Of a DNA stretch of 64,000 nt, positions 1-64,000 are shown piece by piece. Origin of the DNA: Hellea sp. (lineage in GTDB: Bacteria; Pseudomonadota; Alphaproteobacteria; Caulobacterales; Maricaulaceae); assembly GCA_020628425.1 (NCBI GenBank), contig JAHDEZ010000009.1, positions 1 to 64,000 on the forward strand, read 5' to 3'. A program made the translations under genes and the position numbers. The notes beneath the pieces are model-generated. The model made no database searches. It was not told the DNA's origin and worked only from the letters and a program-made list of their open reading frames with translations. Position 1 is the first letter of the stretch. The number at the start of each line of letters is the position of its first letter.

Positions 1-393
1 TTCGCAAGCCGTTCCTTTCTCGCGCGAGGGAACCGGATCTGCTGTCGTTAACGTGAGGATTAAATACAGGGGCGAAATAAAACTCACAAGCGGCATTTAG
101 GAATTAATGCATATTTTTTCACTTGTCAGTCAGGGATTTTGATTTCCCGCCTCACACCTCACAATCGTCATCCTCGGCCTTGCTTATCGTCGCGCAATCG
201 GGGATGACGAGGATCCATGGTAGTCGCAAATACCATGGTCGTGGATCCTAGGGACCCTCAATCGGGTTGAGGGCAGTAAATTCGGGATGACGGGGACGTG
301 AAACGCGGTGGTTAGGAATAGCTAGCTGTGAATTCAGGTTTCACAGGGACGAAATTCTGCTAGAGCCTGTGCAAGCCAAAAGGGAGGAATATT
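1..393. other. Intergenic region without a convincing gene
   Basis: No ORF with plausible coding character or start is visible here. The stretch holds a short palindrome near position 20 (CTCGCGCGAG flanked by GTTCC/GGAAC) and a cluster of hairpin-forming repeats at 185-300. The last 20 bases carry the ribosome binding site of the next gene. The tail of an upstream gene outside the window cannot be recognised. Confidence 0.6.
185..300. repeat. Cluster of palindromic intergenic repeats
   Basis: Two hairpins lie back to back. An imperfect one at 210-249 has AGGATCCA/TGGATCCT outer arms and TGGTA/TACCA inner arms. A perfect one at 255-273 has CCCTCAA/TTGAGGG arms. GGGATGACG-type words flank them at about 201 and 283. 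Related ATCCCG/CGGGAT words recur in other intergenic gaps here (10.77, 15.46-15.56 and 20.35 kb), so this looks like a dispersed REP-like family. The family assignment is inference. Confidence 0.5.
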
Positions 394-951
394 ATGGCCA
401 TTGATCCAAATCCGTTTCTGGATGTTATATGGGACGCCATGAAGAAAAAAGGCGAGACGCCGCAGGAGCGGGCACCTGAGCCAGCCAAAGAGGATGAAAC
501 CGGCGGGTCTATTTTTGATAAAATCCGCGAAGCCATGGAAAAGGCGCAGGAAGCCCATGAAGCTGAACAAAGGCGCGAAAACGACGATGATGACGATGAT
601 CGCGACTGGCCTGAATATGGTCATGAAGACATTGACGACTGGGACGAAGATGATGACGATGACCGCCACGAAAAGGATGCCATCAAGGAAGCCTGGCATG
701 CCTTAAAGCGCGCCCATAAAGATGAGTGGAAAACCCTGAAGCGCCGTCATGATGAGGAGCGCGTAGCTCTGCAGCGCGAACATGAATATGAGCGCGAACA
801 GGTCAAGGAACGGATCGAAGGCGGCTGGGGCCGTCGGCGCGAGAGCCGAGAAGAGCGCCGCGAAACCTCTCGCCGGGGCGGTCCGCCACCCTGGGCCGGA
901 CGCGGAAAAGGCAAGGACAAGTCCAAAGGCAAAGGCCGTGGCCGGGGTTAA
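394..951 (+). CDS. Highly charged hypothetical protein
   Basis: A 185-residue protein with an excellent ribosome binding site (GGGAGGA, 6 bases before ATG). No known domain is recognised. The composition is extreme. Residues about 60-95 are mostly Asp/Glu, including runs of five and six Asp. Residues about 100-150 form a Lys/Arg/Glu-rich, probably helical or coiled-coil stretch. The last 30 residues are a Gly/Lys/Arg tail that would be strongly basic. There is no signal peptide or membrane segment. The acidic centre and basic tail could suit nucleic-acid or protein binding, but nothing in the sequence fixes a function. The frame is supported by the start signal and by codon use like that of the neighbours. 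Confidence 0.7.
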   Translation: MAIDPNPFLDVIWDAMKKKGETPQERAPEPAKEDETGGSIFDKIREAMEKAQEAHEAEQRRENDDDDDDRDWPEYGHEDIDDWDEDDDDDRHEKDAIKEAWHALKRAHKDEWKTLKRRHDEERVALQREHEYEREQVKERIEGGWGRRRESREERRETSRRGGPPPWAGRGKGKDKSKGKGRGRG

Positions 952-985
952 CGCTTTCAACCTGTTGCTAAATCAGGATGCGCTG

Positions 986-1921
986 TTAAGGTCTGTTATT
1001 GTTCAGTAGATCTGTGAGGGTATCCACAATAAAAAGAACTGAGGAGATCTCCCAGATCAGTAATTGCGTGCGTTTGGGATTGATCAATTTAGTCCACATG
1101 GATCCTTGTTCGAACCGATTGGCCGTTTCGACACTGACCCAAAGGTCTCGTCCTGTGAATGCAAACCGTGCATTCACGCCATCTATGACATTCTCGGCGT
1201 AAAGAATTCTCTCCAAAAAAATGGGATGAAGAATGACGCGCGACATCACCTGATCTTTGCCAAAGACCGCAAATAAATGAGAGAATGGCGGCGCCGCAAA
1301 TCCGACGGATCTAAGATTTAACCTTTCTCTGGGCTTTCTGTCCTGTTTACGTAAAACCAGAACGGTGTCACCTGCATATTCAGGAAGCTCAAACTTGAAT
1401 ATTGTAGATGTATGATTTCGGGGGCAGTTGTGGTTCCCGCTTTCCCCGTGCAGTTCGAAGACGTGGAAATTTATGCCTTTTGAAGTGCCTTTCATGTGAT
1501 CTTCAAAACGGGAAAACCGAAATCCATTCGGTATAAAACTGTAATCCGCGAATTCTAATAATGGTGCACTAATGCGCGATTTTTGAGAATAATTCAGGCC
1601 TGTATAGTTGCAGACCTTTCCGACCAGAAAGTCTTTGACGTCAAATGTAAACGCTCTGAAGAAGTAACGATAAACATTTACAGGATTGATCAAGAAAATA
1701 ATGAAACATAATCCGTAGACTATAGGTTTGCTGGGCTCTGTTGTTATGAGCCAATACATTAAGAACGCACACGCAGCACATGATAATATAAGTGCCGGGA
1801 CCGTAAAATATTGAGTGCGTTTTTGTTGGTCCACCCAGGCAGACAGTTGCGGGAGAATTTCCCGGTGGTAAAATTGGGAAAAGCCGGCAAAGGCGGGGTG
1901 GCTTTCATGAAATTTATGCAC
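986..1921 (-). CDS. DUF3137 family membrane-anchored protein
   Basis: 311 residues, starting at GTG with no clear Shine-Dalgarno. Two adjacent hydrophobic segments near residues 42-62 and 68-88 should anchor it in the inner membrane. The remaining soluble part matches the DUF3137 pattern as I remember it. That includes a stretch on which fluorescent-like ligand-free core strands end (VLVLRKQDRK) and the motif FAVFGKDQVMSRVILHP followed by a LERIL helix, which corresponds to the family's F-AVYG-DQVEARYLL-P-FMERL signature. The function of the family is not established. It ends facing the preceding convergent gene. Confidence 0.7.
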   Translation of the reverse strand: MHKFHESHPAFAGFSQFYHREILPQLSAWVDQQKRTQYFTVPALILSCAACAFLMYWLITTEPSKPIVYGLCFIIFLINPVNVYRYFFRAFTFDVKDFLVGKVCNYTGLNYSQKSRISAPLLEFADYSFIPNGFRFSRFEDHMKGTSKGINFHVFELHGESGNHNCPRNHTSTIFKFELPEYAGDTVLVLRKQDRKPRERLNLRSVGFAAPPFSHLFAVFGKDQVMSRVILHPIFLERILYAENVIDGVNARFAFTGRDLWVSVETANRFEQGSMWTKLINPKRTQLLIWEISSVLFIVDTLTDLLNNNRP

Positions 1922-1990
1922 AAGCTATGTTGGATTAAAATTCCTAAAATTCGATTGATAGGCTTAGCTTAATAAGCCAGTCTGTCACCC

Positions 1991-2785
1991 ATGATCTCCA
2001 TCATCGGCATTCCGCTGGATTATAACAGCTCTCATGAGCAGGGCCCGTCTGAGGCACCCGATAAAATCCGGGCGGCTCTGTCCAGCGGGAGCATGAACAC
2101 TTGTGCGGAAAATCTCTTTGATGTGAGCGATCCGGAACGGGTCGAAGATCTGGGGAATATGGTTATTGGCGGGCCCGATGATGGTTTCGCCCAGATAGAG
2201 GGCTTTGTCGACGGTGTGTTAGAACGCGGTCATCAGCCGCTGATTTTAGGGGGCGACCATTCCATCACATGGCCTGTGCTCAAAGCGTTTAGCGCCCATC
2301 ACGAACCCCCGACCATTGTGCATTTTGATGCCCATCCAGACCTCTATGATAATTTTGAGGACAATCCCTGGTCTCACGCCTCGCCCTTTGCCCGCATTAT
2401 GGAGGCGGGCTTGGCAAGCCGTCTGGTGCAGGTGGGGATCCGCACGATTAATCCCCATCAACAGGAACAGATTTACCGTTTCGGCGTGGACGTTATCGAA
2501 GCCCGGCATTTTGATCTCGCCACGTTTAAATCGCTCAAGGTCACAGGCCCGGTTTATATTTCCGTTGATCTGGACGGGCTTGACCCGGCTTATGCGCCCG
2601 GTGTCTCTCACTTCGAGCCCGGCGGCCTGTCGACCCGGGACGTGCTCTCGGTCATTCAGTCCATAAAGGGCCCGGTCATCGGCGCCGACATTGTCGAATA
2701 TAATCCCCGCAAGGATGTGAACGACATGACCTCCTATGTGGCGGCTAAAATATTAAAAGAGCTGGCGGCGGTGATGGGGGGTTAA
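1991..2785 (+). CDS. Agmatinase/arginase family ureohydrolase
   Basis: 264 residues. The ureohydrolase fold binds two Mn ions and hydrolyses a guanidino group, releasing urea from agmatine, arginine or a related compound in the cytoplasm. All metal-binding signatures are present: GGDHS near residue 87, HFDAHPD near 113, and SVDLDGLDP near 194. The length is slightly below the usual 290-310 because the N-terminus is short. The substrate cannot be assigned from motifs alone; agmatinase, guanidinopropionase-like and formimidoylglutamase members look alike. It is divergently oriented from the DUF3137 gene, with about 70 bases between them, and no other polyamine gene is adjacent. Confidence 0.85.
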   Translation: MISIIGIPLDYNSSHEQGPSEAPDKIRAALSSGSMNTCAENLFDVSDPERVEDLGNMVIGGPDDGFAQIEGFVDGVLERGHQPLILGGDHSITWPVLKAFSAHHEPPTIVHFDAHPDLYDNFEDNPWSHASPFARIMEAGLASRLVQVGIRTINPHQQEQIYRFGVDVIEARHFDLATFKSLKVTGPVYISVDLDGLDPAYAPGVSHFEPGGLSTRDVLSVIQSIKGPVIGADIVEYNPRKDVNDMTSYVAAKILKELAAVMGG

Positions 2786-2840
2786 TCCATAATTTTCAAT
2801 TCCATTGTATTATTTTTTCATGGCCTTCATAATGTAGGCT

Positions 2841-3092
2841 ATGGAGATGATGCTGGGTCGAATAACAACTATTCTTCTTGTCGCAATTATGATTGCATTA
2901 ATTATTAGCGGCGGCACGATGATGGCGGAAAAAGGTAACCTGCCATATTGGAAGGGCGCGATCGCCTTTGTGCTTATTATGACATTTCGGATAGGGGGGC
3001 AGATAGGCGTTGAAATATTAGCCGAGCGTTTCTCAAAGAAAAAAGTAGAAAAGCAAGAGGCCTATATCATTCTGCCCAAACAATCAGACTAA
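2841..3092 (+). CDS. Small membrane protein, unknown
   Basis: Up to 83 residues. Two hydrophobic helices are visible, about residues 8-25 and 38-57, followed by a Lys/Glu-rich cytoplasmic tail. Three in-frame ATG codons lie at the start (2841, 2847, 2850). The GGAG inside the first codons would fit the later ones poorly, so the exact start is uncertain. There is no recognised family. It lies 55 bases after the ureohydrolase gene on the same strand and could be cotranscribed. Confidence 0.5.
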   Translation: MEMMLGRITTILLVAIMIALIISGGTMMAEKGNLPYWKGAIAFVLIMTFRIGGQIGVEILAERFSKKKVEKQEAYIILPKQSD

Positions 3093-3108
3093 CCTATTTT
3101 TGCAAACC

Positions 3109-3888
3109 CTAATCCAAATCCAGAGTCGAGATTTTGCCCTTGGAGACTTTCCAGAGGACCTGCGTGTCGTCATTGCCGGTTGAGATATAAAACTCTTTAT
3201 CCCACATGAGATTGGCGAATACGTGATGTTCTTCGGGATGATTTGACACGATATGGGTTGTCATCAGTGCGACGGAATTTTCCTCAAACGGTAAGGCATA
3301 ACAGCCTTTGCTAAATGCGTGCGTGCCGAGAATCTCGGAGCCTTCGGCGTTAATATCGAAGCGGTAATGTCGCCCCAATACGACCAGGTCAGGTTCTTTG
3401 GTGGCGGCAAAGAGATAGCCGTAATAGCCGCCGCCCTCTTTTTCCACGACAACAGAATTATAGGGCGTGTAGTCCATACAGGCTTCAAATTCCTGACTGA
3501 GCATAAGCGAGCGGGCTCGCCATAGACCTAGCTCCTCTTCATCCAGCGCGCGGTCAACGGCTTTGGCTTTTTTGATATCGCGCCTTTTAGACTCGACTTC
3601 AAAGAGGGCGCGCGGATTGTCCGTATCCTTGGAGAAAAACACGGTTTTATAGCGTCGTCGGCCATCGCGATAGCTGATCCAGCCGCCCAGCGTGTCCGCG
3701 TCAAAATCCGAATTGTCCCCGAGAAAGACCAAGAGCTCATCGGTCGCGACCCAGGCGGCGATATCCTGATTATAGATTTCCTGACCCAGTTCTTCGGCCT
3801 GGTCGATCTTGTCATCCAGATCATCGGCAGCTGCGAGGCCTGTACTGCTCCACAAAAGCGCGGCTGATAATAGAAGTGTTCTGAACAT
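3109..3888 (-). CDS. Exported hypothetical protein
   Basis: 259 residues from the ATG at 3888, chosen because GGGGAGAGA lies just upstream and a classic signal peptide follows at once (FRTLLLSAALLWSS, cleavage near AAA-DD). An upstream in-frame start at 3954 would place 22 unlikely residues before the signal. The mature protein is acidic with many aromatic residues and two cysteines in its second half. It probably acts in the periplasm. No family is recognised. Confidence 0.65.
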   Translation of the reverse strand: MFRTLLLSAALLWSSTGLAAADDLDDKIDQAEELGQEIYNQDIAAWVATDELLVFLGDNSDFDADTLGGWISYRDGRRRYKTVFFSKDTDNPRALFEVESKRRDIKKAKAVDRALDEEELGLWRARSLMLSQEFEACMDYTPYNSVVVEKEGGGYYGYLFAATKEPDLVVLGRHYRFDINAEGSEILGTHAFSKGCYALPFEENSVALMTTHIVSNHPEEHHVFANLMWDKEFYISTGNDDTQVLWKVSKGKISTLDLD

Positions 3889-3984
3889 AAGTCTCTCCCC
3901 ACAATTATTGTAATAGTGTAATATAATCCTGACTGAGAGGCAATAGGGGCTCACCCCATCTCCCTAGACGTACACAAGCTAGAT

Positions 3985-4848
3985 TTAGGTGCAGGCAATT
4001 ACGAGATTGACGACGACGAAATTTGTTCCTGAAATTCTTTTGACATTATCTGTTTGGCCAAACACAAATTCCAACCATTCCAGGTCGAAATCTTCGGATA
4101 TCAAAACCGTTCTCGCTATGTCTATGTCCTTTGAGTTCGCTGGAATTGTTCCGCCGTCTTTGTTCCACTGGCCTATATCTGCTTCGCATTTCGATATTGA
4201 CGTGTTCTCTATGGGCCCGTCATAATTTCTGGGTAATTTGAAACATTGACCCGCCGTGTTCAAAAATGCCTGACCTGTTATATCGAACTGAAAAGACCAT
4301 AAAGTTTCATTGTCGTGCGGGGCTCCATAACGGGCGATTATCAATTTACGATTCACATCTATAACCAGCCGTGCATCTTGATAACCAATGCTGACATCCG
4401 AATGTCGAACTTCTAAAGCCCCTCTCTCAGAACTTATTATCGGAAACCCATCTTCGGAATATCCGTGAAACCCGATTAAGGCATCGTTTCCACAGGGTGA
4501 CGGGAAGACATTTTTGAAAACAATACGCGCATGGGTCCTTTGATTGTTCAGCTCTATGGGCATTTCAAAATCGAGCTGAGCATTGCGATTATCGAATGTT
4601 TTTCCATCTATTATTTGTCGAGATGGCCAGTTTCGGCAGAAACCGATTTCTTCGAAACCGTTCGGGCAATGATTGGGAATGTGGGTATTAAAACAAGGCG
4701 TATTCGCCGCACTATCACAGTTTGGGAGTATGGATATCTCCTCTGAGGCGGTCGCTGGTTTATTCGCCTCAGCCTGGGTCCAGGTCTTTGGGCCTAAATC
4801 CGTGCATGCTGTAAATAGAAGAGTGATTGTTAGAGATAAGTATCGCAT
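3985..4848 (-). CDS. Probable lipoprotein, unknown
   Basis: 287 residues. The N-terminus has a short signal ending in LLFTAC, an acceptable though not perfect lipobox, so it is likely a lipoprotein. About ten further cysteines (for example NCDSAANTPC and HCPNGFEEIGFC) suggest disulfide bonds in the periplasm. No family is recognised. It lies about 100 bases upstream of the exported hypothetical protein on the same strand, and both have cell-envelope features. The sequence here is more AT-rich than its neighbours. Confidence 0.6.
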   Translation of the reverse strand: MRYLSLTITLLFTACTDLGPKTWTQAEANKPATASEEISILPNCDSAANTPCFNTHIPNHCPNGFEEIGFCRNWPSRQIIDGKTFDNRNAQLDFEMPIELNNQRTHARIVFKNVFPSPCGNDALIGFHGYSEDGFPIISSERGALEVRHSDVSIGYQDARLVIDVNRKLIIARYGAPHDNETLWSFQFDITGQAFLNTAGQCFKLPRNYDGPIENTSISKCEADIGQWNKDGGTIPANSKDIDIARTVLISEDFDLEWLEFVFGQTDNVKRISGTNFVVVNLVIACT

Positions 4849-4879
4849 AATTATTTGATATCTATGGAATGTGCCGAAA

Positions 4880-5494
4880 CTATGACGGCCTGACCCGTCG
4901 CATGGTCAGATTAATGCGCCCGCCCTTCGGCACGAGCGCGCTCTCACCATAAAAAACTTTGGACACAGAGTGATAACAAAACCGGCTCTCTCCGGCCATG
5001 ACGACGACGTCACCCGAGAAGAGCTTTAAGCCTTTGGTGGGGCCGCCGCGCTTGGGGCCGCCCATGCGGAAAATGGCCGGGTCGCCCAGCGATATTGATA
5101 CGACTGGCGCCTTTGCATCTTGTTCGTCATTATCAATATGGGCGCCCATTTTGGAGCCGTCTCTATACCAGTTAATCAGACAGGCTTCGGGCTGCACCGG
5201 ATAGCCGGTGACGTCGTCCCAGAGATCCATCAGCAATTTTGGCATAGCGGGCCAGGGATTGCCGCTCACGGGATGGGTCGGGTCATAACGATAGCCGCGC
5301 TCTTTATCCGTCACCCAACCCAGTTCGCCGAAATTACTCATGACGACGGACATGGGCGTACCCGTGCGGGGCATGCGCGGCACAAAAAAGGGCGCGCCTT
5401 TCACGCCCTCGCGCACGGCCGCAATCAGTTCCGCCTGTTGTGCGGCGTCGAAATAAAGAGGGTAATGGGCAAAACCGGGCGGGAAGTTATTCAT
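4880..5494 (-). CDS. alkB: Alpha-ketoglutarate-dependent dioxygenase AlkB
   Basis: 204 residues, close to E. coli AlkB (216). It oxidatively demethylates 1-methyladenine and 3-methylcytosine in DNA and RNA using Fe(II) and 2-oxoglutarate. The iron ligands are visible as HIDNDEQD (H and D near residues 119-121) and the H of FCYHS near 174. The 2-oxoglutarate-binding arginines are in RINLTMRR near the C-terminus. The substrate-recognition NWYRDGSKMG stretch is also present. The start overlaps the end of the CPBP protease gene by 8 bases, so the two are translationally coupled. An alkD-like glycosylase about 9.5 kb away would handle related lesions. Confidence 0.9.
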   Translation of the reverse strand: MNNFPPGFAHYPLYFDAAQQAELIAAVREGVKGAPFFVPRMPRTGTPMSVVMSNFGELGWVTDKERGYRYDPTHPVSGNPWPAMPKLLMDLWDDVTGYPVQPEACLINWYRDGSKMGAHIDNDEQDAKAPVVSISLGDPAIFRMGGPKRGGPTKGLKLFSGDVVVMAGESRFCYHSVSKVFYGESALVPKGGRINLTMRRVRPS

Positions 5495-6467
5495 GAGCTA
5501 TGTCTTGTTTGGACAGGCCAAATTTCCAATAAGAGAGCACAAGCAAAGCTAAACCGTAAAACACTGCGGTGTCCATCAGATTATAAAACTCATGGCTGAG
5601 GCGGGAGTGATGGGACAGATCCAGGAAAGCAGTGTGAGGCGACTCGACCAGAGAAAAGACAACGTTATTGGTCAAATGTAATCCGATGGCGGCTTCCAGT
5701 CCGCCTTCACGCTCACACAACAGGGACATCAGCAACCCGAAGATAATGAGATTTAACAGATAAAGTCCCAACAATTTCTCTTCACCATATTGGAAATAAA
5801 TCTGAAAATCTGAGGGACGCAAATGCCAAAGTGCAAATATGATTGCACTCAGCAGGAATGCAGCCGCCGTCGGTTTGACGAAACGGACCAGGCCTTGGTC
5901 AAGGAAACCACGAAAGGCCAGTTCTTGCGCCAGAACATTGATGCTGTAGAGGGGCAATAGGAGCAGCGTCATTTTGAAAATAGGCCACACGGAGTCCACG
6001 AAGATTTGAGGCGATGCGTTCTGCCAGCCTAAGTCTTCCAGCACATGGGGCGGCTTCAACGCATGGGTAAATGCAAAAAACGCAGAATAGGCCAAAAGCA
6101 GGATTCCAAAAAACGTCAGAATACCGGCTAAAAACCTTTTCCAGCGAAATCCTGTCGCGCATGAATTCAAAAGCTTTGAGAGCGGTCTTTGTCTAATCTT
6201 TGTTTGAACGAACCAAATCGCCACAATAAAAGGCACTGTAAGAATGATTTCTGTCAGCAATCTGTAAAAATAGGCAGGGTCGCCGAATAAATCGGATACT
6301 GCAAATGCCCAGCTCGTTAACCGCCAATTTTCGAAGTGATAGGCAAAAATATAATAAGGTATGGCAAAAGAGGCCAGATAAATCAGAAAAAACCCACCGA
6401 CCCAGATATACCATTCGTTTCGACCTTTATTATGATCGTCGTAAAATGGATGATTCTGATGGGTCAT
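5487..6467 (-). CDS. CPBP family intramembrane metalloprotease-like protein
   Basis: 326 residues with about eight hydrophobic segments. The C-terminal half carries the CPBP (CAAX protease and bacteriocin-processing) domain: AQELAFRG, then FALWH, then HLTNNVVF. In active members the first motif is EExxxR. Here the first Glu is replaced by Gln (AQELAFR), while the second Glu, the Arg and both His motifs remain. It may be a weakened protease, or the single Glu may suffice. It overlaps alkB by 8 bases in one operon. The substrate is unknown. Confidence 0.75.
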   Translation of the reverse strand: MTHQNHPFYDDHNKGRNEWYIWVGGFFLIYLASFAIPYYIFAYHFENWRLTSWAFAVSDLFGDPAYFYRLLTEIILTVPFIVAIWFVQTKIRQRPLSKLLNSCATGFRWKRFLAGILTFFGILLLAYSAFFAFTHALKPPHVLEDLGWQNASPQIFVDSVWPIFKMTLLLLPLYSINVLAQELAFRGFLDQGLVRFVKPTAAAFLLSAIIFALWHLRPSDFQIYFQYGEEKLLGLYLLNLIIFGLLMSLLCEREGGLEAAIGLHLTNNVVFSLVESPHTAFLDLSHHSRLSHEFYNLMDTAVFYGLALLVLSYWKFGLSKQDIAHE

Positions 6468-6774
6468 GGGGTTTTATAGCGGTGACGTTATCATTTGTCG
6501 CCTGGGTTTCATTAGATTCCATATAATAGCCTCCCCCTTGCGGATGGGTTTGTGAGGGGAGGATGGAGGGGTTGCGCGGACCGCTGTTTCAATCAAGTCA
6601 CGCGGTGACATCCGCGCCAAAAAAACCTGAAAAAATATGTAAAAAAATGCGCTGATAGCCTTGCAGCATTTGATTCCGTTCCCATATCCGCTCCAAGCGA
6701 AACTTCGCCCCACATTTAAAATAATACTGTCTCGCTCAAAGGGGGCTTTGAAGACAGACCAAAGGAGCAGAAAG
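6468..6774. other. Regulatory gap between CPBP gene and dnaK
   Basis: 307 bases without a credible gene. An inverted repeat CCTCCCC/GGGGAGG lies at 6530-6562. A longer two-step stem lies at 6574-6617 (GCGCGGACCGC paired with GCGGT...TCCGCGC), followed by an A-rich run and then the heat-shock-type promoter of dnaK. The stem has no T-run on either strand, so it is not an obvious terminator. It could be a structured leader of the opposite-strand gene or a small RNA. Confidence 0.5.
6660..6687 (+). promoter_or_regulatory. Probable RpoH (sigma-32) promoter of dnaK
   Basis: CTTG at 6660-6663 is followed after 17 bases by CCCATAT at 6681-6687. This fits the sigma-32 pattern CTTGAAA-N14-CCCATNT in motif and distance. 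It lies 87 bases before the dnaK ATG. dnaK is normally under heat-shock control in Proteobacteria, which supports the reading. Confidence 0.55.
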
Positions 6775-8679
6775 ATGACTAAAGTTATCGGAATTGACCT
6801 GGGTACCACTAACTCTTGTGTAGCCGTTATGGACGGCGACAAGGCCCGGGTTATTGAAAACGCTGAAGGCCAGCGTACCACCCCATCTGTTGTAGCTTTT
6901 ACCGAAGACGGTGAACGCCTCATCGGTCAGACTGCCCGACGTCAGGCCGTTACCAACCCCGAACACACTTATTATGCGGTCAAGCGCCTGATTGGACGGA
7001 CTTTTACGGACCCGGCCGTCAAAAAAGACGCTAAACACTCGCCTTACCAAATCGTCAAAGGTAAAAATGGTGACGCCTCTGTTCAGGGTCGCGACAAGGT
7101 TTTTGCGCCGGCTGAAGTTTCTGCGATGGTTTTGACCAAGATGAAAGAAACCGCCGAGGCTTTCCTGGGCGGTGAAGTCACACAGGCCGTGATTACGGTT
7201 CCGGCTTACTTTAATGACGCCCAGCGTCAGGCTACCAAAGATGCCGGTAAAATTGCTGGTCTGGAGGTTTTGCGGATCATCAACGAGCCAACCGCTGCGG
7301 CGCTGGCTTACGGCATGGACAAAAAAGAAGGCAAGACAATCGCTGTTTATGACCTGGGCGGTGGTACGTTTGACGTCTCCGTTCTGGAAATCGGTGACGG
7401 TGTCTTCGAAGTTAAAGCCACAAATGGTGATACCTTCCTAGGCGGTGAGGATTTCGATATCCGCATCGTCGAATATTTCAATGACGAGTTCAAAAAGGAC
7501 ACAGGCATTGAGCTGAAGACCGACAAGCTGGCTTTGCAGCGTCTGCGCGAAGAGGCTGAGAAGGCCAAGAAAGAGCTGTCAACGGCGGCCACTTACGAAG
7601 TGAACCTGCCATTTATCACGGCGGATGCCTCCGGTCCGAAACACCTGAACATGAAGCTGACCCGCGCCAAGCTGGAGAGCTTGGTGGCTGATCTGATTAA
7701 GCGCACGATTGCCCCTTGTAAAAAGGCGCTCGCTGACGCCGGACTGAAAGCCGGTGAAATTGATGATGTCATCCTTGTGGGTGGTATGACCCGTATGCCG
7801 GCCGTGCAAAAGGCGGTGACGGATTTCTTTGGTAAAGAGCCCCATAAAGGTGTGAACCCGGACGAAGTGGTGGCCATGGGGGCCGCTATTCAGGGTGGTG
7901 TTCTGCAGGGCGACGTTAAAGACGTACTCCTTCTGGACGTCACGCCTCTGTCTCTGGGTATTGAAACCGAAGGCGGCGTGTTCACTCGCATGATTGACCG
8001 CAACACGACCATCCCAACAAAAAAGAGCCAGGTTTACTCCACGGCTGCTGATAACCAGTCCGCCGTGACCATTCGGGTCTCACAGGGTGAGCGGGAAATG
8101 GCTGCTGATAACAAACTGCTGGGTCAATTTGATCTGGTCGGCATTCCACCGGCGCCGCGCGGCATGCCGCAAATCGAAGTGACATTTGACATTGATGCCA
8201 ATGGTATCGTCAATGTGTCTGCCAAGGACAAAGCCACCGGCAAAGAGCAGCAGATTCGTATTCAGGCCTCTGGTGGCCTGACCGATGATGACATTGATGC
8301 CATGATCAAGGATGCTGAAGCCAATGCCGATGAGGATAAGGCCCGCCGTGAACTGGCCGAAGCCAAGAACCAGGCGGAAGCTCTATCTCACAAAGCTGAA
8401 CAGGACCTCAAGGAACATGGCGACAGTATCGGTGAAGATGAAAAGGCCGCTATTGAGGCCCTCATCCCAGAGGTCCGCGCTGCGGCTGAAGGTGACGACG
8501 CCGAAGCTATCAATGCCAAGGTTGCTGAACTGACGGCCGCCGTCATGAAAATGGGCGAGGCCATTTATGCCAATGCCACGCCGGATGATGACGGTGCCAC
8601 AGCCGACGCGGCGTCTGATGATGATGAAGACATTGTCGATGCCGAGTTTGAAGACGTCGAAGACGACGACAAGGCCTAA
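6775..8679 (+). CDS. dnaK: Molecular chaperone DnaK (Hsp70)
   Basis: 634 residues, standard length. The start at 6775 is set by AAAGGAG 6 bases upstream and by the canonical N-terminus [14 protein letters not shown]; a longer in-frame extension upstream is untranslated leader. The ATPase domain has the phosphate-1 motif DLGTTNS, the phosphate-2 motif [11 protein letters not shown] (about residue 190) and the adenosine motif VGGMTRMP (about 340). The linker DVLLLDVTP leads into the substrate-binding beta domain and helical lid, and the tail is acidic ([13 protein letters not shown]). It refolds proteins together with DnaJ and GrpE. A terminator follows, so dnaJ may have a separate or read-through supply. 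Confidence 0.98.
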
Positions 8680-8702
8680 GAATTAGGGTTTCTTAACCCT
8701 AC

Positions 8703-8750
8703 GCTCCGGGCGCTTCGCCCCCTTTTTTGCGCCCGGAGCACTTTTATTTT
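8703..8750 (+). terminator. Intrinsic terminator after dnaK
   Basis: Perfect 11-bp arms GCTCCGGGCGC (8703-8713) and GCGCCCGGAGC (8729-8739) are followed by a T-rich stretch ACTTTTATTTT. The hairpin lies 23 bases after the dnaK stop and just before the methyltransferase gene. Confidence 0.85.
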
Positions 8751-8754
8751 CACC

Positions 8755-9597
8755 ATGGCTCGCGCTCTAAATCCACCCTTTGGCACTTACGCACTTCCCG
8801 AAGCGCGGGAGATACTTCGCCGCAAGGCGAATGGGTTCAAAGACACACGCTGGGGACGTGCCATGATTTCCCACAATCGTAACCGCGCCCTCAAAGGCCT
8901 GAATGAGCCTTTTGATGTGGAAATAGAACCCGGCGTCAAAGCTCGGCTTTACCCTTCTCAGAACCGCTGCGAAAAACGCGCTTTCGCGGGCGTTCAGATC
9001 TGGGACGCTGAAGAACGAGCGGCCCTGCAAAACGCCGTTCAAGACACCATGGATGAGAGCTTCGTCTTTCTGGATGTGGGCGCCAATGTGGGGCTCTATT
9101 CTATCTATGCCCATAGTTATTGCCGGGCAGCCGGCAAAACGCCGGTCATCTATGCCATTGAACCCGGCGCCGGTACGGCAGACCGCCTATCGGATAATCT
9201 GACGGCCAGCGCGGCGAAAGTTCAAATCATTCGCGCCGCGATTTCCGATGCGCCGGGCACGGGTCATCTCGGCGGCGGTGAAACCAATCGCGGCGAAGCC
9301 CGTCTGCAGGACAGCGAGGCCGGCGAGCTGGTCATTATAGATACGCTGGCGCGGATTGCGCTCTCTCATGGGTTGACGAAGATCGATGCGCTGAAACTGG
9401 ATATAGAAGGCCATGACCTCAAAGCGCTTACGGCCTTTTTTGAACAGGCGCCAAAAACGCTGTTTCCAAAACTGCTTATTCTCGAGACGGGCAAGGATGA
9501 TGCCTCGCCCCTCATTGATTTATGCGAAGCGCAGGGCTATGCGCTCGAGGGTCGCTACGGGCTCAATGCCGTCATGACGCTAAAGGACACACAATAA
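8755..9597 (+). CDS. FkbM family SAM-dependent methyltransferase
   Basis: 280 residues. The SAM-binding motif I is VFLDVGANVGLYS (about residue 103), followed by the acidic post-I loop YAIEPGAG. The region ending LKLDIEGHDLKAL is the FkbM-domain signature. FkbM enzymes usually methylate hydroxyl groups on sugars or polyketides; the substrate here is unknown. The gene starts a few bases after the dnaK terminator with no clear Shine-Dalgarno, and its TAA abuts the dnaJ ATG directly. It is therefore placed and probably coupled with dnaJ inside a chaperone locus. That neighbourhood is unusual for this family. Confidence 0.8.
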   Translation: MARALNPPFGTYALPEAREILRRKANGFKDTRWGRAMISHNRNRALKGLNEPFDVEIEPGVKARLYPSQNRCEKRAFAGVQIWDAEERAALQNAVQDTMDESFVFLDVGANVGLYSIYAHSYCRAAGKTPVIYAIEPGAGTADRLSDNLTASAAKVQIIRAAISDAPGTGHLGGGETNRGEARLQDSEAGELVIIDTLARIALSHGLTKIDALKLDIEGHDLKALTAFFEQAPKTLFPKLLILETGKDDASPLIDLCEAQGYALEGRYGLNAVMTLKDTQ

Positions 9598-10743
9598 ATG
9601 AGTAAACGCGATTATTACGAAGTTCTGGGCGTGGCCAAAACGGCCGATGAAAAAGAGCTGAAATCCGCCTTCCGCAAAAAGGCTATGGACTGCCATCCGG
9701 ATCGCAATCCGGATGACCCGGAGGCCGAGGCTCGTTTTAAAGAGCTGAACGAAGCTTATGGTATTCTGTCGGACGCGGATAAGCGCGCCGCCTATGACCG
9801 TATGGGTCACCGGGCGTTCGAACAGGGCGGCATGGGTGGCGGTGGCTTCCAGGATTTCGGCGATATCTTCTCGCAGATATTCGGCGGTGCCGGCGGTGGT
9901 TTTGCCGATATGTTTGGTGGTGGCCGTGGCCGTCAACAGCGTGGACAGCGAGGTTCGGATCTGCGCTTTGAATTGGAAATCTCCCTAGAAGAGGCTTTCG
10001 CTGGTAAGGAAATGGACGTCGAAATTCCTATCGCCGAAGATTGCGATCGTTGTGATGGTCTGGGCGCGGAACCCGGTGCCAGTATCGATACGTGCTCGAC
10101 ATGCAGTGGTGCCGGACGTGTGCGCTCCCAACAGGGTTTCTTTACCATGGAACGGGCCTGTCCGACCTGTGGCGGGCAGGGCGAATATGTGTCTGACCCC
10201 TGTAACCAATGTGATGGCCAGGGCCAGACTCGTGTGAAAACCGGTCTGGATGTGAACATTCCCGCCGGTGTCGAGGACGGCACACGGATCCGCCTCTCAG
10301 GTCAGGGCGATGCCCCGCCCAAGCGCGGTGGCACAGGCCAGCGGGGCGATCTTTATATTTTCGTCTCGGTCAAACCCCATGATATTTTTGAGCGCGACGG
10401 CGCGCATCTTTATTGCCGCGCGCCCGTACCCATGACCGTCGCGGCCCTGGGCGGCGAAGTGGAAATCCCGACCATTGATGGTGGTCGTTCCAAGATCAAG
10501 GTTCCGGATGGGTCGCAATCAGGCAAACGCATGCGCCTGCGCGGCAAAGGCATGAGCGTACTGCGCTCCAATCAGCGGGGCGACATGTATGTAGAGCTTT
10601 CTGTCGAAACCCCGTCAGGCCTAAACGCCCGTCAACGGGAACTGCTCGAAGAATTTGCCCGAGAAGGTGGCGACGCCATCAGCCCGGCATCTAAAGGCTT
10701 TTTCGATAAGGCGAAGAACTTCTGGGATAATCTGTCAGGGTAG
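9598..10743 (+). CDS. dnaJ: Chaperone protein DnaJ (Hsp40)
   Basis: 381 residues, typical class A DnaJ. The J domain at residues 1-70 contains HPD in CHPDRNP, which stimulates DnaK ATPase. A Gly/Phe-rich linker follows (about 75-125). The zinc-finger region (about 140-215) has four CxxCxGxG-type repeats: [24 protein letters not shown] and CNQCDGQG. The C-terminal substrate-binding domains follow. The start directly follows the stop of the methyltransferase gene (TAAATG). Confidence 0.98.
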
Positions 10744-10764
10744 TTTTCTTTCCCTCCGCTGTCA

Positions 10765-10783
10765 TCCCGCACGCGATGCGGGA
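10765..10783. repeat. Short hairpin repeat after dnaJ
   Basis: TCCCGCA and TGCGGGA flank a 5-base loop about 20 bases after the dnaJ stop, preceded by GTCA. It belongs to the ATCCCG-type palindromes seen in other gaps. There is no T-run, so a terminator role is doubtful. Confidence 0.5.
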
Positions 10784-10846
10784 CCTCGCCGGTGTCCACT
10801 CCCTCATCTGTTCGACCTCGTCCCGAGTCTCACATTTCCAACCTAA

Positions 10847-10938
10847 TCCTGAGCTTGAAGAAGGATTGGTATCGGAAGAGGGTCGTTTCAACTGACCACT
10901 CCGTCCTTCGCCAACCCTTCGTCAAGCTCAGGGTGAGG
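10847..10938. repeat. Inverted pair of TCCTGAGCTTG-type repeats
   Basis: TCCTGAGCTTGAAGAAGGA at 10847-10865 and its near-reverse complement at 10916-10938 (CCTTCGTCAAGCTCAGG) face each other across about 50 bases. They form a degenerate inverted repeat in the gap between dnaJ and the next convergent gene. This resembles dispersed intergenic palindromes common in Alphaproteobacteria. No coding content is visible. Confidence 0.5.
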
Positions 10939-10948
10939 TACAAGTAAG

Positions 10949-11722
10949 CTATTCATAATTCCGGCGACCAAATCCTGACGTGTTGTGCGTGGTCGACGGC
11001 GGGACGTAATAATTCGTGGCGTCATTGTCTTCATAGGCGTCTTCAAAATAGTCTTGAAAATGCCATAACAATCCAATCGACAGGCAAAACAGGACGATGA
11101 GGCCGTTTTGGTAGCTATGGGGGTGAATACCCAATTTAAAGGCAGGTGAGTAAACCTGATAAAATTTCGGCACATTTTTGAGCGCCGCGTCCAGGCTATC
11201 AGATATAAACGGAATGCCCGTGAACACATTAAGACCACCCTTTAAATTTACCAGGGCAAAGACCAGAGCAAGCAGGGCCGCCAGGACTTTGCAAATCCGG
11301 GGAAGAGTGTGCATGTCGCTTAACCCGCCTGTTTCCGCATCGTAAAAACCCAGAAAAATAATGAAGGCTAATGCCGGTAAAAGCGACCAGCCAAACAACA
11401 TGGAAAATCGGTAGATACCGTATTGGGAAGCGGTCAATCCAACCAGACCTGCCGCCAGAGTTAAAAACAAAAATACGGCCCAGGCGCCTGACCATTTTAT
11501 ATATTTTAATCGGCGGTAAACGACCGCCGTTAATCCAATGGAGGCGATAAGATCCAAAAGCGTTGCCCCATGAGCATAGGTGATTTTGAATAGCCAATGC
11601 ATGGGGCTGTCGGAAAGCGCATAAGGGTGAAAAGGTTTAATCAACAAGGCCAAAATCACGGGGACAATCACATAAATGCCTGTAATAATGCCGATATTTC
11701 GCCAGTATAAATCCGTGTCCAT
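10949..11722 (-). CDS. Multispanning membrane protein, unknown
   Basis: 257 residues from the ATG at 11722, chosen for its strong AGGAGGG site; the open frame extends further upstream without a signal. About six to seven hydrophobic helices fill the protein, for example residues 9-29, 50-70, 83-100, 111-131, 151-171 and 217-232. The tail is polar with many Asn/Tyr. No family is recognised. Confidence 0.65.
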   Translation of the reverse strand: MDTDLYWRNIGIITGIYVIVPVILALLIKPFHPYALSDSPMHWLFKITYAHGATLLDLIASIGLTAVVYRRLKYIKWSGAWAVFLFLTLAAGLVGLTASQYGIYRFSMLFGWSLLPALAFIIFLGFYDAETGGLSDMHTLPRICKVLAALLALVFALVNLKGGLNVFTGIPFISDSLDAALKNVPKFYQVYSPAFKLGIHPHSYQNGLIVLFCLSIGLLWHFQDYFEDAYEDNDATNYYVPPSTTHNTSGFGRRNYE

Positions 11723-11890
11723 ATTGCCCTCCTGTGTGATGCAATAGTGGCATTGATTTAAGAAAAGGTAATTGTCGACCACAGCTCCCCCCTTCATCTT
11801 CTGTCTCTCCTTTACCTCTTGCAATTGCCGCGTCCCAAAGACGAGTTGTAGTAGACAAATCCCACACGCCCCCGTAAAAGCCGCGCCCAT

Positions 11891-12397
11891 ATGACAGACA
11901 CAAACAAAAAAGTCGGCGCCCATAATTCAGACAGCTGGGGCATTCCGTTTTCACTCCGTGATGCCGAGACCGCCCGTTATGCGGTCAAGCTCTCGGGCCT
12001 GCCGGTGTTTCTGCTGGGTCTGACTTATGGCATAATCGGTCTGGTCATGGTGCTTGGCCTTATGACGGGAACGGTGAGTATGGCCGAGGATCCGGTTTCC
12101 AAAATGCCAGAGCTTATTCGCAACTGGCTTGTCACGAATGAGCTAAACCCTTTTGACGCGTTGAAATGGTTTTATGGCATTTATTGCGTACTGGGCATTG
12201 TGCTGGTGTGGTGGGGTCTGAAAATCCGCAAAGGGTCTATTTTGATCGTCCCCTTCGCGGCGGTGATTTATCTGGTCTGGACGGGTATCACCATGTCATT
12301 TTCTATTCACTGGATTCAGTGGCTCATGCCCATTCCCTGGATTATTCTGTCCATTAACGGCCTGCGCGGATGGTGGTGGTTAAATAGAAACGGTTGA
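11891..12397 (+). CDS. Small multispanning membrane protein, unknown
   Basis: 168 residues. After about 35 polar residues it has hydrophobic segments at about 37-60, 95-112, 117-135 and 138-156, the last rich in Trp/Ile/Pro. The C-terminus is WWWLNRNG. There is no recognised family and no strong ribosome binding site. It is divergent from the preceding membrane protein gene across 168 bases, which must hold both promoters. Confidence 0.6.
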   Translation: MTDTNKKVGAHNSDSWGIPFSLRDAETARYAVKLSGLPVFLLGLTYGIIGLVMVLGLMTGTVSMAEDPVSKMPELIRNWLVTNELNPFDALKWFYGIYCVLGIVLVWWGLKIRKGSILIVPFAAVIYLVWTGITMSFSIHWIQWLMPIPWIILSINGLRGWWWLNRNG

Positions 12398-12467
12398 CGA
12401 TCGTCATCATGCCTTTCTTGCCTCATAAAAAGGTTGATCGTCTGAGCGTATTATGCATCTTTAATCT

Positions 12468-14375
12468 ATGAGCGAAAAGGCTGAAGAGTTGGGGGCAGAA
12501 AAATCGGCTGAGCCGTCTATCATATCCGAAGAACGTGATAAAACAGATTCAACATCCGTCAAAAAACGATTGGGTATACTTGGCCAGGGCATGTGGAGAG
12601 CCGTGGGGGCGCTAGCCACGATTGGCGGGGTCATCGGGCTCTATCAATTCATGTCTAGCGAGCCAAGACCGCAGGCTCAATCAGCAGAGTCGCTTTTGGT
12701 GGCTTTGGTTGCCGAAGGGGTCATTTCTGATGAACAAGCCGGCAATCTGACAAAGATATTATCAGAATCATCTGGAAGCTCAGGCGCTGAAAGCGCGGAA
12801 ACTATTCAATCTGCCTTGGAAGACCAGGACAAGGAAACGCTTATCGCCATGGCAAAGACCTATGATGAGAGTACGCGCGAAGAGGGTCTGGACATGCTGG
12901 AAGCTGCTGCGGAGACCTCAGAAGACTGGTTGACTATAGCGCAGGTGTCATTTGGTTTTGACAGTCAACGTAGCCTTGATGCGGCGGAAAAGGCGGTACA
13001 GCTTGACCGGGACAATTTTCGGGCTCTGACTTTTTTAGTGCAGGCACAGGCGAAGTCCGGTGATTATGACAGGGCCCGGCGCTCAGCAGAAAGTGCAAGA
13101 ATGCTTGCAAGGACACCATTGGACAGGCTTATGGCGGAACAGTCGGCGCTAGGCGTTTCAGTGGCTGGATATAATAAATCGCAAATCGAAAAAGATCTGG
13201 TGAGTTTGGAAAAAGCCGTCTCAGCCTATAAACCTGTCCTTGCCGCTGCCACATTTGACCAAGAACTGGTTCTTGATGACGTTGATTCTCACCCGAGTTG
13301 GATCATGGGTTTCACCAAACAGCTTCAAGCCAGTGCGGCATATGTGCTGGAACAGTATGAGGTCGCGCGGACAGCTTCAAATGAATCTATTGAATATTTC
13401 AATGCCCTCCGCCCGATAATGCCAGAACAGAATCCCGATAAATTACTCAAACGGGAGATTTCGAACCTGCACCTGATTGGTCGCAGCTATTACGATGAAG
13501 AGGATTTCGTAAAAGCAGCAGAAACCTATCTGAAAGCGGTTTCTCTCCGGGAAGAGTTGGTGACTTTGGGGTCTGATAATGCTGAATATCAGCTAGCTTT
13601 AAGCCTGACTTACGCGGCGTCGGCGGAACACCAAAACGACAATACAGAAATTGAATTGGGCTATTACCGGCGGGCCTATGCTATATTTGAGAAGCTGCGC
13701 GAAGACGATCCTGAAAGTGAAGATCTCTCCCGCATGATCGAATGGACCCAGAAAGCCATAGACTCCCATAGCGGAATACTCGCGGGTGACGGCTCAGAGG
13801 CCGATGCCTATAAGCAGGCCTATATTGACGCGAAACAAAACCTGATAAAAGCACCAGCGGATAAAGAGCTTCAAAAAGAGTTTGTTCAGAACTTTAGAGC
13901 TGTTAATGGCGTTTATGGTCAAAACTGGGAGATGTTGGCCGAAGATTTCAAGTTAACGATTGATGATGCAAAGCAGTTTGCAGAGCAATTAGAGGCCAAT
14001 AACGGCCCTAGTTTTTTCACTTATGAAATACAGTATTTGGCCGCCTACTACTTGGGGGAGTATGAGAAGGAACAGGACAATATACCCGCTGCCCGGGTAA
14101 ATTATGAAAACATGCTTCATTTTGCGGATCTGCTGGCTGCAGCGCCAGATGTTTCAGATTTTGATGTAAAAGAGCGTGGCTATAGAGTTGAAACATACAA
14201 ACTTTCTGCATTTTACAATCTAGCGGACCTTGACGATGCCGGGGCCCTTAATGCGGCCCGCGCCGGCCTTAGACTGGCCGAGGCTTGGGATGCCTCTGGC
14301 CAGCTGTTAACGAGCGAACAGCGCCTATTACAGCAATTTAAAGAGCGCATCTCGGAATTAGAGGCCGAGGACTAA
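12468..14375 (+). CDS. Membrane-anchored TPR-like repeat protein
   Basis: 635 residues. A polar Glu-rich N-terminus (about 40 residues) is followed by one membrane helix (about 43-63, AVGALATIGGVIGLYQF). A long Ala/Glu/Leu-rich helical region then shows TPR-like spacing: SLDAAEKAVQLDRDNFRAL, DYDRARRSAESARM, and YDEEDFVKAAETYLKAVSL. This predicts a protein-interaction scaffold on one face of the inner membrane. No catalytic domain is seen. It converges with the AlkD-like gene, overlapping it by 4 bases at the 3' ends. Confidence 0.7.
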   Translation: MSEKAEELGAEKSAEPSIISEERDKTDSTSVKKRLGILGQGMWRAVGALATIGGVIGLYQFMSSEPRPQAQSAESLLVALVAEGVISDEQAGNLTKILSESSGSSGAESAETIQSALEDQDKETLIAMAKTYDESTREEGLDMLEAAAETSEDWLTIAQVSFGFDSQRSLDAAEKAVQLDRDNFRALTFLVQAQAKSGDYDRARRSAESARMLARTPLDRLMAEQSALGVSVAGYNKSQIEKDLVSLEKAVSAYKPVLAAATFDQELVLDDVDSHPSWIMGFTKQLQASAAYVLEQYEVARTASNESIEYFNALRPIMPEQNPDKLLKREISNLHLIGRSYYDEEDFVKAAETYLKAVSLREELVTLGSDNAEYQLALSLTYAASAEHQNDNTEIELGYYRRAYAIFEKLREDDPESEDLSRMIEWTQKAIDSHSGILAGDGSEADAYKQAYIDAKQNLIKAPADKELQKEFVQNFRAVNGVYGQNWEMLAEDFKLTIDDAKQFAEQLEANNGPSFFTYEIQYLAAYYLGEYEKEQDNIPAARVNYENMLHFADLLAAAPDVSDFDVKERGYRVETYKLSAFYNLADLDDAGALNAARAGLRLAEAWDASGQLLTSEQRLLQQFKERISELEAED

Positions 14376-15046
14376 AGATATTTCGAGGCTTCACGCCGGG
14401 CGAGGTTTGAGAGCGCCGGATTGCGGGCGAGGATTGTTTTGACGGATTTTGGGTCGTGTTTGCTCAACGTCCGTAGCATCCAGCCAATGGCTTTTTGGAT
14501 AAAAAATTCAGGATCGTGTTTTTTGATGGTGATGAAGCGCTCCAGCAGAGCCACATCCATAGCTTCTTTATATTTCAGCTGAAATAAAATAGCCGAGCGG
14601 TTCTCCCACATATTGTCTGAGTGGATAAGGCGGTCTGTGCGCGGCGAGATCTCTGCGGGGAATTTTTGCAAGAGAATGCCGAGTATGGTGCCGGATAGAA
14701 AATCTACCGTATCCCACCAGCTTTTGGTCACGATAAATTCCTCAATCAGTGCAAAATAGCCTTTATCCATTTTGCGTGCCCGTTTGATGAGCGCGTCGAC
14801 GACGGTGAGCTGACATTCTCTATGGGGGTCCGCCCATCCGGCCCGGCACCAGGTTTTAAAATCCGCATCGGGCAAAGCGAGGGCCTCTTTGAAGAAAGGC
14901 TTTTGGATATCGCGCCGGGTTTTTGAGTCCAGGCCGTAAAAGGCGAACTGCCCGCGCATGTAGGCTTTTTGCTGCACCGCCCGGTCCGGGTTGGCATGAG
15001 CCGCGAAGGCGGTGGTGAGGTTAAATATCGCCGTATAGTCTATCAT
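14372..15046 (-). CDS. AlkD-like DNA alkylation repair glycosylase
   Basis: About 224 residues from the ATG at 15046; an ATG at 15076 is also possible and neither has a clear ribosome site. The protein is built of HEAT-like helical repeats typical of AlkD, which excises 3- and 7-alkylpurines without base flipping. Family landmarks are SWWDTVD near residue 111, NMWENRSAI near 145 and FIQKAIGWMLR near 184. The catalytic Asp of the family corresponds to D in SWWDTVD. It overlaps the upstream hypothetical gene by about 26 bases. Confidence 0.85.
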   Translation of the reverse strand: MIDYTAIFNLTTAFAAHANPDRAVQQKAYMRGQFAFYGLDSKTRRDIQKPFFKEALALPDADFKTWCRAGWADPHRECQLTVVDALIKRARKMDKGYFALIEEFIVTKSWWDTVDFLSGTILGILLQKFPAEISPRTDRLIHSDNMWENRSAILFQLKYKEAMDVALLERFITIKKHDPEFFIQKAIGWMLRTLSKHDPKSVKTILARNPALSNLARREASKYL

Positions 15047-15449
15047 AGTCGTGAAAAGCGGTATCTTCCATGTCATCCAAAATCATTGTCCAGATATAAG
15101 AAATATCGTTGATCATCTCGTCTAAATGAGACGCATCTTTATCGGAGATCAAATTATTTGATTTGAGCATACCATCGGGATGACAACCCCAGGCACGACC
15201 AAAGGTGATTATACAGGCCATGTCATTGACCAAATTTTTGGAGATTGTTTTTTGTTGAAAAACTTCGATGAGTATCCGCAAACACGCGACAATATCGTGG
15301 AAGTTCTTTTCGACGAGCTTGATTCCTCGATAAGGTCGAAGACTGGACAAAAACCCATTTGTCCACCTCGGATCATCTATATGAGGATCACGACCGGAAT
15401 GAAAACCAAGGCGCTCTAGGGCCGTGGGAACGTCATATTGAGTTGACAT
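15021..15449 (-). CDS. Hypothetical protein upstream of the AlkD-like gene
   Basis: 142 residues from the ATG at 15449, chosen because GAGG precedes it; the longer open frame runs back into a palindromic repeat. It is soluble, acidic and mostly helical, with no signal peptide and no recognised family. It overlaps the start of the AlkD-like gene by about 26 bases, so the two are likely cotranscribed. Confidence 0.55.
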   Translation of the reverse strand: MSTQYDVPTALERLGFHSGRDPHIDDPRWTNGFLSSLRPYRGIKLVEKNFHDIVACLRILIEVFQQKTISKNLVNDMACIITFGRAWGCHPDGMLKSNNLISDKDASHLDEMINDISYIWTMILDDMEDTAFHDYDRLYGDI

Positions 15450-15453
15450 AAAA

Positions 15454-15560
15454 CCTCGCTCATCCCGCTGAAAAGCGGGATCCAAGGGTTTCAACTAATA
15501 TAGTAACAAGAGAACCGCAACATAGGCTTGGATCCCGGCTTGCGCCGGGATGAGCGAAGG
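15454..15560. repeat. Inverted pair of ATCCCG palindromic repeats
   Basis: Two about 34-bp units, 15454-15487 and 15527-15560, are near-perfect reverse complements. Each is itself a hairpin (TCCCGCT/AGCGGGA and TCCCGGC/GCCGGGA) and is bounded by CCTTCG/CGAAGG-like ends. They enclose about 40 bases, giving a structure of about 107 bp like a small non-autonomous palindromic element. It lies between lysS and the hypothetical gene. Confidence 0.65.
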
Positions 15561-15592
15561 TTCAAAATTAATATAAAAGGCCTTGTCTTGAA

Positions 15593-17197
15593 CTACCCAA
15601 ACTTCTCAGCCAAGGCATCCTCAATGAGCTGCGCCGTTTCATCGGGGCCATAGATCGCCACGAAAGAGCCAAATCGCGGCCCTTGGGATTGGCCGAGGCA
15701 GACTTCGTAAATGGCTTTGAACCAGTCGCGCAGGTTTTCAAATGCGTGGTCTTTACCAACTGAGAAAATCAAAGTCTGCAAAGCTTCACCGTCGGTTTTG
15801 TCGCCTTCCGGCACATCCCGCAGACGCGCCACCAGATCCATGAGCGCGGCGCCTTCTTGCTCAGTCGGCTTGCGGTAGGTTTTGCTCGGTTTGACGAAAT
15901 CCTGATAATAGCGAATGGCGTAATCGGTCAGATTATCCAGCGCCGGATAATCGGCGGCGTTGGCCCCCGGTGAATAGCGCTCAATAAAGCCCCAGAGAAT
16001 ATCTTTGTCAGAGGCGTTAGAAGCCGAGACCAGATTAAGCAGCAGCGCAAAGCTGACCGGCACGCCGTCTTGCGGCGGGCGTCCGTGATGGATGAACCAG
16101 ACCGGATTGGAGAGCCGGGCCTTTTCGTCCTGCGTTTGAAAAGCATTGAGATGCTGAAAATACTCATCGACGGCTTTGGGGATGACATCAAAATAGAGCC
16201 GCTTGGCCGTGCGCGGCTTGGTATACATATAAAGCGCCAGGCTTTCCGGCGTGGCGTAAGAGAGCCACTCATCAATGGAAATACCATTGCCTTTGGTCTT
16301 GGAAATTTTCTCGCCCTTATCATCGAGGAAGAGCTCATAGACATATTGCACGGGCGCTTCTTTGCCGAGGATTTTACAAATCCGGGAATAGACTTTCATA
16401 TTGGCTTGGTGGTCTTTGCCGAACATTTCAAAGTCCACATCCAGCGCCGCCCAGCGCATGCCGAAGTCAGGCTTCCATTGCAGTTTCGTATTGCCGCCTG
16501 TGACCTTCATGGTCACCTCCGTGCCGTCTTCATCATCAAACGTAATCGTGCCGTCATTAGCATTCACCGACTTCATAGGAACATAGAGGACTTTGCCGGT
16601 ACTTGGCGAAATGGGCAGGAAAGGGGAATAGGTGGCGCGGCGCTCTTCGCCCAATGTCGGGAGCATCACATTCATAATGTCGTCAAACTTCTCGACCGCC
16701 TTGAGCAGCATTTCGTCATAACCGCCATTTTTATAAAGCTGCGTGGCAGAGAGAAATTCATACTCAAACCCAAAGCTGTCGAGGAACTCACAGAGCTTGT
16801 TATTATTGTGATCGCCAAAACTGTCATGTGTGCCGAACGGGTCGGGGACAGCCGTCAAAGGCTTACCGAGATGTTCCGCTAGCATGTCCTGATTAGGCAC
16901 ATTGCCCGGCACTTTGCGCATGCCGTCCATATCATCGGACACACAGATGAGCTTCATGGGAATGGTGTCATTGGTCAGCGCGCGGAAGGCGTCCATGACC
17001 ATGATGGTGCGCACGACCTCGCCAAAGGTTCCGATATGCGGCAGGCCGGACGGGCCATAGCCTGTCTCGAAAACCACAGGCCGATCGCCGCGATCGATGC
17101 CGCGTTTCTTTTCAATGTCCAGGCGTTTGAGCACGGCGCGGGCCTGTTCAAAAGGCCAAGCCTTGGCGGACATAAAAATAGAATTATCGAAACTCAT
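15593..17197 (-). CDS. lysS: Class I lysyl-tRNA synthetase
   Basis: 534 residues. It charges tRNA-Lys with lysine. This is the class I enzyme of archaea, spirochaetes and most Alphaproteobacteria, unrelated to the class II LysRS of E. coli. The HIGH motif is HIGT in GLPHIGTF (about residue 54) and the KMSKS motif is KISKTKG (about 288). The DDMDG stretch near 88 is also family-typical. The C-terminal helical anticodon-binding part is complete. No second lysyl-tRNA synthetase is in the window. Confidence 0.95.
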
Positions 17198-17286
17198 GAT
17201 GATACTCGCAATGCGGATTTCAAATTAACACCGCCCCCTAAGCCTTTGGGTTAGGCAGGTCAACTTAAACCAAAATTGTATATAGA

Positions 17287-17325
17287 AACGGCCCCCCGCC
17301 AAAAAAGATAAAGCGGGAGGCCGTT
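17287..17325 (-). terminator. Hairpin downstream of the glutaredoxin operon
   Basis: 13-bp arms at 17287-17299 and 17313-17325 (AACGGCC... and ...GGCCGTT) have one mismatch. On the minus strand, the direction of grxC, the stem is followed by a TTTCTATATA stretch. It therefore fits a terminator for the DM13-doxX-grxC transcript, just before lysS starts. Confidence 0.6.
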
Positions 17326-17357
17326 CGACTGACAGTATCAGGAGAGGGGAGGGGACT

Positions 17358-17636
17358 CTAAGCTGTCAGTCTTTTAAGATAGGGGGCGAGCAGGGGATCG
17401 AGCCCGCCTTGTTTGTCGAGGGCGAACATATCCGTGGCGCCGCCCACATGGGTATCTCCGATGAAGATTTGCGGCACAGTGCGGGCGCCGTTGGATCTCG
17501 CGATCATCTCGTCCCATTTCTCTGGGTTTTCGATAACCTCATATTCGGTAAACGCGACACCTTTGCGGCGCAGCAGGGCTTTGGCCTGCTTACAATAGGG
17601 ACAATAGTCTTTGGTATAGAGAACGATTTCGCTCAT
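17358..17636 (-). CDS. grxC: Glutaredoxin 3
   Basis: 92 residues with the glutaredoxin active site CPYC at about residues 12-15, the cis-Pro TVPQIFIG loop, and GGATDMFALD for glutathione binding. It is a dithiol glutaredoxin that reduces protein disulfides and glutathione mixed disulfides in the cytoplasm. AGGAG precedes the ATG. It lies 11 bases after doxX and is surely cotranscribed with it. Confidence 0.93.
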   Translation of the reverse strand: MSEIVLYTKDYCPYCKQAKALLRRKGVAFTEYEVIENPEKWDEMIARSNGARTVPQIFIGDTHVGGATDMFALDKQGGLDPLLAPYLKRLTA

Positions 17637-17647
17637 TTTGGTCTCCT

Positions 17648-18052
17648 TTAAAGTTTGAGGGCGGCAAAATTCAGGCGCGGGCCGAAATATTGCCGAATGA
17701 GATAGAGGTTGAGGGCCGTCATAAGCAGGGCGGTGAAAAACAGCCCATGTCCGATGCCGGGCACATTAATCCCCAGCCAGGGCGAGAGGTGAAAACCGAT
17801 GGCCCCTAAAAGAATAGCCAGTCCGCTCATCAAGCCTAGAAGCCGGGTGGATAGGCTGGGCCAAAGCAGTAAGGCGCCTGTTGCAATCTCACCCACGCCC
17901 GTCAGATAACGAATGGTCGGCTCAAACAGGCTGATGCCTGAGCGCTCGGCGATGATATCAAACACCGGATTGGTCGCGCCGAATTTCTGCGCGCCAAAAA
18001 ACAGAAAGCCGGCGCCTAGAGTGAGGGGTAGGATTTTGAAGAATTTTTCCAT
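17648..18052 (-). CDS. DoxX family membrane protein
   Basis: 134 residues with four hydrophobic helices. The family pattern is seen in a first helix with GAGFLFFGAQKF, then RYLTGVGEIATGALLLWP and LSGLAILLGAIGFH. DoxX-like proteins are inner-membrane proteins often linked to redox or thiol chemistry, with exact roles unclear. GGGAG precedes the ATG. It sits between the DM13 gene and grxC in one orientation. Confidence 0.75.
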   Translation of the reverse strand: MEKFFKILPLTLGAGFLFFGAQKFGATNPVFDIIAERSGISLFEPTIRYLTGVGEIATGALLLWPSLSTRLLGLMSGLAILLGAIGFHLSPWLGINVPGIGHGLFFTALLMTALNLYLIRQYFGPRLNFAALKL

Positions 18053-18079
18053 TTTGATCTCCCGAACAAATCATTGATT

Positions 18080-18098
18080 GCCCGGGTTTCACCCGGGC
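18080..18098. terminator. Hairpin between the DM13 gene and doxX
   Basis: GCCCGGGT and ACCCGGGC form a perfect 8-bp stem with a 3-base loop in the 54-base gap. No T-run follows on the minus strand, so it is more likely a partial terminator or mRNA-stabilising stem that sets different expression of the two genes. Confidence 0.45.
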
Positions 18099-18106
18099 GT
18101 TTGACC

Positions 18107-18592
18107 TTAGATGTTGCCGCCGCCCCACAGGACAGAGAAGGCCTGACAATGGATGAGAACGGAATTGAAATTGGCGATATCGACACCCTCAGGCACGACA
18201 TATTCCTGGGCGCCGCTGCTGGATTTCACAAAGCCCAGAAGGACGGAGCCCCGTGTCGCGTTACGCCCGCTGGCATCTTCGATGGCAGTGGGAGACAAAA
18301 AGACTTTCAGGTCCGGCCCGCGAGAGGCGCTGAAATTATCTGCAAAACGGATAATGGTCTGACCGTCCCGTTCGATGACCTCATAGCTGCCTTTGAGGGT
18401 TTTATTCTTGCGAATGAAATCTCCGGAGATGGCCGGTTTCTCCATGACCTGTTCGGCTGTGTGTGTGTCTTTGTCCGCGTCTGGGGTAAAGGCATAGGCC
18501 GAAACGGCTGTCGCGCAGACAGCGCCAAATGCCAGAGTTCCGTAAAGTGCCAGAGTTGCGGCGCCTGTTTTAATATAGCTAGAAGCTTTCAT
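18107..18592 (-). CDS. Exported DM13 domain protein
   Basis: 161 residues from the ATG at 18592, set by GGAGGAAACT just upstream. It has an N-terminal signal peptide with cleavage near AYA-FTP. The rest is a DM13 domain: ISGDFIRKNKTLKGSYEV, then GPDLKVFLSP, and a C-terminal SVLIHCQAFSVLWGGG with the family's conserved Cys. DM13 domains have been proposed to be redox or electron-transfer modules, and the thiol-linked neighbours doxX and grxC agree. Expression is probably controlled by the divergent TetR regulator. Confidence 0.8.
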   Translation of the reverse strand: MKASSYIKTGAATLALYGTLAFGAVCATAVSAYAFTPDADKDTHTAEQVMEKPAISGDFIRKNKTLKGSYEVIERDGQTIIRFADNFSASRGPDLKVFLSPTAIEDASGRNATRGSVLLGFVKSSSGAQEYVVPEGVDIANFNSVLIHCQAFSVLWGGGNI

Positions 18593-18607
18593 AGTTTCCT
18601 CCATTTG

Positions 18608-18623
18608 TTGACCAATCGGTCAA
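18608..18623. promoter_or_regulatory. TetR-type operator, DM13 side
   Basis: A perfect palindrome TTGACC-N4-GGTCAA (spacer AATC) lies 16 bases upstream of the DM13 gene start. The same palindrome with spacer AAGC occurs on the other side of the intergenic region, before the TetR gene. The duplicate pair in a divergent promoter is strong circumstantial evidence for operator sites. Confidence 0.75.
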
Positions 18624-18661
18624 GTTTAAGTTAAAATTTTTGGCCGGACCTTGCATCTTGT

Positions 18662-18690
18662 TTGCTGTCTGGCTTGATTGTGTATATATT
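18662..18690 (+). promoter_or_regulatory. Probable promoter of the tetR gene
   Basis: TTGCTG (18662-18667) and TATATT (18685-18690) are separated by 17 bases. The second operator palindrome starts 5 bases after the -10 box, ideal for autorepression. Confidence 0.45.
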
Positions 18691-18695
18691 TAATC

Positions 18696-18711
18696 TTGAC
18701 CAAGCGGTCAA
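18696..18711. promoter_or_regulatory. TetR-type operator, tetR side
   Basis: TTGACC-N4-GGTCAA with spacer AAGC, 37 bases before the regulator's ATG and overlapping the expected transcription start. It matches the palindrome at 18608-18623 in 14 of 16 positions or better. Confidence 0.75.
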
Positions 18712-18747
18712 TAATGTTGTAATGACAATTTCGTGAGGAGATTTTTT

Positions 18748-19302
18748 ATGGCCCGGAAACGCGAATTTGACGAAAATAAAGTCCTTGAAGCACTTTGCGA
18801 TGTGTTTTGGGAAAACGGATATGACGGCACCTCTTATGCGCAGATCATGGAGGCGACGGGTCTGCAGAAGGGCAGTCTTTATGCGGCCTTTGGCGATAAG
18901 AAGTCTTTATATATAAAAGCCATCAACCGATATGATCAAAATTCCGTTTCGGGTGCGGTGGCCATGTTGCGCGACGGTAAACTGCCCGGAGCGCAGCGCA
19001 TATCGCTTTTAATGGATGCGCTGATCACGGATGCTCAAACAGAGCGCGGGCGCTGGGGGTGCCTCTTATGTAATGCGGCAACGGATATGGCACCGTTTGA
19101 CACGGACGCGGAGTCCGCCGTCATGAACAGTATGACACGGTTTAAAAAAGCCATTGGGGAGGCACTCAAAGACACGCCGACTCCCAAAGCCGTAGAGCTG
19201 GTGTGGGCAGCTTATTTTGGCGGACGGGTGCTTATCAAAGCCGGCGCGACCAAAACCACATTGCGCGCTCTTAAGAAGCAGGTACTGGCTGCGATCAGCT
19301 GA
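18748..19302 (+). CDS. TetR family transcriptional regulator
   Basis: 184 residues from the ATG at 18748, preceded by GAGGAG. The N-terminal HTH spans about residues 25-50 (YAQIMEATGLQKGSLYAAFGDKKSLY). The ligand-binding half contains RGRWGCLLCNAATD, similar to the GCLLVN motif of the NemR/YezE-like subgroup, but with a CxxC pair. Related regulators respond to electrophiles or oxidants through cysteines, so thiol sensing is plausible here. It faces the DM13-doxX-grxC operon and probably represses both that operon and itself through the two palindromes. Confidence 0.85.
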   Translation: MARKREFDENKVLEALCDVFWENGYDGTSYAQIMEATGLQKGSLYAAFGDKKSLYIKAINRYDQNSVSGAVAMLRDGKLPGAQRISLLMDALITDAQTERGRWGCLLCNAATDMAPFDTDAESAVMNSMTRFKKAIGEALKDTPTPKAVELVWAAYFGGRVLIKAGATKTTLRALKKQVLAAIS

Positions 19303-19375
19303 CGCGCAAAGCCTCTTTTCTTTTCAGGGCAAATCATTCTAAAAGAGCGCGATTAAAGCTAGAGGGAGGGCCCGA

Positions 19376-20293
19376 ATGGCCGATTTTGTCGCGCAGTTTC
19401 TTGATTTCAGCATTCTGTTTACAGCAGAAGGTATTTTCACGCTGTTTATGCTGGTTTTGTTGCAGGCCGTTCTGGGCTTTGACAACCTGCTTTATATTGC
19501 CATTGAGAGTAACAAGGTTGGCAATCCAGAAGATGCAAAAAAGGTTAGAACCTGGGGTATCGCTATTGCGGTGATTTTGCGGATTGTTCTGCTCATCATG
19601 ATTGTCGCCCTGTTTGATGTGATGGCCAGATACAGTTACGAATTGGGTCTTGGAAAGTTATTTCATGGTGACTTTACCGTGCAGTCGGTGATCACATTGC
19701 TCGGCGGAGCCTTTATTATCTATACGGCCATTAAAGAGATTAACCACATGCTGGCCGTCGAGCATATTGAGCACTCCGAAGGCTCGGGTCGCCGCACGGT
19801 CGGCAAGGCTATCGCCTTTATCGTGATGATGAACCTGGTCTTCTCTTTTGACTCCATCCTGTCGGCCATGGCTATTGCCAGTGTGCCGCCGGCCGTCGAA
19901 GGTGACCCGACCACTTATCATGTCACGCTGATGGCTATTGCGATTATTCTGTCCGGTATCGCCATGATCCTGCTGGCGGACTATGTGACAGAGTTTTTGA
20001 AGAAAAACCGCATGTATCAAATTCTGGGTCTGTTTATTCTTTTACTGGTTGGTGTGCTGTTGGTATCCGAAGGCGCGCATCTGGCCCATCTGAAAATCTT
20101 TGGTTACGAAATACAGGCCATGTCCAAGCCGACCTTCTATTTGGTCATTGGGGTTCTCGTGGTTACGGATATTATTTCCAGTAAATACCAAAAGCGCCTA
20201 TGGGCCCAAAAAGAAGCCGAAATCCGCGGTGCCCATCCAGAGACAGACGGGCTCGAGGCGGTCAATAAAGCTATGGGTAAAGGCGGGCATTAA
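19376..20293 (+). CDS. TerC family integral membrane protein
   Basis: 305 residues with about seven to nine membrane helices. TerC signatures are visible: FDNLLYI with the acidic residue in the first helix pair, and MNLVFSFDSILSAMA in the middle. TerC proteins are associated with metal ion (Mn) export or tellurite resistance; the exact substrate here is unknown. GAGGGAGGG precedes the ATG. An unusually clean terminator follows, so it is monocistronic. Confidence 0.88.
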   Translation: MADFVAQFLDFSILFTAEGIFTLFMLVLLQAVLGFDNLLYIAIESNKVGNPEDAKKVRTWGIAIAVILRIVLLIMIVALFDVMARYSYELGLGKLFHGDFTVQSVITLLGGAFIIYTAIKEINHMLAVEHIEHSEGSGRRTVGKAIAFIVMMNLVFSFDSILSAMAIASVPPAVEGDPTTYHVTLMAIAIILSGIAMILLADYVTEFLKKNRMYQILGLFILLLVGVLLVSEGAHLAHLKIFGYEIQAMSKPTFYLVIGVLVVTDIISSKYQKRLWAQKEAEIRGAHPETDGLEAVNKAMGKGGH

Positions 20294-20319
20294 AGGTCGT
20301 CGAAACTATTGAATGAAAT

Positions 20320-20346
20320 GGCCGGGTTTATCCCGGCCTTTTTTAT
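20320..20346 (+). terminator. Intrinsic terminator after the TerC gene
   Basis: GGCCGGG and CCCGGCC form a 7-bp stem with a 5-base loop, directly followed by TTTTTTTATT. It lies 27 bases after the stop codon. Confidence 0.9.
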
Positions 20347-20456
20347 TCTTCCGTCATCCAGAACTTGTTTCCGGATCCATGTGGCGCTGCCATTGCTTCG
20401 TGCACTATTCCCGAACCCATGCCGTGGAATCCGAACCTGGCTGACCGCTCACGCAT

Positions 20457-20801
20457 TCATCGCGTCACATGGCCGGTAAAAGGTCTTTGTTGAACGTGTC
20501 CGTTTTCAAAATAAATTTCGAAAAAATGTTCACCTGCTCTGGCCAAATAGCGTTTATCATTATCCGCCGCAGACGGTAATTCAAAATAGCGATAGTCTGG
20601 GTTTAACGCCTCTATATGGTCATATTGGGGCGGTAAAACATATTGCCCATAAGCATCAACCAGCCCCCATTTCCGGTTTTCCCATACCCAAAGATAATGC
20701 GATAAATTCCCATTGGAGTTTTCAAAAAAACCTCCGAAGAGACGCCCATCCGGCATTAAATTACCATAACGGCCATCTTTTATCAAAGTCGGCGGTGGGT
20801 C
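20457..20801 (-). pseudogene. C-terminal remainder of the WG-repeat gene
   Basis: The reading frame directly continues that of the 400-residue WG-repeat protein, separated only by one TGA codon at 20802-20804. It reads on for 114 codons with the same repeat style (NRKWGLVDAYGQYVLPPQYD). A separate start could only be TTG at 20784-20786 and has no ribosome site. The simplest view is one gene of about 515 codons broken by a nonsense mutation, from Trp or Cys to TGA. A sequencing error is possible. Independent translation is not excluded. Confidence 0.7.
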
Positions 20802-22004
20802 TCATTTCTGATTGGTATATTGGCGCATGAGATTATCGGCCTTTGTCACGGCTATGGATTTATCCCGTGGATGCACTTCATAACCTGCGCCCGATCGGAG
20901 AATTTCAAACCCATCACAAGACAGATAGACTTCGCCAATGCGGCGGTCGTCGACCAATCGTCCATCTTTCATGAGGGATTTCCATTCATTGCCGATCCGC
21001 ACCGCAAAAAAATCTCTTTGTGGAATTTCCGGGCCGTAATCCGGCGTCGTGATAGAGAGCTGACTCTCAATTTCATCAAAATAGCGCCCGGCCAGCAATA
21101 CACCATCCGGACTGACAATACCGTATTTAGCAGTCTGCGGGTCGCCCTTTCGCGCAAGCATAAAGCCGTCCTGCCAGGGCCGCAAATGGTCAAAATTAAA
21201 CGGAATAACTAATTGGCCCTGGCCGTTAATGGCGCCGGACAATGACTGGCCATTGATCATTTTTCTGACTTCGGCCCTGTCCCTATGGAGCTCTCCGCCA
21301 AAGCTGAGCACGGGTTCGATATGCCAGCTGCCATCCAGCCGCATTAAGCCATAAGGATCGTCCCATGTGCCCGGGCCGCCTTGATCAATTTGGGCCCAGA
21401 TAAATTGCCGGTTGATTTTGTCAAACAGGTGAAATGTGTATTTCGGTTCCGTCAACCAACCTTTTTCGATGTGATAGAGACCGGCTTGTGTCATGTGAGA
21501 CAGGCTAAAAAATTCAGACGACAGGGTTGGGTGCACACCCTGGCCTTGGATAAACCCGCGAGGATTTTGTTGCGCGATTAAAACCTTGTCACTCAGGACC
21601 ACAGCGTTGAATAATTGCGGTTCTAATACGACTCGCCCCGACGCATTTATCACGCCCGCCAGATTGTCCTGTTTGAAAATAGCGAGCCCTTGATCAAACG
21701 CTCCGGCGCCATCGAATTGTGGCTGAACCCGAAATTGCCCACTCGTATCAATATAGCCCCATTTCCCGTTTAACATAACGGGCGCGAGACCGTCCTGAAA
21801 CTTACCTGCATTCTGGAAAACGGGCGGAATGACAAAATTCGGCCCTGAAACATCATCCGGCGCCAGATATCCGCATTGCTGGATTGTGCCTGGAAGGCAT
21901 GACAGTTTCGGATATTGTATATTGTTACCCGAAGCCGTTTGCGCCTGCGTATTGAAAGCCGGCGCGAGACACAAAACCGATGCTGTCACAAAATATTTCC
22001 ACAT
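20802..22004 (-). CDS. Exported WG-repeat protein, cut short by an in-frame stop
   Basis: 400 residues beginning with a signal peptide (MWKYFVTASVLCLAPAF, cleavage near TQA-QT). The mature part contains WG (KWG) repeats: LNGKWGYIDTSGQFRVQPQFDGAGAF and related units such as LAGVINASGRVVLEPQLF. These are beta-hairpin repeats of unknown function, common in secreted bacterial proteins. The product ends at a TGA, after which the same frame continues. Two CRP-like palindromes lie upstream at 22043-22079. Confidence 0.7.
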   Translation of the reverse strand: MWKYFVTASVLCLAPAFNTQAQTASGNNIQYPKLSCLPGTIQQCGYLAPDDVSGPNFVIPPVFQNAGKFQDGLAPVMLNGKWGYIDTSGQFRVQPQFDGAGAFDQGLAIFKQDNLAGVINASGRVVLEPQLFNAVVLSDKVLIAQQNPRGFIQGQGVHPTLSSEFFSLSHMTQAGLYHIEKGWLTEPKYTFHLFDKINRQFIWAQIDQGGPGTWDDPYGLMRLDGSWHIEPVLSFGGELHRDRAEVRKMINGQSLSGAINGQGQLVIPFNFDHLRPWQDGFMLARKGDPQTAKYGIVSPDGVLLAGRYFDEIESQLSITTPDYGPEIPQRDFFAVRIGNEWKSLMKDGRLVDDRRIGEVYLSCDGFEILRSGAGYEVHPRDKSIAVTKADNLMRQYTNQK

Positions 22005-22042
22005 ATTCGAATTATAAGTCTTAAATTCTTATTAGCAAGCCT

Positions 22043-22079
22043 GTGACAAAGGTCACGCCAGCTGCGTGATGTCCATCAC
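22043..22079. promoter_or_regulatory. Two tandem CRP/FNR-like palindromes
   Basis: GTGAC-N4-GTCAC at 22043-22056 and GTGAT-N4-ATCAC at 22066-22079 both fit TGTGA-N6-TCACA-like CRP-family sites. Their centres are 23 bases apart. They lie 39-75 bases upstream of the WG-repeat gene. A third site of the same form occurs at 56179-56194. Confidence 0.4.
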
Positions 22080-22135
22080 AGAGCATGGGTCCAAAATCAT
22101 CTATTGTGAGTGCCGTGCTTCAACAGGGTGTTGAG

Positions 22136-22169
22136 GGCGTTCGGAAGCGAATGCCGTCCTAGCATAGGA
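22136..22169. other. Two small adjacent hairpins upstream of dapB 3' end
   Basis: GGCGTTCG/CGAATGCC with a 4-base loop (22136-22155, one G-T pair) and TCCTA/TAGGA with a 3-base loop (22157-22169) lie in the gap between the WG-repeat gene and the end of dapB. They could be the end of the dapB transcript or a small RNA. There is no T-run. Confidence 0.3.
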
Positions 22170-22229
22170 TGGGAAAGCAGCTTTATTGATTAATCGATAT
22201 TAACATGCTGTTGATACCTCACCGCAGAC

Positions 22230-23054
22230 CTACAATCCCAAGACATCGCGCATATTGTAAACGCCTTTGGGTTTATCATGGGCCCAGATGGCGGCGACCA
22301 CGGCACCCGTGGCAAATACGGACCGGTCAAAGGCTTCATGGGAGAGGGTGATCATCTCAAGCTCACTGGCCATATGGACCGAATGCTGGCCGATAACGCC
22401 GCCGCCGCGCAGAGCTGCAAATCCGATCTGGCCCGGAGAGCGGGGCTCGCCCCAGCCTTCGCGGGATAAAACCTGTTTATCAGAGAGCTTGACGCCGCGC
22501 CCTTTCGCAGCGGCCTCCCCTAACATCAAAGCCGTGCCCGACGGGGCGTCCACTTTGTGTTTGTGGTGCATCTCCAAGACCTCCACATCCCAGTCTTTGG
22601 CCGGCAGGCGCGCCGCCGCCATTTCGACCAGAGCTTCCAGCATATTGACACCCAGTGAAAAATTTCCGGATTTCAAAAGTGTGATGCTCTCACCAGCGGC
22701 CAGAAGCGCTTTTTCTTCGGTTTCCGTATAGCCGGTCGTCCCGGTGATCAGCGTATGACAGCGTGTTTCATGCATGGTGAGCGCCGCATCAATGGCCGCC
22801 TGGGGTGAAGAGAAATCGATCATGACATCGCACTGCTCAAGACCTTGTCGAATATCGCTGGAGAGATTGACACCACAGGGCGAAAGACCAGCTGGGCCGG
22901 ATGCATCCTGCCCCAAATTTTTTGATCCGGGCGCTGTGATGGCAACGCTCAAACGCGCCCGCGGTTCCGCCCATAAAGCCCGGATAATCGCGCCGCCCAT
23001 ACGGCCTTCCGCGCCCAGAACACCAATATCAATTATGTCACGCTCGTCACTCAT
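22230..23054 (-). CDS. dapB: 4-hydroxy-tetrahydrodipicolinate reductase
   Basis: 274 residues. It performs the NAD(P)H-dependent second committed step of lysine and meso-diaminopimelate synthesis. The N-terminal Rossmann motif is GAEGRMG (residues 14-20), followed by DFSSP and ITGTTGYTE. The substrate-binding and catalytic segment EMHHKHKVDAPSGTA is intact near residues 160-174. The feedback-regulated lysC lies 14 kb away. The gene stands alone. Confidence 0.96.
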   Translation of the reverse strand: MSDERDIIDIGVLGAEGRMGGAIIRALWAEPRARLSVAITAPGSKNLGQDASGPAGLSPCGVNLSSDIRQGLEQCDVMIDFSSPQAAIDAALTMHETRCHTLITGTTGYTETEEKALLAAGESITLLKSGNFSLGVNMLEALVEMAAARLPAKDWDVEVLEMHHKHKVDAPSGTALMLGEAAAKGRGVKLSDKQVLSREGWGEPRSPGQIGFAALRGGGVIGQHSVHMASELEMITLSHEAFDRSVFATGAVVAAIWAHDKPKGVYNMRDVLGL

Positions 23055-23093
23055 GACAGGCGCTATAGCATAGTAAAGAGTGGGAGCAATGCG

Positions 23094-23609
23094 TTATGGT
23101 TTGTTTTGAGGCACCTCTATGGCGTCATCGCCTTCATTAGGGAGGCCGGAGAGATCCAACAAAGAAATGGTGTGAACATCATCAGGCCCCGGAGTGATCC
23201 GGAATGTCTCTGCGCCTAATTGAACGTGCCCCAAAATGCGTCCTCGTCGATAGACCAGTGTCACGGAACCATCCTCCAGCCCTTCGGCCCGGCCGCTCCA
23301 GACGGTTGTGCGCCCGCCCATATTTTTATCATACATGGAATTGCGGAAAATCACGGTCCGGCCCGGCATGAGATCAAAGGTCAGACGCTCCATGGCCTCA
23401 CCATTTTTGAAAATGGCCGTAGCCAGATCCGTCTTGAGGCGGACATGACGGTGCAGCACGCCCTGCTCATTTAAAGTCAATTCGCCCATATCCTCGGATG
23501 GGGGAATTTCTTCAAACAGATTATCCTGTGCAAGTGCGGAGACAGAGGTCATTGTCGTGCTCATGACTAAAATAAGTTTCGCCCAAATTTTCATGTTCCA
23601 GAATTGCAT
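23094..23609 (-). CDS. Exported hypothetical protein, propeptide-like
   Basis: 171 residues with a signal peptide (cleavage near ALA-QD). The body has beta-strand character: LTFDLMPGRTVIFRNS, VWSGRAEGLEDGSVTLVYRRGRILGHVQLGAETFRI. This resembles the N-terminal propeptide of secreted reprolysin-like zinc metalloproteases, but no protease domain follows. It could be a stand-alone inhibitor-like domain or a remnant. A second start at residue 6 is possible. Confidence in the similarity is moderate. Confidence 0.55.
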   Translation of the reverse strand: MQFWNMKIWAKLILVMSTTMTSVSALAQDNLFEEIPPSEDMGELTLNEQGVLHRHVRLKTDLATAIFKNGEAMERLTFDLMPGRTVIFRNSMYDKNMGGRTTVWSGRAEGLEDGSVTLVYRRGRILGHVQLGAETFRITPGPDDVHTISLLDLSGLPNEGDDAIEVPQNKP

Positions 23610-23701
23610 AGTGAAGCCCTTTAACGCACCTCATTATACCACATAGCCAGGATAGTGCACAGTCTGCATAGCAGGAGAATATCCGGACCGTTTCTCCGCC
23701 T

Positions 23702-23758
23702 TCTACAAATTTGTTGACTTTCTATAAATATGTAGTATTTACGTTTCTACAAATATGG
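23702..23758 (+). promoter_or_regulatory. Promoter with three TCTAYAAAT repeats before the SIMPL genes
   Basis: Three similar 13-base words, TCTACAAATTTGT (23702), TCTATAAATATGT (23721) and TCTACAAATATGG (23746), sit in the 57 bases before the first SIMPL gene. A promoter TTGACT (23714-23719)-N16-TATTTA (23736-23741) overlaps them, with the middle repeat in the spacer. That is the layout of a repressor-controlled promoter. The binding protein is unknown. Confidence 0.45.
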
Positions 23759-23766
23759 AGATTGCT

Positions 23767-24603
23767 ATGTTACCCCGATTGCTATGGGCAAGTGCCCTGA
23801 GCTTACCTATCATGCTGGCCGCTTGTCAGAGCGATATTGAACCGGAACTTATCAGTGAAGCCGAGGTTAAATTTGTGACCGTTACAGGTGTCGGTGAGAT
23901 CGAAGCCATGCCCGACCGGTTTGTGATATCCGGCGCCGTCATCAAACAGGATGAAGACCTGACCAAAGCTATGAACGACCTCGCGGGGGTTGTGAACGCT
24001 GCGGAAGCCAAGCTGGAAAATGTTGATGGCCTGACCGTGTCCGGATTTAATTTTGCCACCGTACAAACAACAGGTGTGAAATCGCCGGAATGCCTGCATT
24101 TTAATCAAGAAGTGGACCGCTTTAATGCCACGCTCGACGACAAAGAAGAATTCAAAACCCGCAAGCTATGCGAAGATGTGACCCGTCAGGCGAGCCTATC
24201 CTTTACCTATACGGGCGCGCCGGTTGATAAAGCCGGACATGCGATCTCGGCTTTGGCCGAAGCCGGGGCCGTGCGGGTCCGGCTCAATGGGTTCAAAGTG
24301 TCCGACATTGATAATCTGGAACTCGAAGCGGCGGCGCGGGCCATTGATAATGCTCGCGAAAAAGCTGACCGGCTGGCCGAGTCCGGCGGGGCCAAGATTA
24401 AGGGCGTGAAGAACCTCTCCGCCTATCAACCAACCTATCAATATGGCGGGGCCAGCGCGCCGCAAATCAGCACATCGGGCGCGGGCGAGACCTCTCGCAT
24501 CATAGAGGATGACGGCGCGCCGCAAACGGTGGCGGCCATGAACCTTAAACCGGGTCCGCAAGTAATCTCCGCCTCTATCCAGTTGGAGTTTATCTATGAG
24601 TAA
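23767..24603 (+). CDS. SIMPL domain lipoprotein
   Basis: 278 residues from the ATG at 23767, which is preceded by GGAG. The signal ends in the lipobox LAAC. The rest is a SIMPL (DUF541) domain: VTVTGVGEIEAMPDRFVISGAV at the start, then the characteristic AIDNAREKADRLAESGGAKIKGVKNLS near residues 200-225. SIMPL proteins are periplasmic or outer-membrane-bound, with members linked to oxidative stress. It overlaps the following SIMPL gene by 8 bases. Confidence 0.82.
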   Translation: MLPRLLWASALSLPIMLAACQSDIEPELISEAEVKFVTVTGVGEIEAMPDRFVISGAVIKQDEDLTKAMNDLAGVVNAAEAKLENVDGLTVSGFNFATVQTTGVKSPECLHFNQEVDRFNATLDDKEEFKTRKLCEDVTRQASLSFTYTGAPVDKAGHAISALAEAGAVRVRLNGFKVSDIDNLELEAAARAIDNAREKADRLAESGGAKIKGVKNLSAYQPTYQYGGASAPQISTSGAGETSRIIEDDGAPQTVAAMNLKPGPQVISASIQLEFIYE

Positions 24604-26221
24604 ACTGTTTCAAACCTTGATGGCGGCTGTCCTGGTCACGGGATTATCGGCCTGTACGGAGCCGGACACAGTGGACGCCTTATCCACGGACGGGCATGCT
24701 GACACAACCGGCTCTGAATTGGATATGGCCTTAACAAAAGATCCCGGCATGTCTTACCAGCCCGATCTGCTAAGTGTTGCCGCCATTGGGCGGATCGAAA
24801 CCGCCCCTGATATTGCGATAATCACCGGCACCATCGAAATCGAAGACGACAATCATAATCTGGTCTATGCGCGCATGGCCGACATCATCAATGATGTTCA
24901 GGCCATCGCCGATACGGCCGAAACGGAAATGAGCTACACCCAAATTGCGGCTCAGGATATCTGGGATGAGGACTGCATCAAACGTAACCAGGACGCTGCA
25001 AATCGGAACCGGGAACGTATTTCCGTGCAACAAGGCAATAAAGCCGTCAATCGCCAGATAACAGAGTTGGAGTCGAGTATAGACCGACTTGAGGATCAAC
25101 ATGACGCAAAAATGGCCGCTCATAGATCCCGACTGACGAAGCTGGAGCGCAATCGGGATATCCCGGAATTTCGCCGCGATATCTTCAATCTTGAAGAGGC
25201 CATGGAACAGGCGAAAACCCAATATGAAAGAAGCCGGGCCCAATATGAAGACCGGTTAAAGTCGACACGAGATCGTATTCAAACGCTCGAGGCCAGACTG
25301 CCGACTGAGATCTGTCAGGTGACCCATGTCACTGGACGACTTTCCTTTACGGCCCGTATTAACCCGGCCAAAAAGGCCCCGGATTTCATCAATGATTTCA
25401 CTCAGGCCGGTGTGACAGAGGTCAGCCTGTTCGCATATGATTTTTCCGATTATGACGCGCTGTATCAAAAGGCCGCCGAACGGGCCGTCGCCAATGCCCG
25501 GGACAAGGCCACACTCATTGCGGAACGCTCCGGCACGCGACTGAAAAAGGTCAAAAGTTTTTCCGTGTCTCAGCCCACGCGGTTTGGCCGCTTTGGTCCG
25601 CAAAATCTGGCCGTTGTCTCACAACCCCGCTATGCCAACTTTATTTCCATCCCGCCGGAATTTGAAACGGTGACAGAAACAATCGTCATTCAACCGCAAT
25701 CCGTGGAATATGTTCAGGCCCCACCCACATTTGAAACCGTGACCGAACCGGTCATCGTACAGGAAGCGACAACGGAACTAGTGACTATACCAGCGACCTA
25801 TGAAACCGTGACCGAGACCATCGTCGTCCAGCCCCAATATGAATATAACGGACAGACCGTGCCAGCGGTCACCAAAAACATTCAGCGCCGGGTCGTCAAA
25901 ACACCTGCGCGGACAGTGGAAAAAGTCGTCCCCGCCGTGACGAAAATGGAGACCCGCCGGGTTATTAAAACACCGGCGAGTACCACAGAACGGGTTATCC
26001 CCGCCGTCACTAAACAGATTACGCGGCGGGTGCTAAAGACCCCCTCACAGACGATTACACAAGGTCGAAACCTCCCAAACGGGAACAGCTTGCCCGGACA
26101 AGTTCAGGATCAACGGCAAAGCAATGCGTTACGCTCCTCCGTCTTGTCCGGCCCGCAAACCATTGAGGTTTCGGCGGTTCTTGTTTTTGATTACGCCACG
26201 GCCTTGGATGTCACTTTATAG
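24596..26221 (+). CDS. SIMPL lipoprotein with coiled coil and PAVTK/KTPA repeats
   Basis: 541 residues; lipobox LSAC at the N-terminus. The SIMPL domain is split. Its first half lies at about residues 58-125 (SVAAIGRIETAPDIAIITG), and its second half at about 245-335 (AVANARDKATLIAERSGTRLKKVKSFS). In between, about residues 138-235, is a Gln/Glu/Arg-rich coiled coil. After the domain comes a repeat region (about 355-490) of Val/Thr/Glu-rich units, first VTETIVIQPQ/VTEPVIVQE/VTETIVVQPQ, then three PAVTK...RRVxKTPA units. The end (SGPQTIEVSAVLVFDY) is the last SIMPL strand, so the repeats are also an insertion. It is translationally coupled to the preceding gene. Confidence 0.8.
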   Translation: MSKLFQTLMAAVLVTGLSACTEPDTVDALSTDGHADTTGSELDMALTKDPGMSYQPDLLSVAAIGRIETAPDIAIITGTIEIEDDNHNLVYARMADIINDVQAIADTAETEMSYTQIAAQDIWDEDCIKRNQDAANRNRERISVQQGNKAVNRQITELESSIDRLEDQHDAKMAAHRSRLTKLERNRDIPEFRRDIFNLEEAMEQAKTQYERSRAQYEDRLKSTRDRIQTLEARLPTEICQVTHVTGRLSFTARINPAKKAPDFINDFTQAGVTEVSLFAYDFSDYDALYQKAAERAVANARDKATLIAERSGTRLKKVKSFSVSQPTRFGRFGPQNLAVVSQPRYANFISIPPEFETVTETIVIQPQSVEYVQAPPTFETVTEPVIVQEATTELVTIPATYETVTETIVVQPQYEYNGQTVPAVTKNIQRRVVKTPARTVEKVVPAVTKMETRRVIKTPASTTERVIPAVTKQITRRVLKTPSQTITQGRNLPNGNSLPGQVQDQRQSNALRSSVLSGPQTIEVSAVLVFDYATALDVTL

Positions 26222-26243
26222 GTTTTTCTATACCCAGACATGT

Positions 26244-27125
26244 ATGTGGATATCGAACAATCTAATAGCTTTCAGCATAGCCTTTTGTACATTTTCTTGC
26301 GTATCGTGTGGCGCGCAAGAATTACCTGATGATTTTAATAATCAAAACGACGAACTAAAGCAGGGGCATTTCAACCAAGATATAGGCGAACCACAGAGTG
26401 TTGAAAGCACTGACCTGGGGGAACGAACCTCTATCAAGTTGATGAAAGTTGATAAGGACTTTTCGGAGCTTCCCGTAGATTGGACCACTTTTGGTCGTTC
26501 AGAAAACATGTATGTGCTGACTTATGCGATGGATATTAAGCTATGTTCGATTATTGGTAATGCTTTGAATGTTGAATATATACCAAACACATATTTCGAT
26601 GCCCAGCAATCTGTCGGTGGAGAACTCTACATAAAAAACCCGCTCTCGGTCAAATGGGTCAATCTTGGGAATAGCCCTAGTGGTATCACGCAATATACAT
26701 CTGCTGATATAGATCACGATGGTAAGCAAGAGCTTTTAGTACGGCGCTCTTATACGAGAAATAGATTGGTCCAAAGCATAAATAAATATGACGCAAAACA
26801 TGAAGAATTATTTTTATCCGCCAAATATCAATATCCAAAAGACGGCTTTATAGATCAACAGGTTTTACGCGCATTGGACTATCCGGAGTCTGTTGGAATG
26901 GTTAGGGATCAAAAGATTTTTCGTGAAGACGACGGAGTTTTAATTCAAACAAATTATGCCATGGGGCAAACAATGGACTTAGTCGAAGTAAATGGACTGG
27001 CCTATATTCTCACGGCCCCTAATGGTGATCGAATAGGTAAAGGGCGGTGGTGGCCAGTCAATATTCTTCAATATATGGGTGAAGACAGATTTGTTAATTT
27101 GTGTTCGTTCGCAAATCGTTTTTGA
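26244..27125 (+). CDS. Exported hypothetical protein with an FG-GAP-like motif
   Basis: 293 residues from the ATG at 26244, just after the SIMPL gene. An upstream in-frame start would overlap that gene and is unlikely. The signal peptide ends near FSCVSCGAQ, so it may be exported or lipidated. The segment TSADIDHDGKQELLVRRS resembles a calcium-binding FG-GAP/VCBS loop. The coding sequence is clearly more AT-rich than the SIMPL genes, perhaps a different origin. No family is assigned. Confidence 0.6.
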   Translation: MWISNNLIAFSIAFCTFSCVSCGAQELPDDFNNQNDELKQGHFNQDIGEPQSVESTDLGERTSIKLMKVDKDFSELPVDWTTFGRSENMYVLTYAMDIKLCSIIGNALNVEYIPNTYFDAQQSVGGELYIKNPLSVKWVNLGNSPSGITQYTSADIDHDGKQELLVRRSYTRNRLVQSINKYDAKHEELFLSAKYQYPKDGFIDQQVLRALDYPESVGMVRDQKIFREDDGVLIQTNYAMGQTMDLVEVNGLAYILTAPNGDRIGKGRWWPVNILQYMGEDRFVNLCSFANRF

Positions 27126-27151
27126 AGACATTCTGAATTGGTCAAAGAAAA

Positions 27152-27385
27152 CTACTCAGCCGCGTTTTTCAGGCTGTCTTCGTCGGGCTCATATTCTAGC
27201 AAATCTGCGGGCTGACAATCCAGTTCCCGACACAGAGCTTCCAAAGTTGAAAATCTGACGGCGCGGGCTTTACCGGTTTTGAGGATGGACAGGTTCGCCA
27301 GAGTAATGCCGACCTTATCCGCTAATTCAGTCAGGGACATGCGGCGCTCCAGGAGCATGCGGTCAAGATTAACACGTATAGCCAT
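27152..27385 (-). CDS. XRE-family HTH regulator
   Basis: 77 residues, nearly all one Cro/C1-type helix-turn-helix (MSLTELADKVGITLANLSILKTG) of the YozG-like short type. Its ATG overlaps the stop of the DUF2975 gene by one base (TAATG). Small regulators of this type are regularly paired with DUF2975 membrane proteins and are thought to be controlled by them. Confidence 0.85.
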   Translation of the reverse strand: MAIRVNLDRMLLERRMSLTELADKVGITLANLSILKTGKARAVRFSTLEALCRELDCQPADLLEYEPDEDSLKNAAE

Positions 27386-27912
27386 TAGACCGTCAGCTCC
27401 TGATCACGCTTTAGCTCGAGGCCAATGCGGAAGACTTCAGCCATAATGGCTATGAACAGGGCGAGGATCCACGGTTGTAATGGGATCTCAACATTTGAAA
27501 GTTCGCCTGCGCAGGCGCAATTACTTATATCCGGCTTGATGAACGTGGACAGGACCATGCGAAAAATTTCAGCCAATACAATGACGACCCAGGTAATGCG
27601 CAAACGGGACACATTTTCCATGACAAACGGATTGCCCTTGACTGTGGTCTTCACAATCGCTCTGACCACAAAGGCCACATATAAATAGGCACCGGCTAGA
27701 CCACCCAACATAAGAAAATCCCAAGTGCTGATTTGGCCCTTAAAACCCTCAAAAACGTCTGAGTCAGTTTGATTTAGAAATGCCGCTACCAGCATTAAAA
27801 TCAGAAAAAGCGTCAAAACGGCAATGATGGCGTTAATCAATAAATTGAGGATTTTGGCCGTTCGGAGGTATGATGGGGACGTGTTTATAGGACTATCCTT
27901 TTTGTCGTTCAA
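27385..27912 (-). CDS. DUF2975 family membrane protein
   Basis: 175 residues with four membrane helices, about residues 20-45, 67-87, 103-125 and 147-165. Between helices three and four lies an extracytoplasmic loop with an NCACAGEL cysteine pair. Length, topology and the overlapping downstream XRE regulator fit DUF2975. The function of the family is unknown; a membrane sensor for the regulator is inferred. Confidence 0.75.
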   Translation of the reverse strand: MNDKKDSPINTSPSYLRTAKILNLLINAIIAVLTLFLILMLVAAFLNQTDSDVFEGFKGQISTWDFLMLGGLAGAYLYVAFVVRAIVKTTVKGNPFVMENVSRLRITWVVIVLAEIFRMVLSTFIKPDISNCACAGELSNVEIPLQPWILALFIAIMAEVFRIGLELKRDQELTV

Positions 27913-27997
27913 AATTATCGATAAACAATAATACCCTGTTATGCAAGGCCTTTACCTTGACGTGAACTGCAATTATCGAGCCTGATAACGAAAGCTA

Positions 27998-28624
27998 ATG
28001 TCTTATACTATGAGCAAACTTACCAAAATTGTCGTCGCCTCTCATAATAAGGGCAAAGTGCGAGAAATACGGGATCTCATGACGCCTCTGGGGGTAGAGA
28101 CCATTAGCGCCGGAGAATTGAATCTGCCGGAGCCCGATGAAACGGAAACCACATTTGCGGGTAATGCGCGGCTCAAAGCGCTGGCCGCCGCCAAGGCGAG
28201 CGGCCTGCCGGCGCTCTCTGATGACAGTGGCCTGGCCGTGGACGCGCTGAATGGTGACCCGGGCATATACGCAGCCCGCTGGGCGGCTATCCCTGAATGC
28301 GAAGGCGGAGGCCGGGATTTTGATATGGCTATGTGGCGGGTTCACACGGAAATGGAACGGCGGGGCGGCCCGAAAACGGCACGCTTTATCTGTGCGCTCT
28401 GTTTGGCTTTTCCTGACGGTGAGACGGAAGTTTATGAAGGCAAGGTGGAAGGCGAGATCGTCTGGCCGCCGCGTGGTGATAAAGGCTTTGGTTACGACCC
28501 GGTGTTTCAAGCCCTCGGAGATAAATTGACATTTGCGGAAATTGAGCCAGAGGCGAAACATGCCAAAAGCCACCGGGCGGATGCTTTCGCCAAATTTTTA
28601 AAAGCCCGTTTCCCTGATGGCTGA
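27998..28624 (+). CDS. rdgB: XTP/dITP pyrophosphatase (RdgB/HAM1)
   Basis: 208 residues. It removes non-canonical purine nucleotides (ITP, XTP, dITP) from the pool. Family motifs are [11 protein letters not shown] near residue 13, [23 protein letters not shown] near 76 and GFGYDPVF near 163. The start could be residue 1 or 5. It overlaps hemW by 8 bases, the usual alphaproteobacterial order. Confidence 0.95.
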
Positions 28625-29765
28625 GCCCACACCGCTTGCGGCTCCCACGCCATTGGCCGTCTATATCCACTGGCCTTATTGTTCGCGCATCTGCCCTTAT
28701 TGTGATTTCAACGTCTATAAGGGCGCAGAGAATGCGGATCTGGTCAAAGCGATTATTTCGGATCTGGAATACTGGCGGCAGGAGTCCGGGGCGCGCGAAC
28801 TCAATTCTATACATTTTGGCGGGGGCACTCCGTCTTTGATGCGCGGACAGGATGTGGGTCGACTTTTAGAAACCGTTGATAGCCTCTGGGGACTTCCTGC
28901 CAGTATTGAAATCGGGCTGGAAGCAAATCCTAATGATTTTAATCAGACCCGTTGGAGCGACTTCGCAGCAGCGGGTGTGAACCGTTTGTCTTTGGGGGTT
29001 CAATCCTTTGAAGATAGGGCTTTGCAATTTCTGGGGCGGGAGCATGATGGCAACACAGCCAGAAATGTCACGGAGCAAGCGCTCGACATTTTTCAGAATG
29101 TTTCGGTTGATCTGATTTACGGTTTATACGGGCATGACCTCAGCCGGGATACAGAGCGGGCCATTGCGACAGGTATTCAGCATATTTCCACCTATCAGCT
29201 GACCATTGAAGACGGCACAGCCTTTCACCGGGCCGAACAACGCGGCCAGATCAAAGCCGTCGACAGTGATAAAAGCGCTACTGAGTTTGAGGCTTTCCGG
29301 GACGCGCTCATGGCCGATGGGTTTGACCGGTATGAAATATCAAACTGGGCGCGTCCGGGTTTTGAGTCCTGTCACAATCTGGCCTATTGGCGGGGCTATG
29401 ATTATGTGGGTGTCGGGCCGGGCGCCCATGGTCGATTAACAGAGGACGGTCACCGTAAAGCCACAATCGCTCAGATGCGACCTGACGTCTATATTGCAGC
29501 GGTTGACCGCCTGGGTAGCGGCGTCGATCAGGTCGAAAATTTGTCCCCGGAAGACTGGGCGGCGGAATATGTCATGATGGGCTTGCGCACGCGCGAAGGT
29601 TTGTCACTGGAAAGGCTTGGGCGGATCGCCGATGCGCCACTTGATGGCTCCAGTTTGCAAATGCTGCTGGATGAAGGATTTCTGTCAAAGAGCGCGACAA
29701 GGCTGGCCGCGACCAATAAGGGTCGCGACGTACTTGATTACATTACCGGTAAGCTTTTGACTTAA
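28617..29765 (+). CDS. hemW: Heme chaperone HemW (radical SAM)
   Basis: 382 residues. The radical SAM iron-sulfur motif is CSRICPYC (Cx3Cx2C) near residue 22, followed by DFN. HemW-typical features are [15 protein letters not shown] and the C-terminal HemW domain. It lacks the extra N-terminal Cys that marks true HemN, so it is a heme-trafficking protein rather than coproporphyrinogen dehydrogenase. It overlaps rdgB by 8 bases and converges with the LpoA-like gene (4-base overlap). Confidence 0.93.
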
Positions 29766-31108
29766 GAGGGATCCGTTGACGGTGTCGGCGCGGATTCGAT
29801 GATCACAAAGCGGCCGTTCTGGATTTGATAAATGGCCAGACCCCGATTGGGCTTACCATCTGCATTCCACCGGATCATGCCATCGGCGCCGTAAAAGCCT
29901 CGCGGGTCTTCGGCGCGGTCACGGCGGGTTCTAACGGTTCCGTCTGCGACAACAGCGCCGATATTGACGGCGTCAAAAGCCAGTGACGCCAGACGGGACG
30001 GGTCCTCTCCATATTGACGGTCATAGAGGTCAAGAAAGCTCTGACGGGCCATTTTATCCGGCGCGGCGAAAATGCCGCCGTTCAGGGCCGGCTCGCGAAC
30101 CACTTCTTCTTTGTGCCATAAACTCGTACCCAGGAATTGGACCTTGTCCGGGTCAATATCGTAATAGGGCAGAAGTGGCGCCAAAGACCGCAAAGCTACA
30201 CCGCCCTCGGGCAGGATAATGGCCTCAAAATGTTGACGGTCCGTTGGAGCAGAATTTTTGTCATGAGTAATATAGGCTTCTGCCAGTTTTCGCGCCGGGT
30301 CCTGCATGACCGAAATATCATCGCCGTCATAGGACTCCTGACCATTCATGACGCCGCCATTGTCTCGAACGGCATCTTTATAGGCGCCAAGGACCCTGCG
30401 GCCATACTCACTTTGAGGACCCAGATAGGCATAGTTCATCGCACCGGTTGACGCCGCATAGTCGACAATGCGTTTGACCTCGGCCTCCGGCGGGAAGGAT
30501 AAAAGATAAGTCCCATTACCGGCAACTGTCTGGTCTGTTGAAAACGCGATCACGGGCACGTCTTTGCGACGGGCATTGCGCGCTGCGCCGGAAACGGAAC
30601 GGGACAGGACGGGCCCCAGGATAACATCAACGCCCGCATTCAGAGCTGCATCTGTTGCAGATGCCGCGCCGGATTCCGTGCCGCCCGTATCCAGAGCAAT
30701 CAGGACAATATCAGCTTCGTCGCGATTAAAGACTGCCAGTTCAGCAGCCCGCAGCATAGAAGAGGCTTCTTCGCGCAGACGGGACGAACTTGAGGAGAAA
30801 GGCAGTAAAATCGCCATACGCTTTAGATCCCGGCCTGACATATGTGGCGGCGTAATGCCGTCACGTCGAATAATCTCATTGATAACCGGATCGGATGTCT
30901 CAGGTTCAACGTCGACGGGGACCTCGACGACCTCTTCAGGTTCTTTGACAACCGGTTCCTGAGGCAGGTCTTTCACGGGTGGCGTCTGTGTCACAGGCGG
31001 GTTGATAGGACCTTGCGGTTGTGTCGTGGTCGCACAGGCTGAAACAGCCAGGACCGCGCCTGTCAGCAAAAGCCATTTTAACCGTTCTAATTTGCGAATG
31101 CCTGTCAT
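29762..31108 (-). CDS. LpoA-like penicillin-binding protein activator lipoprotein
   Basis: 448 residues; lipobox VSAC, then a Pro/Val/Glu-rich linker to about residue 75. The rest is a periplasmic-binding-protein fold (Peripla_BP_6 type): RMAILLPFSSSSSRLREEAS, DVILGPVLSRSVSGAA, IIDYAA-like and QFLGTSLW. Such lipoproteins upstream of rsmI are annotated as LpoA/LppC-like and thought to activate PBP1a, though only the C-terminal part of E. coli LpoA is present. AGGA precedes the ATG. Divergent from rsmI. Confidence 0.82.
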   Translation of the reverse strand: MTGIRKLERLKWLLLTGAVLAVSACATTTQPQGPINPPVTQTPPVKDLPQEPVVKEPEEVVEVPVDVEPETSDPVINEIIRRDGITPPHMSGRDLKRMAILLPFSSSSSRLREEASSMLRAAELAVFNRDEADIVLIALDTGGTESGAASATDAALNAGVDVILGPVLSRSVSGAARNARRKDVPVIAFSTDQTVAGNGTYLLSFPPEAEVKRIVDYAASTGAMNYAYLGPQSEYGRRVLGAYKDAVRDNGGVMNGQESYDGDDISVMQDPARKLAEAYITHDKNSAPTDRQHFEAIILPEGGVALRSLAPLLPYYDIDPDKVQFLGTSLWHKEEVVREPALNGGIFAAPDKMARQSFLDLYDRQYGEDPSRLASLAFDAVNIGAVVADGTVRTRRDRAEDPRGFYGADGMIRWNADGKPNRGLAIYQIQNGRFVIIESAPTPSTDPS

Positions 31109-31137
31109 ATAAGAAATCCTTGTTTGGCAGTCATATT

Positions 31138-32007
31138 ATGAATTCTTCGAATCCTATATTCCCGGATGCAAAGGTGCAATCCCAAACTACACCGGGACTT
31201 TATATCGTCGCAACGCCTATCGGTAATATGCGCGACATAACTTTGCGTGCGCTGGACTTATTGCAACTGGCTGATAAAGTCCTGGCAGAAGACACGCGTC
31301 AAACTCGAAAACTCCTCGATCATTATAATATCAAAGCCGATTTAACGGCCTATCATGACCATAATGTGGCAAAAATGCTGCCTCGGGTTATGGATTGGCT
31401 CGAGGAAGGTCACATCATTGTTCAGGTCAGCGATGCCGGCACGCCGCTTGTTTCTGATCCGGGCTACAAGCTGGTTCAAGCGGCCATTTCGGCCGGGCAT
31501 GATGTTGTCGCTGTGCCGGGCGCTTCAGCGCCTTTGGCCGCACTTGTGTCTGCGGGCCTGCCGTCCGACCGGTTTTTATTCGCAGGCTTTCTCCCCAACA
31601 AGTCAGCGGCGCGGCGTTCAACGCTAATCGAGCTCATGTCAATCAAGGCCACGCTTATTTTTTTTGAAAGCCCTAATCGGGTTACGGAAAGCCTCAAAAA
31701 TATGAAGGCCGTTATGGGGGAGCGGAACGCTGTCATCGCCCGGGAAATCACCAAAAAATATGAAGAGGTCAGGCGGGGTTCGCTCACAGAGCTGATAGAC
31801 AGCTGCGAACAGGACGCTCCGCGCGGCGAAATCGTCGTACTGGTTGGACCGCCCGCCGCCCCTAAGCTTTGGACGCCCGCCGAAGTGGATGCCGCGCTGA
31901 AGGAAAAGCTTCCAGAACTCGGTGCAAAGCGGGCCAGTGCCGAGGTCGCGGAACTATCAGGATGGGCCAAACGCAATGTCTATCAGAGAGCTATTCTGCT
32001 TTCATGA
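31138..32007 (+). CDS. rsmI: 16S rRNA (cytidine(1402)-2'-O)-methyltransferase
   Basis: 289 residues from the ATG at 31138; the open frame further upstream lies inside the divergent gene. Tetrapyrrole-methylase fold: GLYIVATPIGNMRDITLRAL, then EDTRQTRKLL, SDAGTPLVSDPGY and VPGASAPLAALVSAGLP. It 2'-O-methylates C1402 in the ribosomal P site. It is followed 10 bases later by yraN, a widely conserved pair. Confidence 0.95.
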   Translation: MNSSNPIFPDAKVQSQTTPGLYIVATPIGNMRDITLRALDLLQLADKVLAEDTRQTRKLLDHYNIKADLTAYHDHNVAKMLPRVMDWLEEGHIIVQVSDAGTPLVSDPGYKLVQAAISAGHDVVAVPGASAPLAALVSAGLPSDRFLFAGFLPNKSAARRSTLIELMSIKATLIFFESPNRVTESLKNMKAVMGERNAVIAREITKKYEEVRRGSLTELIDSCEQDAPRGEIVVLVGPPAAPKLWTPAEVDAALKEKLPELGAKRASAEVAELSGWAKRNVYQRAILLS

Positions 32008-32017
32008 GGGGCTTCCG

Positions 32018-32377
32018 ATGAGTTTGAAAGAGCGCCGCGCCCGCGAAAAAGCTGGTCGACGGGCCGAGTTTCTGGCGGCGTTATTCCTGCGGTTAAAAGG
32101 ATATCGCATCCTCGAGACACGGTTTAAGACAAAACAAGGGGAAATCGATCTGATAGCAGCCAAAAAAGATCTGTTGATTTTTGTCGAAGTCAAAGCGCGC
32201 CGGGATTTGATGACAGCGCGGGAATCCGTCAGCTATCAATCACAGCAACGCATCAAGAAAGCCTCGCACTTATTTATAGCTCGACGCAAGGTCTTCCAGT
32301 CCATGGGTGTACGATTTGATGCTGTCTTTTTGATTGGGCGATGGAAGCTGGTCCATGAACCGGCTTTTTTTGAGTAA
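32018..32377 (+). CDS. yraN: YraN/UPF0102 family putative endonuclease-like protein
   Basis: 119 residues from the ATG at 32018, set by GAGGGG upstream. UPF0102 features are AEFLAALFLRLKGYRILETRFKT, GEIDLIA and FVEVKAR; the GEIDLI...VEVK pattern is a PD-(D/E)XK-like nuclease core. The role is uncertain; the family is often next to rsmI. No unusual features. Confidence 0.9.
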   Translation: MSLKERRAREKAGRRAEFLAALFLRLKGYRILETRFKTKQGEIDLIAAKKDLLIFVEVKARRDLMTARESVSYQSQQRIKKASHLFIARRKVFQSMGVRFDAVFLIGRWKLVHEPAFFE

Positions 32378-32436
32378 CGCAGTTGTGACAGCACATTGAA
32401 TTGAGAGATAAAGAAGTTTGCGCTAAAGCGGGGCCT

Positions 32437-33111
32437 ATGAAAACGAATTTGATAAAAGCTCTAACACTTACGATCTGTATGGCGCCGTCTGCTTTTGCCC
32501 CGTCTGCCATGGCGGGCGACACGCCGGCGACTGTTATTGAACTCTTCACGTCGCAAGGTTGCTCATCCTGTCCGCCTGCTAATGAATTTGTTGGCCAGCT
32601 CGCTGATGAAGAGAATACGCTGGTCCTATCCTATGGGGTAACCTATTGGGATTATCTGGGCTGGGAAGATACGTTTGGCGATCCCAGTTACACATTGCGT
32701 CAGAAAGAATATGACCGGGCCTTTGATATCGGCCATATCTACACGCCGCAAATTGTCCTCAACGGCGCGACCCATAATTCGCGGTTTACCGAAGATCAGG
32801 TGGAGGCACAAAGCCCCATCCCCGCCGATGACCTGCATGTTGATATCGTCAATAAGGACGGAAAACTGGATGTGACGTCGAATGCGGAACGTGTTTACAT
32901 CGTGACTTATACGCCGGGCTGGCAGGAAGTCGCCGTTAAACGCGGTGAGAATGGCGGCCGAACTCTGAAAGTTGCAAATGTGGTTGAAGGCCTGCAAATC
33001 ATTGAAAATTACGGTCCTACTGATATTGCCATCGAACCGGGACAGGCCTATGCGGCACTCGTGCATGACGACGCACACGCGATTGTGGCGGCCAGCGTCC
33101 TGAAGCCATAA
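32437..33111 (+). CDS. DUF1223 thioredoxin-like exported protein
   Basis: 224 residues from the ATG at 32437. It has a signal peptide (cleavage near AMA-GD) followed by VIELFTSQGCSSCPPANEF, the DUF1223 signature with CSSC in thioredoxin-like position. Then YGVTYWDYLGWEDTFGDP, also family-typical. Its periplasmic redox function is unknown. It stands alone. Confidence 0.85.
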   Translation: MKTNLIKALTLTICMAPSAFAPSAMAGDTPATVIELFTSQGCSSCPPANEFVGQLADEENTLVLSYGVTYWDYLGWEDTFGDPSYTLRQKEYDRAFDIGHIYTPQIVLNGATHNSRFTEDQVEAQSPIPADDLHVDIVNKDGKLDVTSNAERVYIVTYTPGWQEVAVKRGENGGRTLKVANVVEGLQIIENYGPTDIAIEPGQAYAALVHDDAHAIVAASVLKP

Positions 33112-33134
33112 ATTTCCGACCTATTCCAAAAGAA

Positions 33135-33175
33135 AAACCCTGCCAGCAACGGGGCAACGCGTACTGACAGGGTTT
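33135..33175. terminator. Bidirectional hairpin between convergent genes
   Basis: 12-bp arms AAACCCTGCCAG (33135-33146) and CTGACAGGGTTT (33164-33175) have one mismatch. On the minus strand the stem is followed by a T-rich run (TTTTTCTTTT), so it suits termination of the propeller gene; for the plus strand the T-run is weak. The gap 33112-33379 holds no gene that I can see. Confidence 0.6.
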
Positions 33176-33379
33176 CCTGGTTAAGGTTGAGTGAGAACCC
33201 TGAACCAAATAGATTTGCAATGTTCAATGCGAATTCTTCCCTTGGGTCGGAATAACACCACTGCAAGGACGGACTATAAAAAATTACCGTTATCAGGAAG
33301 CGCGGATTACGCCTAATTTTTGATATTTCACGCCAAAAACATATAAAATAACCGCAAGTTTGGCCATAAACAGCCAAAT

Positions 33380-35515
33380 TCAGGACGTTACCTTGAAAGT
33401 TAAGATGTTTTTCGCGGGTCCCGAACCTGCAAGTGCAGACTGCAAGATAATCTTCAAACTGTATTCTCCTGGGGGTAAAGACGTATAACGAATGGGGCCG
33501 ATTTTCGAAAACTCTGACCAGTCGCTATCAAATCCTTCCAGGCGATATTGCATGCGACACTCGTCAAGAAACCATTCGGTGGCCAGATGGACTTCAAGAT
33601 GCCAGTTTCCGACGGGAACGACAGCAATGCCGTCATCAATAACAGGCTCTACGCCTCGCCAGCTTGCCGCTCCCAAAGTCGCGATAGGTGCGTCGTTTCT
33701 GAAGAGCAGATTTTTGAGTTGAACTGTTCTCAGGCCCGAACCAAGGCCACATAATAAAGTTGAGCTGTCAATGACGGCCAAAGATCGGCTTGTCGTAAAT
33801 TCCCAGGGCAAATCTTCGAAAAGCCCGGAAATCTGTCTTTGCAGCTTACCGCTCTCGTCGTCGTAAATTTTCAATCCGGAAGAGGTTCCTGCCACCAGAT
33901 TTCCTTTGCTGAGCCAATGGATGGACCAGGCTACTACCGGATCATCTGAGTTTAGGATAGTTGTGCATTCACCGTCCGCGTCTTCACGTGTGATCTTATT
34001 ATTATGCGCGTAGTAAAGTCGTCCCTGATCGTCATGAGTAATTGCATAGACGTTGCTCGAGGGAGACATGCCGTCGACTCTGTGAGGGGTCACGTTGTGT
34101 CCATCAAAACGAAATACGCCCCGCCCCAATGTGGCGATCCATAAATTGTCATTTGGGCCAATATGCAGGGAATAAACATAGCCAATGCTTTCCCCGTCTG
34201 GGTCATATATCTCGTCAACACCCTCAGCGCCTATGCGGGCGAGGCCGCGAATTGAGGATATATAAATTTGACCTTTATATTCAATGAGAGTCCGGCACGG
34301 CGCCCGGATCACAGGGCAATCATCATGACGATATTGCATGGTCAAATGCGGGTGTGGCGTCAGGTAAAGACCTTTGTCTGTGGCCGCCCAAATCTTGCCA
34401 GAACGGTCTCGAAGCACGTCCCAGACTTCCATATTTTTGAGTATGACGGTGCCATTTTGCAAGACCAGGCCTTTTGAGCCACCGGTCAAACGGCCCGAAT
34501 TATCCACATGAATGGACATCACCTGTCCAACTTCTGTTGGGAAGTCATCAACAAATGTATGTCGAAAGCTACTGAGCTTCAGTAGTCCCCGTCCCGAACT
34601 GCTCAGCCAGATATTGTCAAAACGATCATTGAGAATATGTTTGATCTTGGCGTCCTGCAGAACGGGTTTCCTAGACGTGATTTCCAGATTTTCAAAATTG
34701 AAAGAGACCAAGCGCTCTCCATAGGAGATCCAAAGCTTATGATTGTCCCACAAAAGCGCGTCGACCGGGGCGGATAAGGCCCGGTTCACTAATACATCGC
34801 CGCTTTGTTTCAAAAAGGCCACACCCTGTGTCCCGCCGATAAACAGGCCACTGTCGGGCCCGGATGCCAGTGCGATGGGCTTCCCTATAATTTCAGCAAG
34901 GTCGTCAAAATGCGTGAAAGCGCCATTTGGACTTATTCGAATAAGCCCGGAGGCAGAGCCGATTATCCAGATATTTCCGCCATAATCGGTCTGGGCCCGT
35001 TGGATTGTGTCATCTTTGAGATTTGGATTTGAGGTTTGAGTCAAACCGGTTGCGCCGTCCCATTCAAATAATCCCAAAGAACTCCCGACAAAGACATGAT
35101 GTGCCGTTAAAGCCAGGCAATTCACTGTACCGACAGGGTTTTCCCAGTGGGAAACAGGTGTTCCTGATGTAATATCCAGGACTTCGACGCCTCGGTCCGT
35201 TCCAATCCAAAGCCGTTTGCTTTCTGGATGTAGGGCAAGGGTTCTTAGACCATGAGAGGCAAGACCCTGTTTTTGCCCATAGACCTTAAACTGCACACCG
35301 TCATATCGAATGAGTCCAATAGGTGCCGCAGCCCAGAGAAATCCGTTCTGGTCAATGACGCAGGCATGGACCTGAAGTGAATTCAGACCTCTGCGATGGT
35401 CGAATTTCTCTATGGATGCTTTGACAGATCGGTTGCGCGTATCTGTTACAGCGACCGTGTTTAAATTGGGATGAATTTGTAAATGCGAGGAAGAAAACGT
35501 CACGCCAAATTCCAT
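33380..35515 (-). CDS. Two-component-regulator-type beta-propeller protein
   Basis: 711 residues. It is made of repeated Reg_prop units (FLWAAAPIGLIRYDG, RLWIGTDRGVEVLDI, KIWAATDKGLYLT, NLWIATLGRGVFRFDG), expected to form two seven-bladed propellers. A C-terminal Y_Y_Y domain follows (MQYRLEGFDSDWSEFS...YTSLPPGEYSL). In most proteins of this kind a signal peptide precedes and a histidine kinase follows. Here neither is present and no membrane segment is seen. The first residues overlap the 3' end of the AraC gene by 16 bases and carry FGVTFSSS, which looks like the missing end of that AraC domain. Confidence 0.8.
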   Translation of the reverse strand: MEFGVTFSSSHLQIHPNLNTVAVTDTRNRSVKASIEKFDHRRGLNSLQVHACVIDQNGFLWAAAPIGLIRYDGVQFKVYGQKQGLASHGLRTLALHPESKRLWIGTDRGVEVLDITSGTPVSHWENPVGTVNCLALTAHHVFVGSSLGLFEWDGATGLTQTSNPNLKDDTIQRAQTDYGGNIWIIGSASGLIRISPNGAFTHFDDLAEIIGKPIALASGPDSGLFIGGTQGVAFLKQSGDVLVNRALSAPVDALLWDNHKLWISYGERLVSFNFENLEITSRKPVLQDAKIKHILNDRFDNIWLSSSGRGLLKLSSFRHTFVDDFPTEVGQVMSIHVDNSGRLTGGSKGLVLQNGTVILKNMEVWDVLRDRSGKIWAATDKGLYLTPHPHLTMQYRHDDCPVIRAPCRTLIEYKGQIYISSIRGLARIGAEGVDEIYDPDGESIGYVYSLHIGPNDNLWIATLGRGVFRFDGHNVTPHRVDGMSPSSNVYAITHDDQGRLYYAHNNKITREDADGECTTILNSDDPVVAWSIHWLSKGNLVAGTSSGLKIYDDESGKLQRQISGLFEDLPWEFTTSRSLAVIDSSTLLCGLGSGLRTVQLKNLLFRNDAPIATLGAASWRGVEPVIDDGIAVVPVGNWHLEVHLATEWFLDECRMQYRLEGFDSDWSEFSKIGPIRYTSLPPGEYSLKIILQSALAGSGPAKNILTFKVTS

Positions 35516-36525
35516 CTCTGCAGCGCCCGGCTGAAACTGGCTTGATCCTTATAACCAAGCCTCTCCGCAATTTCGCCGCGGGACATGGTGCCATGTGCAA
35601 GCAAAATTTGGGTCCTTCTTTTCAAAGAGGCCTCTAATAGACGCCTGAAAGATTGTCCCTCTGCCTCAAGCCGTCGGTTGAGAGTTCTTTCAGACATTCC
35701 CATAGACCGAGAAACCTCTTTGAGAGACGGACGGTAATTTTGGGCCGCATCCATAAATGCTGTGACGGTTTCAACAATGGTCTTGTTTTTGTGAGTGGGT
35801 TGAAGAAGATTTTGTAATTGGGATGTTAGCTTCCTAAACTTGATCGGGTCGCTTTGGGGGTTTTGGCTCAATATGGCCCCCGGAGGAAACTTGATTCCCG
35901 ATAGACCAGGACGAGACTGAACCTGAGGTGTGAAGAAGCTCTGTGCCGGGAATGTGAGTTCGGCATTGTCTAAATAGATAGAGCTGTTTAGCCATTGATC
36001 TGTCACAACGTCCGAAATCAGTATATAGGCGCCTATCAACCCCATAATCTTCAAGCTTTCTAATCCAGAACTTGGCACAGGGTCATCGTGGTTTAGCTGG
36101 ATGGTTTCTACGGTCAGGTAACAAGAATCACTATCGGAAATTTTTTGATAGAAAAGAGCCGGACTCCATAAAAATCCGTATCGCGCTAAAACCTGTAGAG
36201 CCGCGTTGAGGTCTGGGGCGGTTCTGACGGCAGAGCAAAAAATATTATTTAAGGCCAATTCCCAGAATCCAGGCGCGTGGTAAAACCACGTGTCACCTTT
36301 TTCTTCGCGCATACGCCCCAGAATTGAAAGCTGATCCGAAAGACCTATCCTCGCAGATTTCATAAATAAACGCTTCGGAGTCAATTCTGGACATTCGCTC
36401 AACAGAGCTTTTTGGGACTCAGGTTGTTTTGAAAAATGCGCAAGCAGAGCCCTTACGAGCGTCGTGTCCGAAGACAGTTGATTAAGCACAGATGCTTGCA
36501 TTTCGTCCTTCATATACCAAAACAC
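35500..36525 (-). CDS. AraC family regulator with altered C-terminus
   Basis: 341 residues. The N-terminal 230 residues fit the arabinose-binding-like sensor of OruR/ArgR-type AraC proteins. The C-terminal HTH pair is at about 265-341 (VSRSMGMSERTLNRRLEAEG and IAERLGYKDQASFSRALQRW). Family members normally continue RWFGVTPSxYR; this one ends RWNLA. The reading frame one base over encodes FGVTFSSSHL and runs on into the propeller gene, so a frameshift probably cut the domain. A ligand cannot be named. Confidence 0.8.
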   Translation of the reverse strand: MFWYMKDEMQASVLNQLSSDTTLVRALLAHFSKQPESQKALLSECPELTPKRLFMKSARIGLSDQLSILGRMREEKGDTWFYHAPGFWELALNNIFCSAVRTAPDLNAALQVLARYGFLWSPALFYQKISDSDSCYLTVETIQLNHDDPVPSSGLESLKIMGLIGAYILISDVVTDQWLNSSIYLDNAELTFPAQSFFTPQVQSRPGLSGIKFPPGAILSQNPQSDPIKFRKLTSQLQNLLQPTHKNKTIVETVTAFMDAAQNYRPSLKEVSRSMGMSERTLNRRLEAEGQSFRRLLEASLKRRTQILLAHGTMSRGEIAERLGYKDQASFSRALQRWNLA

Positions 36526-36563
36526 ACGCGGGTGACCGCGCCTGTTTTACCTACATGTCGGAT

Positions 36564-37331
36564 TTATGTTTTTCGTGCAACCGTCACGTAGTTTATGGAT
36601 AAATCATCGGAAAACTTCCAGCGCTCTGTCAGAGGATTCAAGCTCATGCCCAAAGACGGATCAACTTGCAGCCCGGCTTCGCGTAACCAGAATTGCAGGG
36701 ATTGCGGCTTCACCAGTTTGTCATATTGATGGGTCCCACGGGGCAGCCATCGCAGGATATATTCTGCGCCGACGATAGCCAAGGCGAACGCCTTGAAGGT
36801 TTTGTTGATGGTTGAACAAATCATCAGCCCGCCGTCGCGAACCATAGCGCCACAATCGCTGATAAACTCAGGTGGATTAGCCACATGTTCAATAACTTCC
36901 ATATTTAAAACGGCATCAAATGGGGTCTCGCCGCTTTGGACAAGCTGCTCGATTGTGCCGTGACGATAATCAATATCCAATCCCATTTGCTCCGCATGGG
37001 TTTTCGCTGTCTTCAGGTTTTTCTCGAGGGCGTCGACGCCTGTGACTTTTGCCCCTAATCGCGTCATGGGTTCACAGAGCAAGCCGCCGCCGCAACCGAT
37101 ATCGAGGAGGCGTAGTCCCGATAATGGTGTTTCAGAATCCGGGTCTCGGTGAAAATGTTCGCAGAGAGTTTGTTTGATGAAATCAATCCGAAAAGCATTC
37201 ATTACGTGCAACGGTTTGAATTTACCTGTGGGATTCCACCAGTCCGCCGCCATGCGGGCAAAGCTTTCCATTTCTTTCGGATCTACGGAAACGGAGCTTA
37301 TATGCTCGGGAATGGTGTCGGCATGGGCCAT
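36564..37331 (-). CDS. ubiG: Bifunctional UbiG O-methyltransferase
   Basis: 255 residues from the ATG at 37331; upstream frame is not coding. It methylates hydroxyls at two steps of ubiquinone synthesis. The SAM site is LLDIGCGGGLLCEPMTRLG near residue 75, then VTGVDALEKNL. Family residues FARMAADWWNPTGKFKPLH at the N-terminus and STINKTFKAFALAIVGAEY near 180 are typical. Divergent from lysC, an arrangement common in Alphaproteobacteria. Confidence 0.95.
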   Translation of the reverse strand: MAHADTIPEHISSVSVDPKEMESFARMAADWWNPTGKFKPLHVMNAFRIDFIKQTLCEHFHRDPDSETPLSGLRLLDIGCGGGLLCEPMTRLGAKVTGVDALEKNLKTAKTHAEQMGLDIDYRHGTIEQLVQSGETPFDAVLNMEVIEHVANPPEFISDCGAMVRDGGLMICSTINKTFKAFALAIVGAEYILRWLPRGTHQYDKLVKPQSLQFWLREAGLQVDPSLGMSLNPLTERWKFSDDLSINYVTVARKT

Positions 37332-37446
37332 CTTTAGCTCGTCTGAGTGCGCATCATTGGAATTATGACAATAAAGATGAGAATATGTTTGTAAAAGCCC
37401 GAAGCCCCGCGTAAAAGCGCCGCGTTTTGGAACTAGGACAAAGATA

Positions 37447-38712
37447 ATGGCGCGTATCGTCATGAAATTCGGCGGGACTTCCGTTGCCAATCTCGAGCGT
37501 ATTCGCCGTGTGGCCGATTTGGTCGCCAGCGAAGCGAAAGCGGGCCATGAAGTCGCGGTTGTTGTGTCGGCCATGAGTGGTGAAACCAATAAGCTCGTAG
37601 CACTTGTGGACGCGCTGGATGCGGACCGTATCGATGACAATCGACAGGCTCTTGGTGGCTCTATCGATGATGAATATGATACAATTGTTTCATCAGGTGA
37701 GCAGGTCACATCGGGGCTTTTAGCTATCGCATTGCGCCGACGGGGCGTGAAAGCGCGCTCCTGGCTGGGATGGCAGATAGCCTTGAAAACGGATATGGCC
37801 CACGGCAAGGCCCGGATTGATGCGATTGAAAACCCGGAGCTGAATCAATCTGTCAGTGACGGAAATGTTGCCGTTGTGGCCGGATTTCAGGGTATCACCG
37901 AACATGGCCGGATCTCGACACTTGGACGGGGCGGCTCCGATACATCGGCGGTGGCTCTGGCTGTTGCGCTCAAGGCGGACCGGTGTGATATTTATACGGA
38001 TGTAGACGGGATTTACACGACCGACCCCCGCATCGTTCCGGAAGCCAGACGTCTGAACAGGATTGCCTTTGAGGAAATGCTTGAGCTGGCCTCACTCGGC
38101 GCGAAAGTATTGCAGGTCCGCTCGGTCGAGCTTGCCATGAACCATAAATTACCCATTCGGGTTTTAACCAGTTTTGCCGAAGCCGGCGCGGAAAATCCCG
38201 GCACATTAGTCTGTGAGGAAGATGCTATGATGGAAGAACGTGTTGTAAGCGGCGTCGCCTATTCACGGGATGAAGCCCAGATCACTATTTTGCGTCTGGA
38301 AGATAAGCCCGGTATGGTGGCCAAAGTCTGTAAGACTATGTCCGATGCCAATATTATTGTTGATATGATTGTCCAGAGTATCTCTAAGGCAGAGAGTTCG
38401 GCCAATTTGACATTTACGGTTGGCAAGCGCGATTTGGAAAAAGCCGTCGCGGCCTTGGAAGCGGCTCAGAATGACATTGGGTTCGAAGGTATTAAGTCCG
38501 ATTCTAATGTCACCAAAGTCTCCATCGTTGGCATTGGTATGCGGTCTCATACGGGTGTCGCTCAAACCATGTTTGAAGCTTTGGCAGAGCGCGGTATCAA
38601 CGTTGAGGTTATCGCAACATCTGAAATCAAAATTTCGGTTTTGATTAATGCCGAATATACGGAACTGGCCGTTCGCGCGCTCCACAGTGCTTTTGAGCTG
38701 GAGGTCGCCTAA
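37447..38712 (+). CDS. lysC: Aspartate kinase
   Basis: 421 residues, the usual length for a monofunctional aspartokinase. The N-terminal kinase motif is KFGGTSVA, with catalytic SSGEQVTSGLLA and GRGGSDTSAVALA. Two ACT domains in the C-terminal third (about 270-420, EDKPGMVAKV and VSIVGIGMRSHTGVAQ) give feedback control by lysine or threonine. It makes aspartyl phosphate, the entry to lysine, methionine and threonine; dapB is also in this window. Confidence 0.97.
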   Translation: MARIVMKFGGTSVANLERIRRVADLVASEAKAGHEVAVVVSAMSGETNKLVALVDALDADRIDDNRQALGGSIDDEYDTIVSSGEQVTSGLLAIALRRRGVKARSWLGWQIALKTDMAHGKARIDAIENPELNQSVSDGNVAVVAGFQGITEHGRISTLGRGGSDTSAVALAVALKADRCDIYTDVDGIYTTDPRIVPEARRLNRIAFEEMLELASLGAKVLQVRSVELAMNHKLPIRVLTSFAEAGAENPGTLVCEEDAMMEERVVSGVAYSRDEAQITILRLEDKPGMVAKVCKTMSDANIIVDMIVQSISKAESSANLTFTVGKRDLEKAVAALEAAQNDIGFEGIKSDSNVTKVSIVGIGMRSHTGVAQTMFEALAERGINVEVIATSEIKISVLINAEYTELAVRALHSAFELEVA

Positions 38713-38722
38713 TCAATTTCTT

Positions 38723-38983
38723 ATGAAGAAATTCGACAAGCTATACCTCCATGTCGGTTTGGAAAAAACCGGGACGACGACCATACAGCGCGCCTTGCAT
38801 CAAGGCCGTGTTAAGCTGGAAAAACTTGGATATCTTTATCCAAAATGCTTTGCCGTCGGGCGCAATACCTATCTGGCGGCCATGGTTCACTACAAAGCCA
38901 TGGAGCGTCAAAGTTTCAAGTCTCTTATTGACCAGTATGGTGGCACGCAGGCCTCGTTGGAGGCAGAGAGTTTCTGGCCCTGA
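38723..38983 (+). pseudogene. Truncated sulfotransferase-like N-terminus
   Basis: 86 residues from the ATG at 38723. LYLHVGLEKTGTTTIQRAL is the P-loop (PAPS-binding) start of the sulfotransferase superfamily, followed by QGRVKLEKLGYLYPK. Family members are over 250 residues; here the frame ends after SFWP. The rest is missing and the next ORF is from a different family, so it is a decayed remnant between lysC and ptsP. Confidence 0.7.
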
Positions 38984-38994
38984 TCAAACGCAAA

Positions 38995-39363
38995 TTGCCG
39001 GATGTTGAAATCATTGTGCTGGGTGGCTTTTTCGAAACCCGTGAAGATTGCTCACGGCTTATCAATGAAACGGGTGATTTTAAAACCTGTGTCGCCCCTG
39101 AAAACGTTCAGACTATCCTCGCCGGGGAGGTTGAGAAATCCCCTCTGACTATAGATTTCGATTATCTCTATTTAGATAAAATCGCCACACTGTGTCCGGA
39201 CGGTAAAATTGAAAATTGCCCCAGCGAGGCCAATGGCGAACCCATATTTTACGACCGCCACCATTTATCCGTTGGTTATGCGCGTTTCATGGGGCGTGAG
39301 CTGGCGAAAAAATATACAAATGAGCTGGCGGCTTTGGGTCTGCCTGTTCCCAAACAGGAATAA
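38995..39363 (+). pseudogene. SGNH-type acyltransferase C-terminal remnant
   Basis: 122 residues that resemble the C-terminal SGNH hydrolase part of OafA/YrhL-like acyltransferases: DKIATLCPDGKIENCPSEANG, then FYDRHHLSVGYARFMG, where DxxHLS holds the catalytic Asp-x-x-His. The frame reads back past the ATG into the sulfotransferase remnant (FLALIKRKLPDVE), so the piece is probably joined to it by deletion. No full-length enzyme is present. Confidence 0.6.
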
Positions 39364-39415
39364 TCAAAACTTTTTGTTTTGGCCCTAGTGCTGCCACTAT
39401 TCCGTAGTGTAGACT

Positions 39416-41707
39416 ATGGCCGTGAGCAGGGATCCAAATATCGTCACGCGTCCGCCGCGCTTGATGCGGGCTATCCGAAAGGCCATGGCCGGCACTGAAT
39501 CCGTGCAGGAACGTCTGGATGACTTTGTTGATGCCATTACCGAGGCCATGCAGGTTGCAGTGGCTTCGATTTATTTACGCCGCCCCAGTCGCGAGCTGGA
39601 GTTGTCCGCCACACGGGGTCTTAAAAAATCTGCGGTGCACAAGACCCTGATGCAGCCCGGGGAAGGCCTGGTCGGTCATGTGGCGCAAACCGCGCGTCCG
39701 TTAAATCTGGCCGATGCGCCGTCTCACCCGCTGTTTTCCTACCGGCCGGAAACGGGCGAGGAAAAATATTATTCCTTTCTCGGTGTGCCCATATTGCGGG
39801 GTGGCCGCACGCTGGGTGTTCTGGTTGTCCAAAGTGAAGAGCAAAGAAATTTCAACGAAGAAGAGGTCGAAGATCTCCTGACCGTCGCCATGGTACTGGC
39901 TGAAATCATCGTGGATGACGAGCGTATTGGCGGCCAGAAAGGCGCGTTGAAAGGTATAACGCTGGCGCCGACCAAGCCCGAAACCCATGAGGGCAAAGCT
40001 TTCGCGGATGGTCTTGCGGAGGGGATTGCACACTTGCATGTTCCGCCTGTCACGCCTGATAACCTATTGGCGGAAAATATTGCCACCGAAGAGATCAGGC
40101 TTGAAGAGGGCGTGGCGGTCCTGCGGGCGTCGGTCGATGCCATGGTGTCCGGTGAAGCCGCATCTTTGTCGCGCGCCTCTAAGGAAATCTACGAAACCTA
40201 CCGCATGTTCGCCTATGACCGCAAATGGGTGCAACGCCTCCGTGAAGCCGTGCATTCCGGTTTGACGGCTGAAGCGGCCGTTGAGCGGGTCAGAAACGAA
40301 CATCGCGCCCGGCTAATGAAATCGCCTGATCCTTATATGCGGGCGCGTTTGCATGACCTCGAAGATCTGGCCAATCGATTGCTGCGGGCTTTGTCCGGGG
40401 AAATTCTTGGACCAGGCAATAAAGACCTGCCGGACGGGGCGGTCATTTTCGCCCGTGATTTGGGACCTGCGGAACTTCTCGATTATGAACAAGATAAGCT
40501 TGCCGGTATCGTCCTAGAGGAAGGGGCGCATTCGAGTCATACGTCGATTATCTGTCGGGCCATTGGTATCCCATTAATCGGTCGGGCTGAAGGTGTGCTG
40601 GATCGCATCGAAATGGGTGATCAGGTGCTACTCGATGGCGAGGCCGGTGAGATTCACGTCCGGCCGGTACAAAGTCGGATTGACGGTTTCCGTTTACGGG
40701 TCAGTATTCGCGGCGAAAAAGCCAAAGCCTATGAAGCTATTCGGGGTCGTCCAGCTGTCACCAAGGATGGGCGTCATATCGCCTTGCAACTCAATGCCGG
40801 TCTATTGGTTGACCTTCCGCATCTGGACCGTGAAAGCGCGGATGGTATCGGGCTTTTCAGGACAGAATTTCAGTTCATGGTCGCTGAATTTATGCCGCGA
40901 CTGAAAGAACAAACTGAGCTCTATAAAAAGGCGCTGGATGCGGCCGGTCATCGACCTGTCACCTTTCGGACTTTGGATTTGGGAGGCGATAAAATCCTGC
41001 CTTATATGGATCCGCTTCCCGAAGAAAATCCAGCCATAGGTTGGCGCGCCATTCGGATCGGCCTCGATCGACCGGCCTTATTAAGATATCAATGCCGCGC
41101 TCTGATAGCTGCCGGAGCCCATAAACATTTACGTGTCATGTTTCCGATGGTGACGACGGTTGATGAGTTTATCGAAGCGCGAGCGCTGTTTGATATGGAG
41201 GTTAAACGCGCCTTATCGCTTGGAAAAACCCTACCCAAGAAAATCGAAGTGGGCGTTATGCTCGAGACGCCGTCACTGGCGTGGTCGGTCAGAGCCATTT
41301 GTGACCATGCAGATTTTGTGTCAGTCGGCGCCAATGATCTCATGCAGTTTTTCTTCGCAGCGGACCGGGATAATATCCGGGTCGCAGATCGTTATGATCC
41401 GCTCCATCCGGCGTCTCTGTCAATTTTACGCTTTATTGCAGAGGGGTGTAAGAATGCCGGTGTCCCGGTGTCTCTTTGTGGTGAGATGGCGGGCCGTCCA
41501 CTAGAGGCCATTTGCTTGGTGGCCCTTGGGTTTGAAGCTCTATCCATGCCGGTCACTGGTATTGGTCCTGTCAAAGCGGCCATATTGGAGCTCGACGCAG
41601 AAAAGCTCAATCGTTTGATAACACCTCTTATAACCATCGACTCCCGTGTTGCGTCTGTCCGCCAACATGTGCGCGAGTTTTGTATGGAAGAAGGCATTCC
41701 GATTTAG
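39416..41707 (+). CDS. ptsP: Phosphoenolpyruvate-protein phosphotransferase PtsP (EI-Ntr)
   Basis: 763 residues. GAF domain at about 15-165, then enzyme I: PTS N-domain with the phosphorylated His in EEGAHSSHTSIICRA near residue 378, PEP-binding FRTLDLGGDKILPY and GANDLMQFFFAADRDN, and LCGEMAGRP. It starts the nitrogen phosphotransferase cascade (PtsP-NPr-EIIA-Ntr). In many Alphaproteobacteria it lies between lysC and prfA; here the genomic island follows its stop codon and prfA is not in the window. Confidence 0.95.
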   Translation: MAVSRDPNIVTRPPRLMRAIRKAMAGTESVQERLDDFVDAITEAMQVAVASIYLRRPSRELELSATRGLKKSAVHKTLMQPGEGLVGHVAQTARPLNLADAPSHPLFSYRPETGEEKYYSFLGVPILRGGRTLGVLVVQSEEQRNFNEEEVEDLLTVAMVLAEIIVDDERIGGQKGALKGITLAPTKPETHEGKAFADGLAEGIAHLHVPPVTPDNLLAENIATEEIRLEEGVAVLRASVDAMVSGEAASLSRASKEIYETYRMFAYDRKWVQRLREAVHSGLTAEAAVERVRNEHRARLMKSPDPYMRARLHDLEDLANRLLRALSGEILGPGNKDLPDGAVIFARDLGPAELLDYEQDKLAGIVLEEGAHSSHTSIICRAIGIPLIGRAEGVLDRIEMGDQVLLDGEAGEIHVRPVQSRIDGFRLRVSIRGEKAKAYEAIRGRPAVTKDGRHIALQLNAGLLVDLPHLDRESADGIGLFRTEFQFMVAEFMPRLKEQTELYKKALDAAGHRPVTFRTLDLGGDKILPYMDPLPEENPAIGWRAIRIGLDRPALLRYQCRALIAAGAHKHLRVMFPMVTTVDEFIEARALFDMEVKRALSLGKTLPKKIEVGVMLETPSLAWSVRAICDHADFVSVGANDLMQFFFAADRDNIRVADRYDPLHPASLSILRFIAEGCKNAGVPVSLCGEMAGRPLEAICLVALGFEALSMPVTGIGPVKAAILELDAEKLNRLITPLITIDSRVASVRQHVREFCMEEGIPI

Positions 41708-41715
41708 AATAGGTA

Positions 41716-41739
41716 CGATGGAGAGACTGGAACTCTCAC
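41716..41739. mobile_element. Left attachment site (copy of tRNA-Leu 3' end)
   Basis: A 24-bp copy of the tRNA-Leu 3' part at 55846-55869, in the same orientation, with one mismatch (G at 41729 for C at 55859). It lies 9 bases after ptsP and marks the distal end of the island. A further partial copy, TGGTGCGATGGAG, is at 41801-41813. Confidence 0.75.
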
Positions 41740-41876
41740 GACCCCGCCGCAGGCGCGGTCCTCGGGTTACGCCCGTCATTATTCGAAAATAATAGAGTTA
41801 TGGTGCGATGGAGGGCATCGTACTTATCAGTTAATTTATTGAGTTACTTATGTAAAATAAACTTTCAATGAATTTT

Positions 41877-41897
41877 GGCCCCCAATTCGGCCCCCAA
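41877..41897. promoter_or_regulatory. Putative integrase arm site, left end
   Basis: Two GGCCCCCAA units 3 bases apart (12-base period). The same double unit occurs twice at the right end (55667-55687 and 55709-55729), and I saw no other copy in the window. Repeats restricted to the two island ends are typical of recombinase arm-type binding sites. Confidence 0.6.
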
Positions 41898-41919
41898 AGG
41901 CAAATTTGAACCTAGTGAT

Positions 41920-43173
41920 TTAATCAAATAAGTCTTCAATTACCTCATTATAGTGCGGGAAATCTGCGTCCAAAAACTTCTTACAACTCTTTATAATTTG
42001 CGGCAGCAATGCTTCGGCTTCTGTACCGGCGTTCTCAGCATCTGTAACCTGCTTAGATTTTAAAACAACAGTTGCAGATAAATGTTTCCATTTCGTGTTA
42101 GCTGTCGCGGTCCGTCGTCCGATTTTCAATTTTGGATTTTTCAAGACACTTTGATAAATTGCTTCTCTTGTATCTTGATCACCAGGGCCGATCACGAATG
42201 AAATCCTGAACTGATTTTTCCCCCATTGCATTAGCTCAATCAAAAAGACACGACCTGAAGTCGTCCATTCTCCATCCCCTGTCAGCAATGGCTGATAATT
42301 ATCCCAATCTTTAATCGCAAATCTCAAGATTGTGCGCGTACTATCATCTGTTACGATCTGATATCCGGTATGGTCTGAAAGCTCTTTCGCTATCTGCCCA
42401 TGTTTACTACCAAGCATGTCAAGAATTTCGCCGTTTAGGTCTGGGGAATAATTATAAAGAGTTTCAAGGGCCTCTCTATGTTGAGCCCAAATCTTTCGAG
42501 CCAACACCTCAAGTTCATTGTTTCGCAAAATATGCCTCCTCAGCATTTTTTCATAGGATTTGAAAGAGTCTACACTTGGTCCGTCAAAACCCCGATAGTC
42601 GATGACTTTTGAAAACCGGGTGATCAGGTCCTCTAAACTCATGGGCTGCCAGATTTCTGAGTTCTTTTCGCTTGGCGGCGTACCGTCCACGGTTAAAAAA
42701 ACAAATTCTCTATCCCATTTATCGACAGAGTATTCGTAGTCTATGATTTCTTTATATCTCGAGAGTTGATTGCTGTGCTCAACAGAATCGACCTTATTCT
42801 CGATTGCTATAACAAGCCCTTTACCGTTCGCGTTTTCTATTTCGATAAGTATGTCAATATTCTTCCATTCTCGAACAACTCTCAGGTTTGACAAATCCAA
42901 GAAGTGGAAATCTAACTTGGATATGTTTCCAGCCACTGCACCTTCGGCAATCAAGTAAAGCAATTCTTTGAGCAACAAATCTTCAAACTCATGAGGACGG
43001 TTCGGATCGACTATGTAAGCCAAAAAATGAGAATGTCTGATTTCCTGTCGGACCATGCCGGTGGCTTCAAACGGGCAATATCGATTCACGTAGGACTCCA
43101 AAGCCCGAAATTCTTCCGACGCCAAAATCAAGGATTCAAGTTTTGCTGTCGTATCCAGAGAAGCTTGTTCCAT
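41920..43173 (-). CDS. PD-(D/E)XK nuclease family protein
   Basis: 417 residues. The nuclease core is near residues 45-160: HSHFLAYIVDPNRPHEFEDLLLKEL, then NIDILIEIENANG and VIAIENKVDSVEHSNQLSRYKEII. The order D...ExK with the QLxxY helix is the pattern of the PD-(D/E)XK_4 family. The C-terminal half is of unknown fold. A GGAGAGG site precedes the ATG. It starts 15 bases after the membrane/coiled-coil gene, so it is the last gene of the hsd operon. The sequence is AT-rich relative to hsdMSR. Probably a DNA nuclease with a defence role; this is inference from context. Confidence 0.72.
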   Translation of the reverse strand: MEQASLDTTAKLESLILASEEFRALESYVNRYCPFEATGMVRQEIRHSHFLAYIVDPNRPHEFEDLLLKELLYLIAEGAVAGNISKLDFHFLDLSNLRVVREWKNIDILIEIENANGKGLVIAIENKVDSVEHSNQLSRYKEIIDYEYSVDKWDREFVFLTVDGTPPSEKNSEIWQPMSLEDLITRFSKVIDYRGFDGPSVDSFKSYEKMLRRHILRNNELEVLARKIWAQHREALETLYNYSPDLNGEILDMLGSKHGQIAKELSDHTGYQIVTDDSTRTILRFAIKDWDNYQPLLTGDGEWTTSGRVFLIELMQWGKNQFRISFVIGPGDQDTREAIYQSVLKNPKLKIGRRTATANTKWKHLSATVVLKSKQVTDAENAGTEAEALLPQIIKSCKKFLDADFPHYNEVIEDLFD

Positions 43174-43188
43174 TACTCACCTCTCCGA

Positions 43189-43563
43189 CTATCTCTTGCT
43201 TCTTACTTTGGTTTGCTTTTTCAATTGTTCAATTTCTAACTTTAACTTTTGTATCTCAAGCTCAAACTGTTGTTGCGCACGTTTATCCTGCCGCGAACTA
43301 ATTTTTAGCGCAAGAAGCCCAGTAATTATCGCAAAGATACCAATTACCGTATCTAAACCAAATCGCAGGCGTCGTTCAAAACGTTCATTTAGGAGAGTCT
43401 TAATATCATCATTTTTTTTCCAGCAATCAGGTTCCGAAATCGGACAATCTATTATGCTAATTTCTGAAACGTATGAAAACTGTAAAATGAACACTATTCC
43501 CAACACAATAAAAATCACGCCCACATAGAATAAAACATTTCTCCATTCCACTTTATTACCCAT
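43189..43563 (-). CDS. Two-helix membrane protein with C-terminal coiled coil
   Basis: 124 residues from the ATG at 43563, which overlaps the hsdR stop by 8 bases (GGGAGATGGGGTTT upstream). Membrane helices at about 10-30 and 72-90 flank a loop with two cysteines (IDCPISEPDCW). The end is a Gln/Glu/Lys-rich coiled coil (QQQFELEIQKLKLEIEQLKKQ) in the cytoplasm. No family is recognised. It is cotranscribed between hsdR and the PD-(D/E)XK gene. Confidence 0.65.
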   Translation of the reverse strand: MGNKVEWRNVLFYVGVIFIVLGIVFILQFSYVSEISIIDCPISEPDCWKKNDDIKTLLNERFERRLRFGLDTVIGIFAIITGLLALKISSRQDKRAQQQFELEIQKLKLEIEQLKKQTKVRSKR

Positions 43564-46500
43564 AAACCCCATCTCCCAAAATAAACCCTTCCCGGCTTTG
43601 CACATAGGCAAAGATTGAATCCGTCAGGCCGTCCAGCTCCTCTTCCGGATAGAAATCAATCGGCAAGCCCGTCGCCTCATCATAGAGCGCATCATAGATT
43701 TTCTGGCGCAGGCCGTCCCGTGTCGCCTCTTTGGCGAAGAGGTCCTGGGTCGCCTCCATTTGGCTTTTGATGGATTGTAGAAGCTCGGTCGCCACGGATT
43801 TAATCTTGCGGATGTCTTTCTGTTCCAGGTCGGGCTTCCGCAAAATATCGAATATAGCTTTTTCCGGCTTGGACAGCCCTTCGCGGGTATGTTCGCGCTC
43901 CGCTTCTTCCATATCCGCCATCAGACGCGTCAGGGCCTCAAATGTGGCCTCAATGGTCTTGCGGTCCTTTTCCTTGTTATAGTCGGCAATGATCTCATTA
44001 AAACGTTCCTGAAAATCAGAATGGAGCGGGTTCTCCATGATGAGCCGAGCGAGCCTTTGCTCCATCGCTTCTTTCAGGTTCTGTACGTCGGTGTTCTTAT
44101 TAGGCCGCTTGGCAAATTCCTTGCGCAAGAGCTCAAAATCAATGCGGGAAATATCAAAGACTTTCTCCCCATCATCTTCACCCGTGCGGACCTCCACCGC
44201 CTCATGAACGATGCGCTGGAGCTCATTCATGATACCAGAAATATCCGCCTGCTTTCGGTCTTCATCCAGCGACTTGTAAATATAATTGATGGCCTGATAA
44301 TCCTGCCGATATTGCTTTACGCCTTCAATGGTCAGGGCCGCTTTATATTTGCGGAAGACGGTCCGCGCGCTCAGCTCAAAACGCTTGCGGGTTTCATCAT
44401 TCTCATTGATGAGGTTTTTCACCTGCGCCAAGAGCTCAAGCTTTTTAAACCCTTCCGCCGTATGGAGCGCCGACAGGTCAAATTCCTTTTCCTTGAGCTG
44501 TTCACGGACAATGGCGAAGGCCTCGGCCAGTTCGCCTAAGAGCTCCGCATCGGGCCGGACAGGATTAGTTTCCTCGCCGTCCGGATCGCCTGTTCCCGGC
44601 ACGCCCGCAAAGGTCGCCAACGCCTTGCGCAGGTTCTTCAGGATATTTCCATAATCCACGATGAGGCCATTTTCCTTGCCCGCATGGACACGGTTGGCGC
44701 GGGCGATGGCCTGCATGAGCGTATGGGCCTTGAGGGGCTTGTCCAAATAAAGCGTGGCAAGCGACGGCACATCAAAGCCCGTGAGCCACATGGCGCAGAC
44801 AAAGACCACGCGAAACGGATGGCTCTCTTTCTTGAAGGCCGTTTCCATATCGGCCCGCTTGCCATCTTCCATAACAAAGCCGTCGCGCATGAGCTGGCGA
44901 TGGGGCATGATGTCGACGCCGATTTTGCGAAACTTCTCCACCTCGCCTTGCTCGTCGGATACCACGACCGCCATTTCCGTCTCCACCATCCAAGCGGTCT
45001 GGGCGGTAAGCTCGGCGCGGCGTTCGGGATCGGTTTCCGTTTCCAGTTCCGCACGCAAAACTTCAAGACGCTCAGCCCAGGCCTCTTGCACAAAGCCATG
45101 CATGCGAACAGTCGTCGGCTTGTCCAGCGCCACAAACATGGCTTTGCCGCTTTGCCAATTGGTGGCGTAATGCTCGGCGAAATCCACCGCGATGGCGCGC
45201 AGGCGTTTCTCTGCCGTCCGGATGTGATATTCTCGGCGCAAATCCCGCTCCAGACGGGCAGAAACATCCATATCGACGATTTCCGCATTTTCGATGGCCT
45301 CGGCCAGCTTGGCGTTCAGATCGTCATCGACAATGTCCAGCTTCTCGCCGCGCGCATCGTAAAAGAGCGGCACCGTCGCCCCGTCACCCACCGCACGCTT
45401 AAAGCCATAAGTGGAGACATAGCGGCCAAAGACTTTGCGCGTGGTCTCGTCATCATCCATGAGCGGCGTGCCTGTAAAGCCGATGAAACTGGCATTCGGG
45501 AGCGCGTCGCGCATATTCAGCGCCAGCGTCCCGTATTGCGTGCGGTGGGCCTCATCGGTCATGACGATGATATTGGAGCGGTCGGAATAGAACTCGCCCT
45601 CTTCGATTTCCTGATTGAACTTCTGGATCATGCCAAAGACATATTTCTTTTGAAGCCCCAGAAGCTCTTTCAGCTCTGCCCCGCTCCCCGCGCGGCAAGG
45701 GTCCTTGTCATGATTGGCCAAACCAACGCCCGCAAAAGTCTTGTAAATCTGATCATCCAGATCGGTCCGGTCGGTCATAATCAAAAAGGTGAAATCCCCG
45801 CCGAGCTTGCGATGGACCTTCTGCGCATAGAGCGCCATGGAGTAGGATTTTCCAGAGCCTTGCGTATGCCAGAAAACGCCCAACTTGCGTTCTTTATTGT
45901 CAATGTCCTGAGTCGAGGCGATGGCCAGATTAACGCCGAGGAATTGGTGATTACGCGCCACGATTTTGGCCGTGCGGCTCCCGCTTTCATCAAACAGGAT
46001 GAAGTTCTCAAACATGTCGAGGAAATTGGCCTTGTCACACAGGCCCAGAAATAAGCTTTTCCCAGGCAGACGCTCTTCGCCCGTTTCTTTTTCCGACAGG
46101 CGTTTCCACTGTTTAAAATGCTCATATTTGGCCGACAAAGAGCCGAGCTTGGCATCATTGCCATTGGACAGAACGACAAAAGCGTTGAAATCAAACAGGC
46201 GTGGAATTGTGTCTTTATAGTCGAGGAAATTATCCTCATAGGCATAGCGCAAATCTTTGTCCGGACGTTTGCACTCAACAAACAAAAGCGGCAGGCCATT
46301 AACAAAACCGATGACATCAGGCCGCCTGCGATGGACGCCGCTATCGACCCAGAGCTCCCGCACGCAGAGAAATCGATTGTTTTCCGGCGTTTTGAAATCA
46401 AAGACTTTCAGCCGCGCCGTTTTACGCTCGCCGTCTTGTTTATACCGAACGCTCACCCCATCGCGGAGGAGCGCGTATTTTTCCTGATTGGTTTGAAGGG

Positions 46501-46759
46501 GGGATTGCGCGCCAAAGACATCCGTTATCTGCCGGATAGCATCATTATAGGCGGTGGACGGCAGGCCGGGATTAAACCGCTCAAGCGCCCGGCGCAGATA
46601 ACGGGTCAGGACGACTTCACGCTCAGTTTCTCGTCCAAAAGTTCCATCGGGACCTAAATTTTCTTGATTGAAAGCAAAGGCTGACTCCCAGCCGAGCCTC
46701 TTTTCCAGAAGGTCGGCAATGGTCTGTTGGACCAGCCCGTCTTCATCATAACCGCTCAA
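43556..46759 (-). CDS. hsdR: Type I restriction enzyme R subunit
   Basis: 1067 residues, standard length. Nuclease core near residues 155-200: RRRPDVIGFVNGLPLLFVECKRP (D...ExK). Helicase motif I is HTQGSGKSYSMALYA near 300 and the DEAD box is TDEAHRTQYG near 405. Motif III is GFTGTPL, and motif VI lies in QAIARANRVH. The C-terminal helical part links it to the methylase. It translocates and cuts DNA unmethylated at HsdS sites. The start overlaps the hsdS stop by 4 bases. Confidence 0.95.
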   Translation of the reverse strand: MSGYDEDGLVQQTIADLLEKRLGWESAFAFNQENLGPDGTFGRETEREVVLTRYLRRALERFNPGLPSTAYNDAIRQITDVFGAQSPLQTNQEKYALLRDGVSVRYKQDGERKTARLKVFDFKTPENNRFLCVRELWVDSGVHRRRPDVIGFVNGLPLLFVECKRPDKDLRYAYEDNFLDYKDTIPRLFDFNAFVVLSNGNDAKLGSLSAKYEHFKQWKRLSEKETGEERLPGKSLFLGLCDKANFLDMFENFILFDESGSRTAKIVARNHQFLGVNLAIASTQDIDNKERKLGVFWHTQGSGKSYSMALYAQKVHRKLGGDFTFLIMTDRTDLDDQIYKTFAGVGLANHDKDPCRAGSGAELKELLGLQKKYVFGMIQKFNQEIEEGEFYSDRSNIIVMTDEAHRTQYGTLALNMRDALPNASFIGFTGTPLMDDDETTRKVFGRYVSTYGFKRAVGDGATVPLFYDARGEKLDIVDDDLNAKLAEAIENAEIVDMDVSARLERDLRREYHIRTAEKRLRAIAVDFAEHYATNWQSGKAMFVALDKPTTVRMHGFVQEAWAERLEVLRAELETETDPERRAELTAQTAWMVETEMAVVVSDEQGEVEKFRKIGVDIMPHRQLMRDGFVMEDGKRADMETAFKKESHPFRVVFVCAMWLTGFDVPSLATLYLDKPLKAHTLMQAIARANRVHAGKENGLIVDYGNILKNLRKALATFAGVPGTGDPDGEETNPVRPDAELLGELAEAFAIVREQLKEKEFDLSALHTAEGFKKLELLAQVKNLINENDETRKRFELSARTVFRKYKAALTIEGVKQYRQDYQAINYIYKSLDEDRKQADISGIMNELQRIVHEAVEVRTGEDDGEKVFDISRIDFELLRKEFAKRPNKNTDVQNLKEAMEQRLARLIMENPLHSDFQERFNEIIADYNKEKDRKTIEATFEALTRLMADMEEAEREHTREGLSKPEKAIFDILRKPDLEQKDIRKIKSVATELLQSIKSQMEATQDLFAKEATRDGLRQKIYDALYDEATGLPIDFYPEEELDGLTDSIFAYVQSREGFILGDGVYG

Positions 46760-47910
46760 GCAGCAACCTCCAACCGCCCATCCATCAGGCGCGGCAAAAG
46801 CAGGTCACGGGCTTCGGCGAGTTTTTTATTGAAAAGCCGCAGAGTTTTTATTTGTTCAAAAATCTGACTCGCAAACAAAGAGAACTCACGATTCAAATCA
46901 CTTGTCGGAATGAGTATCTCGAGGGATTTTAAAAATTTGAAATGCCTTGCATAAAAATAATTAGATAGGTCTAGCTCTTTCAGCGAAAAATATAATAACT
47001 CATTAGATAATCTCTCATCCTTTGAACAACAAACTTGAGTTCCATCGGCTCCGCGAGCGAAGGGAAAATTGATATACTTCAATACTCTAGTGTGATCTCC
47101 AAAAATCACCACTGGAAGAATTTCTTCATAAACCGCATCGTCAGCATTCGTATATCCGCCGATAAAGTCTTGGCTTTGGTCAACACAAGGGAATTTGCCT
47201 TCAAGGAGATAATCAGCTTTTTTTATTTTTGGTCGAGATTTGACTTTGGACAGTATTTCACCGACTTTCCTTAGTTTCCACCCCTCCGGGATGCCATCGA
47301 CAATCTTTGTCGTCTCATGGCCCGGGAAACGCAGATGCACAAACCATTCCCGATAAAGCAGGCGCGCGGACTCTTCCAAAAGCGCAATCCGCCGACGGTT
47401 ATTTTCAATCAGGTCGTCATAGGCCGATAGGGTGTCAGCAATTTTTTTTTGAACGGGCTTTTCAGGCGTTTTAACCTCTATGCTTGAAAAGGTAGTCTTG
47501 TTGATTATCGGTTGCGCGGCACCCCCGCTTAATCCAATTGAGCGTATCCTCGGTCGGCAATAATTCATCAAGTAATATACAAACAAGGGGTCATGCTGTT
47601 CGTTTGGAACTATTGAATTAATTTGTTGGTTAGTTAGGCAGTCTTCTTTCGCTATTCCCGATTTCCCGATGGTGTTTCCAATACATGTGACAAACGTTGT
47701 TCCCTCAGGAACAAATTGGTTTTTGTGTTTTGTCTTTGCTAATTGTGTGACTGTTGAGTGTGTGCTTTGAACATAATAACTCATCCAGTCCAAATCCGTC
47801 GGAGTGACAAATTGAAAAGGCGCGCCGTAAAATTCCGGGTTTTTTGTCGAAGGTGTTTTACCTGTTACAACTTTTCCGAGTTCGGAAATTTTCTTAGGCC
47901 GCCAAACCAT
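46756..47910 (-). CDS. hsdS: Type I restriction-modification specificity subunit
   Basis: 384 residues. Two target-recognition domains, residues about 1-150 and 205-340, are separated by conserved helices PVQKKIADTLSAYDDLIENN...LLYREWFVHLRFPGHE and end in LNREFSLFASQIFEQIKTLRL...LAEARDLLLPRLMDG. The middle of each TRD is AT-rich and variable, as usual. It sets the DNA recognition sequence, which cannot be read from the protein by eye. It overlaps hsdM and hsdR by 1 and 4 bases. Confidence 0.93.
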   Translation of the reverse strand: MVWRPKKISELGKVVTGKTPSTKNPEFYGAPFQFVTPTDLDWMSYYVQSTHSTVTQLAKTKHKNQFVPEGTTFVTCIGNTIGKSGIAKEDCLTNQQINSIVPNEQHDPLFVYYLMNYCRPRIRSIGLSGGAAQPIINKTTFSSIEVKTPEKPVQKKIADTLSAYDDLIENNRRRIALLEESARLLYREWFVHLRFPGHETTKIVDGIPEGWKLRKVGEILSKVKSRPKIKKADYLLEGKFPCVDQSQDFIGGYTNADDAVYEEILPVVIFGDHTRVLKYINFPFARGADGTQVCCSKDERLSNELLYFSLKELDLSNYFYARHFKFLKSLEILIPTSDLNREFSLFASQIFEQIKTLRLFNKKLAEARDLLLPRLMDGRLEVAA

Positions 47911-49901
47911 TAGGCTAGGTTCTCAAAATTTGATTGAATTAAAGCCGCCAAACTCACTGCGTCCGAGTTCAATTTGGTGAGCTCGAATTGAATATTTTGC
48001 ATAACCTCATCAAAATCAAAATCCAGGTCTTCCTCTTCCGGGGCTACGCCGACATATCGGCCCGGTGTCAGGCTCCAGTCATTCTCCTCGATCTCGGCAT
48101 GGTCGACCAATTTGACTAGGCCTTCCACATCGACCAGCTTACCCTCTGGAAAGCGCGACAAGAGCCAGTCGGATTGACGGATAAGATAAGCCAGACGCTT
48201 CATTTCGGCGTTGAATTTATCTTTTAGTGCCGCCAGCTTTTTCAAATCGACATCCACACCTGCTTCGGGTGCGATGGCGTCGGCCTTTTCGCTGACCTCC
48301 TTGAACAGCCCATTGCCCATTTTGATAATCGATGGGACCTGCTCGGACAGCTTGATCATGACCGTATGATTGGCCAACGCCGTTTCAATCTCGACAATCG
48401 GGAAAGACATAACTTTCGAAATCGCGTCGCATTTGTCGGTAAATGCACCGCAAATTTCGCCAAACGCCGCGCCCTTGTGTTTCGTGATTGGAATATATTT
48501 TGCGGGAAAAGTCAGCGCGTTCACATATTCCGCTAGGGTGTTGTAAAGCTCGGTCTCGTAGTGAATGAGCGCGTTTTTCTGATAGTTTTCTATTAAGCTC
48601 AAAAATCGCTCCGTCTGGCCACGATAGAGCCAAACAACTGCGTTTATATTCTGCATTTGCTCTGGGGAGAAATCATAGACTTTACGACTTAGCACCCGAT
48701 AAATCTGTCGGGCGTCGATCATCAGGACTTTGTCCTGCATGTTGTCTGGTTTGTCCTTATCAAAAAACCACAATTCACATGGTACTGAGCGCGTATAGAA
48801 GAAGTTACCGCGAATGGCGATCATGATGTCCACATCACCGGATTTGACCAATTGCTCCCTGACAATCATCTCACTTTTACCAGCAGATGAGGCTTGGGAG
48901 GACATAACAATCCCGGCGCGACCTTTCTCCGACAGATAGGCATGAAAAAAGCTCATCCAGACATAATTGCCATTAGAGACTTTGCCTTTTTTGTTCACCC
49001 CCGGCAGGCCAAAGGGCAGGCGCGGATCGCCTTTGATTTTTTCGGCGTCGATTTCGTCCACGTTAAAGGGCGGATTGGCCATGACATAATCGGCTTGCCC
49101 TAAAAGCTTATGCGGGTCTTCGTAATAGGAAATGGCCTTTTGGATGTCGCCCTCCAGCCCGTGAACGGCCAAGTTCATTTTCGCCAGACGTAGCGTGGTC
49201 GGATTTTTCTCCATGCCGTAAAAGGTCACCCGTTCGGACGGATTGGCTTTCATGTTCTCGATGAAATGGGCGGACTGAACGAACATGCCGCCAGAGCCGC
49301 AAGCCGGGTCCAATATCTTGCCGGAGCTGGGCTCTATGACATTGACGATGGTCTGGACGATGGAAATGGGCGTGAAGAACTCACCATTATCATGGGCTTT
49401 CTGATCGGCGAATTTGGTCAGGAAATATTCATAGATTCGACCAAAGACATCGCCGTCGGCCTTTTTGAGCTCCGGGTCGTCAAAGATGCGCAGGATTTGC
49501 GACAGATCGTCATTTTCCAGCTCGTTATATTCGGTCTTGGGCAGGACGCCGGAGAGCGTGTCGTAATCGGCTTCGATGCTTTCCATCGCCGCGACGATGG
49601 CCGCGCCTTTATCCTCGCCTTCGGGCAGGGCGACCAGATGGTCAAACTGGGCTTCGGGCTTGAGGAAGATGGCTGAGCGGGCGGAGAAGTCTTCTTTGGT
49701 CAGAGCGCGCGTTTTCCCGCCCCGTGAGGGTAAATTGGCCTCAATATCGACCTTGACCTTCAGAAAGCGCGAATAGGCGTGACGGAGGAATATAAGCCCC
49801 ATAATGGGCATGAAATATTCATTGCTGGCAAAATTGGAATTGGCCCGCAAGAGATCAGCCGACTCCCAGAGACGTTTCTCCAGCTTTCCGAAATGTTGCA
49901 T
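47910..49901 (-). CDS. hsdM: Type I restriction-modification DNA methylase
   Basis: 663 residues. N-terminal HsdM domain, then the N6-adenine methylase: motif I is KILDPACGSGGMFVQSAHF near residue 197 and motif IV is ANPPFNVDEID near 275. The C-terminal 200 residues are longer than in E. coli HsdM (529). It modifies adenine at the HsdS target to protect self DNA. It is the first gene of the five-gene minus-strand operon. Confidence 0.95.
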   Translation of the reverse strand: MQHFGKLEKRLWESADLLRANSNFASNEYFMPIMGLIFLRHAYSRFLKVKVDIEANLPSRGGKTRALTKEDFSARSAIFLKPEAQFDHLVALPEGEDKGAAIVAAMESIEADYDTLSGVLPKTEYNELENDDLSQILRIFDDPELKKADGDVFGRIYEYFLTKFADQKAHDNGEFFTPISIVQTIVNVIEPSSGKILDPACGSGGMFVQSAHFIENMKANPSERVTFYGMEKNPTTLRLAKMNLAVHGLEGDIQKAISYYEDPHKLLGQADYVMANPPFNVDEIDAEKIKGDPRLPFGLPGVNKKGKVSNGNYVWMSFFHAYLSEKGRAGIVMSSQASSAGKSEMIVREQLVKSGDVDIMIAIRGNFFYTRSVPCELWFFDKDKPDNMQDKVLMIDARQIYRVLSRKVYDFSPEQMQNINAVVWLYRGQTERFLSLIENYQKNALIHYETELYNTLAEYVNALTFPAKYIPITKHKGAAFGEICGAFTDKCDAISKVMSFPIVEIETALANHTVMIKLSEQVPSIIKMGNGLFKEVSEKADAIAPEAGVDVDLKKLAALKDKFNAEMKRLAYLIRQSDWLLSRFPEGKLVDVEGLVKLVDHAEIEENDWSLTPGRYVGVAPEEEDLDFDFDEVMQNIQFELTKLNSDAVSLAALIQSNFENLA

Positions 49902-49966
49902 TGGTCCTCCCGGCCACCCCGGCGCGTTTTATGGCGATGGATGCGGGTTTTGGCAAGGGGGGGAAT

Positions 49967-50671
49967 TCAAAGTAAAGGCTCTATGACCTCTACAATGAGT
50001 CCGCCTAAAACTTCGTCCAGAAAGATTTTGTCGTCAACACCAGAAATATCGGTATTTTTCATTAAACCAAGGCCTTCGTATCTTTTAAGGCGCGAATACT
50101 TGAAATAATTTATGTAGTGCATCCTACTTGTATGATCACCAGGCTTAAGAGTTCTAATGGGCCCATTGGAATGAAGATCGAACACCCATGACATTCCTCG
50201 CTGATAGATCGTTGAACGAACAGCGGCTGGTAAAAACTTGAGGTCTGAGACCGGTAGAGCGCTGATTAAGTGAATGATTTCGAAATACCGTTCTCTTACT
50301 CTTTTATCCTTACAGGCGCTGGTTAATGTGCGCGCGATCATTCGAGCCTTAATTTCTGTTTCTGCATTCTCAATTTTTGAAAATAACTCCTGATTGAAAG
50401 CGTCCTCGCCAAATTCTTCTTTTAGGTTCTTAATTTTCTGTAGCTCTAATGCTGGAGTCATTCCTTCAAAGTCATCTAGGATTTGGCTCATCGCTGCATC
50501 AAACTTCTTTTGGAAATGCCTGTCGCGGACTGACATGGCTCCCAGTCCAGCCGTTAAGGCGCTGGTCCAAATCGGCAACCCGCCTGTAATCATGTCTAAT
50601 GCAGTCGCAACAAGTTGCGGGCCGCCTGATTCGATAGCTGCGTCGATGCGCTTTTTGTTTTCGTCAGTCAT
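49967..50671 (-). CDS. Uncharacterised island protein
   Basis: 234 residues. Near the N-terminus (about 17-50) is a hydrophobic stretch LVATALDMITGGLPIWTSALTAGLGAMS, possibly one membrane-active helix or hairpin. The middle is helical and charged (FEGMTPALELQKIKNLKEEF, NAETEIKARMIARTLTSA). No family is recognised. It starts 160 bases from the V8-like protease gene in the opposite direction, and lies 65 bases upstream of hsdM on the same strand. It may be a partner or target of the protease; no evidence beyond position. Confidence 0.6.
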   Translation of the reverse strand: MTDENKKRIDAAIESGGPQLVATALDMITGGLPIWTSALTAGLGAMSVRDRHFQKKFDAAMSQILDDFEGMTPALELQKIKNLKEEFGEDAFNQELFSKIENAETEIKARMIARTLTSACKDKRVRERYFEIIHLISALPVSDLKFLPAAVRSTIYQRGMSWVFDLHSNGPIRTLKPGDHTSRMHYINYFKYSRLKRYEGLGLMKNTDISGVDDKIFLDEVLGGLIVEVIEPLL

Positions 50672-50831
50672 GCGTCATTCTCGATAAAATAGTGATTGCG
50701 ACCACCGAGTTGGCGATGCTGCACGACATTTACAAGGTATCGCGAAAAGAGTTTTGTAACTGCCGTCACATTTTCCACCTTCACAAATTGTTAATAGTGC
50801 TCAAGGCGTTAACTTTTTGAGGAGATTTTCA

Positions 50832-51692
50832 ATGCCATGGAAAAAAAAAGACGAGACTTTATCTGAGCCACCAATTTTTACTGAAAGCACCGCGATATTA
50901 AATACGACGAGCGGCAGTGCAGGAAATCTAGGCAATCAATCGGGTTCCAGGATTCGCCAAATTCACTTTGGCGAAGATAACATAAATATTGAAACAGTGT
51001 TCGGAGAGGATGACAGGTACGAAGTTCTCGATACCTCAGTCTACCCTTTCCGCATGATATGTAGTTTGGATTTATATTTTTCTGAAAACGGTTCTTTATC
51101 ACGTGGCACCGGTGCATTTATCGCACCAAATATGTTGCTGAGTTGCGCTCACAATTGTTTCAATTATCGGACACAAAAACTCGTGCACTCAATCGAGGTG
51201 TTTCCCGGACGGGCGGGAGACTCAACTCCTTTTAATTCAACGTGGGTAACAAGAGTTATGTATCCAGAGGAATACGAATTAAATGGATTGTCAGAAAATG
51301 ACATAGCCATTTTCGAACTGGCCGATCCGATTGGAGACGACGTAGGCTTCTTTAGTATGGCAAGTGCTGGTGACGCGATGATACGTGCCATGGAAGTAAA
51401 TCTCACTGGTTACTCCGGTGACCGAGATCAAACTGCAAGGACAATGTACACTAATTCCAGCTCAGTCTGGGATCTTTCTCCGACAGCTATTTATTATCAA
51501 GCTGACACCTTTGGGGGTAATTCAGGAGGGCCCGTTTATTCGTACCAAGATGGAAATATCGATGGAATACCGACCGTATTTGGAGTTCACATTAACGGAG
51601 ACGCGGCCAATACACCAGGACCGTCCAATGGCGCGCGAAGAATTGATCAGGACATGCTTATTCAGCTTAAAGACTGGGCTGGTATAAAGTAG
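50832..51692 (+). CDS. V8-like (S1B) serine protease, no signal peptide
   Basis: 286 residues from the ATG at 50832, preceded by AGGAG. The fold matches Glu-specific V8-like proteases: FGEDDRYEVLDTSVYPFRMICSL, then GTGAFIAPNMLLSCAHNCF with the catalytic His. The catalytic Asp is in SENDIAIFEL and the Ser in FGGNSGGPVY. So the triad looks intact. The N-terminal 40 residues are polar (KKKDETLSEPP) and lack a signal peptide, unlike secreted V8 enzymes, so it should stay in the cytoplasm. It is divergent from the uncharacterised gene. Confidence 0.8.
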   Translation: MPWKKKDETLSEPPIFTESTAILNTTSGSAGNLGNQSGSRIRQIHFGEDNINIETVFGEDDRYEVLDTSVYPFRMICSLDLYFSENGSLSRGTGAFIAPNMLLSCAHNCFNYRTQKLVHSIEVFPGRAGDSTPFNSTWVTRVMYPEEYELNGLSENDIAIFELADPIGDDVGFFSMASAGDAMIRAMEVNLTGYSGDRDQTARTMYTNSSSVWDLSPTAIYYQADTFGGNSGGPVYSYQDGNIDGIPTVFGVHINGDAANTPGPSNGARRIDQDMLIQLKDWAGIK

Positions 51693-51720
51693 TCACCGAG
51701 AGATTATTCGTCAAAAGGCT

Positions 51721-52719
51721 CTATATGCCTTGACGAATAATCCGCTCCATTTCATGCAAAGATAGGGTCCCATAACTCGTTAGCGTCGTATGCGGGTTTG
51801 TATGGCCCAGGCTTTGGCTCCAGGCGCGAAACTCGACGATGGACAGGTCCCGGTCATACATTTCCTTGACCAGCATGTCGCGGAAGCGGTGGGGCGTGTA
51901 AGCGGGCAGGCCCGCGTTGGTGAAAGCATCGGCGAAAATCTGGCGCAGGGGTGATGTGGATTTCCAATGCGCTCGCGACAGGCCTACGGCTTTGAATCCC
52001 TCGTCCAGGCTGGATGTCATGGCGGTGGACGGGATGAGCGGATGGCCTGGCGCAAAGAGCAGCTCTTTTTCCTGATATTCAATCCACTCCAGCAAAATGG
52101 CCTCCCATTCATCGCATACGGGCAGAACGAGAGAATTGATACGTTTGCCGAATTTGGTTTGAACCTCTTTCGGGTTCTGGACGATCAGCATGCGGTCGCG
52201 GTGGAAATGTTTTCGCTTCAATGAAATCAGCGCGCCGCCCCGGATACCGGTCAGACCGCAAAGGACCACCGCAACCCGATTGCGCAAATCAATTGGCGTT
52301 TCAGACGGCATTAGGGCGACCACCGCCTTCACCATGGCCAGGCTTGGGAAATCTTTCTCTGCCGGGGCGTTGGCGGCCCGTGTGTCGCGTTCCGACAGGC
52401 TAAGATAGTCCACGTCTTCAGCGGAAACTCTGGATTTGTAACCGGGCTGACGGGAGAGCCATTTCAGGAACCGTTTCAGCCGATTGACTTCTGACAATAT
52501 GGTCGCCTTGGCGAGGTCCTGTTGAGCGAGGTGGGATTTATAGGCGATGGCCTGTTTCTGATTGAAGGTCTTGAAGCAGGCAAACCGGGTGAAGCCTTCA
52601 AACCGGAGAATGGATTTCTCATGGGTTCGGATGGTGGTTTCAGACTTGCGATCAGCATGTTCGAGGAAAAGATAATAGTCTTTTTTGATACGTTCGTTTT
52701 GGGCGTTTTTCTGGGTCAT
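51721..52719 (-). CDS. Tyrosine recombinase (second integrase)
   Basis: 332 residues. N-terminal SAM-like domain at about 1-110. The catalytic core has the first Arg in LTGIRGGAL near 160, HRFRDMLVKE (HxxR) near 277, and SLGHTNPHTTLTSYG with the His and the nucleophilic Tyr near 305-318. All key residues are present. It forms a module with the two small genes upstream on the same strand (zinc/HTH protein and AlpA). Confidence 0.88.
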   Translation of the reverse strand: MTQKNAQNERIKKDYYLFLEHADRKSETTIRTHEKSILRFEGFTRFACFKTFNQKQAIAYKSHLAQQDLAKATILSEVNRLKRFLKWLSRQPGYKSRVSAEDVDYLSLSERDTRAANAPAEKDFPSLAMVKAVVALMPSETPIDLRNRVAVVLCGLTGIRGGALISLKRKHFHRDRMLIVQNPKEVQTKFGKRINSLVLPVCDEWEAILLEWIEYQEKELLFAPGHPLIPSTAMTSSLDEGFKAVGLSRAHWKSTSPLRQIFADAFTNAGLPAYTPHRFRDMLVKEMYDRDLSIVEFRAWSQSLGHTNPHTTLTSYGTLSLHEMERIIRQGI

Positions 52720-52766
52720 TTTAGTCTCAAAATTAAGGGAGGAATGGGGCTTGGCGAATAGTTACG

Positions 52767-53240
52767 TTACACGGGGCTATCTCTATACAGAGCTAGGTCT
52801 TCAATATTCCCGATGAACGATTCCAGCGCGGCTTCGACCTCAGCCAAGTCGGCCATAGAGAAGCCTTTTTTGACTTTTGCGCTGCAGACGGCACAGAGCG
52901 CCTCAATAGAGCCGAGCTTTTGATTGGACTTGCGGATCAGGACAGAGCCCATCGCAGGATGGCGCTGGATGCAACAGCCGGAGCCAAAACAATAGAACTG
53001 ATCCAGTTTGCAGGGGCGTTTTCGGGCCGCGCGACGCTTCTTCTCCCAGGCGACAAACTCTGCCCCGTCGACCAGCTGGCCATTCGAGTCGGGAATGGTC
53101 GGCATGCCTTCGCGACGCCACCGCCAGACCGTGTTGATAGTCTTTGCGGTATCCGTCGCCAGCTCCTGCAAAGTATAGGTCTTTGTCGGTCGGATTTTGC
53201 GCAGGTCGATCTTGCGCGAATAACTCTTGCGCTTTTTCAT
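52767..53240 (-). CDS. HTH and zinc-cysteine protein of the recombinase module
   Basis: 157 residues. A MerR-like HTH at about 17-60 (YTLQELATDTAKTINTVWRWRREGMPTI) is followed by Cys-rich CFGSGCC and EALCAVC segments that could bind zinc. The ATG overlaps the alpA stop by 4 bases. Probably DNA-binding, perhaps a recombination directionality factor; exact family not recognised. Confidence 0.65.
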   Translation of the reverse strand: MKKRKSYSRKIDLRKIRPTKTYTLQELATDTAKTINTVWRWRREGMPTIPDSNGQLVDGAEFVAWEKKRRAARKRPCKLDQFYCFGSGCCIQRHPAMGSVLIRKSNQKLGSIEALCAVCSAKVKKGFSMADLAEVEAALESFIGNIEDLALYRDSPV

Positions 53241-53443
53241 GATGGGTTATCACCCTCATATATGGCGCGGATGTCTTCAGCCCTCCAGACTGTCGTCCGG
53301 GGGCCGAGCTTTTGGGGTTGGGGGAAACGCCCGTCTTTAACGCCTTGCCACCATGTAGATTTCGAAACCGGAATGGGGCCGCGCGGGGCAAGAATTTGAG
53401 ACGCCCGGACAAAGCCGGTTTTGGGAAATGGGGGGTAGTCCAT
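53237..53443 (-). CDS. AlpA family regulator/excisionase-like protein
   Basis: 68 residues with an AlpA-type winged HTH: FVRASQILAPRGPIPVSKSTWWQGVKDGRFPQPQKLGPRTTVWRAEDI. AAGGTGA precedes the ATG. AlpA proteins activate or direct excision by neighbouring integrases. First gene of the module; two identical palindromes lie upstream. Confidence 0.85.
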   Translation of the reverse strand: MDYPPFPKTGFVRASQILAPRGPIPVSKSTWWQGVKDGRFPQPQKLGPRTTVWRAEDIRAIYEGDNPS

Positions 53444-53503
53444 ATTGAGTCACCTTCGTTTGATTAAGTTCGAGGTGACGGTAAGTGGATTTATTTGGTC
53501 AGG

Positions 53504-53534
53504 TGGAATTTCCAGAAATTAAATGGAATTTCCA
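53504..53534. promoter_or_regulatory. Tandem operator TGGAATTTCCA before alpA
   Basis: The perfect palindrome TGGAATTTCCA occurs at 53504-53514 and 53524-53534, centre to centre exactly 20 bases (two helical turns), about 60-90 bases upstream of the alpA start. Two helical turns on one face of the DNA suggest cooperative binding by a dimeric regulator of the module. Confidence 0.6.
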
Positions 53535-53552
53535 TTTCAGACATTGTTTTTC

Positions 53553-54440
53553 TTAGTTCTTTTTGTCCTTGAGACGTTCCGCTTCTTCTGCCGCCTCTTT
53601 CATGTATTTTTTTATTGTTTTGTCGGACATGTTTAGACCAGCGTCTGCAATTGCATTTCCTATGCGTACTACAGCGCCATTTCGACTATCTTGGGGATCA
53701 TATCTGAACTGGCGGGCATTACCCATAGAATGAATTAACGTGAGGTAGCTACTTCTTTCTTTTGGATTGATTTCAATTTCAGGTTCGTCAGAATATGGCG
53801 AATCCAGTGATTCATCACCCTGTATTCTTGAAACCATTTCAAAGAGTCCATCGGGCAGCGAAAATTCCATTTTCTGCGCCCAAAGCAGAAAGGACAAAGG
53901 ATAGACGTCGTAAAATGGTGGAAAATCATTTTTATAAATATCGTCGTCCAACTCGACATTACCGACCATAACCGCGTCATTAAATAAATCATGGCGCTCG
54001 AAATATTCTGCAATCGGCGGGACAGCCGAAGAGTCAAACTTATAGATATTGTCAAAATCAATAGGCGCAGGGTTTGCAGGTTTTAGACCTATAGACAAGA
54101 GATTGCATTCCGCGCGGGACCATCTCGGCTTTCGAGCCCAATAAATCATATCGTCTTGATCTAAATTTGCCGGGAACTTTACTTTCGCGCCATAGGATAT
54201 ATCTTTGATCGCATTAAATTTGAGTTTTAATGATTTTTCGTCCAGAAGACTCAGTGCCTCGAAAAACACTTGAACCCCGAGTAGCTCTTTCTGATTCCAA
54301 TCGTCATGTTCCTGGTGATGAAAATCAAATGTCGGAAATTCAGGTTGAGGATTTGGCTCTTCATCCCAGCCTGTAGCAAAACAAACCAAGTTTAAATCGA
54401 AACATTTAAGAAGAATTTCCCGTATATAATACTGTCGCAT
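53553..54440 (-). CDS. Hypothetical island protein, acidic
   Basis: 295 residues, rich in Asp and aromatic residues, no signal peptide. The C-terminal 60 residues (SSYLTLIHSMGNARQFRYDPQDSR...LNMSDKTIKKYMKEAAE) look like a helical domain of a kind often seen at the end of island-encoded hypothetical proteins. AT-rich. Function unknown. It lies between the alpA operator and the P4-type integrase, all on the minus strand. Confidence 0.6.
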   Translation of the reverse strand: MRQYYIREILLKCFDLNLVCFATGWDEEPNPQPEFPTFDFHHQEHDDWNQKELLGVQVFFEALSLLDEKSLKLKFNAIKDISYGAKVKFPANLDQDDMIYWARKPRWSRAECNLLSIGLKPANPAPIDFDNIYKFDSSAVPPIAEYFERHDLFNDAVMVGNVELDDDIYKNDFPPFYDVYPLSFLLWAQKMEFSLPDGLFEMVSRIQGDESLDSPYSDEPEIEINPKERSSYLTLIHSMGNARQFRYDPQDSRNGAVVRIGNAIADAGLNMSDKTIKKYMKEAAEEAERLKDKKN

Positions 54441-54479
54441 TCATTGCTGATAACTCAATCAACTCAGAAAAACAAAAAA

Positions 54480-55664
54480 TCAGTTTCTAAATTCAGTCAA
54501 ATTTTCCGCCCACCAATCTGCCATTTTTACCCGCTCTTCCCAATGTTGACCACGGTCATAGGCGCGCCTTATGGCGTTGGGCTCGGCGTGAGCCAGCGCA
54601 CGTTCTATGGCGTCAGGATTCCATTTTCCGCTTTCATTAGCGATGGTGGAAAATGTGGCCCGAAAGCCGTGAGAGGTCACTTTGTCGGGGCCGTAACCCA
54701 TCCGGCGCAAGGCCTGATTAAACGTGTTTTCGCTGATGGGCTTTCTGGATGACATATTAGACGGGAATAATAGCTCGCCCCATCCAGTCAGCCCTTTTAA
54801 CTCGTTTAACAGGTCAATAGCTGCTGACGATAAGGGCACATAATGCGGTCGTCGCCCCTTCATCCGTTTTGCAGGGATATGCCAGACTGCCTTCTCAAAA
54901 TCGAACTCTTCCCACCGCGCCTTTCTCAATTCACCTGGTCTTACGGCTAACAAGACCAATAATGTCAGCCCCAGACGTGTCTCCGGTTGGCCCTGATATT
55001 GATCCAGGACCCGCAGAAACGCCCCAAGCTCCTCTTTATCCGTAATCGCCGCCATTTGCTTATGGGTTGGCTTTATCAAGGCCCCTTTGAGCGCATAGGT
55101 CGGGTCTGTATCAATAAGCCCAGACGCGATGGCGAAGCGAAAAACCGCCCCTATGGTCGAGCGCATTCGACTGGCGGTTTCATAATGGCCCAGCTTTTCC
55201 CGCTTTTTCAAACATTGAAGAATGATTGGGGTAGTCACTTCAGTAATGGGCATTTGACCAAAATCATCAAACGCCATCCCTAAAACCCAGTCTATTTTCT
55301 TGAGTGTTGTCTCTGCCCGCCCTTCTTTAGTGATCTTTTCAACATACAGCCCAGCCACATTTTTGAAGCTATTGGCCTGCTCCATCCGTTTCGTAGCTTT
55401 CTCCGTCTTCTTCTTAATAGACGGGTCAATGCCTGCCGCCACTTGCTGACGGGCCTCATCGCGCAGAAAGCGGGCTCTTTTAAGGGGAACATCTGGATAT
55501 TTGCCAAATGACAGCTTCCGCTCTTTCCCGTTTAGTCTGTATTTAAACTTCCAATGCTTCGACCCGGTCGGGCTGATTTGCAAATAAAGGCTATCATAAT
55601 CGGAAACCTTAAAGGCCTTTGCCCGAGGCTTGAGGGCCTTGATTTTAGCATCCGTCAGGGGCAT
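54480..55664 (-). CDS. P4-type tyrosine integrase
   Basis: 394 residues from the ATG at 55664; an upstream start would translate the repeat sites. N-terminal DUF4102 arm-binding domain (LTDAKIKALKPRAKAFKVSDYDSLYLQI, GKYPDVPLKRAR), then the catalytic core: RPGELRKARW, KRMKGRRPHYVPLS, SHGFRATFSTIA and LAHAEPNAIRRAYDR. All catalytic residues R-K-H-R-H-Y are present. It should have inserted the island at tRNA-Leu. A repeat site lies 3-23 bases upstream of the ATG and may regulate it. Confidence 0.92.
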   Translation of the reverse strand: MPLTDAKIKALKPRAKAFKVSDYDSLYLQISPTGSKHWKFKYRLNGKERKLSFGKYPDVPLKRARFLRDEARQQVAAGIDPSIKKKTEKATKRMEQANSFKNVAGLYVEKITKEGRAETTLKKIDWVLGMAFDDFGQMPITEVTTPIILQCLKKREKLGHYETASRMRSTIGAVFRFAIASGLIDTDPTYALKGALIKPTHKQMAAITDKEELGAFLRVLDQYQGQPETRLGLTLLVLLAVRPGELRKARWEEFDFEKAVWHIPAKRMKGRRPHYVPLSSAAIDLLNELKGLTGWGELLFPSNMSSRKPISENTFNQALRRMGYGPDKVTSHGFRATFSTIANESGKWNPDAIERALAHAEPNAIRRAYDRGQHWEERVKMADWWAENLTEFRN

Positions 55665-55666
55665 GA

Positions 55667-55729
55667 GGCCCCCAATTTGGCCCCCAACGCTGGGGACCAA
55701 TTACGATCAGCCCCCAAATCGGCCCCCAA
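55667..55729. promoter_or_regulatory. Two putative integrase arm sites, right end
   Basis: Two double-unit sites, 55667-55687 and 55709-55729, each made of two GGCCCCCAA-type units 3 bases apart. They match the site at the left end. The proximal one sits between the integrase ATG and its promoter region. Confidence 0.6.
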
Positions 55730-55839
55730 TGATTTCGGGCTGTAAAATTCAATAATGGAACACATAAGCCTAAATATAGGCTCAAACTACTAATTTACAA
55801 AGCCTTTTCGGACTTTATTGGAATTTGCGGATTTATTGA

Positions 55840-55925
55840 TGGTGCCGATGGAGAGACTCGAACTCTCACTCCCAATGGGAACTGGATTTTGAATCCAGCG
55901 CGTCTACCGGTTCCGCCACATCGGC
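55840..55925 (-). tRNA. tRNA-Leu (anticodon CAA)
   Basis: 86 bases including an encoded CCA. Acceptor stem GCCGATG/CATCGGC, anticodon stem CTGGA/TCCAG with loop TTCAAAA (anticodon CAA, reads UUG), long variable arm TCCC/GGGA, T arm GAGAG-TTCGAGT-CTCTC. Its 3' end faces the island and is repeated at the island's far end. Confidence 0.95.
55846..55869. mobile_element. Right attachment site inside tRNA-Leu
   Basis: The 24-bp stretch of the tRNA 3' half (T arm and acceptor) that is repeated at 41716-41739 with one mismatch. It keeps the tRNA complete. Confidence 0.75.
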
Positions 55926-56021
55926 TTATAAAAGTGGGCAGGTACAAGACCTTCCGGACGGCGCGCAACATAGCGAGCTAAAGTCTCAGGTCAACTGATT
56001 TAAATAAAGGATTTAGAGAGA

Positions 56022-56123
56022 TTACATCCAGCCCATTGCCATGGCATAGGCTCTAACGGTCAGCGAGGTCATGACGAGAATACCGCCCGCCAAAAAGTAC
56101 TTTTGCAGTCTTACTGATTTCAT
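56022..56123 (-). CDS. 33-residue single-helix membrane protein
   Basis: A small ORF of 33 residues from ATG 56123 to TAA 56022. A short basic head (KSVRLQK) leads to one hydrophobic helix (YFLAGGILVMTSLTVRAYAMAMG). GGAGAGAGAAAAG lies upstream of the ATG. It has the look of a small membrane protein, but length alone does not prove it. No family recognised. Confidence 0.4.
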   Translation of the reverse strand: MKSVRLQKYFLAGGILVMTSLTVRAYAMAMGWM

Positions 56124-56178
56124 TGTCTTTTCTCTCTCCGTCCCCCAAACTTCATTATACTGAAGAATGAGGCAGAAT

Positions 56179-56194
56179 CGTGACTTAGGTCACG
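56179..56194. promoter_or_regulatory. CRP-like palindrome between divergent genes
   Basis: CGTGAC-N4-GTCACG is a perfect 6+6 palindrome, of the same GTGA-N6-TCAC form as the sites at 22043-22079. It lies between the 33-residue ORF and the exported protein gene. The rest of the gap shows nothing clear. Confidence 0.4.
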
Positions 56195-56368
56195 TGTTTA
56201 GAATACGATACCTAATTGATGCAGACTTCAGCAGCTTTGAGGCTGTTTTCACTTTTTTTGTACGCTTTCTTTTTGCTTAATCTGTAACGGGACAGCCAAA
56301 ACGCCTTGTATTCAGGGCTGCGCTTGGATTATTGTGCTGCAAATTCAATTCCAATTGTGGGTCTAACT

Positions 56369-57856
56369 ATGTCCAGAAAATCAATTCAAAAATCAGTTCT
56401 GAGCTTTGCCGCCGCGCTTCTTCTATCCGCGGGCTTGCCGACTCTTGTTTCGGCGCAGGATGTTTCCCCGGTTGAGAGCTTTAAAAACACGTTGTCGCAG
56501 CCAGTGGCGCCGTCAGCGCCGGGGACCCTTAGCGGCCTTCAGGCACAAATCGAAGCCGCCAAAGGGGATATGAAATGGAAATCATTGGACGTCACGAATG
56601 AAGGTCTGGTTTTCTCGCGTCTGGAGCTAAAATCATCATCCTCAGATAGACTCAAAGCTCAACGGGCTGTGTTGAGTGGTGTCAGTGAGACCGGTGGTGT
56701 TTACACGATTCAATCCGTTGAAATGACTGATTTCGTCATCAAAGGCGACGATAAATCCGTTATTGATGGGGGTTACGCCAGCTATGGTCCGTTTACATTA
56801 AATGATATGTCGTCATCGGCGATTGCTGACGTGTTATATGGTTTGGAGATTCCCGAGAAAATTTCCGCCAAAAATTTGTCTTTTAAAGATAAAACCAATG
56901 AGTTTGAAATCGATTTCATAGCCTGGGGCCCAAGTCCCTCCGGCGCGGGTTCGCTGGTTGCTATTGAAAATATGCGCGGCACAGCCGAGGACAAGGAATT
57001 TAAAGATCCTATGGAGGTTTCTCTGGGGCAAGCCTATGTGGACGGTTTAAGCATTGATGGTGGCAGTATATCTGACTTCTCCGAATTGGGTCGCAGTTTC
57101 ACGTCTATGGACGCCGACAATCTGGATTTCCGCACGGCCAGTGTTACCAGCCTGCGTTATAATGTGGATGGCCTTGTTATGGACATGGCCGGCGCTGACA
57201 TGAGTATTGAAAAAGTTGGCTCCAGCGAAACAACGCGGGTGAACCTGCGGCCAGCCCGCTTGAATGGTCGACGTGTCAAAGACAAAGACATCAAGAATAT
57301 GTTTGATATGCTGGGGGAGGATGAGATTGCGTTTCAGGGAAATTTGGAGACCGTTTACAATCAAGCAACCAGAACTGTGCGCTTGCAAAACTCCAATCTT
57401 GAAATGATCGATTGGTTCAATTTTGATCTGGAATACCACATGTCAAATGTTGACGAGGCCATGATGATGGCCGGTTTTGGCGATGACACTTCGGAGCATG
57501 ATTTTACGTTCGATAAAGCTAAGATCACCATGATGGATAATTCCGGCGTCGATCGGGTGATCGGTATTTACGCTGCGCAGCAAGGCATCAGCCAATCCGC
57601 AGCCCGTGGTCAAGCGACTTTACTTTTGGGGATGATGTCTCAGATGACGGATTCGTCTGATCCGGTTACGAGTCAGCTTATCACGGATTTTTCTTCTGCA
57701 GCGACGAAAGTTTTAAAGCAGGGCGGCGGCATAACCATGTCCATGGATCCAGAGCCGGGTCTGACGTCCAAGCAATTGGATGCCTTGTCAGAAGGTAATG
57801 ATGATATAGAAATATTGAGCCGTATGAATATGCGTTTCAGCTACGCGCCCAATTAA
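56369..57856 (+). CDS. Exported hypothetical protein
   Basis: 495 residues from the ATG at 56369, chosen because a signal peptide follows (SVLSFAAALLLSAGLPTLVSAQ). The mature part has many beta-strand-like stretches and is acidic. No catalytic motif or domain is recognised. It is not part of the B12 operon that follows, since the riboswitch lies between them. Confidence 0.65.
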   Translation: MSRKSIQKSVLSFAAALLLSAGLPTLVSAQDVSPVESFKNTLSQPVAPSAPGTLSGLQAQIEAAKGDMKWKSLDVTNEGLVFSRLELKSSSSDRLKAQRAVLSGVSETGGVYTIQSVEMTDFVIKGDDKSVIDGGYASYGPFTLNDMSSSAIADVLYGLEIPEKISAKNLSFKDKTNEFEIDFIAWGPSPSGAGSLVAIENMRGTAEDKEFKDPMEVSLGQAYVDGLSIDGGSISDFSELGRSFTSMDADNLDFRTASVTSLRYNVDGLVMDMAGADMSIEKVGSSETTRVNLRPARLNGRRVKDKDIKNMFDMLGEDEIAFQGNLETVYNQATRTVRLQNSNLEMIDWFNFDLEYHMSNVDEAMMMAGFGDDTSEHDFTFDKAKITMMDNSGVDRVIGIYAAQQGISQSAARGQATLLLGMMSQMTDSSDPVTSQLITDFSSAATKVLKQGGGITMSMDPEPGLTSKQLDALSEGNDDIEILSRMNMRFSYAPN

Positions 57857-57934
57857 AGCCACACATCCAATTAAATCTGAGTCATAGATTTACCTGCAAT
57901 AATGATTGCCATCGCCTTTGTGAGGCGCTAGAGG

Positions 57935-58110
57935 CTTGCCCGTTGGTGCTCCGGCCTTGGTCGGGGTGAAAAGGGAATGGAGTGAAAATCTCCGACTGTC
58001 CCCGCAGCTGTAACCGGATAGCGGTTCGACTATCGCCACTGAGACAATCGGGAAGGCGTCGAACAGCGTAAAGCCGGAAGTCAGAAGACCTGCCAACGCC
58101 GTCGCCAGCG
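57935..58110 (+). promoter_or_regulatory. Cobalamin (AdoCbl) riboswitch
   Basis: Conserved core elements appear in order: GTGAAAAGGGAA, then GACTGTCCCCGCAGCTGTAA (B12 core, 57995-58014 region), CCACTGAGA, GGGAAGG, and AAGCCGGAAGTCAGAAGACCTGCC near the end (about 58072-58094; the last 24 bases named here are split by the family as AGCC and AGAAGACCTGCC). It lies upstream of the BtuB-like gene and should shut the operon off when cobalamin is plentiful. Confidence 0.93.
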
Positions 58111-58207
58111 CATAGGGCGGGAGTTCCCATATGCATGGATAGCCGATTGGCCATTTCCAATGACGACGATTGATTTTGCGGGTGCGTCCCGCTGTTTTGG
58201 AGTCGTT

Positions 58208-60133
58208 ATGAAACGCTTATTATTATTGGGCTGTGTTGCCTTTTTTCCGGTGACAGCCTTCGCGCAAAGCCATGAAATTGTTCAGGACTGCTCGGTCGCT
58301 GGTCTAGCCCCTGAGGATGATCCGGATGGTATTTGGAATGAACCTCAATGCGGACAACAGGACGAGCTGGTTGCTGTGGGCACGCATATCCGACATGTGG
58401 ACCGTGACAAACTCGCAAGCCCTGTCAGTCTCTTGACCGCCGCGGATATCGATAACCGTAATCAGAACTATATTGGTGAACTATTACGGTCCCAACCGGG
58501 CGTATCCGTCAACCGATCGGGGCCGGGTGGGGCGCTCACGCAAATCAGACTTCGCGGAACCGAAGCCAGTCACGTCCTCGTATTGGTAGACGGCATTGAA
58601 GTTGCCAACCCGACGGCCGGTGAATTTGACCTGTCCGGAATTCGCGCGGGCGACGTTGAAAGAATAGAGGTTCTACGCGGAGAGCAATCCGCGCTTTACG
58701 GATCCGATGCGATTGGCGGCGTGATCAACATTATTACCCGGGCCGGTGCGACACAGAAATACTGGCGGGCGTCTGTGGAGGCCGGAAGTTTCGGTACAGT
58801 GGATGGACAATTTAACGGGGCAATTCCTATCGGACGCGCAACACTCACAGTCGGCGTGGGCGCCCTACATACGGATGGTTATGACGTGTCCGGCACCACG
58901 GGTGAGGAGGACGGGAGTGAAAGCCTGTCGTTCAGTCTTGGTCTTAACAGGCTGAATGTAGGCGGCGTCCAGTTGTCAGGGAAATATACGGATAGTCGTT
59001 TGGAAGCGGAATTTGACGAAGACACGCCCTTTAATGGTCGATTGGATGACACACAAAGTCTTTCGATTATTGATACCAAGTCCGCTCGTGTGGACGCAAA
59101 GTTTGAACTGGCGGGTTTTAAAAACCTGATTACCCTATCCGGTCATGACATCACCACGGATTCCCGGGCTGGCTTTGCCTCGATTTCCGAGGGGACACGG
59201 CGCAAAGCGAGCTGGGTCGTTTCACATGCTATTGACCGCAATCACGCCATTACGGTTTTAGGCGAAGCCGAAAAAGAGACCTATGATATCTCTCCGAGTT
59301 TCGCCTTTCAGCCCACAAGCCCTCAAAATACAAATTATGCCTTGGCCGGGGACTATAAAGGCGTCTTTGGGAACATCTTTGTGACCGGCTCTGTGCGTCA
59401 GGATTTTAACGACCGATTCAAAGATGCCTTTACCTGGAAAATCGGTGGGAATTATGAATTTGATTTCGGCGGGCATTTGCGGGCCAATCTGGGCACCGGG
59501 GTCAAAAACCCGTCACTGATAGAACTCTTCGGTTTCTTCCCGGAAAGTAATTTTGTCGGCAATCCGGATCTGCGTCCCGAGGAAAGCTTTGGTTATGGTG
59601 TAGGTTACAGCCACGATTTTGGCGATCTGGATATCTCGGTTGATTATTTCAAATCCGAGCTGACCGATGAGATCTTTACAGACTTCAGTTCTTTCCCGTT
59701 TCTGGCCCGCAACCGCACCACAGATAGTGAGCGCGAAGGTGTCGAGTTGTCAGCGGATTGGAAAATGTCAGAAAAACTGTCAGCCTATGCCTCGGCCACC
59801 TTTTTGGATACGACGGAAAACGGCGTGGAAGAAATTCGACGCCCTGATTTTCAGGCCAGCGCAACGGTAACCGTCAAACCTCTGGAGGCTCTAAGTCTGA
59901 CGGCGAGTGTGGATCATACCGGCAGTCAACTGGATACGGATTTCTCCACATTTTTGCCGGTAGAGCTGGATGCATTTACTTTGGTTGGGCTGAATGCAGC
60001 CTTTGATGTGACTGATAATGTGACCTTGACTTTGCGCGGGGATAACCTTCTGGATGAGGATTATGAAGAAGTGGTTGGATATCGCTCGCAGGGCCGCGGC
60101 GTTTATGGCGGTTTGCGCCTGCGCTTCGACTAG
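58208..60133 (+). CDS. btuB: TonB-dependent vitamin B12 receptor, BtuB-like
   Basis: 641 residues from the ATG at 58208, preceded by GGAG. Signal peptide (KRLLLLGCVAFFPVTAFAQ), TonB box region near DELVAVGTHI, plug domain (LVDGIEVANPTAGEFDLSG, IERIEVLRGEQSALYGSDAIGGVINIIT near residue 150-165) and a 22-strand barrel ending in GGLRLRF, with the C-terminal Phe-Asp. The riboswitch upstream and the ABC transporter downstream indicate cobalamin as substrate. Confidence 0.9.
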   Translation: MKRLLLLGCVAFFPVTAFAQSHEIVQDCSVAGLAPEDDPDGIWNEPQCGQQDELVAVGTHIRHVDRDKLASPVSLLTAADIDNRNQNYIGELLRSQPGVSVNRSGPGGALTQIRLRGTEASHVLVLVDGIEVANPTAGEFDLSGIRAGDVERIEVLRGEQSALYGSDAIGGVINIITRAGATQKYWRASVEAGSFGTVDGQFNGAIPIGRATLTVGVGALHTDGYDVSGTTGEEDGSESLSFSLGLNRLNVGGVQLSGKYTDSRLEAEFDEDTPFNGRLDDTQSLSIIDTKSARVDAKFELAGFKNLITLSGHDITTDSRAGFASISEGTRRKASWVVSHAIDRNHAITVLGEAEKETYDISPSFAFQPTSPQNTNYALAGDYKGVFGNIFVTGSVRQDFNDRFKDAFTWKIGGNYEFDFGGHLRANLGTGVKNPSLIELFGFFPESNFVGNPDLRPEESFGYGVGYSHDFGDLDISVDYFKSELTDEIFTDFSSFPFLARNRTTDSEREGVELSADWKMSEKLSAYASATFLDTTENGVEEIRRPDFQASATVTVKPLEALSLTASVDHTGSQLDTDFSTFLPVELDAFTLVGLNAAFDVTDNVTLTLRGDNLLDEDYEEVVGYRSQGRGVYGGLRLRFD

Positions 60134-60881
60134 CGCCCACGCGGACAGTCCCAAACGTATCGGTTCCACCTCGCTCTGCGGGGATGCCTATCTGTTGGAG
60201 TTAAAGCCGGATGGGTTGGCGGCCTTGTCCTGGCAAAGCCGGGATAAAGTTTCCCGGGCGTCTATTGGGCAGAGAACTTTGCCGCAAATCTGGGACGATC
60301 CGGAGGTCCTGCTGAGTTCCGGATTGACCCATATTGTTTTCGGACCGGGTGAGGGGGCGCGCAGCCGCGCTTTCCTGCCGGAGAACATTCAGACATCTCA
60401 ACTGGTCTGGGGTCACGACTTCGAAACCGTAAAGAATAACTTCAAGACTTTGGGTGCGAGGCTGGGCAAGAGTGCCGATGATAACATTTATGCGTTGACC
60501 GATCGCTTGGCGGCATTGCAGCCCCCAAACACTCGACCCAAAGTCCTTTACCTGGCTCGTGACGGCAGTAGTTCTGGCCCGGGAACATTTGTGGATGCGG
60601 TCATAGAGGCCGCCGGTGGCGTTAATATTATAGGTGAGGCGGGTTGGCAGAAACCGGATTTGGAATATCTTTTAGGGCTCAAACCGGATCTTATCGTGAC
60701 CTCATATTTTGATGATGGTTATGAGAGCGCCAACGCCGCGCCTGTCCGTCATCAGGCTATGCGGGATTATATAAACGCCCATGCGCGTGTTGAAATTCCG
60801 GGGGCGCTTTGGCCTTGCGCTGGGCCCGGCCTCATTGAGGCCGCTGAAATCTTACATGCGAAAATCAAGGCTTTGCCGTGA
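60063..60881 (+). CDS. btuF: Cobalamin ABC transporter substrate-binding protein, BtuF-like
   Basis: 272 residues from the ATG at 60063 (an in-frame ATG at 60054 is also possible). Signal peptide (AAAFMAVCACASTSAHA), then a class III binding-protein fold: IGSTSLCGDAYLLEL, TLPQIWDDPEVLLSSGLTHIV, LVWGHDFETVKNN, KPDLIVTSYF. The gene begins inside the last 71 bases of btuB in another frame. It delivers B12 in the periplasm to the BtuCD transporter. Confidence 0.83.
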   Translation: MKKWLDIARRAAAFMAVCACASTSAHADSPKRIGSTSLCGDAYLLELKPDGLAALSWQSRDKVSRASIGQRTLPQIWDDPEVLLSSGLTHIVFGPGEGARSRAFLPENIQTSQLVWGHDFETVKNNFKTLGARLGKSADDNIYALTDRLAALQPPNTRPKVLYLARDGSSSGPGTFVDAVIEAAGGVNIIGEAGWQKPDLEYLLGLKPDLIVTSYFDDGYESANAAPVRHQAMRDYINAHARVEIPGALWPCAGPGLIEAAEILHAKIKALP

Positions 60882-61843
60882 GAGCTCTTGGACTGTTCAT
60901 ATTCTTTGTCCTGAGCATTTTTGGCTCACTGTTTCTGGGGGCGACAACTCTGAGCGTCAGCGAGATTGTCCAGGCGCTGATGGGTCAGGGGGACAGTCTT
61001 CACCGTAAAATAGTCTGGGAACTTAGACTGCCGCGCACACTCTTGGCTATTTGCATTGGCGCTGGGCTGGGGGCGTCCGGGGCGGCCTTGCAGGGATATA
61101 CACGTAATGTTTTGGCCGCGCCCGGTATATTGGGTTTTACGGCCTGCGCGGCTTTGGGGGCCGTGATTGCCCTCTATTTCAGCGCCCCTGCTATTGTGAT
61201 TACGGGTGCTGCCCTCTTGGGCACGATCTTGGGCGCAATGGCAATTCTGGCCTTGTCGGGCCTGAAGAAGGGCGCCAGTACGCTCATTCTGGCCGGTGTC
61301 GGTATCAGTGCACTGGCGACGGCGGTAACGGGCCTTATTATGAATTTAACTCCAAACCCTTGGGCCCTGTCGGAAATCGTTTATTGGATGATGGGGACGC
61401 TCCGCCATGCCAGCTTATCCAATCTGGTGCTGGTCGCGCCGATGACGGCGATGGGTATTGCCGGTTTATGGGTTATTGGCCGGGATTTGAAAACTCTGAG
61501 CCTGGGTGAAATGACGGCGCAGAGCCTGGGGGTTTCTCTGGTTCAAGTGCAATGGATTTTAGTGATTAGCGTCGCATTATGTGTCGGCAGCGGTGTAGCT
61601 GTGGCTGGTGCTATCGGTTTTGTAGGGCTATTCGTGCCCCATATGGTCCGGATGATGTTCGGCCCGGATCCGGAAAAACTCATATGGCGGTCAGCCATTC
61701 TCGGCGCTGTCTTTTTGCTTTGGGCGGATATGGCGACGCGGATTTTATCCGGTCCCGGCTCTCCGCTTTATCTGGGTATATTCACCTCATTGATTGGCGT
61801 GCCGTTCTTTCTGTACCTTGTGGTGCGTGAGGTACGGTCATGA
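60878..61843 (+). CDS. btuC: Cobalamin ABC transporter permease, BtuC-like
   Basis: 321 residues, about ten membrane helices of the FecCD/BtuC type. Family motifs RLPRTLLAICIGAGLGASGAALQGYTRNVLAAPGILG near residue 50-85 (in two parts) and GFVGLFVPHMVRMMFGP near 246. It overlaps btuF and btuD by 4 bases each, an uninterrupted operon. Confidence 0.92.
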   Translation: MRALGLFIFFVLSIFGSLFLGATTLSVSEIVQALMGQGDSLHRKIVWELRLPRTLLAICIGAGLGASGAALQGYTRNVLAAPGILGFTACAALGAVIALYFSAPAIVITGAALLGTILGAMAILALSGLKKGASTLILAGVGISALATAVTGLIMNLTPNPWALSEIVYWMMGTLRHASLSNLVLVAPMTAMGIAGLWVIGRDLKTLSLGEMTAQSLGVSLVQVQWILVISVALCVGSGVAVAGAIGFVGLFVPHMVRMMFGPDPEKLIWRSAILGAVFLLWADMATRILSGPGSPLYLGIFTSLIGVPFFLYLVVREVRS

Positions 61844-62586
61844 GCATATTGAGCGTCAAAGACCTATCTGCGGGTTATAAACGGACGCCTGTGATTTCAA
61901 AGGTCAGCGTCGAAGCCAATGCGGGAGAATTTATTGCGCTCTTGGGGCCCAATGGGAGCGGTAAGACGACTTTGGTCAAAGCGCTGGCCGGGCTATTGCC
62001 GGTTATGAGTGGTGATATCTGGGTGGGTGACACGCCCCTGTCATTTCTGGAGCCGAAACTGCGCGCACGTCGGATTTCATATCTCGCGCAGTCCCGTCAA
62101 GCTATGCCGGACATGTCGGTTTTGGAAATCCTAGAGCTGGGCCGCGCACCTTTCCGGGGACGTCTTGGTCTGATCAGTGATGATGGTCGACAGGTTATCG
62201 AGCGCGTTATTGAAACCTGTGCCTTGCAAGATTTTGTTTCGCGTAAATATGGGGAGTTATCAGGCGGCGAGCAGGCGCGCGTTCTTTTGGGGCGGGCGCT
62301 GGTTGTTGATGCGCCGGTCATTTTGGTTGACGAACCTATTGCGGCTTTGGATCCGTTTTATCAACTGGCCACTTTGGAGATTTTGACATCTCAGGCCCGT
62401 AGTGGAAAAACGGTAATTGCCGCTCTGCATGATTTGTCTTTGGCCCAGCGTTTTAGCGATCGGGTCTGGATGATGTCCGAAGGACAATTGGCCTTAAACG
62501 CACCGGCAAGTCAGGCCTTTGATTCTGAGATCATCGCGCGTGTTTTCAATATTGATTGGGACGTTTTTCAAGGGCCGCTCATTTAA
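61840..62586 (+). CDS. btuD: Cobalamin ABC transporter ATP-binding protein, BtuD-like
   Basis: 248 residues. Walker A is LLGPNGSGKTTLVKAL near residue 34, the signature LSGGEQARVLLGRAL near 140, Walker B VILVDEPIAALDP near 160 and the switch His in ALHDLSLAQRF. It energises B12 uptake with BtuC and BtuF. Last gene of the riboswitch-controlled operon. Confidence 0.93.
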   Translation: MSILSVKDLSAGYKRTPVISKVSVEANAGEFIALLGPNGSGKTTLVKALAGLLPVMSGDIWVGDTPLSFLEPKLRARRISYLAQSRQAMPDMSVLEILELGRAPFRGRLGLISDDGRQVIERVIETCALQDFVSRKYGELSGGEQARVLLGRALVVDAPVILVDEPIAALDPFYQLATLEILTSQARSGKTVIAALHDLSLAQRFSDRVWMMSEGQLALNAPASQAFDSEIIARVFNIDWDVFQGPLI

Positions 62587-62668
62587 GAAAAATTTGATTT
62601 TTAGCTTGCTCTGAACTTTTTGCCTGATTAGTGTTATTGCATCACAACAACAATCAGTGGGGAGCTTC

Positions 62669-63391
62669 ATGCGAAAATTCATGATCTTTTCTGCAGCCAC
62701 AGCCATGATGGCAGGTTGCGCAACAGCCGATAAATCACTTTATGATTTTGACGAACCGAGAGAGAAAGTAACTGTTCTTTTGATGCCTATGGACGTGGAA
62801 ATGTACCGGACGAAAGTCGGGACAGCAGATCTGCGGGCTGACTGGATCGAGACAGCGACAGCTAATTTTACCAACTCTATTACGACTCATCTCGAGGGCA
62901 CGGGTGAAACCGTCAAAAGCTTCGAGGACTATGAAGGGTCAATGGGCGATGTGAGTCAGCTCTTATTGCTGCAGCAACATGTGGCTGACGCCATGACCAC
63001 GCATGTGGTGCCGGTATTCCCGGGAAGTTTTGCGGGCGTTTTGCCTCATAAGGACGGCAAAGAGCGCCTGACCTATAATCTGGGCGACGGCGTACAGGCC
63101 CTGCGCAGCAGTACAGGGGCTGATTATGCCGCTTTCTTGACGAACCGTTCAGCCGTCGAAAGTACAGGTTCAGCGATTTTCAAACTGGCCCTGGGTGTCA
63201 ATACAACTGAGTTCAAAGGGACTTATATCACATTGGTTGACTTGCAATCCGGCGAAGTAGTCTGGCTCAATGCCAAGACGTCCGGCGGTATTCTGTCGTC
63301 AGATCCGCGTAATCCGGAGAACGCCACCAAGGTGATTAACCAGATCATGGACAAAGGTCCGTTTACCGACCCGGACCCTGAGGATTCCTAA
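62669..63391 (+). CDS. Lipoprotein, unknown
   Basis: 240 residues from the ATG at 62669 with GGGGAG upstream. Lipobox MAGC. The early part KVTVLLMPMDVEMY...DLRADWIETATANFTNSI resembles a lipoprotein found next to M48 proteases in Alphaproteobacteria. It ends 1 base before the M48 protease gene starts and is probably coexpressed with it. Confidence 0.72.
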   Translation: MRKFMIFSAATAMMAGCATADKSLYDFDEPREKVTVLLMPMDVEMYRTKVGTADLRADWIETATANFTNSITTHLEGTGETVKSFEDYEGSMGDVSQLLLLQQHVADAMTTHVVPVFPGSFAGVLPHKDGKERLTYNLGDGVQALRSSTGADYAAFLTNRSAVESTGSAIFKLALGVNTTEFKGTYITLVDLQSGEVVWLNAKTSGGILSSDPRNPENATKVINQIMDKGPFTDPDPEDS

Positions 63392-63392
63392 G

Positions 63393-64000
63393 ATGCGCCG
63401 CGCATTATTGAGTTCTGTTATGGGGGTTGCCGTCCTATTGGCCGGCTGCGCCTCGACGGATTTGGGACAGCGTTCTGTTGATCACAAGGTAACAGATAAA
63501 GGTTCCGCTGAAGCGGGTTATGAATTCCAATCGGAGAAATTCGAAGAAGATATCAAGAACTCGGGACAGCTCATTCGGGATCCTGCGCTCACGAATTATC
63601 TGGTCAATTTGACTGATGATTTGACGGGTGAATATGCCGGACAATTACGGGTCTATCCATTTGAAGGGCCGGTTTTCAATGCCGGTATCCTCCCAAATGG
63701 CGCCATGATCGTCTATTCTGGATTGATGCTGAGAGCTGAAAACGAAGCCCAGCTGGCGCTGGTTCTTGGCCATGAATTTGGTCACTATTATGAGCGCCAT
63801 GCTTTGGAACGCCGGGCAGCTGCTGAAAATGCCGTCTGGGGCAGTATCCTAGTTGGCGGTCTTCTGGCCACGGCCTTGTATCTTGATTTCTCTCAGGACA
63901 ATGAGCTTGAAGCCGACCAAATCGGTCTCGAGATTTTGGAAGAGCGGGGATATGATGCGGAAAACGCGATCATGCTTTGGAAGAATTTGGCCGATGAAAT
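63393..64000 (+). CDS. M48 family metalloprotease lipoprotein, partial
   Basis: The first 202 residues are in the window and the gene continues beyond it. Lipobox LAGC at the N-terminus. The zinc motif HEFGH is near residue 126 and the third ligand comes from NELEADQIG near 172. BepA/LoiP-like proteases of this type act on outer-membrane proteins in the periplasm. Preceded by the lipoprotein gene with 1 base between. Not complete, so the C-terminal TPR part, if any, is unseen. Confidence 0.88.
   Translation, partial: MRRALLSSVMGVAVLLAGCASTDLGQRSVDHKVTDKGSAEAGYEFQSEKFEEDIKNSGQLIRDPALTNYLVNLTDDLTGEYAGQLRVYPFEGPVFNAGILPNGAMIVYSGLMLRAENEAQLALVLGHEFGHYYERHALERRAAAENAVWGSILVGGLLATALYLDFSQDNELEADQIGLEILEERGYDAENAIMLWKNLADE

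Follow-up and report, generated by a model that had tools for sequence, protein, structure and literature searches.

The question raised by this locus is why a type I restriction-modification (RM) operon carries two further genes behind hsdR, and whether those genes need the RM complex in order to act, as a first-pass annotation of the DNA had proposed. We address it for the window, by which we mean the whole 64,000-nucleotide stretch of Hellea sp. DNA that was analyzed. The features on which the argument turns are as follows.

41716..41739, no strand: left attachment-site-like repeat of the island; 23/24 bases identical to the 3' part of tRNA-Leu
41920..43173, minus strand: PD-(D/E)XK nuclease, 417 aa (PF14281, PDC-S26); nuclease domain ~31-198, second domain ~245-417
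43189..43563, minus strand: small gene, 124 aa, ATG start; two predicted membrane helices, a short two-cysteine loop, and a long C-terminal helix
43556..46759, minus strand: hsdR, type I restriction subunit, 1067 aa (Pfam HSDR_N E 3.5e-43, SWI2_SNF2 E 2.7e-70; NCBIfam TIGR00348 over its cut-off)
46756..47910, minus strand: hsdS, type I specificity subunit, 384 aa (Pfam Methylase_S E 5.5e-27)
47910..49901, minus strand: hsdM, type I adenine methyltransferase, 663 aa (Pfam N6_Mtase E 4.5e-76, HsdM_N E 1.6e-13; PADLOC MTase_I E 2.6e-250)
54480..55700, minus strand: tyrosine integrase adjoining the tRNA (Pfam Arm-DNA-bind_3, Phage_int_M, Phage_integrase)
55840..55925, minus strand: tRNA-Leu(CAA), likely right attachment site; repeat copy at 55846-55869

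The type I operon and its island

All five genes (hsdM, hsdS, hsdR, the small gene, and the nuclease gene) are encoded by the minus strand. The hsdM/hsdS, hsdS/hsdR, and hsdR/small gene junctions overlap by 1, 4, and 8 bases, respectively, and a gap of 15 bases separates the small gene from the nuclease gene; this run had been described earlier and is exact by its coordinates. The three hsd genes are co-directional and of the right families in Pfam, PADLOC, and NCBIfam, and the RM operon, judged by its genes, is apparently intact. The two genes behind hsdR are each preceded by a purine-rich, ribosome-site-like stretch (read by eye). A scan of the locus returned promoter-like sites at chance level (12 vs. 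11.7 expected) and 20 terminator-like sites vs. 11.4; because it left the transcript ends undecided, the term “operon” rests on gene spacing only. The AT-richness reported around the last two genes is real (GC content of 35.5% for the small gene and 41.8% for the nuclease, vs. 50.4% for the window and 53.7% for hsdR) but is not special to the pair, as hsdS is also low at 42.6%.

The operon sits on an integrative island of ~14 kb in tRNA-Leu(CAA), recognized by the repeat and the integrase; two tyrosine recombinases are present on the island. The interval 41716-43611, to which the extra genes had originally been assigned, starts in the attachment-site-like repeat and so lies partly outside the genes. 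No near DNA match of the operon was found in plasmids.

A candidate defense nuclease and a small membrane protein

The PD-(D/E)XK character of the last gene product, already recognized at first pass, is borne out by two profile matches and by its conserved motif residues. The protein belongs to PDDEXK_4 (PF14281; Pfam E 9.3e-22, 78.3 bits vs. a cut-off of 22.3, residues 35-179), and in PADLOC it matches only the candidate defense family PDC-S26 (E 2e-113, residues 3-414 on positions 3-394 of the 400-position profile). E44, D107, E125, K127, and Q136 are identical in 45/45 aligned rows, comprised of the window and 44 of 60 genome loci (16 were omitted as partial, badly framed, or very distant). 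We take D107, E125, and K127, with E44 and Q136, to form the D...E-x-K nuclease motif; at the level of sequence, the active site is intact. The structure model has a mean pLDDT of 92. A Foldseek search of this model against the PDB returned nothing at E 0.001 or better, and no solved relative was found with a sequence profile of the nuclease, its three matches all having E > 0.5. In a further structure comparison, residues 31-198 reached Z scores of ~5 to 7.3 against nicking and restriction endonucleases, EndoMS, Can2, LmuA, and Shedu, while YbjN-type folds and secretion-chaperone folds, among other entries, matched residues 245-417 at ~5 to 6; because these scores are middling, they are taken simply as agreement with a PD-(D/E)XK fold.

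PDC-S26 is itself a candidate defense family only. We take the “S” in its name to denote a one-gene candidate, and the family presumably stems from Payne et al. 2024, which is reportedly a preprint on embedded defense genes. In the literature available for searching, no paper was found for PDC-S26, for PF14281, or for PDDEXK_4 together with phage. In the available text of the respective sources, PDC stands for phage defense candidate (PMC11514479), the Payne et al. preprint is cited (PMC12255303, PMC13092281), and the DefensePredictor study reports PD-(D/E)XK domains in 13 of 31 further validated systems (PMC13092281).

The small protein was initially read as a two-helix coiled coil. Instead, it is predicted to form a membrane hairpin followed by a charged helical tail: hydrophobic stretches of 19 residues start at residues 9 and 68, and the heptad pattern is weak (6/11 in the best of seven registers). 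An alternative TTG start at 43611 would extend it to 140 aa. A chance origin of the reading frame is unlikely: given the base composition of the gene itself, a run of 123 codons without a stop has a probability of ~3e-5. The frame ranks first of six on island codon usage with a score of -0.15 per codon, vs. 0.01 for the nuclease; since the score is negative, codon usage gives it weak coding support.

Pfam, PADLOC, NCBIfam, and genome searches yielded no convincing relative of the small protein. Two genome searches, covering 385 and 200 genomes and among them the genome of the window, gave nothing but spurious matches outside the window's own gene, and none of 99 pattern matches in viral contigs was a relative. 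Among the rejected candidates, one match runs antisense to a 197-aa ORF (L099), one falls in a 453-aa coiled-coil protein and rests on membrane and coiled-coil sequence (L004), and one lacks a real alignment (L005). Matches to DUF308, FtsL, the holin phrog_4237, and others (E 0.002 to 0.14, under curated cut-offs where these exist) were likewise rejected because weak matches of this type are typical of membrane plus coiled-coil sequence.

Do the two genes belong together?

For the first-pass annotation, a small gene/nuclease pair that recurs beside hsdR would speak for a system, and a pair present in no other hsd locus would speak against it. The small gene was found in 0/76 other nuclease loci and in 0/24 loci with a related hsdR; within this searched scope, the outcome is the one that the annotation had named as refuting the pair. 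We also screened the 1 kb upstream of each nuclease for same-strand ORFs of 60-300 aa and counted their predicted membrane helices; in the 70 other loci where 600 bases or more were available on that side (6/76 had less), no such ORF had exactly two. Upstream ORFs with more membrane helices occur in two loci, with three helices in L066 and five in L055.

A rival view takes the two proteins as a single two-gene system: the membrane protein would sense infection or would tether the nuclease where phage DNA enters the cell, on the model of Kiwa, Zorya, or SNIPE. The adjacency of the genes across 15 bases and the pair of predicted membrane helices with a long helical tail would suit such a system. 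PADLOC, which we take to include Kiwa and Zorya models, gave no match to either for the nuclease (PDC-S26 only) or the small protein (no match), and DUF4041, the SNIPE domain, is absent from the Pfam matches of both proteins, Pfam being the one search made for it; SNIPE joins DUF4041 and a membrane-bound nuclease in one protein. Membrane-localized, DNA-targeting defenses do exist, according to the available part of PMC12904381, but with no two-helix ORF upstream in 70 loci and no relative of the small protein in 76, we consider a two-gene system unlikely. A more specific version, in which a stand-alone PDC-S26 nuclease entered a type I operon and gained a new partner in the membrane, the small protein acting as sensor or anchor of an undescribed membrane-linked system, is quite unlikely.

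Without the small gene, the nuclease is found repeatedly next to type I hsd genes, yet it usually occurs without them. In a partial census of 60 genome loci, from a scan with two peptide patterns, HsdR lies within reach in five (a raw count), and the linkage changes label four times on the nuclease tree. Across all 76 other nuclease loci the count is also five; it is 4/47 where at least 5 kb is available on both sides and 0/15 for plasmid loci. The HsdRs close to other nucleases match the window HsdR at ~29-32% identity at best, and nuclease and hsd genes lie on opposite strands in L044. For viral contigs, one scan with nuclease patterns was empty and another gave 35 pattern matches, none a relative.

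Could the nuclease be a mobility or selfish enzyme brought by the island, and the small gene a functionless orphan? The two tyrosine recombinases, the relatives of the nuclease in 22 plasmid records (some near annotated recombinases or transposases), and the lack of small-gene relatives in our searches are all compatible with this origin. The family is nonetheless listed by PADLOC as a defense candidate, some relatives have HamA or Shedu annotations within a distance of ~7 kb, and its placement in hsd loci is repeated, which together make a non-defensive role improbable.

A probable exchangeable slot behind hsdR

Of the 23 related loci in which the 3' side of hsdR can be read, nine have a gene on the same strand no more than 150 bases behind hsdR. 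In or behind the operons of the 24 related hsd loci, 30 cargo proteins were picked by eye and scanned; 13/24 loci gave one or more PADLOC matches (the other 11 loci had no PADLOC match or nothing scanned). The matches include GajA/GajB, UzuA, PtuA/PtuB, PsyrT/PsyrA, AbiD, AbiJ, SoFic, Ppl, a CBASS-type pair, and others. The closest related loci, L087 (HsdR 63% identical) and L088 (60%), carry GajA-GajB and UzuA, respectively, each directly behind hsdR. Sister operons therefore carry different recognized defense genes in or behind the operon. The window nuclease occurs in none of the 24 related loci, so the slot argument is one by analogy.

Gabija, UzuA, and Septu work without an RM partner. 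With these systems in sister slots and HsdR in only 5/76 nuclease loci, the idea of an add-on that needs the RM complex is left without support. The reading as one compact gene run with likely defense cargo is supported. Neither protein has a PrrC family match in Pfam or PADLOC. That the add-on guards the RM enzyme, staying inactive as long as HsdMSR is intact and being unleashed once an anti-restriction protein of a phage blocks that enzyme, can draw on the PrrC/EcoprrI precedent (available text of PMC2610378) and the 8-base overlap of the small gene with hsdR, but it is highly improbable given the five HsdR-linked loci in 76, the distant HsdRs and opposite-strand nuclease found among them, and the other kinds of cargo in sister operons.

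We therefore favor, with a probability of roughly 0.6, a type I RM operon on a ~14-kb island whose slot behind hsdR changes its defense cargo from relative to relative and here holds an autonomous PDC-S26/PDDEXK_4 nuclease preceded by a small membrane protein. Both extra genes are best read as interchangeable defense cargo, probably independent of restriction. The nuclease would act as a second line of defense that needs no HsdMSR, cutting phage DNA or, as an abortive response, the DNA of the cell; its position in the operon may provide only the expression and mobility of the RM genes. Least certain is the small protein, which might tune or anchor the nuclease or be a separate one-gene cargo.

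On this interpretation, the locus is a further case of type I operons as carriers of exchangeable defense modules. Within one hsd lineage, the slot holds GajA-GajB, UzuA, PtuA-PtuB, or a candidate nuclease, depending on the genome; it offers a simple route to finding and ranking new defense genes, and the orphan membrane gene is a possible partner that can be put to the test.

Known systems resemble the locus in part. The nuclease matches the PDC-S26 profile over its full length but is preceded by a small membrane gene and located behind hsdR. L087 and L088 share the hsd lineage and the slot with the window, but their cargo is unrelated and matches neither the nuclease profile nor the small protein. 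Kiwa, Zorya, and SNIPE, as presented in the available part of PMC12904381, likewise join a membrane part to a DNA-acting part, whereas the membrane gene here is not conserved with its nuclease. PrrC-EcoprrI also links a second effector to a type I system, but PrrC cleaves tRNA as an anticodon nuclease, carries ABC ATPase motifs, and is silenced by EcoprrI (PMC2610378). DarTG2 has been found in a type I operon (excerpt of PMC12255303), and on the Vibrio cholerae island VPI-2, the two genes of TgvAB are embedded in a type I RM operon (PMC11411939, in part). According to the same portion of that study, the TgvAB genes alone gave 10- to 100-fold less protection against several phages than the comparison strain, and some interplay with the operon is thus possible there. 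TgvAB and the present locus share two extra genes on an island-borne type I operon; TgvAB is GmrSD-like with both genes needed (PMC11411939), while the window has an unrelated PD-(D/E)XK protein at the operon's end.

Operon layout and the element that probably carries it

The restriction-modification (RM) operon runs through five genes of the window, all on one strand.

47910-49901, minus: hsdM
46756-47910, minus: hsdS
43556-46759, minus: hsdR
43189-43563, minus: small gene (124-residue protein)
41920-43173, minus: nuclease gene (417-residue protein)

Overlaps of 1, 4 and 8 bases and a final gap of 15 bases join them, exactly as the first-pass annotation described, and profile matches place HsdM, HsdS and HsdR unambiguously in their families. 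That annotation also described the sequence around the last two genes as more AT-rich. Their GC content is indeed low (small gene, 35.5%; nuclease, 41.8%), but since that of hsdS is likewise low (42.6%), AT-richness is no mark of the pair. The gene at 49967-50671 shares the strand of hsdM and ends 65 bases before it; its 234-residue product has no family match in profile searches, and it may represent the operon's first gene. Beyond it, 50817-51692 (plus) encodes a trypsin-like protease with weak matches to the LmuA and RT-Protease models of PADLOC, a defence-family profile set (E 5e-8 to 4e-5).

The following features surround the operon:

41716-41739: left copy of a 24-base repeat
55846-55869: right copy (23/24 identical), in the 3' part of the tRNA
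41877-41897, 55667-55687, 55710-55729: GGCCCCCAA-type repeats, present at both island ends
51721-52719, minus: second tyrosine recombinase, differing from the integrase
54480-55700, minus: tyrosine integrase with arm-binding domain, adjoining the tRNA
55840-55925: tRNA-Leu(CAA)

The left repeat and the tRNA likely bound an integrative island of ~14.2 kb and, because repeats at both ends accompany a tyrosine integrase and recombinase, the operon is most likely cargo of this element. In a congeneric genome, the flanking ptsP and a tRNA-Leu(CAA) are ~700 bases apart. This spacing is weakly compatible with an island-free site, as it comes from a single region of the seven then fetched, the tRNA is 79% identical to that of the window, and the sequence past it could not be aligned with that of the window.

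Just inside the left repeat, 41800-41824 resembles a second, more degenerate tRNA-Leu 3' end (81% over 26 columns, E 0.21), possibly an older insertion and possibly chance. A second ptsP-like gene in the assembly (G000:C65:2376-4661, on a 5.5-kb contig) has 87% protein identity to 39416-41707; with an estimated contamination of 5.4%, the bin may be a mix of two related genomes. A cobalamin riboswitch lies at 57927-58111 (117.6 bits).

Cargo of related hsd operons

Related HsdR proteins occur in 5 of 384 other genomes of the class (E 1e-100 or better) and in 12 of 397 others from a phylum sample (E 1e-200 or better). All 17 genome matches, together with seven plasmid loci out of 231 matching plasmid records, gave 24 related hsd loci. 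Of the 23 in which the sequence 3' of hsdR is readable, nine have a gene on the hsdR strand that begins no more than 150 bases behind it (L087, L088, L089, L095, L098, L116, L118, L119 and L121), considering ORFs of at least 70-90 residues in genome loci and annotated genes only in plasmids, and leaving out a doubtful 115-residue ORF in L112. Thirty cargo proteins, encoded in or behind the operons and picked by eye from the 24 loci, were scanned with PADLOC; 13 loci carry at least one match.

PADLOC matches among cargo of related hsd loci (PDC, phage defence candidate)
Behind hsdR
L087 (HsdR 63%): GajA-GajB
L088 (HsdR 60%): UzuA
L095: PtuA-PtuB
L118: 2052-residue protein with a partial match to an effector at its N terminus
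L121: GajA-type protein
Within the operon
L090: GmrSD-type protein
L092: PsyrT-PsyrA
L094: AbiD
L096: AbiJ
L114: SoFic
L119: PDC-S02 and PDC-S13
L121: PDC-S13
L122: CBASS-type cyclase and membrane effector
L123: Ppl

Scanned cargo of L089, L093, L098, L112, L113 and L116 had no PADLOC match, and L091, L097, L115, L117 and L120 contributed no protein to the 30. Between hsdS and hsdR of L089, a gene at 7557-8807 shows a weak diadenylate-cyclase (DAC) match below the Pfam cut-off and none in PADLOC.

The nuclease and the small gene

The last gene was correctly recognized as encoding a PD-(D/E)XK protein: it matches PDDEXK_4 (PF14281, E 9.3e-22) and, at full length, PADLOC PDC-S26 (E 2e-113). Residues E44, H47, E102, D107, E125, K127, Q136 and Y140 are invariant in all 45 rows of an alignment of the window protein with 44 of 60 genome loci (16 partial, badly framed or very distant sequences omitted). 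In a model predicted from this alignment (mean pLDDT 92), residues 31-198 resemble PD-(D/E)XK nucleases and residues 245-417 a YbjN/chaperone-like fold, both with middling scores.

Relatives were recovered from 60 loci of a species-level genome collection (two peptide patterns), 22 plasmid records (15 fetched), one phage record and one further genome among 384 others of the class. HsdM, HsdS and HsdR queries from several lineages were run on 76 loci (the 60 genome loci, 15 plasmid loci and L002). Type I HsdR is in reach at five, all genome loci (L027, L034, L035, L040 and L044), and in 4 of the 47 loci with at least 5 kb on both sides; L045, L047 and L049 have an HsdM-like methyltransferase only. 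The order in L040 is hsdM-hsdS-hsdR-YgjP-like peptidase-nuclease, in L027 hsdS and hsdR flank the nuclease, and in L044 the nuclease is on the strand opposite the hsd genes. The closest relative (L058, 44%) has no hsd match within its 21 kb. On the 45-row tree, the hsd label changes four times, each forced by well-supported branches; since just 8 of 500 label shuffles were as low, the label is somewhat clustered, mainly through three near relatives among cyanobacteria.

For the small gene, the start codon is the ATG at 43563. An open frame of this length (~3e-5 by chance) favours a real gene; it ranks first of six on codon usage, with a score that is nonetheless negative. The protein has two hydrophobic stretches (from residues 9 and 68) and a loop that contains two cysteines; a model built from the single sequence (mean pLDDT 78) gives it a long helix at the C terminus. 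No relatives were found among plasmid records, phage records or viral contigs, and matches in 385 class and 200 order genomes were all spurious except itself. Recurrence of the coiled-coil/nuclease pair in other genomes would have supported a system. With the window as positive control, the small protein is absent from the ORFs of all 76 nuclease loci and all 24 hsd loci, and the latter also lack the nuclease. Because its sequence may diverge past recognition, we also searched for its architecture (same-strand ORF of 60-300 residues with exactly two predicted membrane helices, at most 1 kb upstream of the nuclease); none of the 70 nuclease loci that extend 600 bases or more upstream has such an ORF, and upstream membrane ORFs of L066 and L055 have three and five helices. 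As far as these searches reach, only the window has the pair.

A probably independent defence within the operon

Systems known to work alone occupy the slot behind hsdR in related operons. As members of the nuclease family also mostly stand apart from hsd genes and from the small protein, the simplest account, to which we assign a probability of roughly 0.6, is that the nuclease would be an independent defence that shares the expression and mobility of the RM operon. On the other side stands TgvAB, a gene pair inside a type I RM operon of Vibrio cholerae VPI-2, which by itself gave 10- to 100-fold weaker protection from several phages than the comparison strain (PMC11411939) and may to some extent interact with its operon; this slightly lowers the probability. 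The first-pass annotation was correct in what it observed, and its interpretation is partly supported: the results favour defence cargo, but in the loci searched they lend no support to dependence on the RM complex. The orphan membrane gene is the part that could still surprise. RM-dependent guards do exist, as PrrC illustrates (excerpt of PMC2610378), as do membrane-localised DNA-targeting defences (excerpt of PMC12904381). Both are precedents from other systems, and for this locus either relation would be hypothetical.
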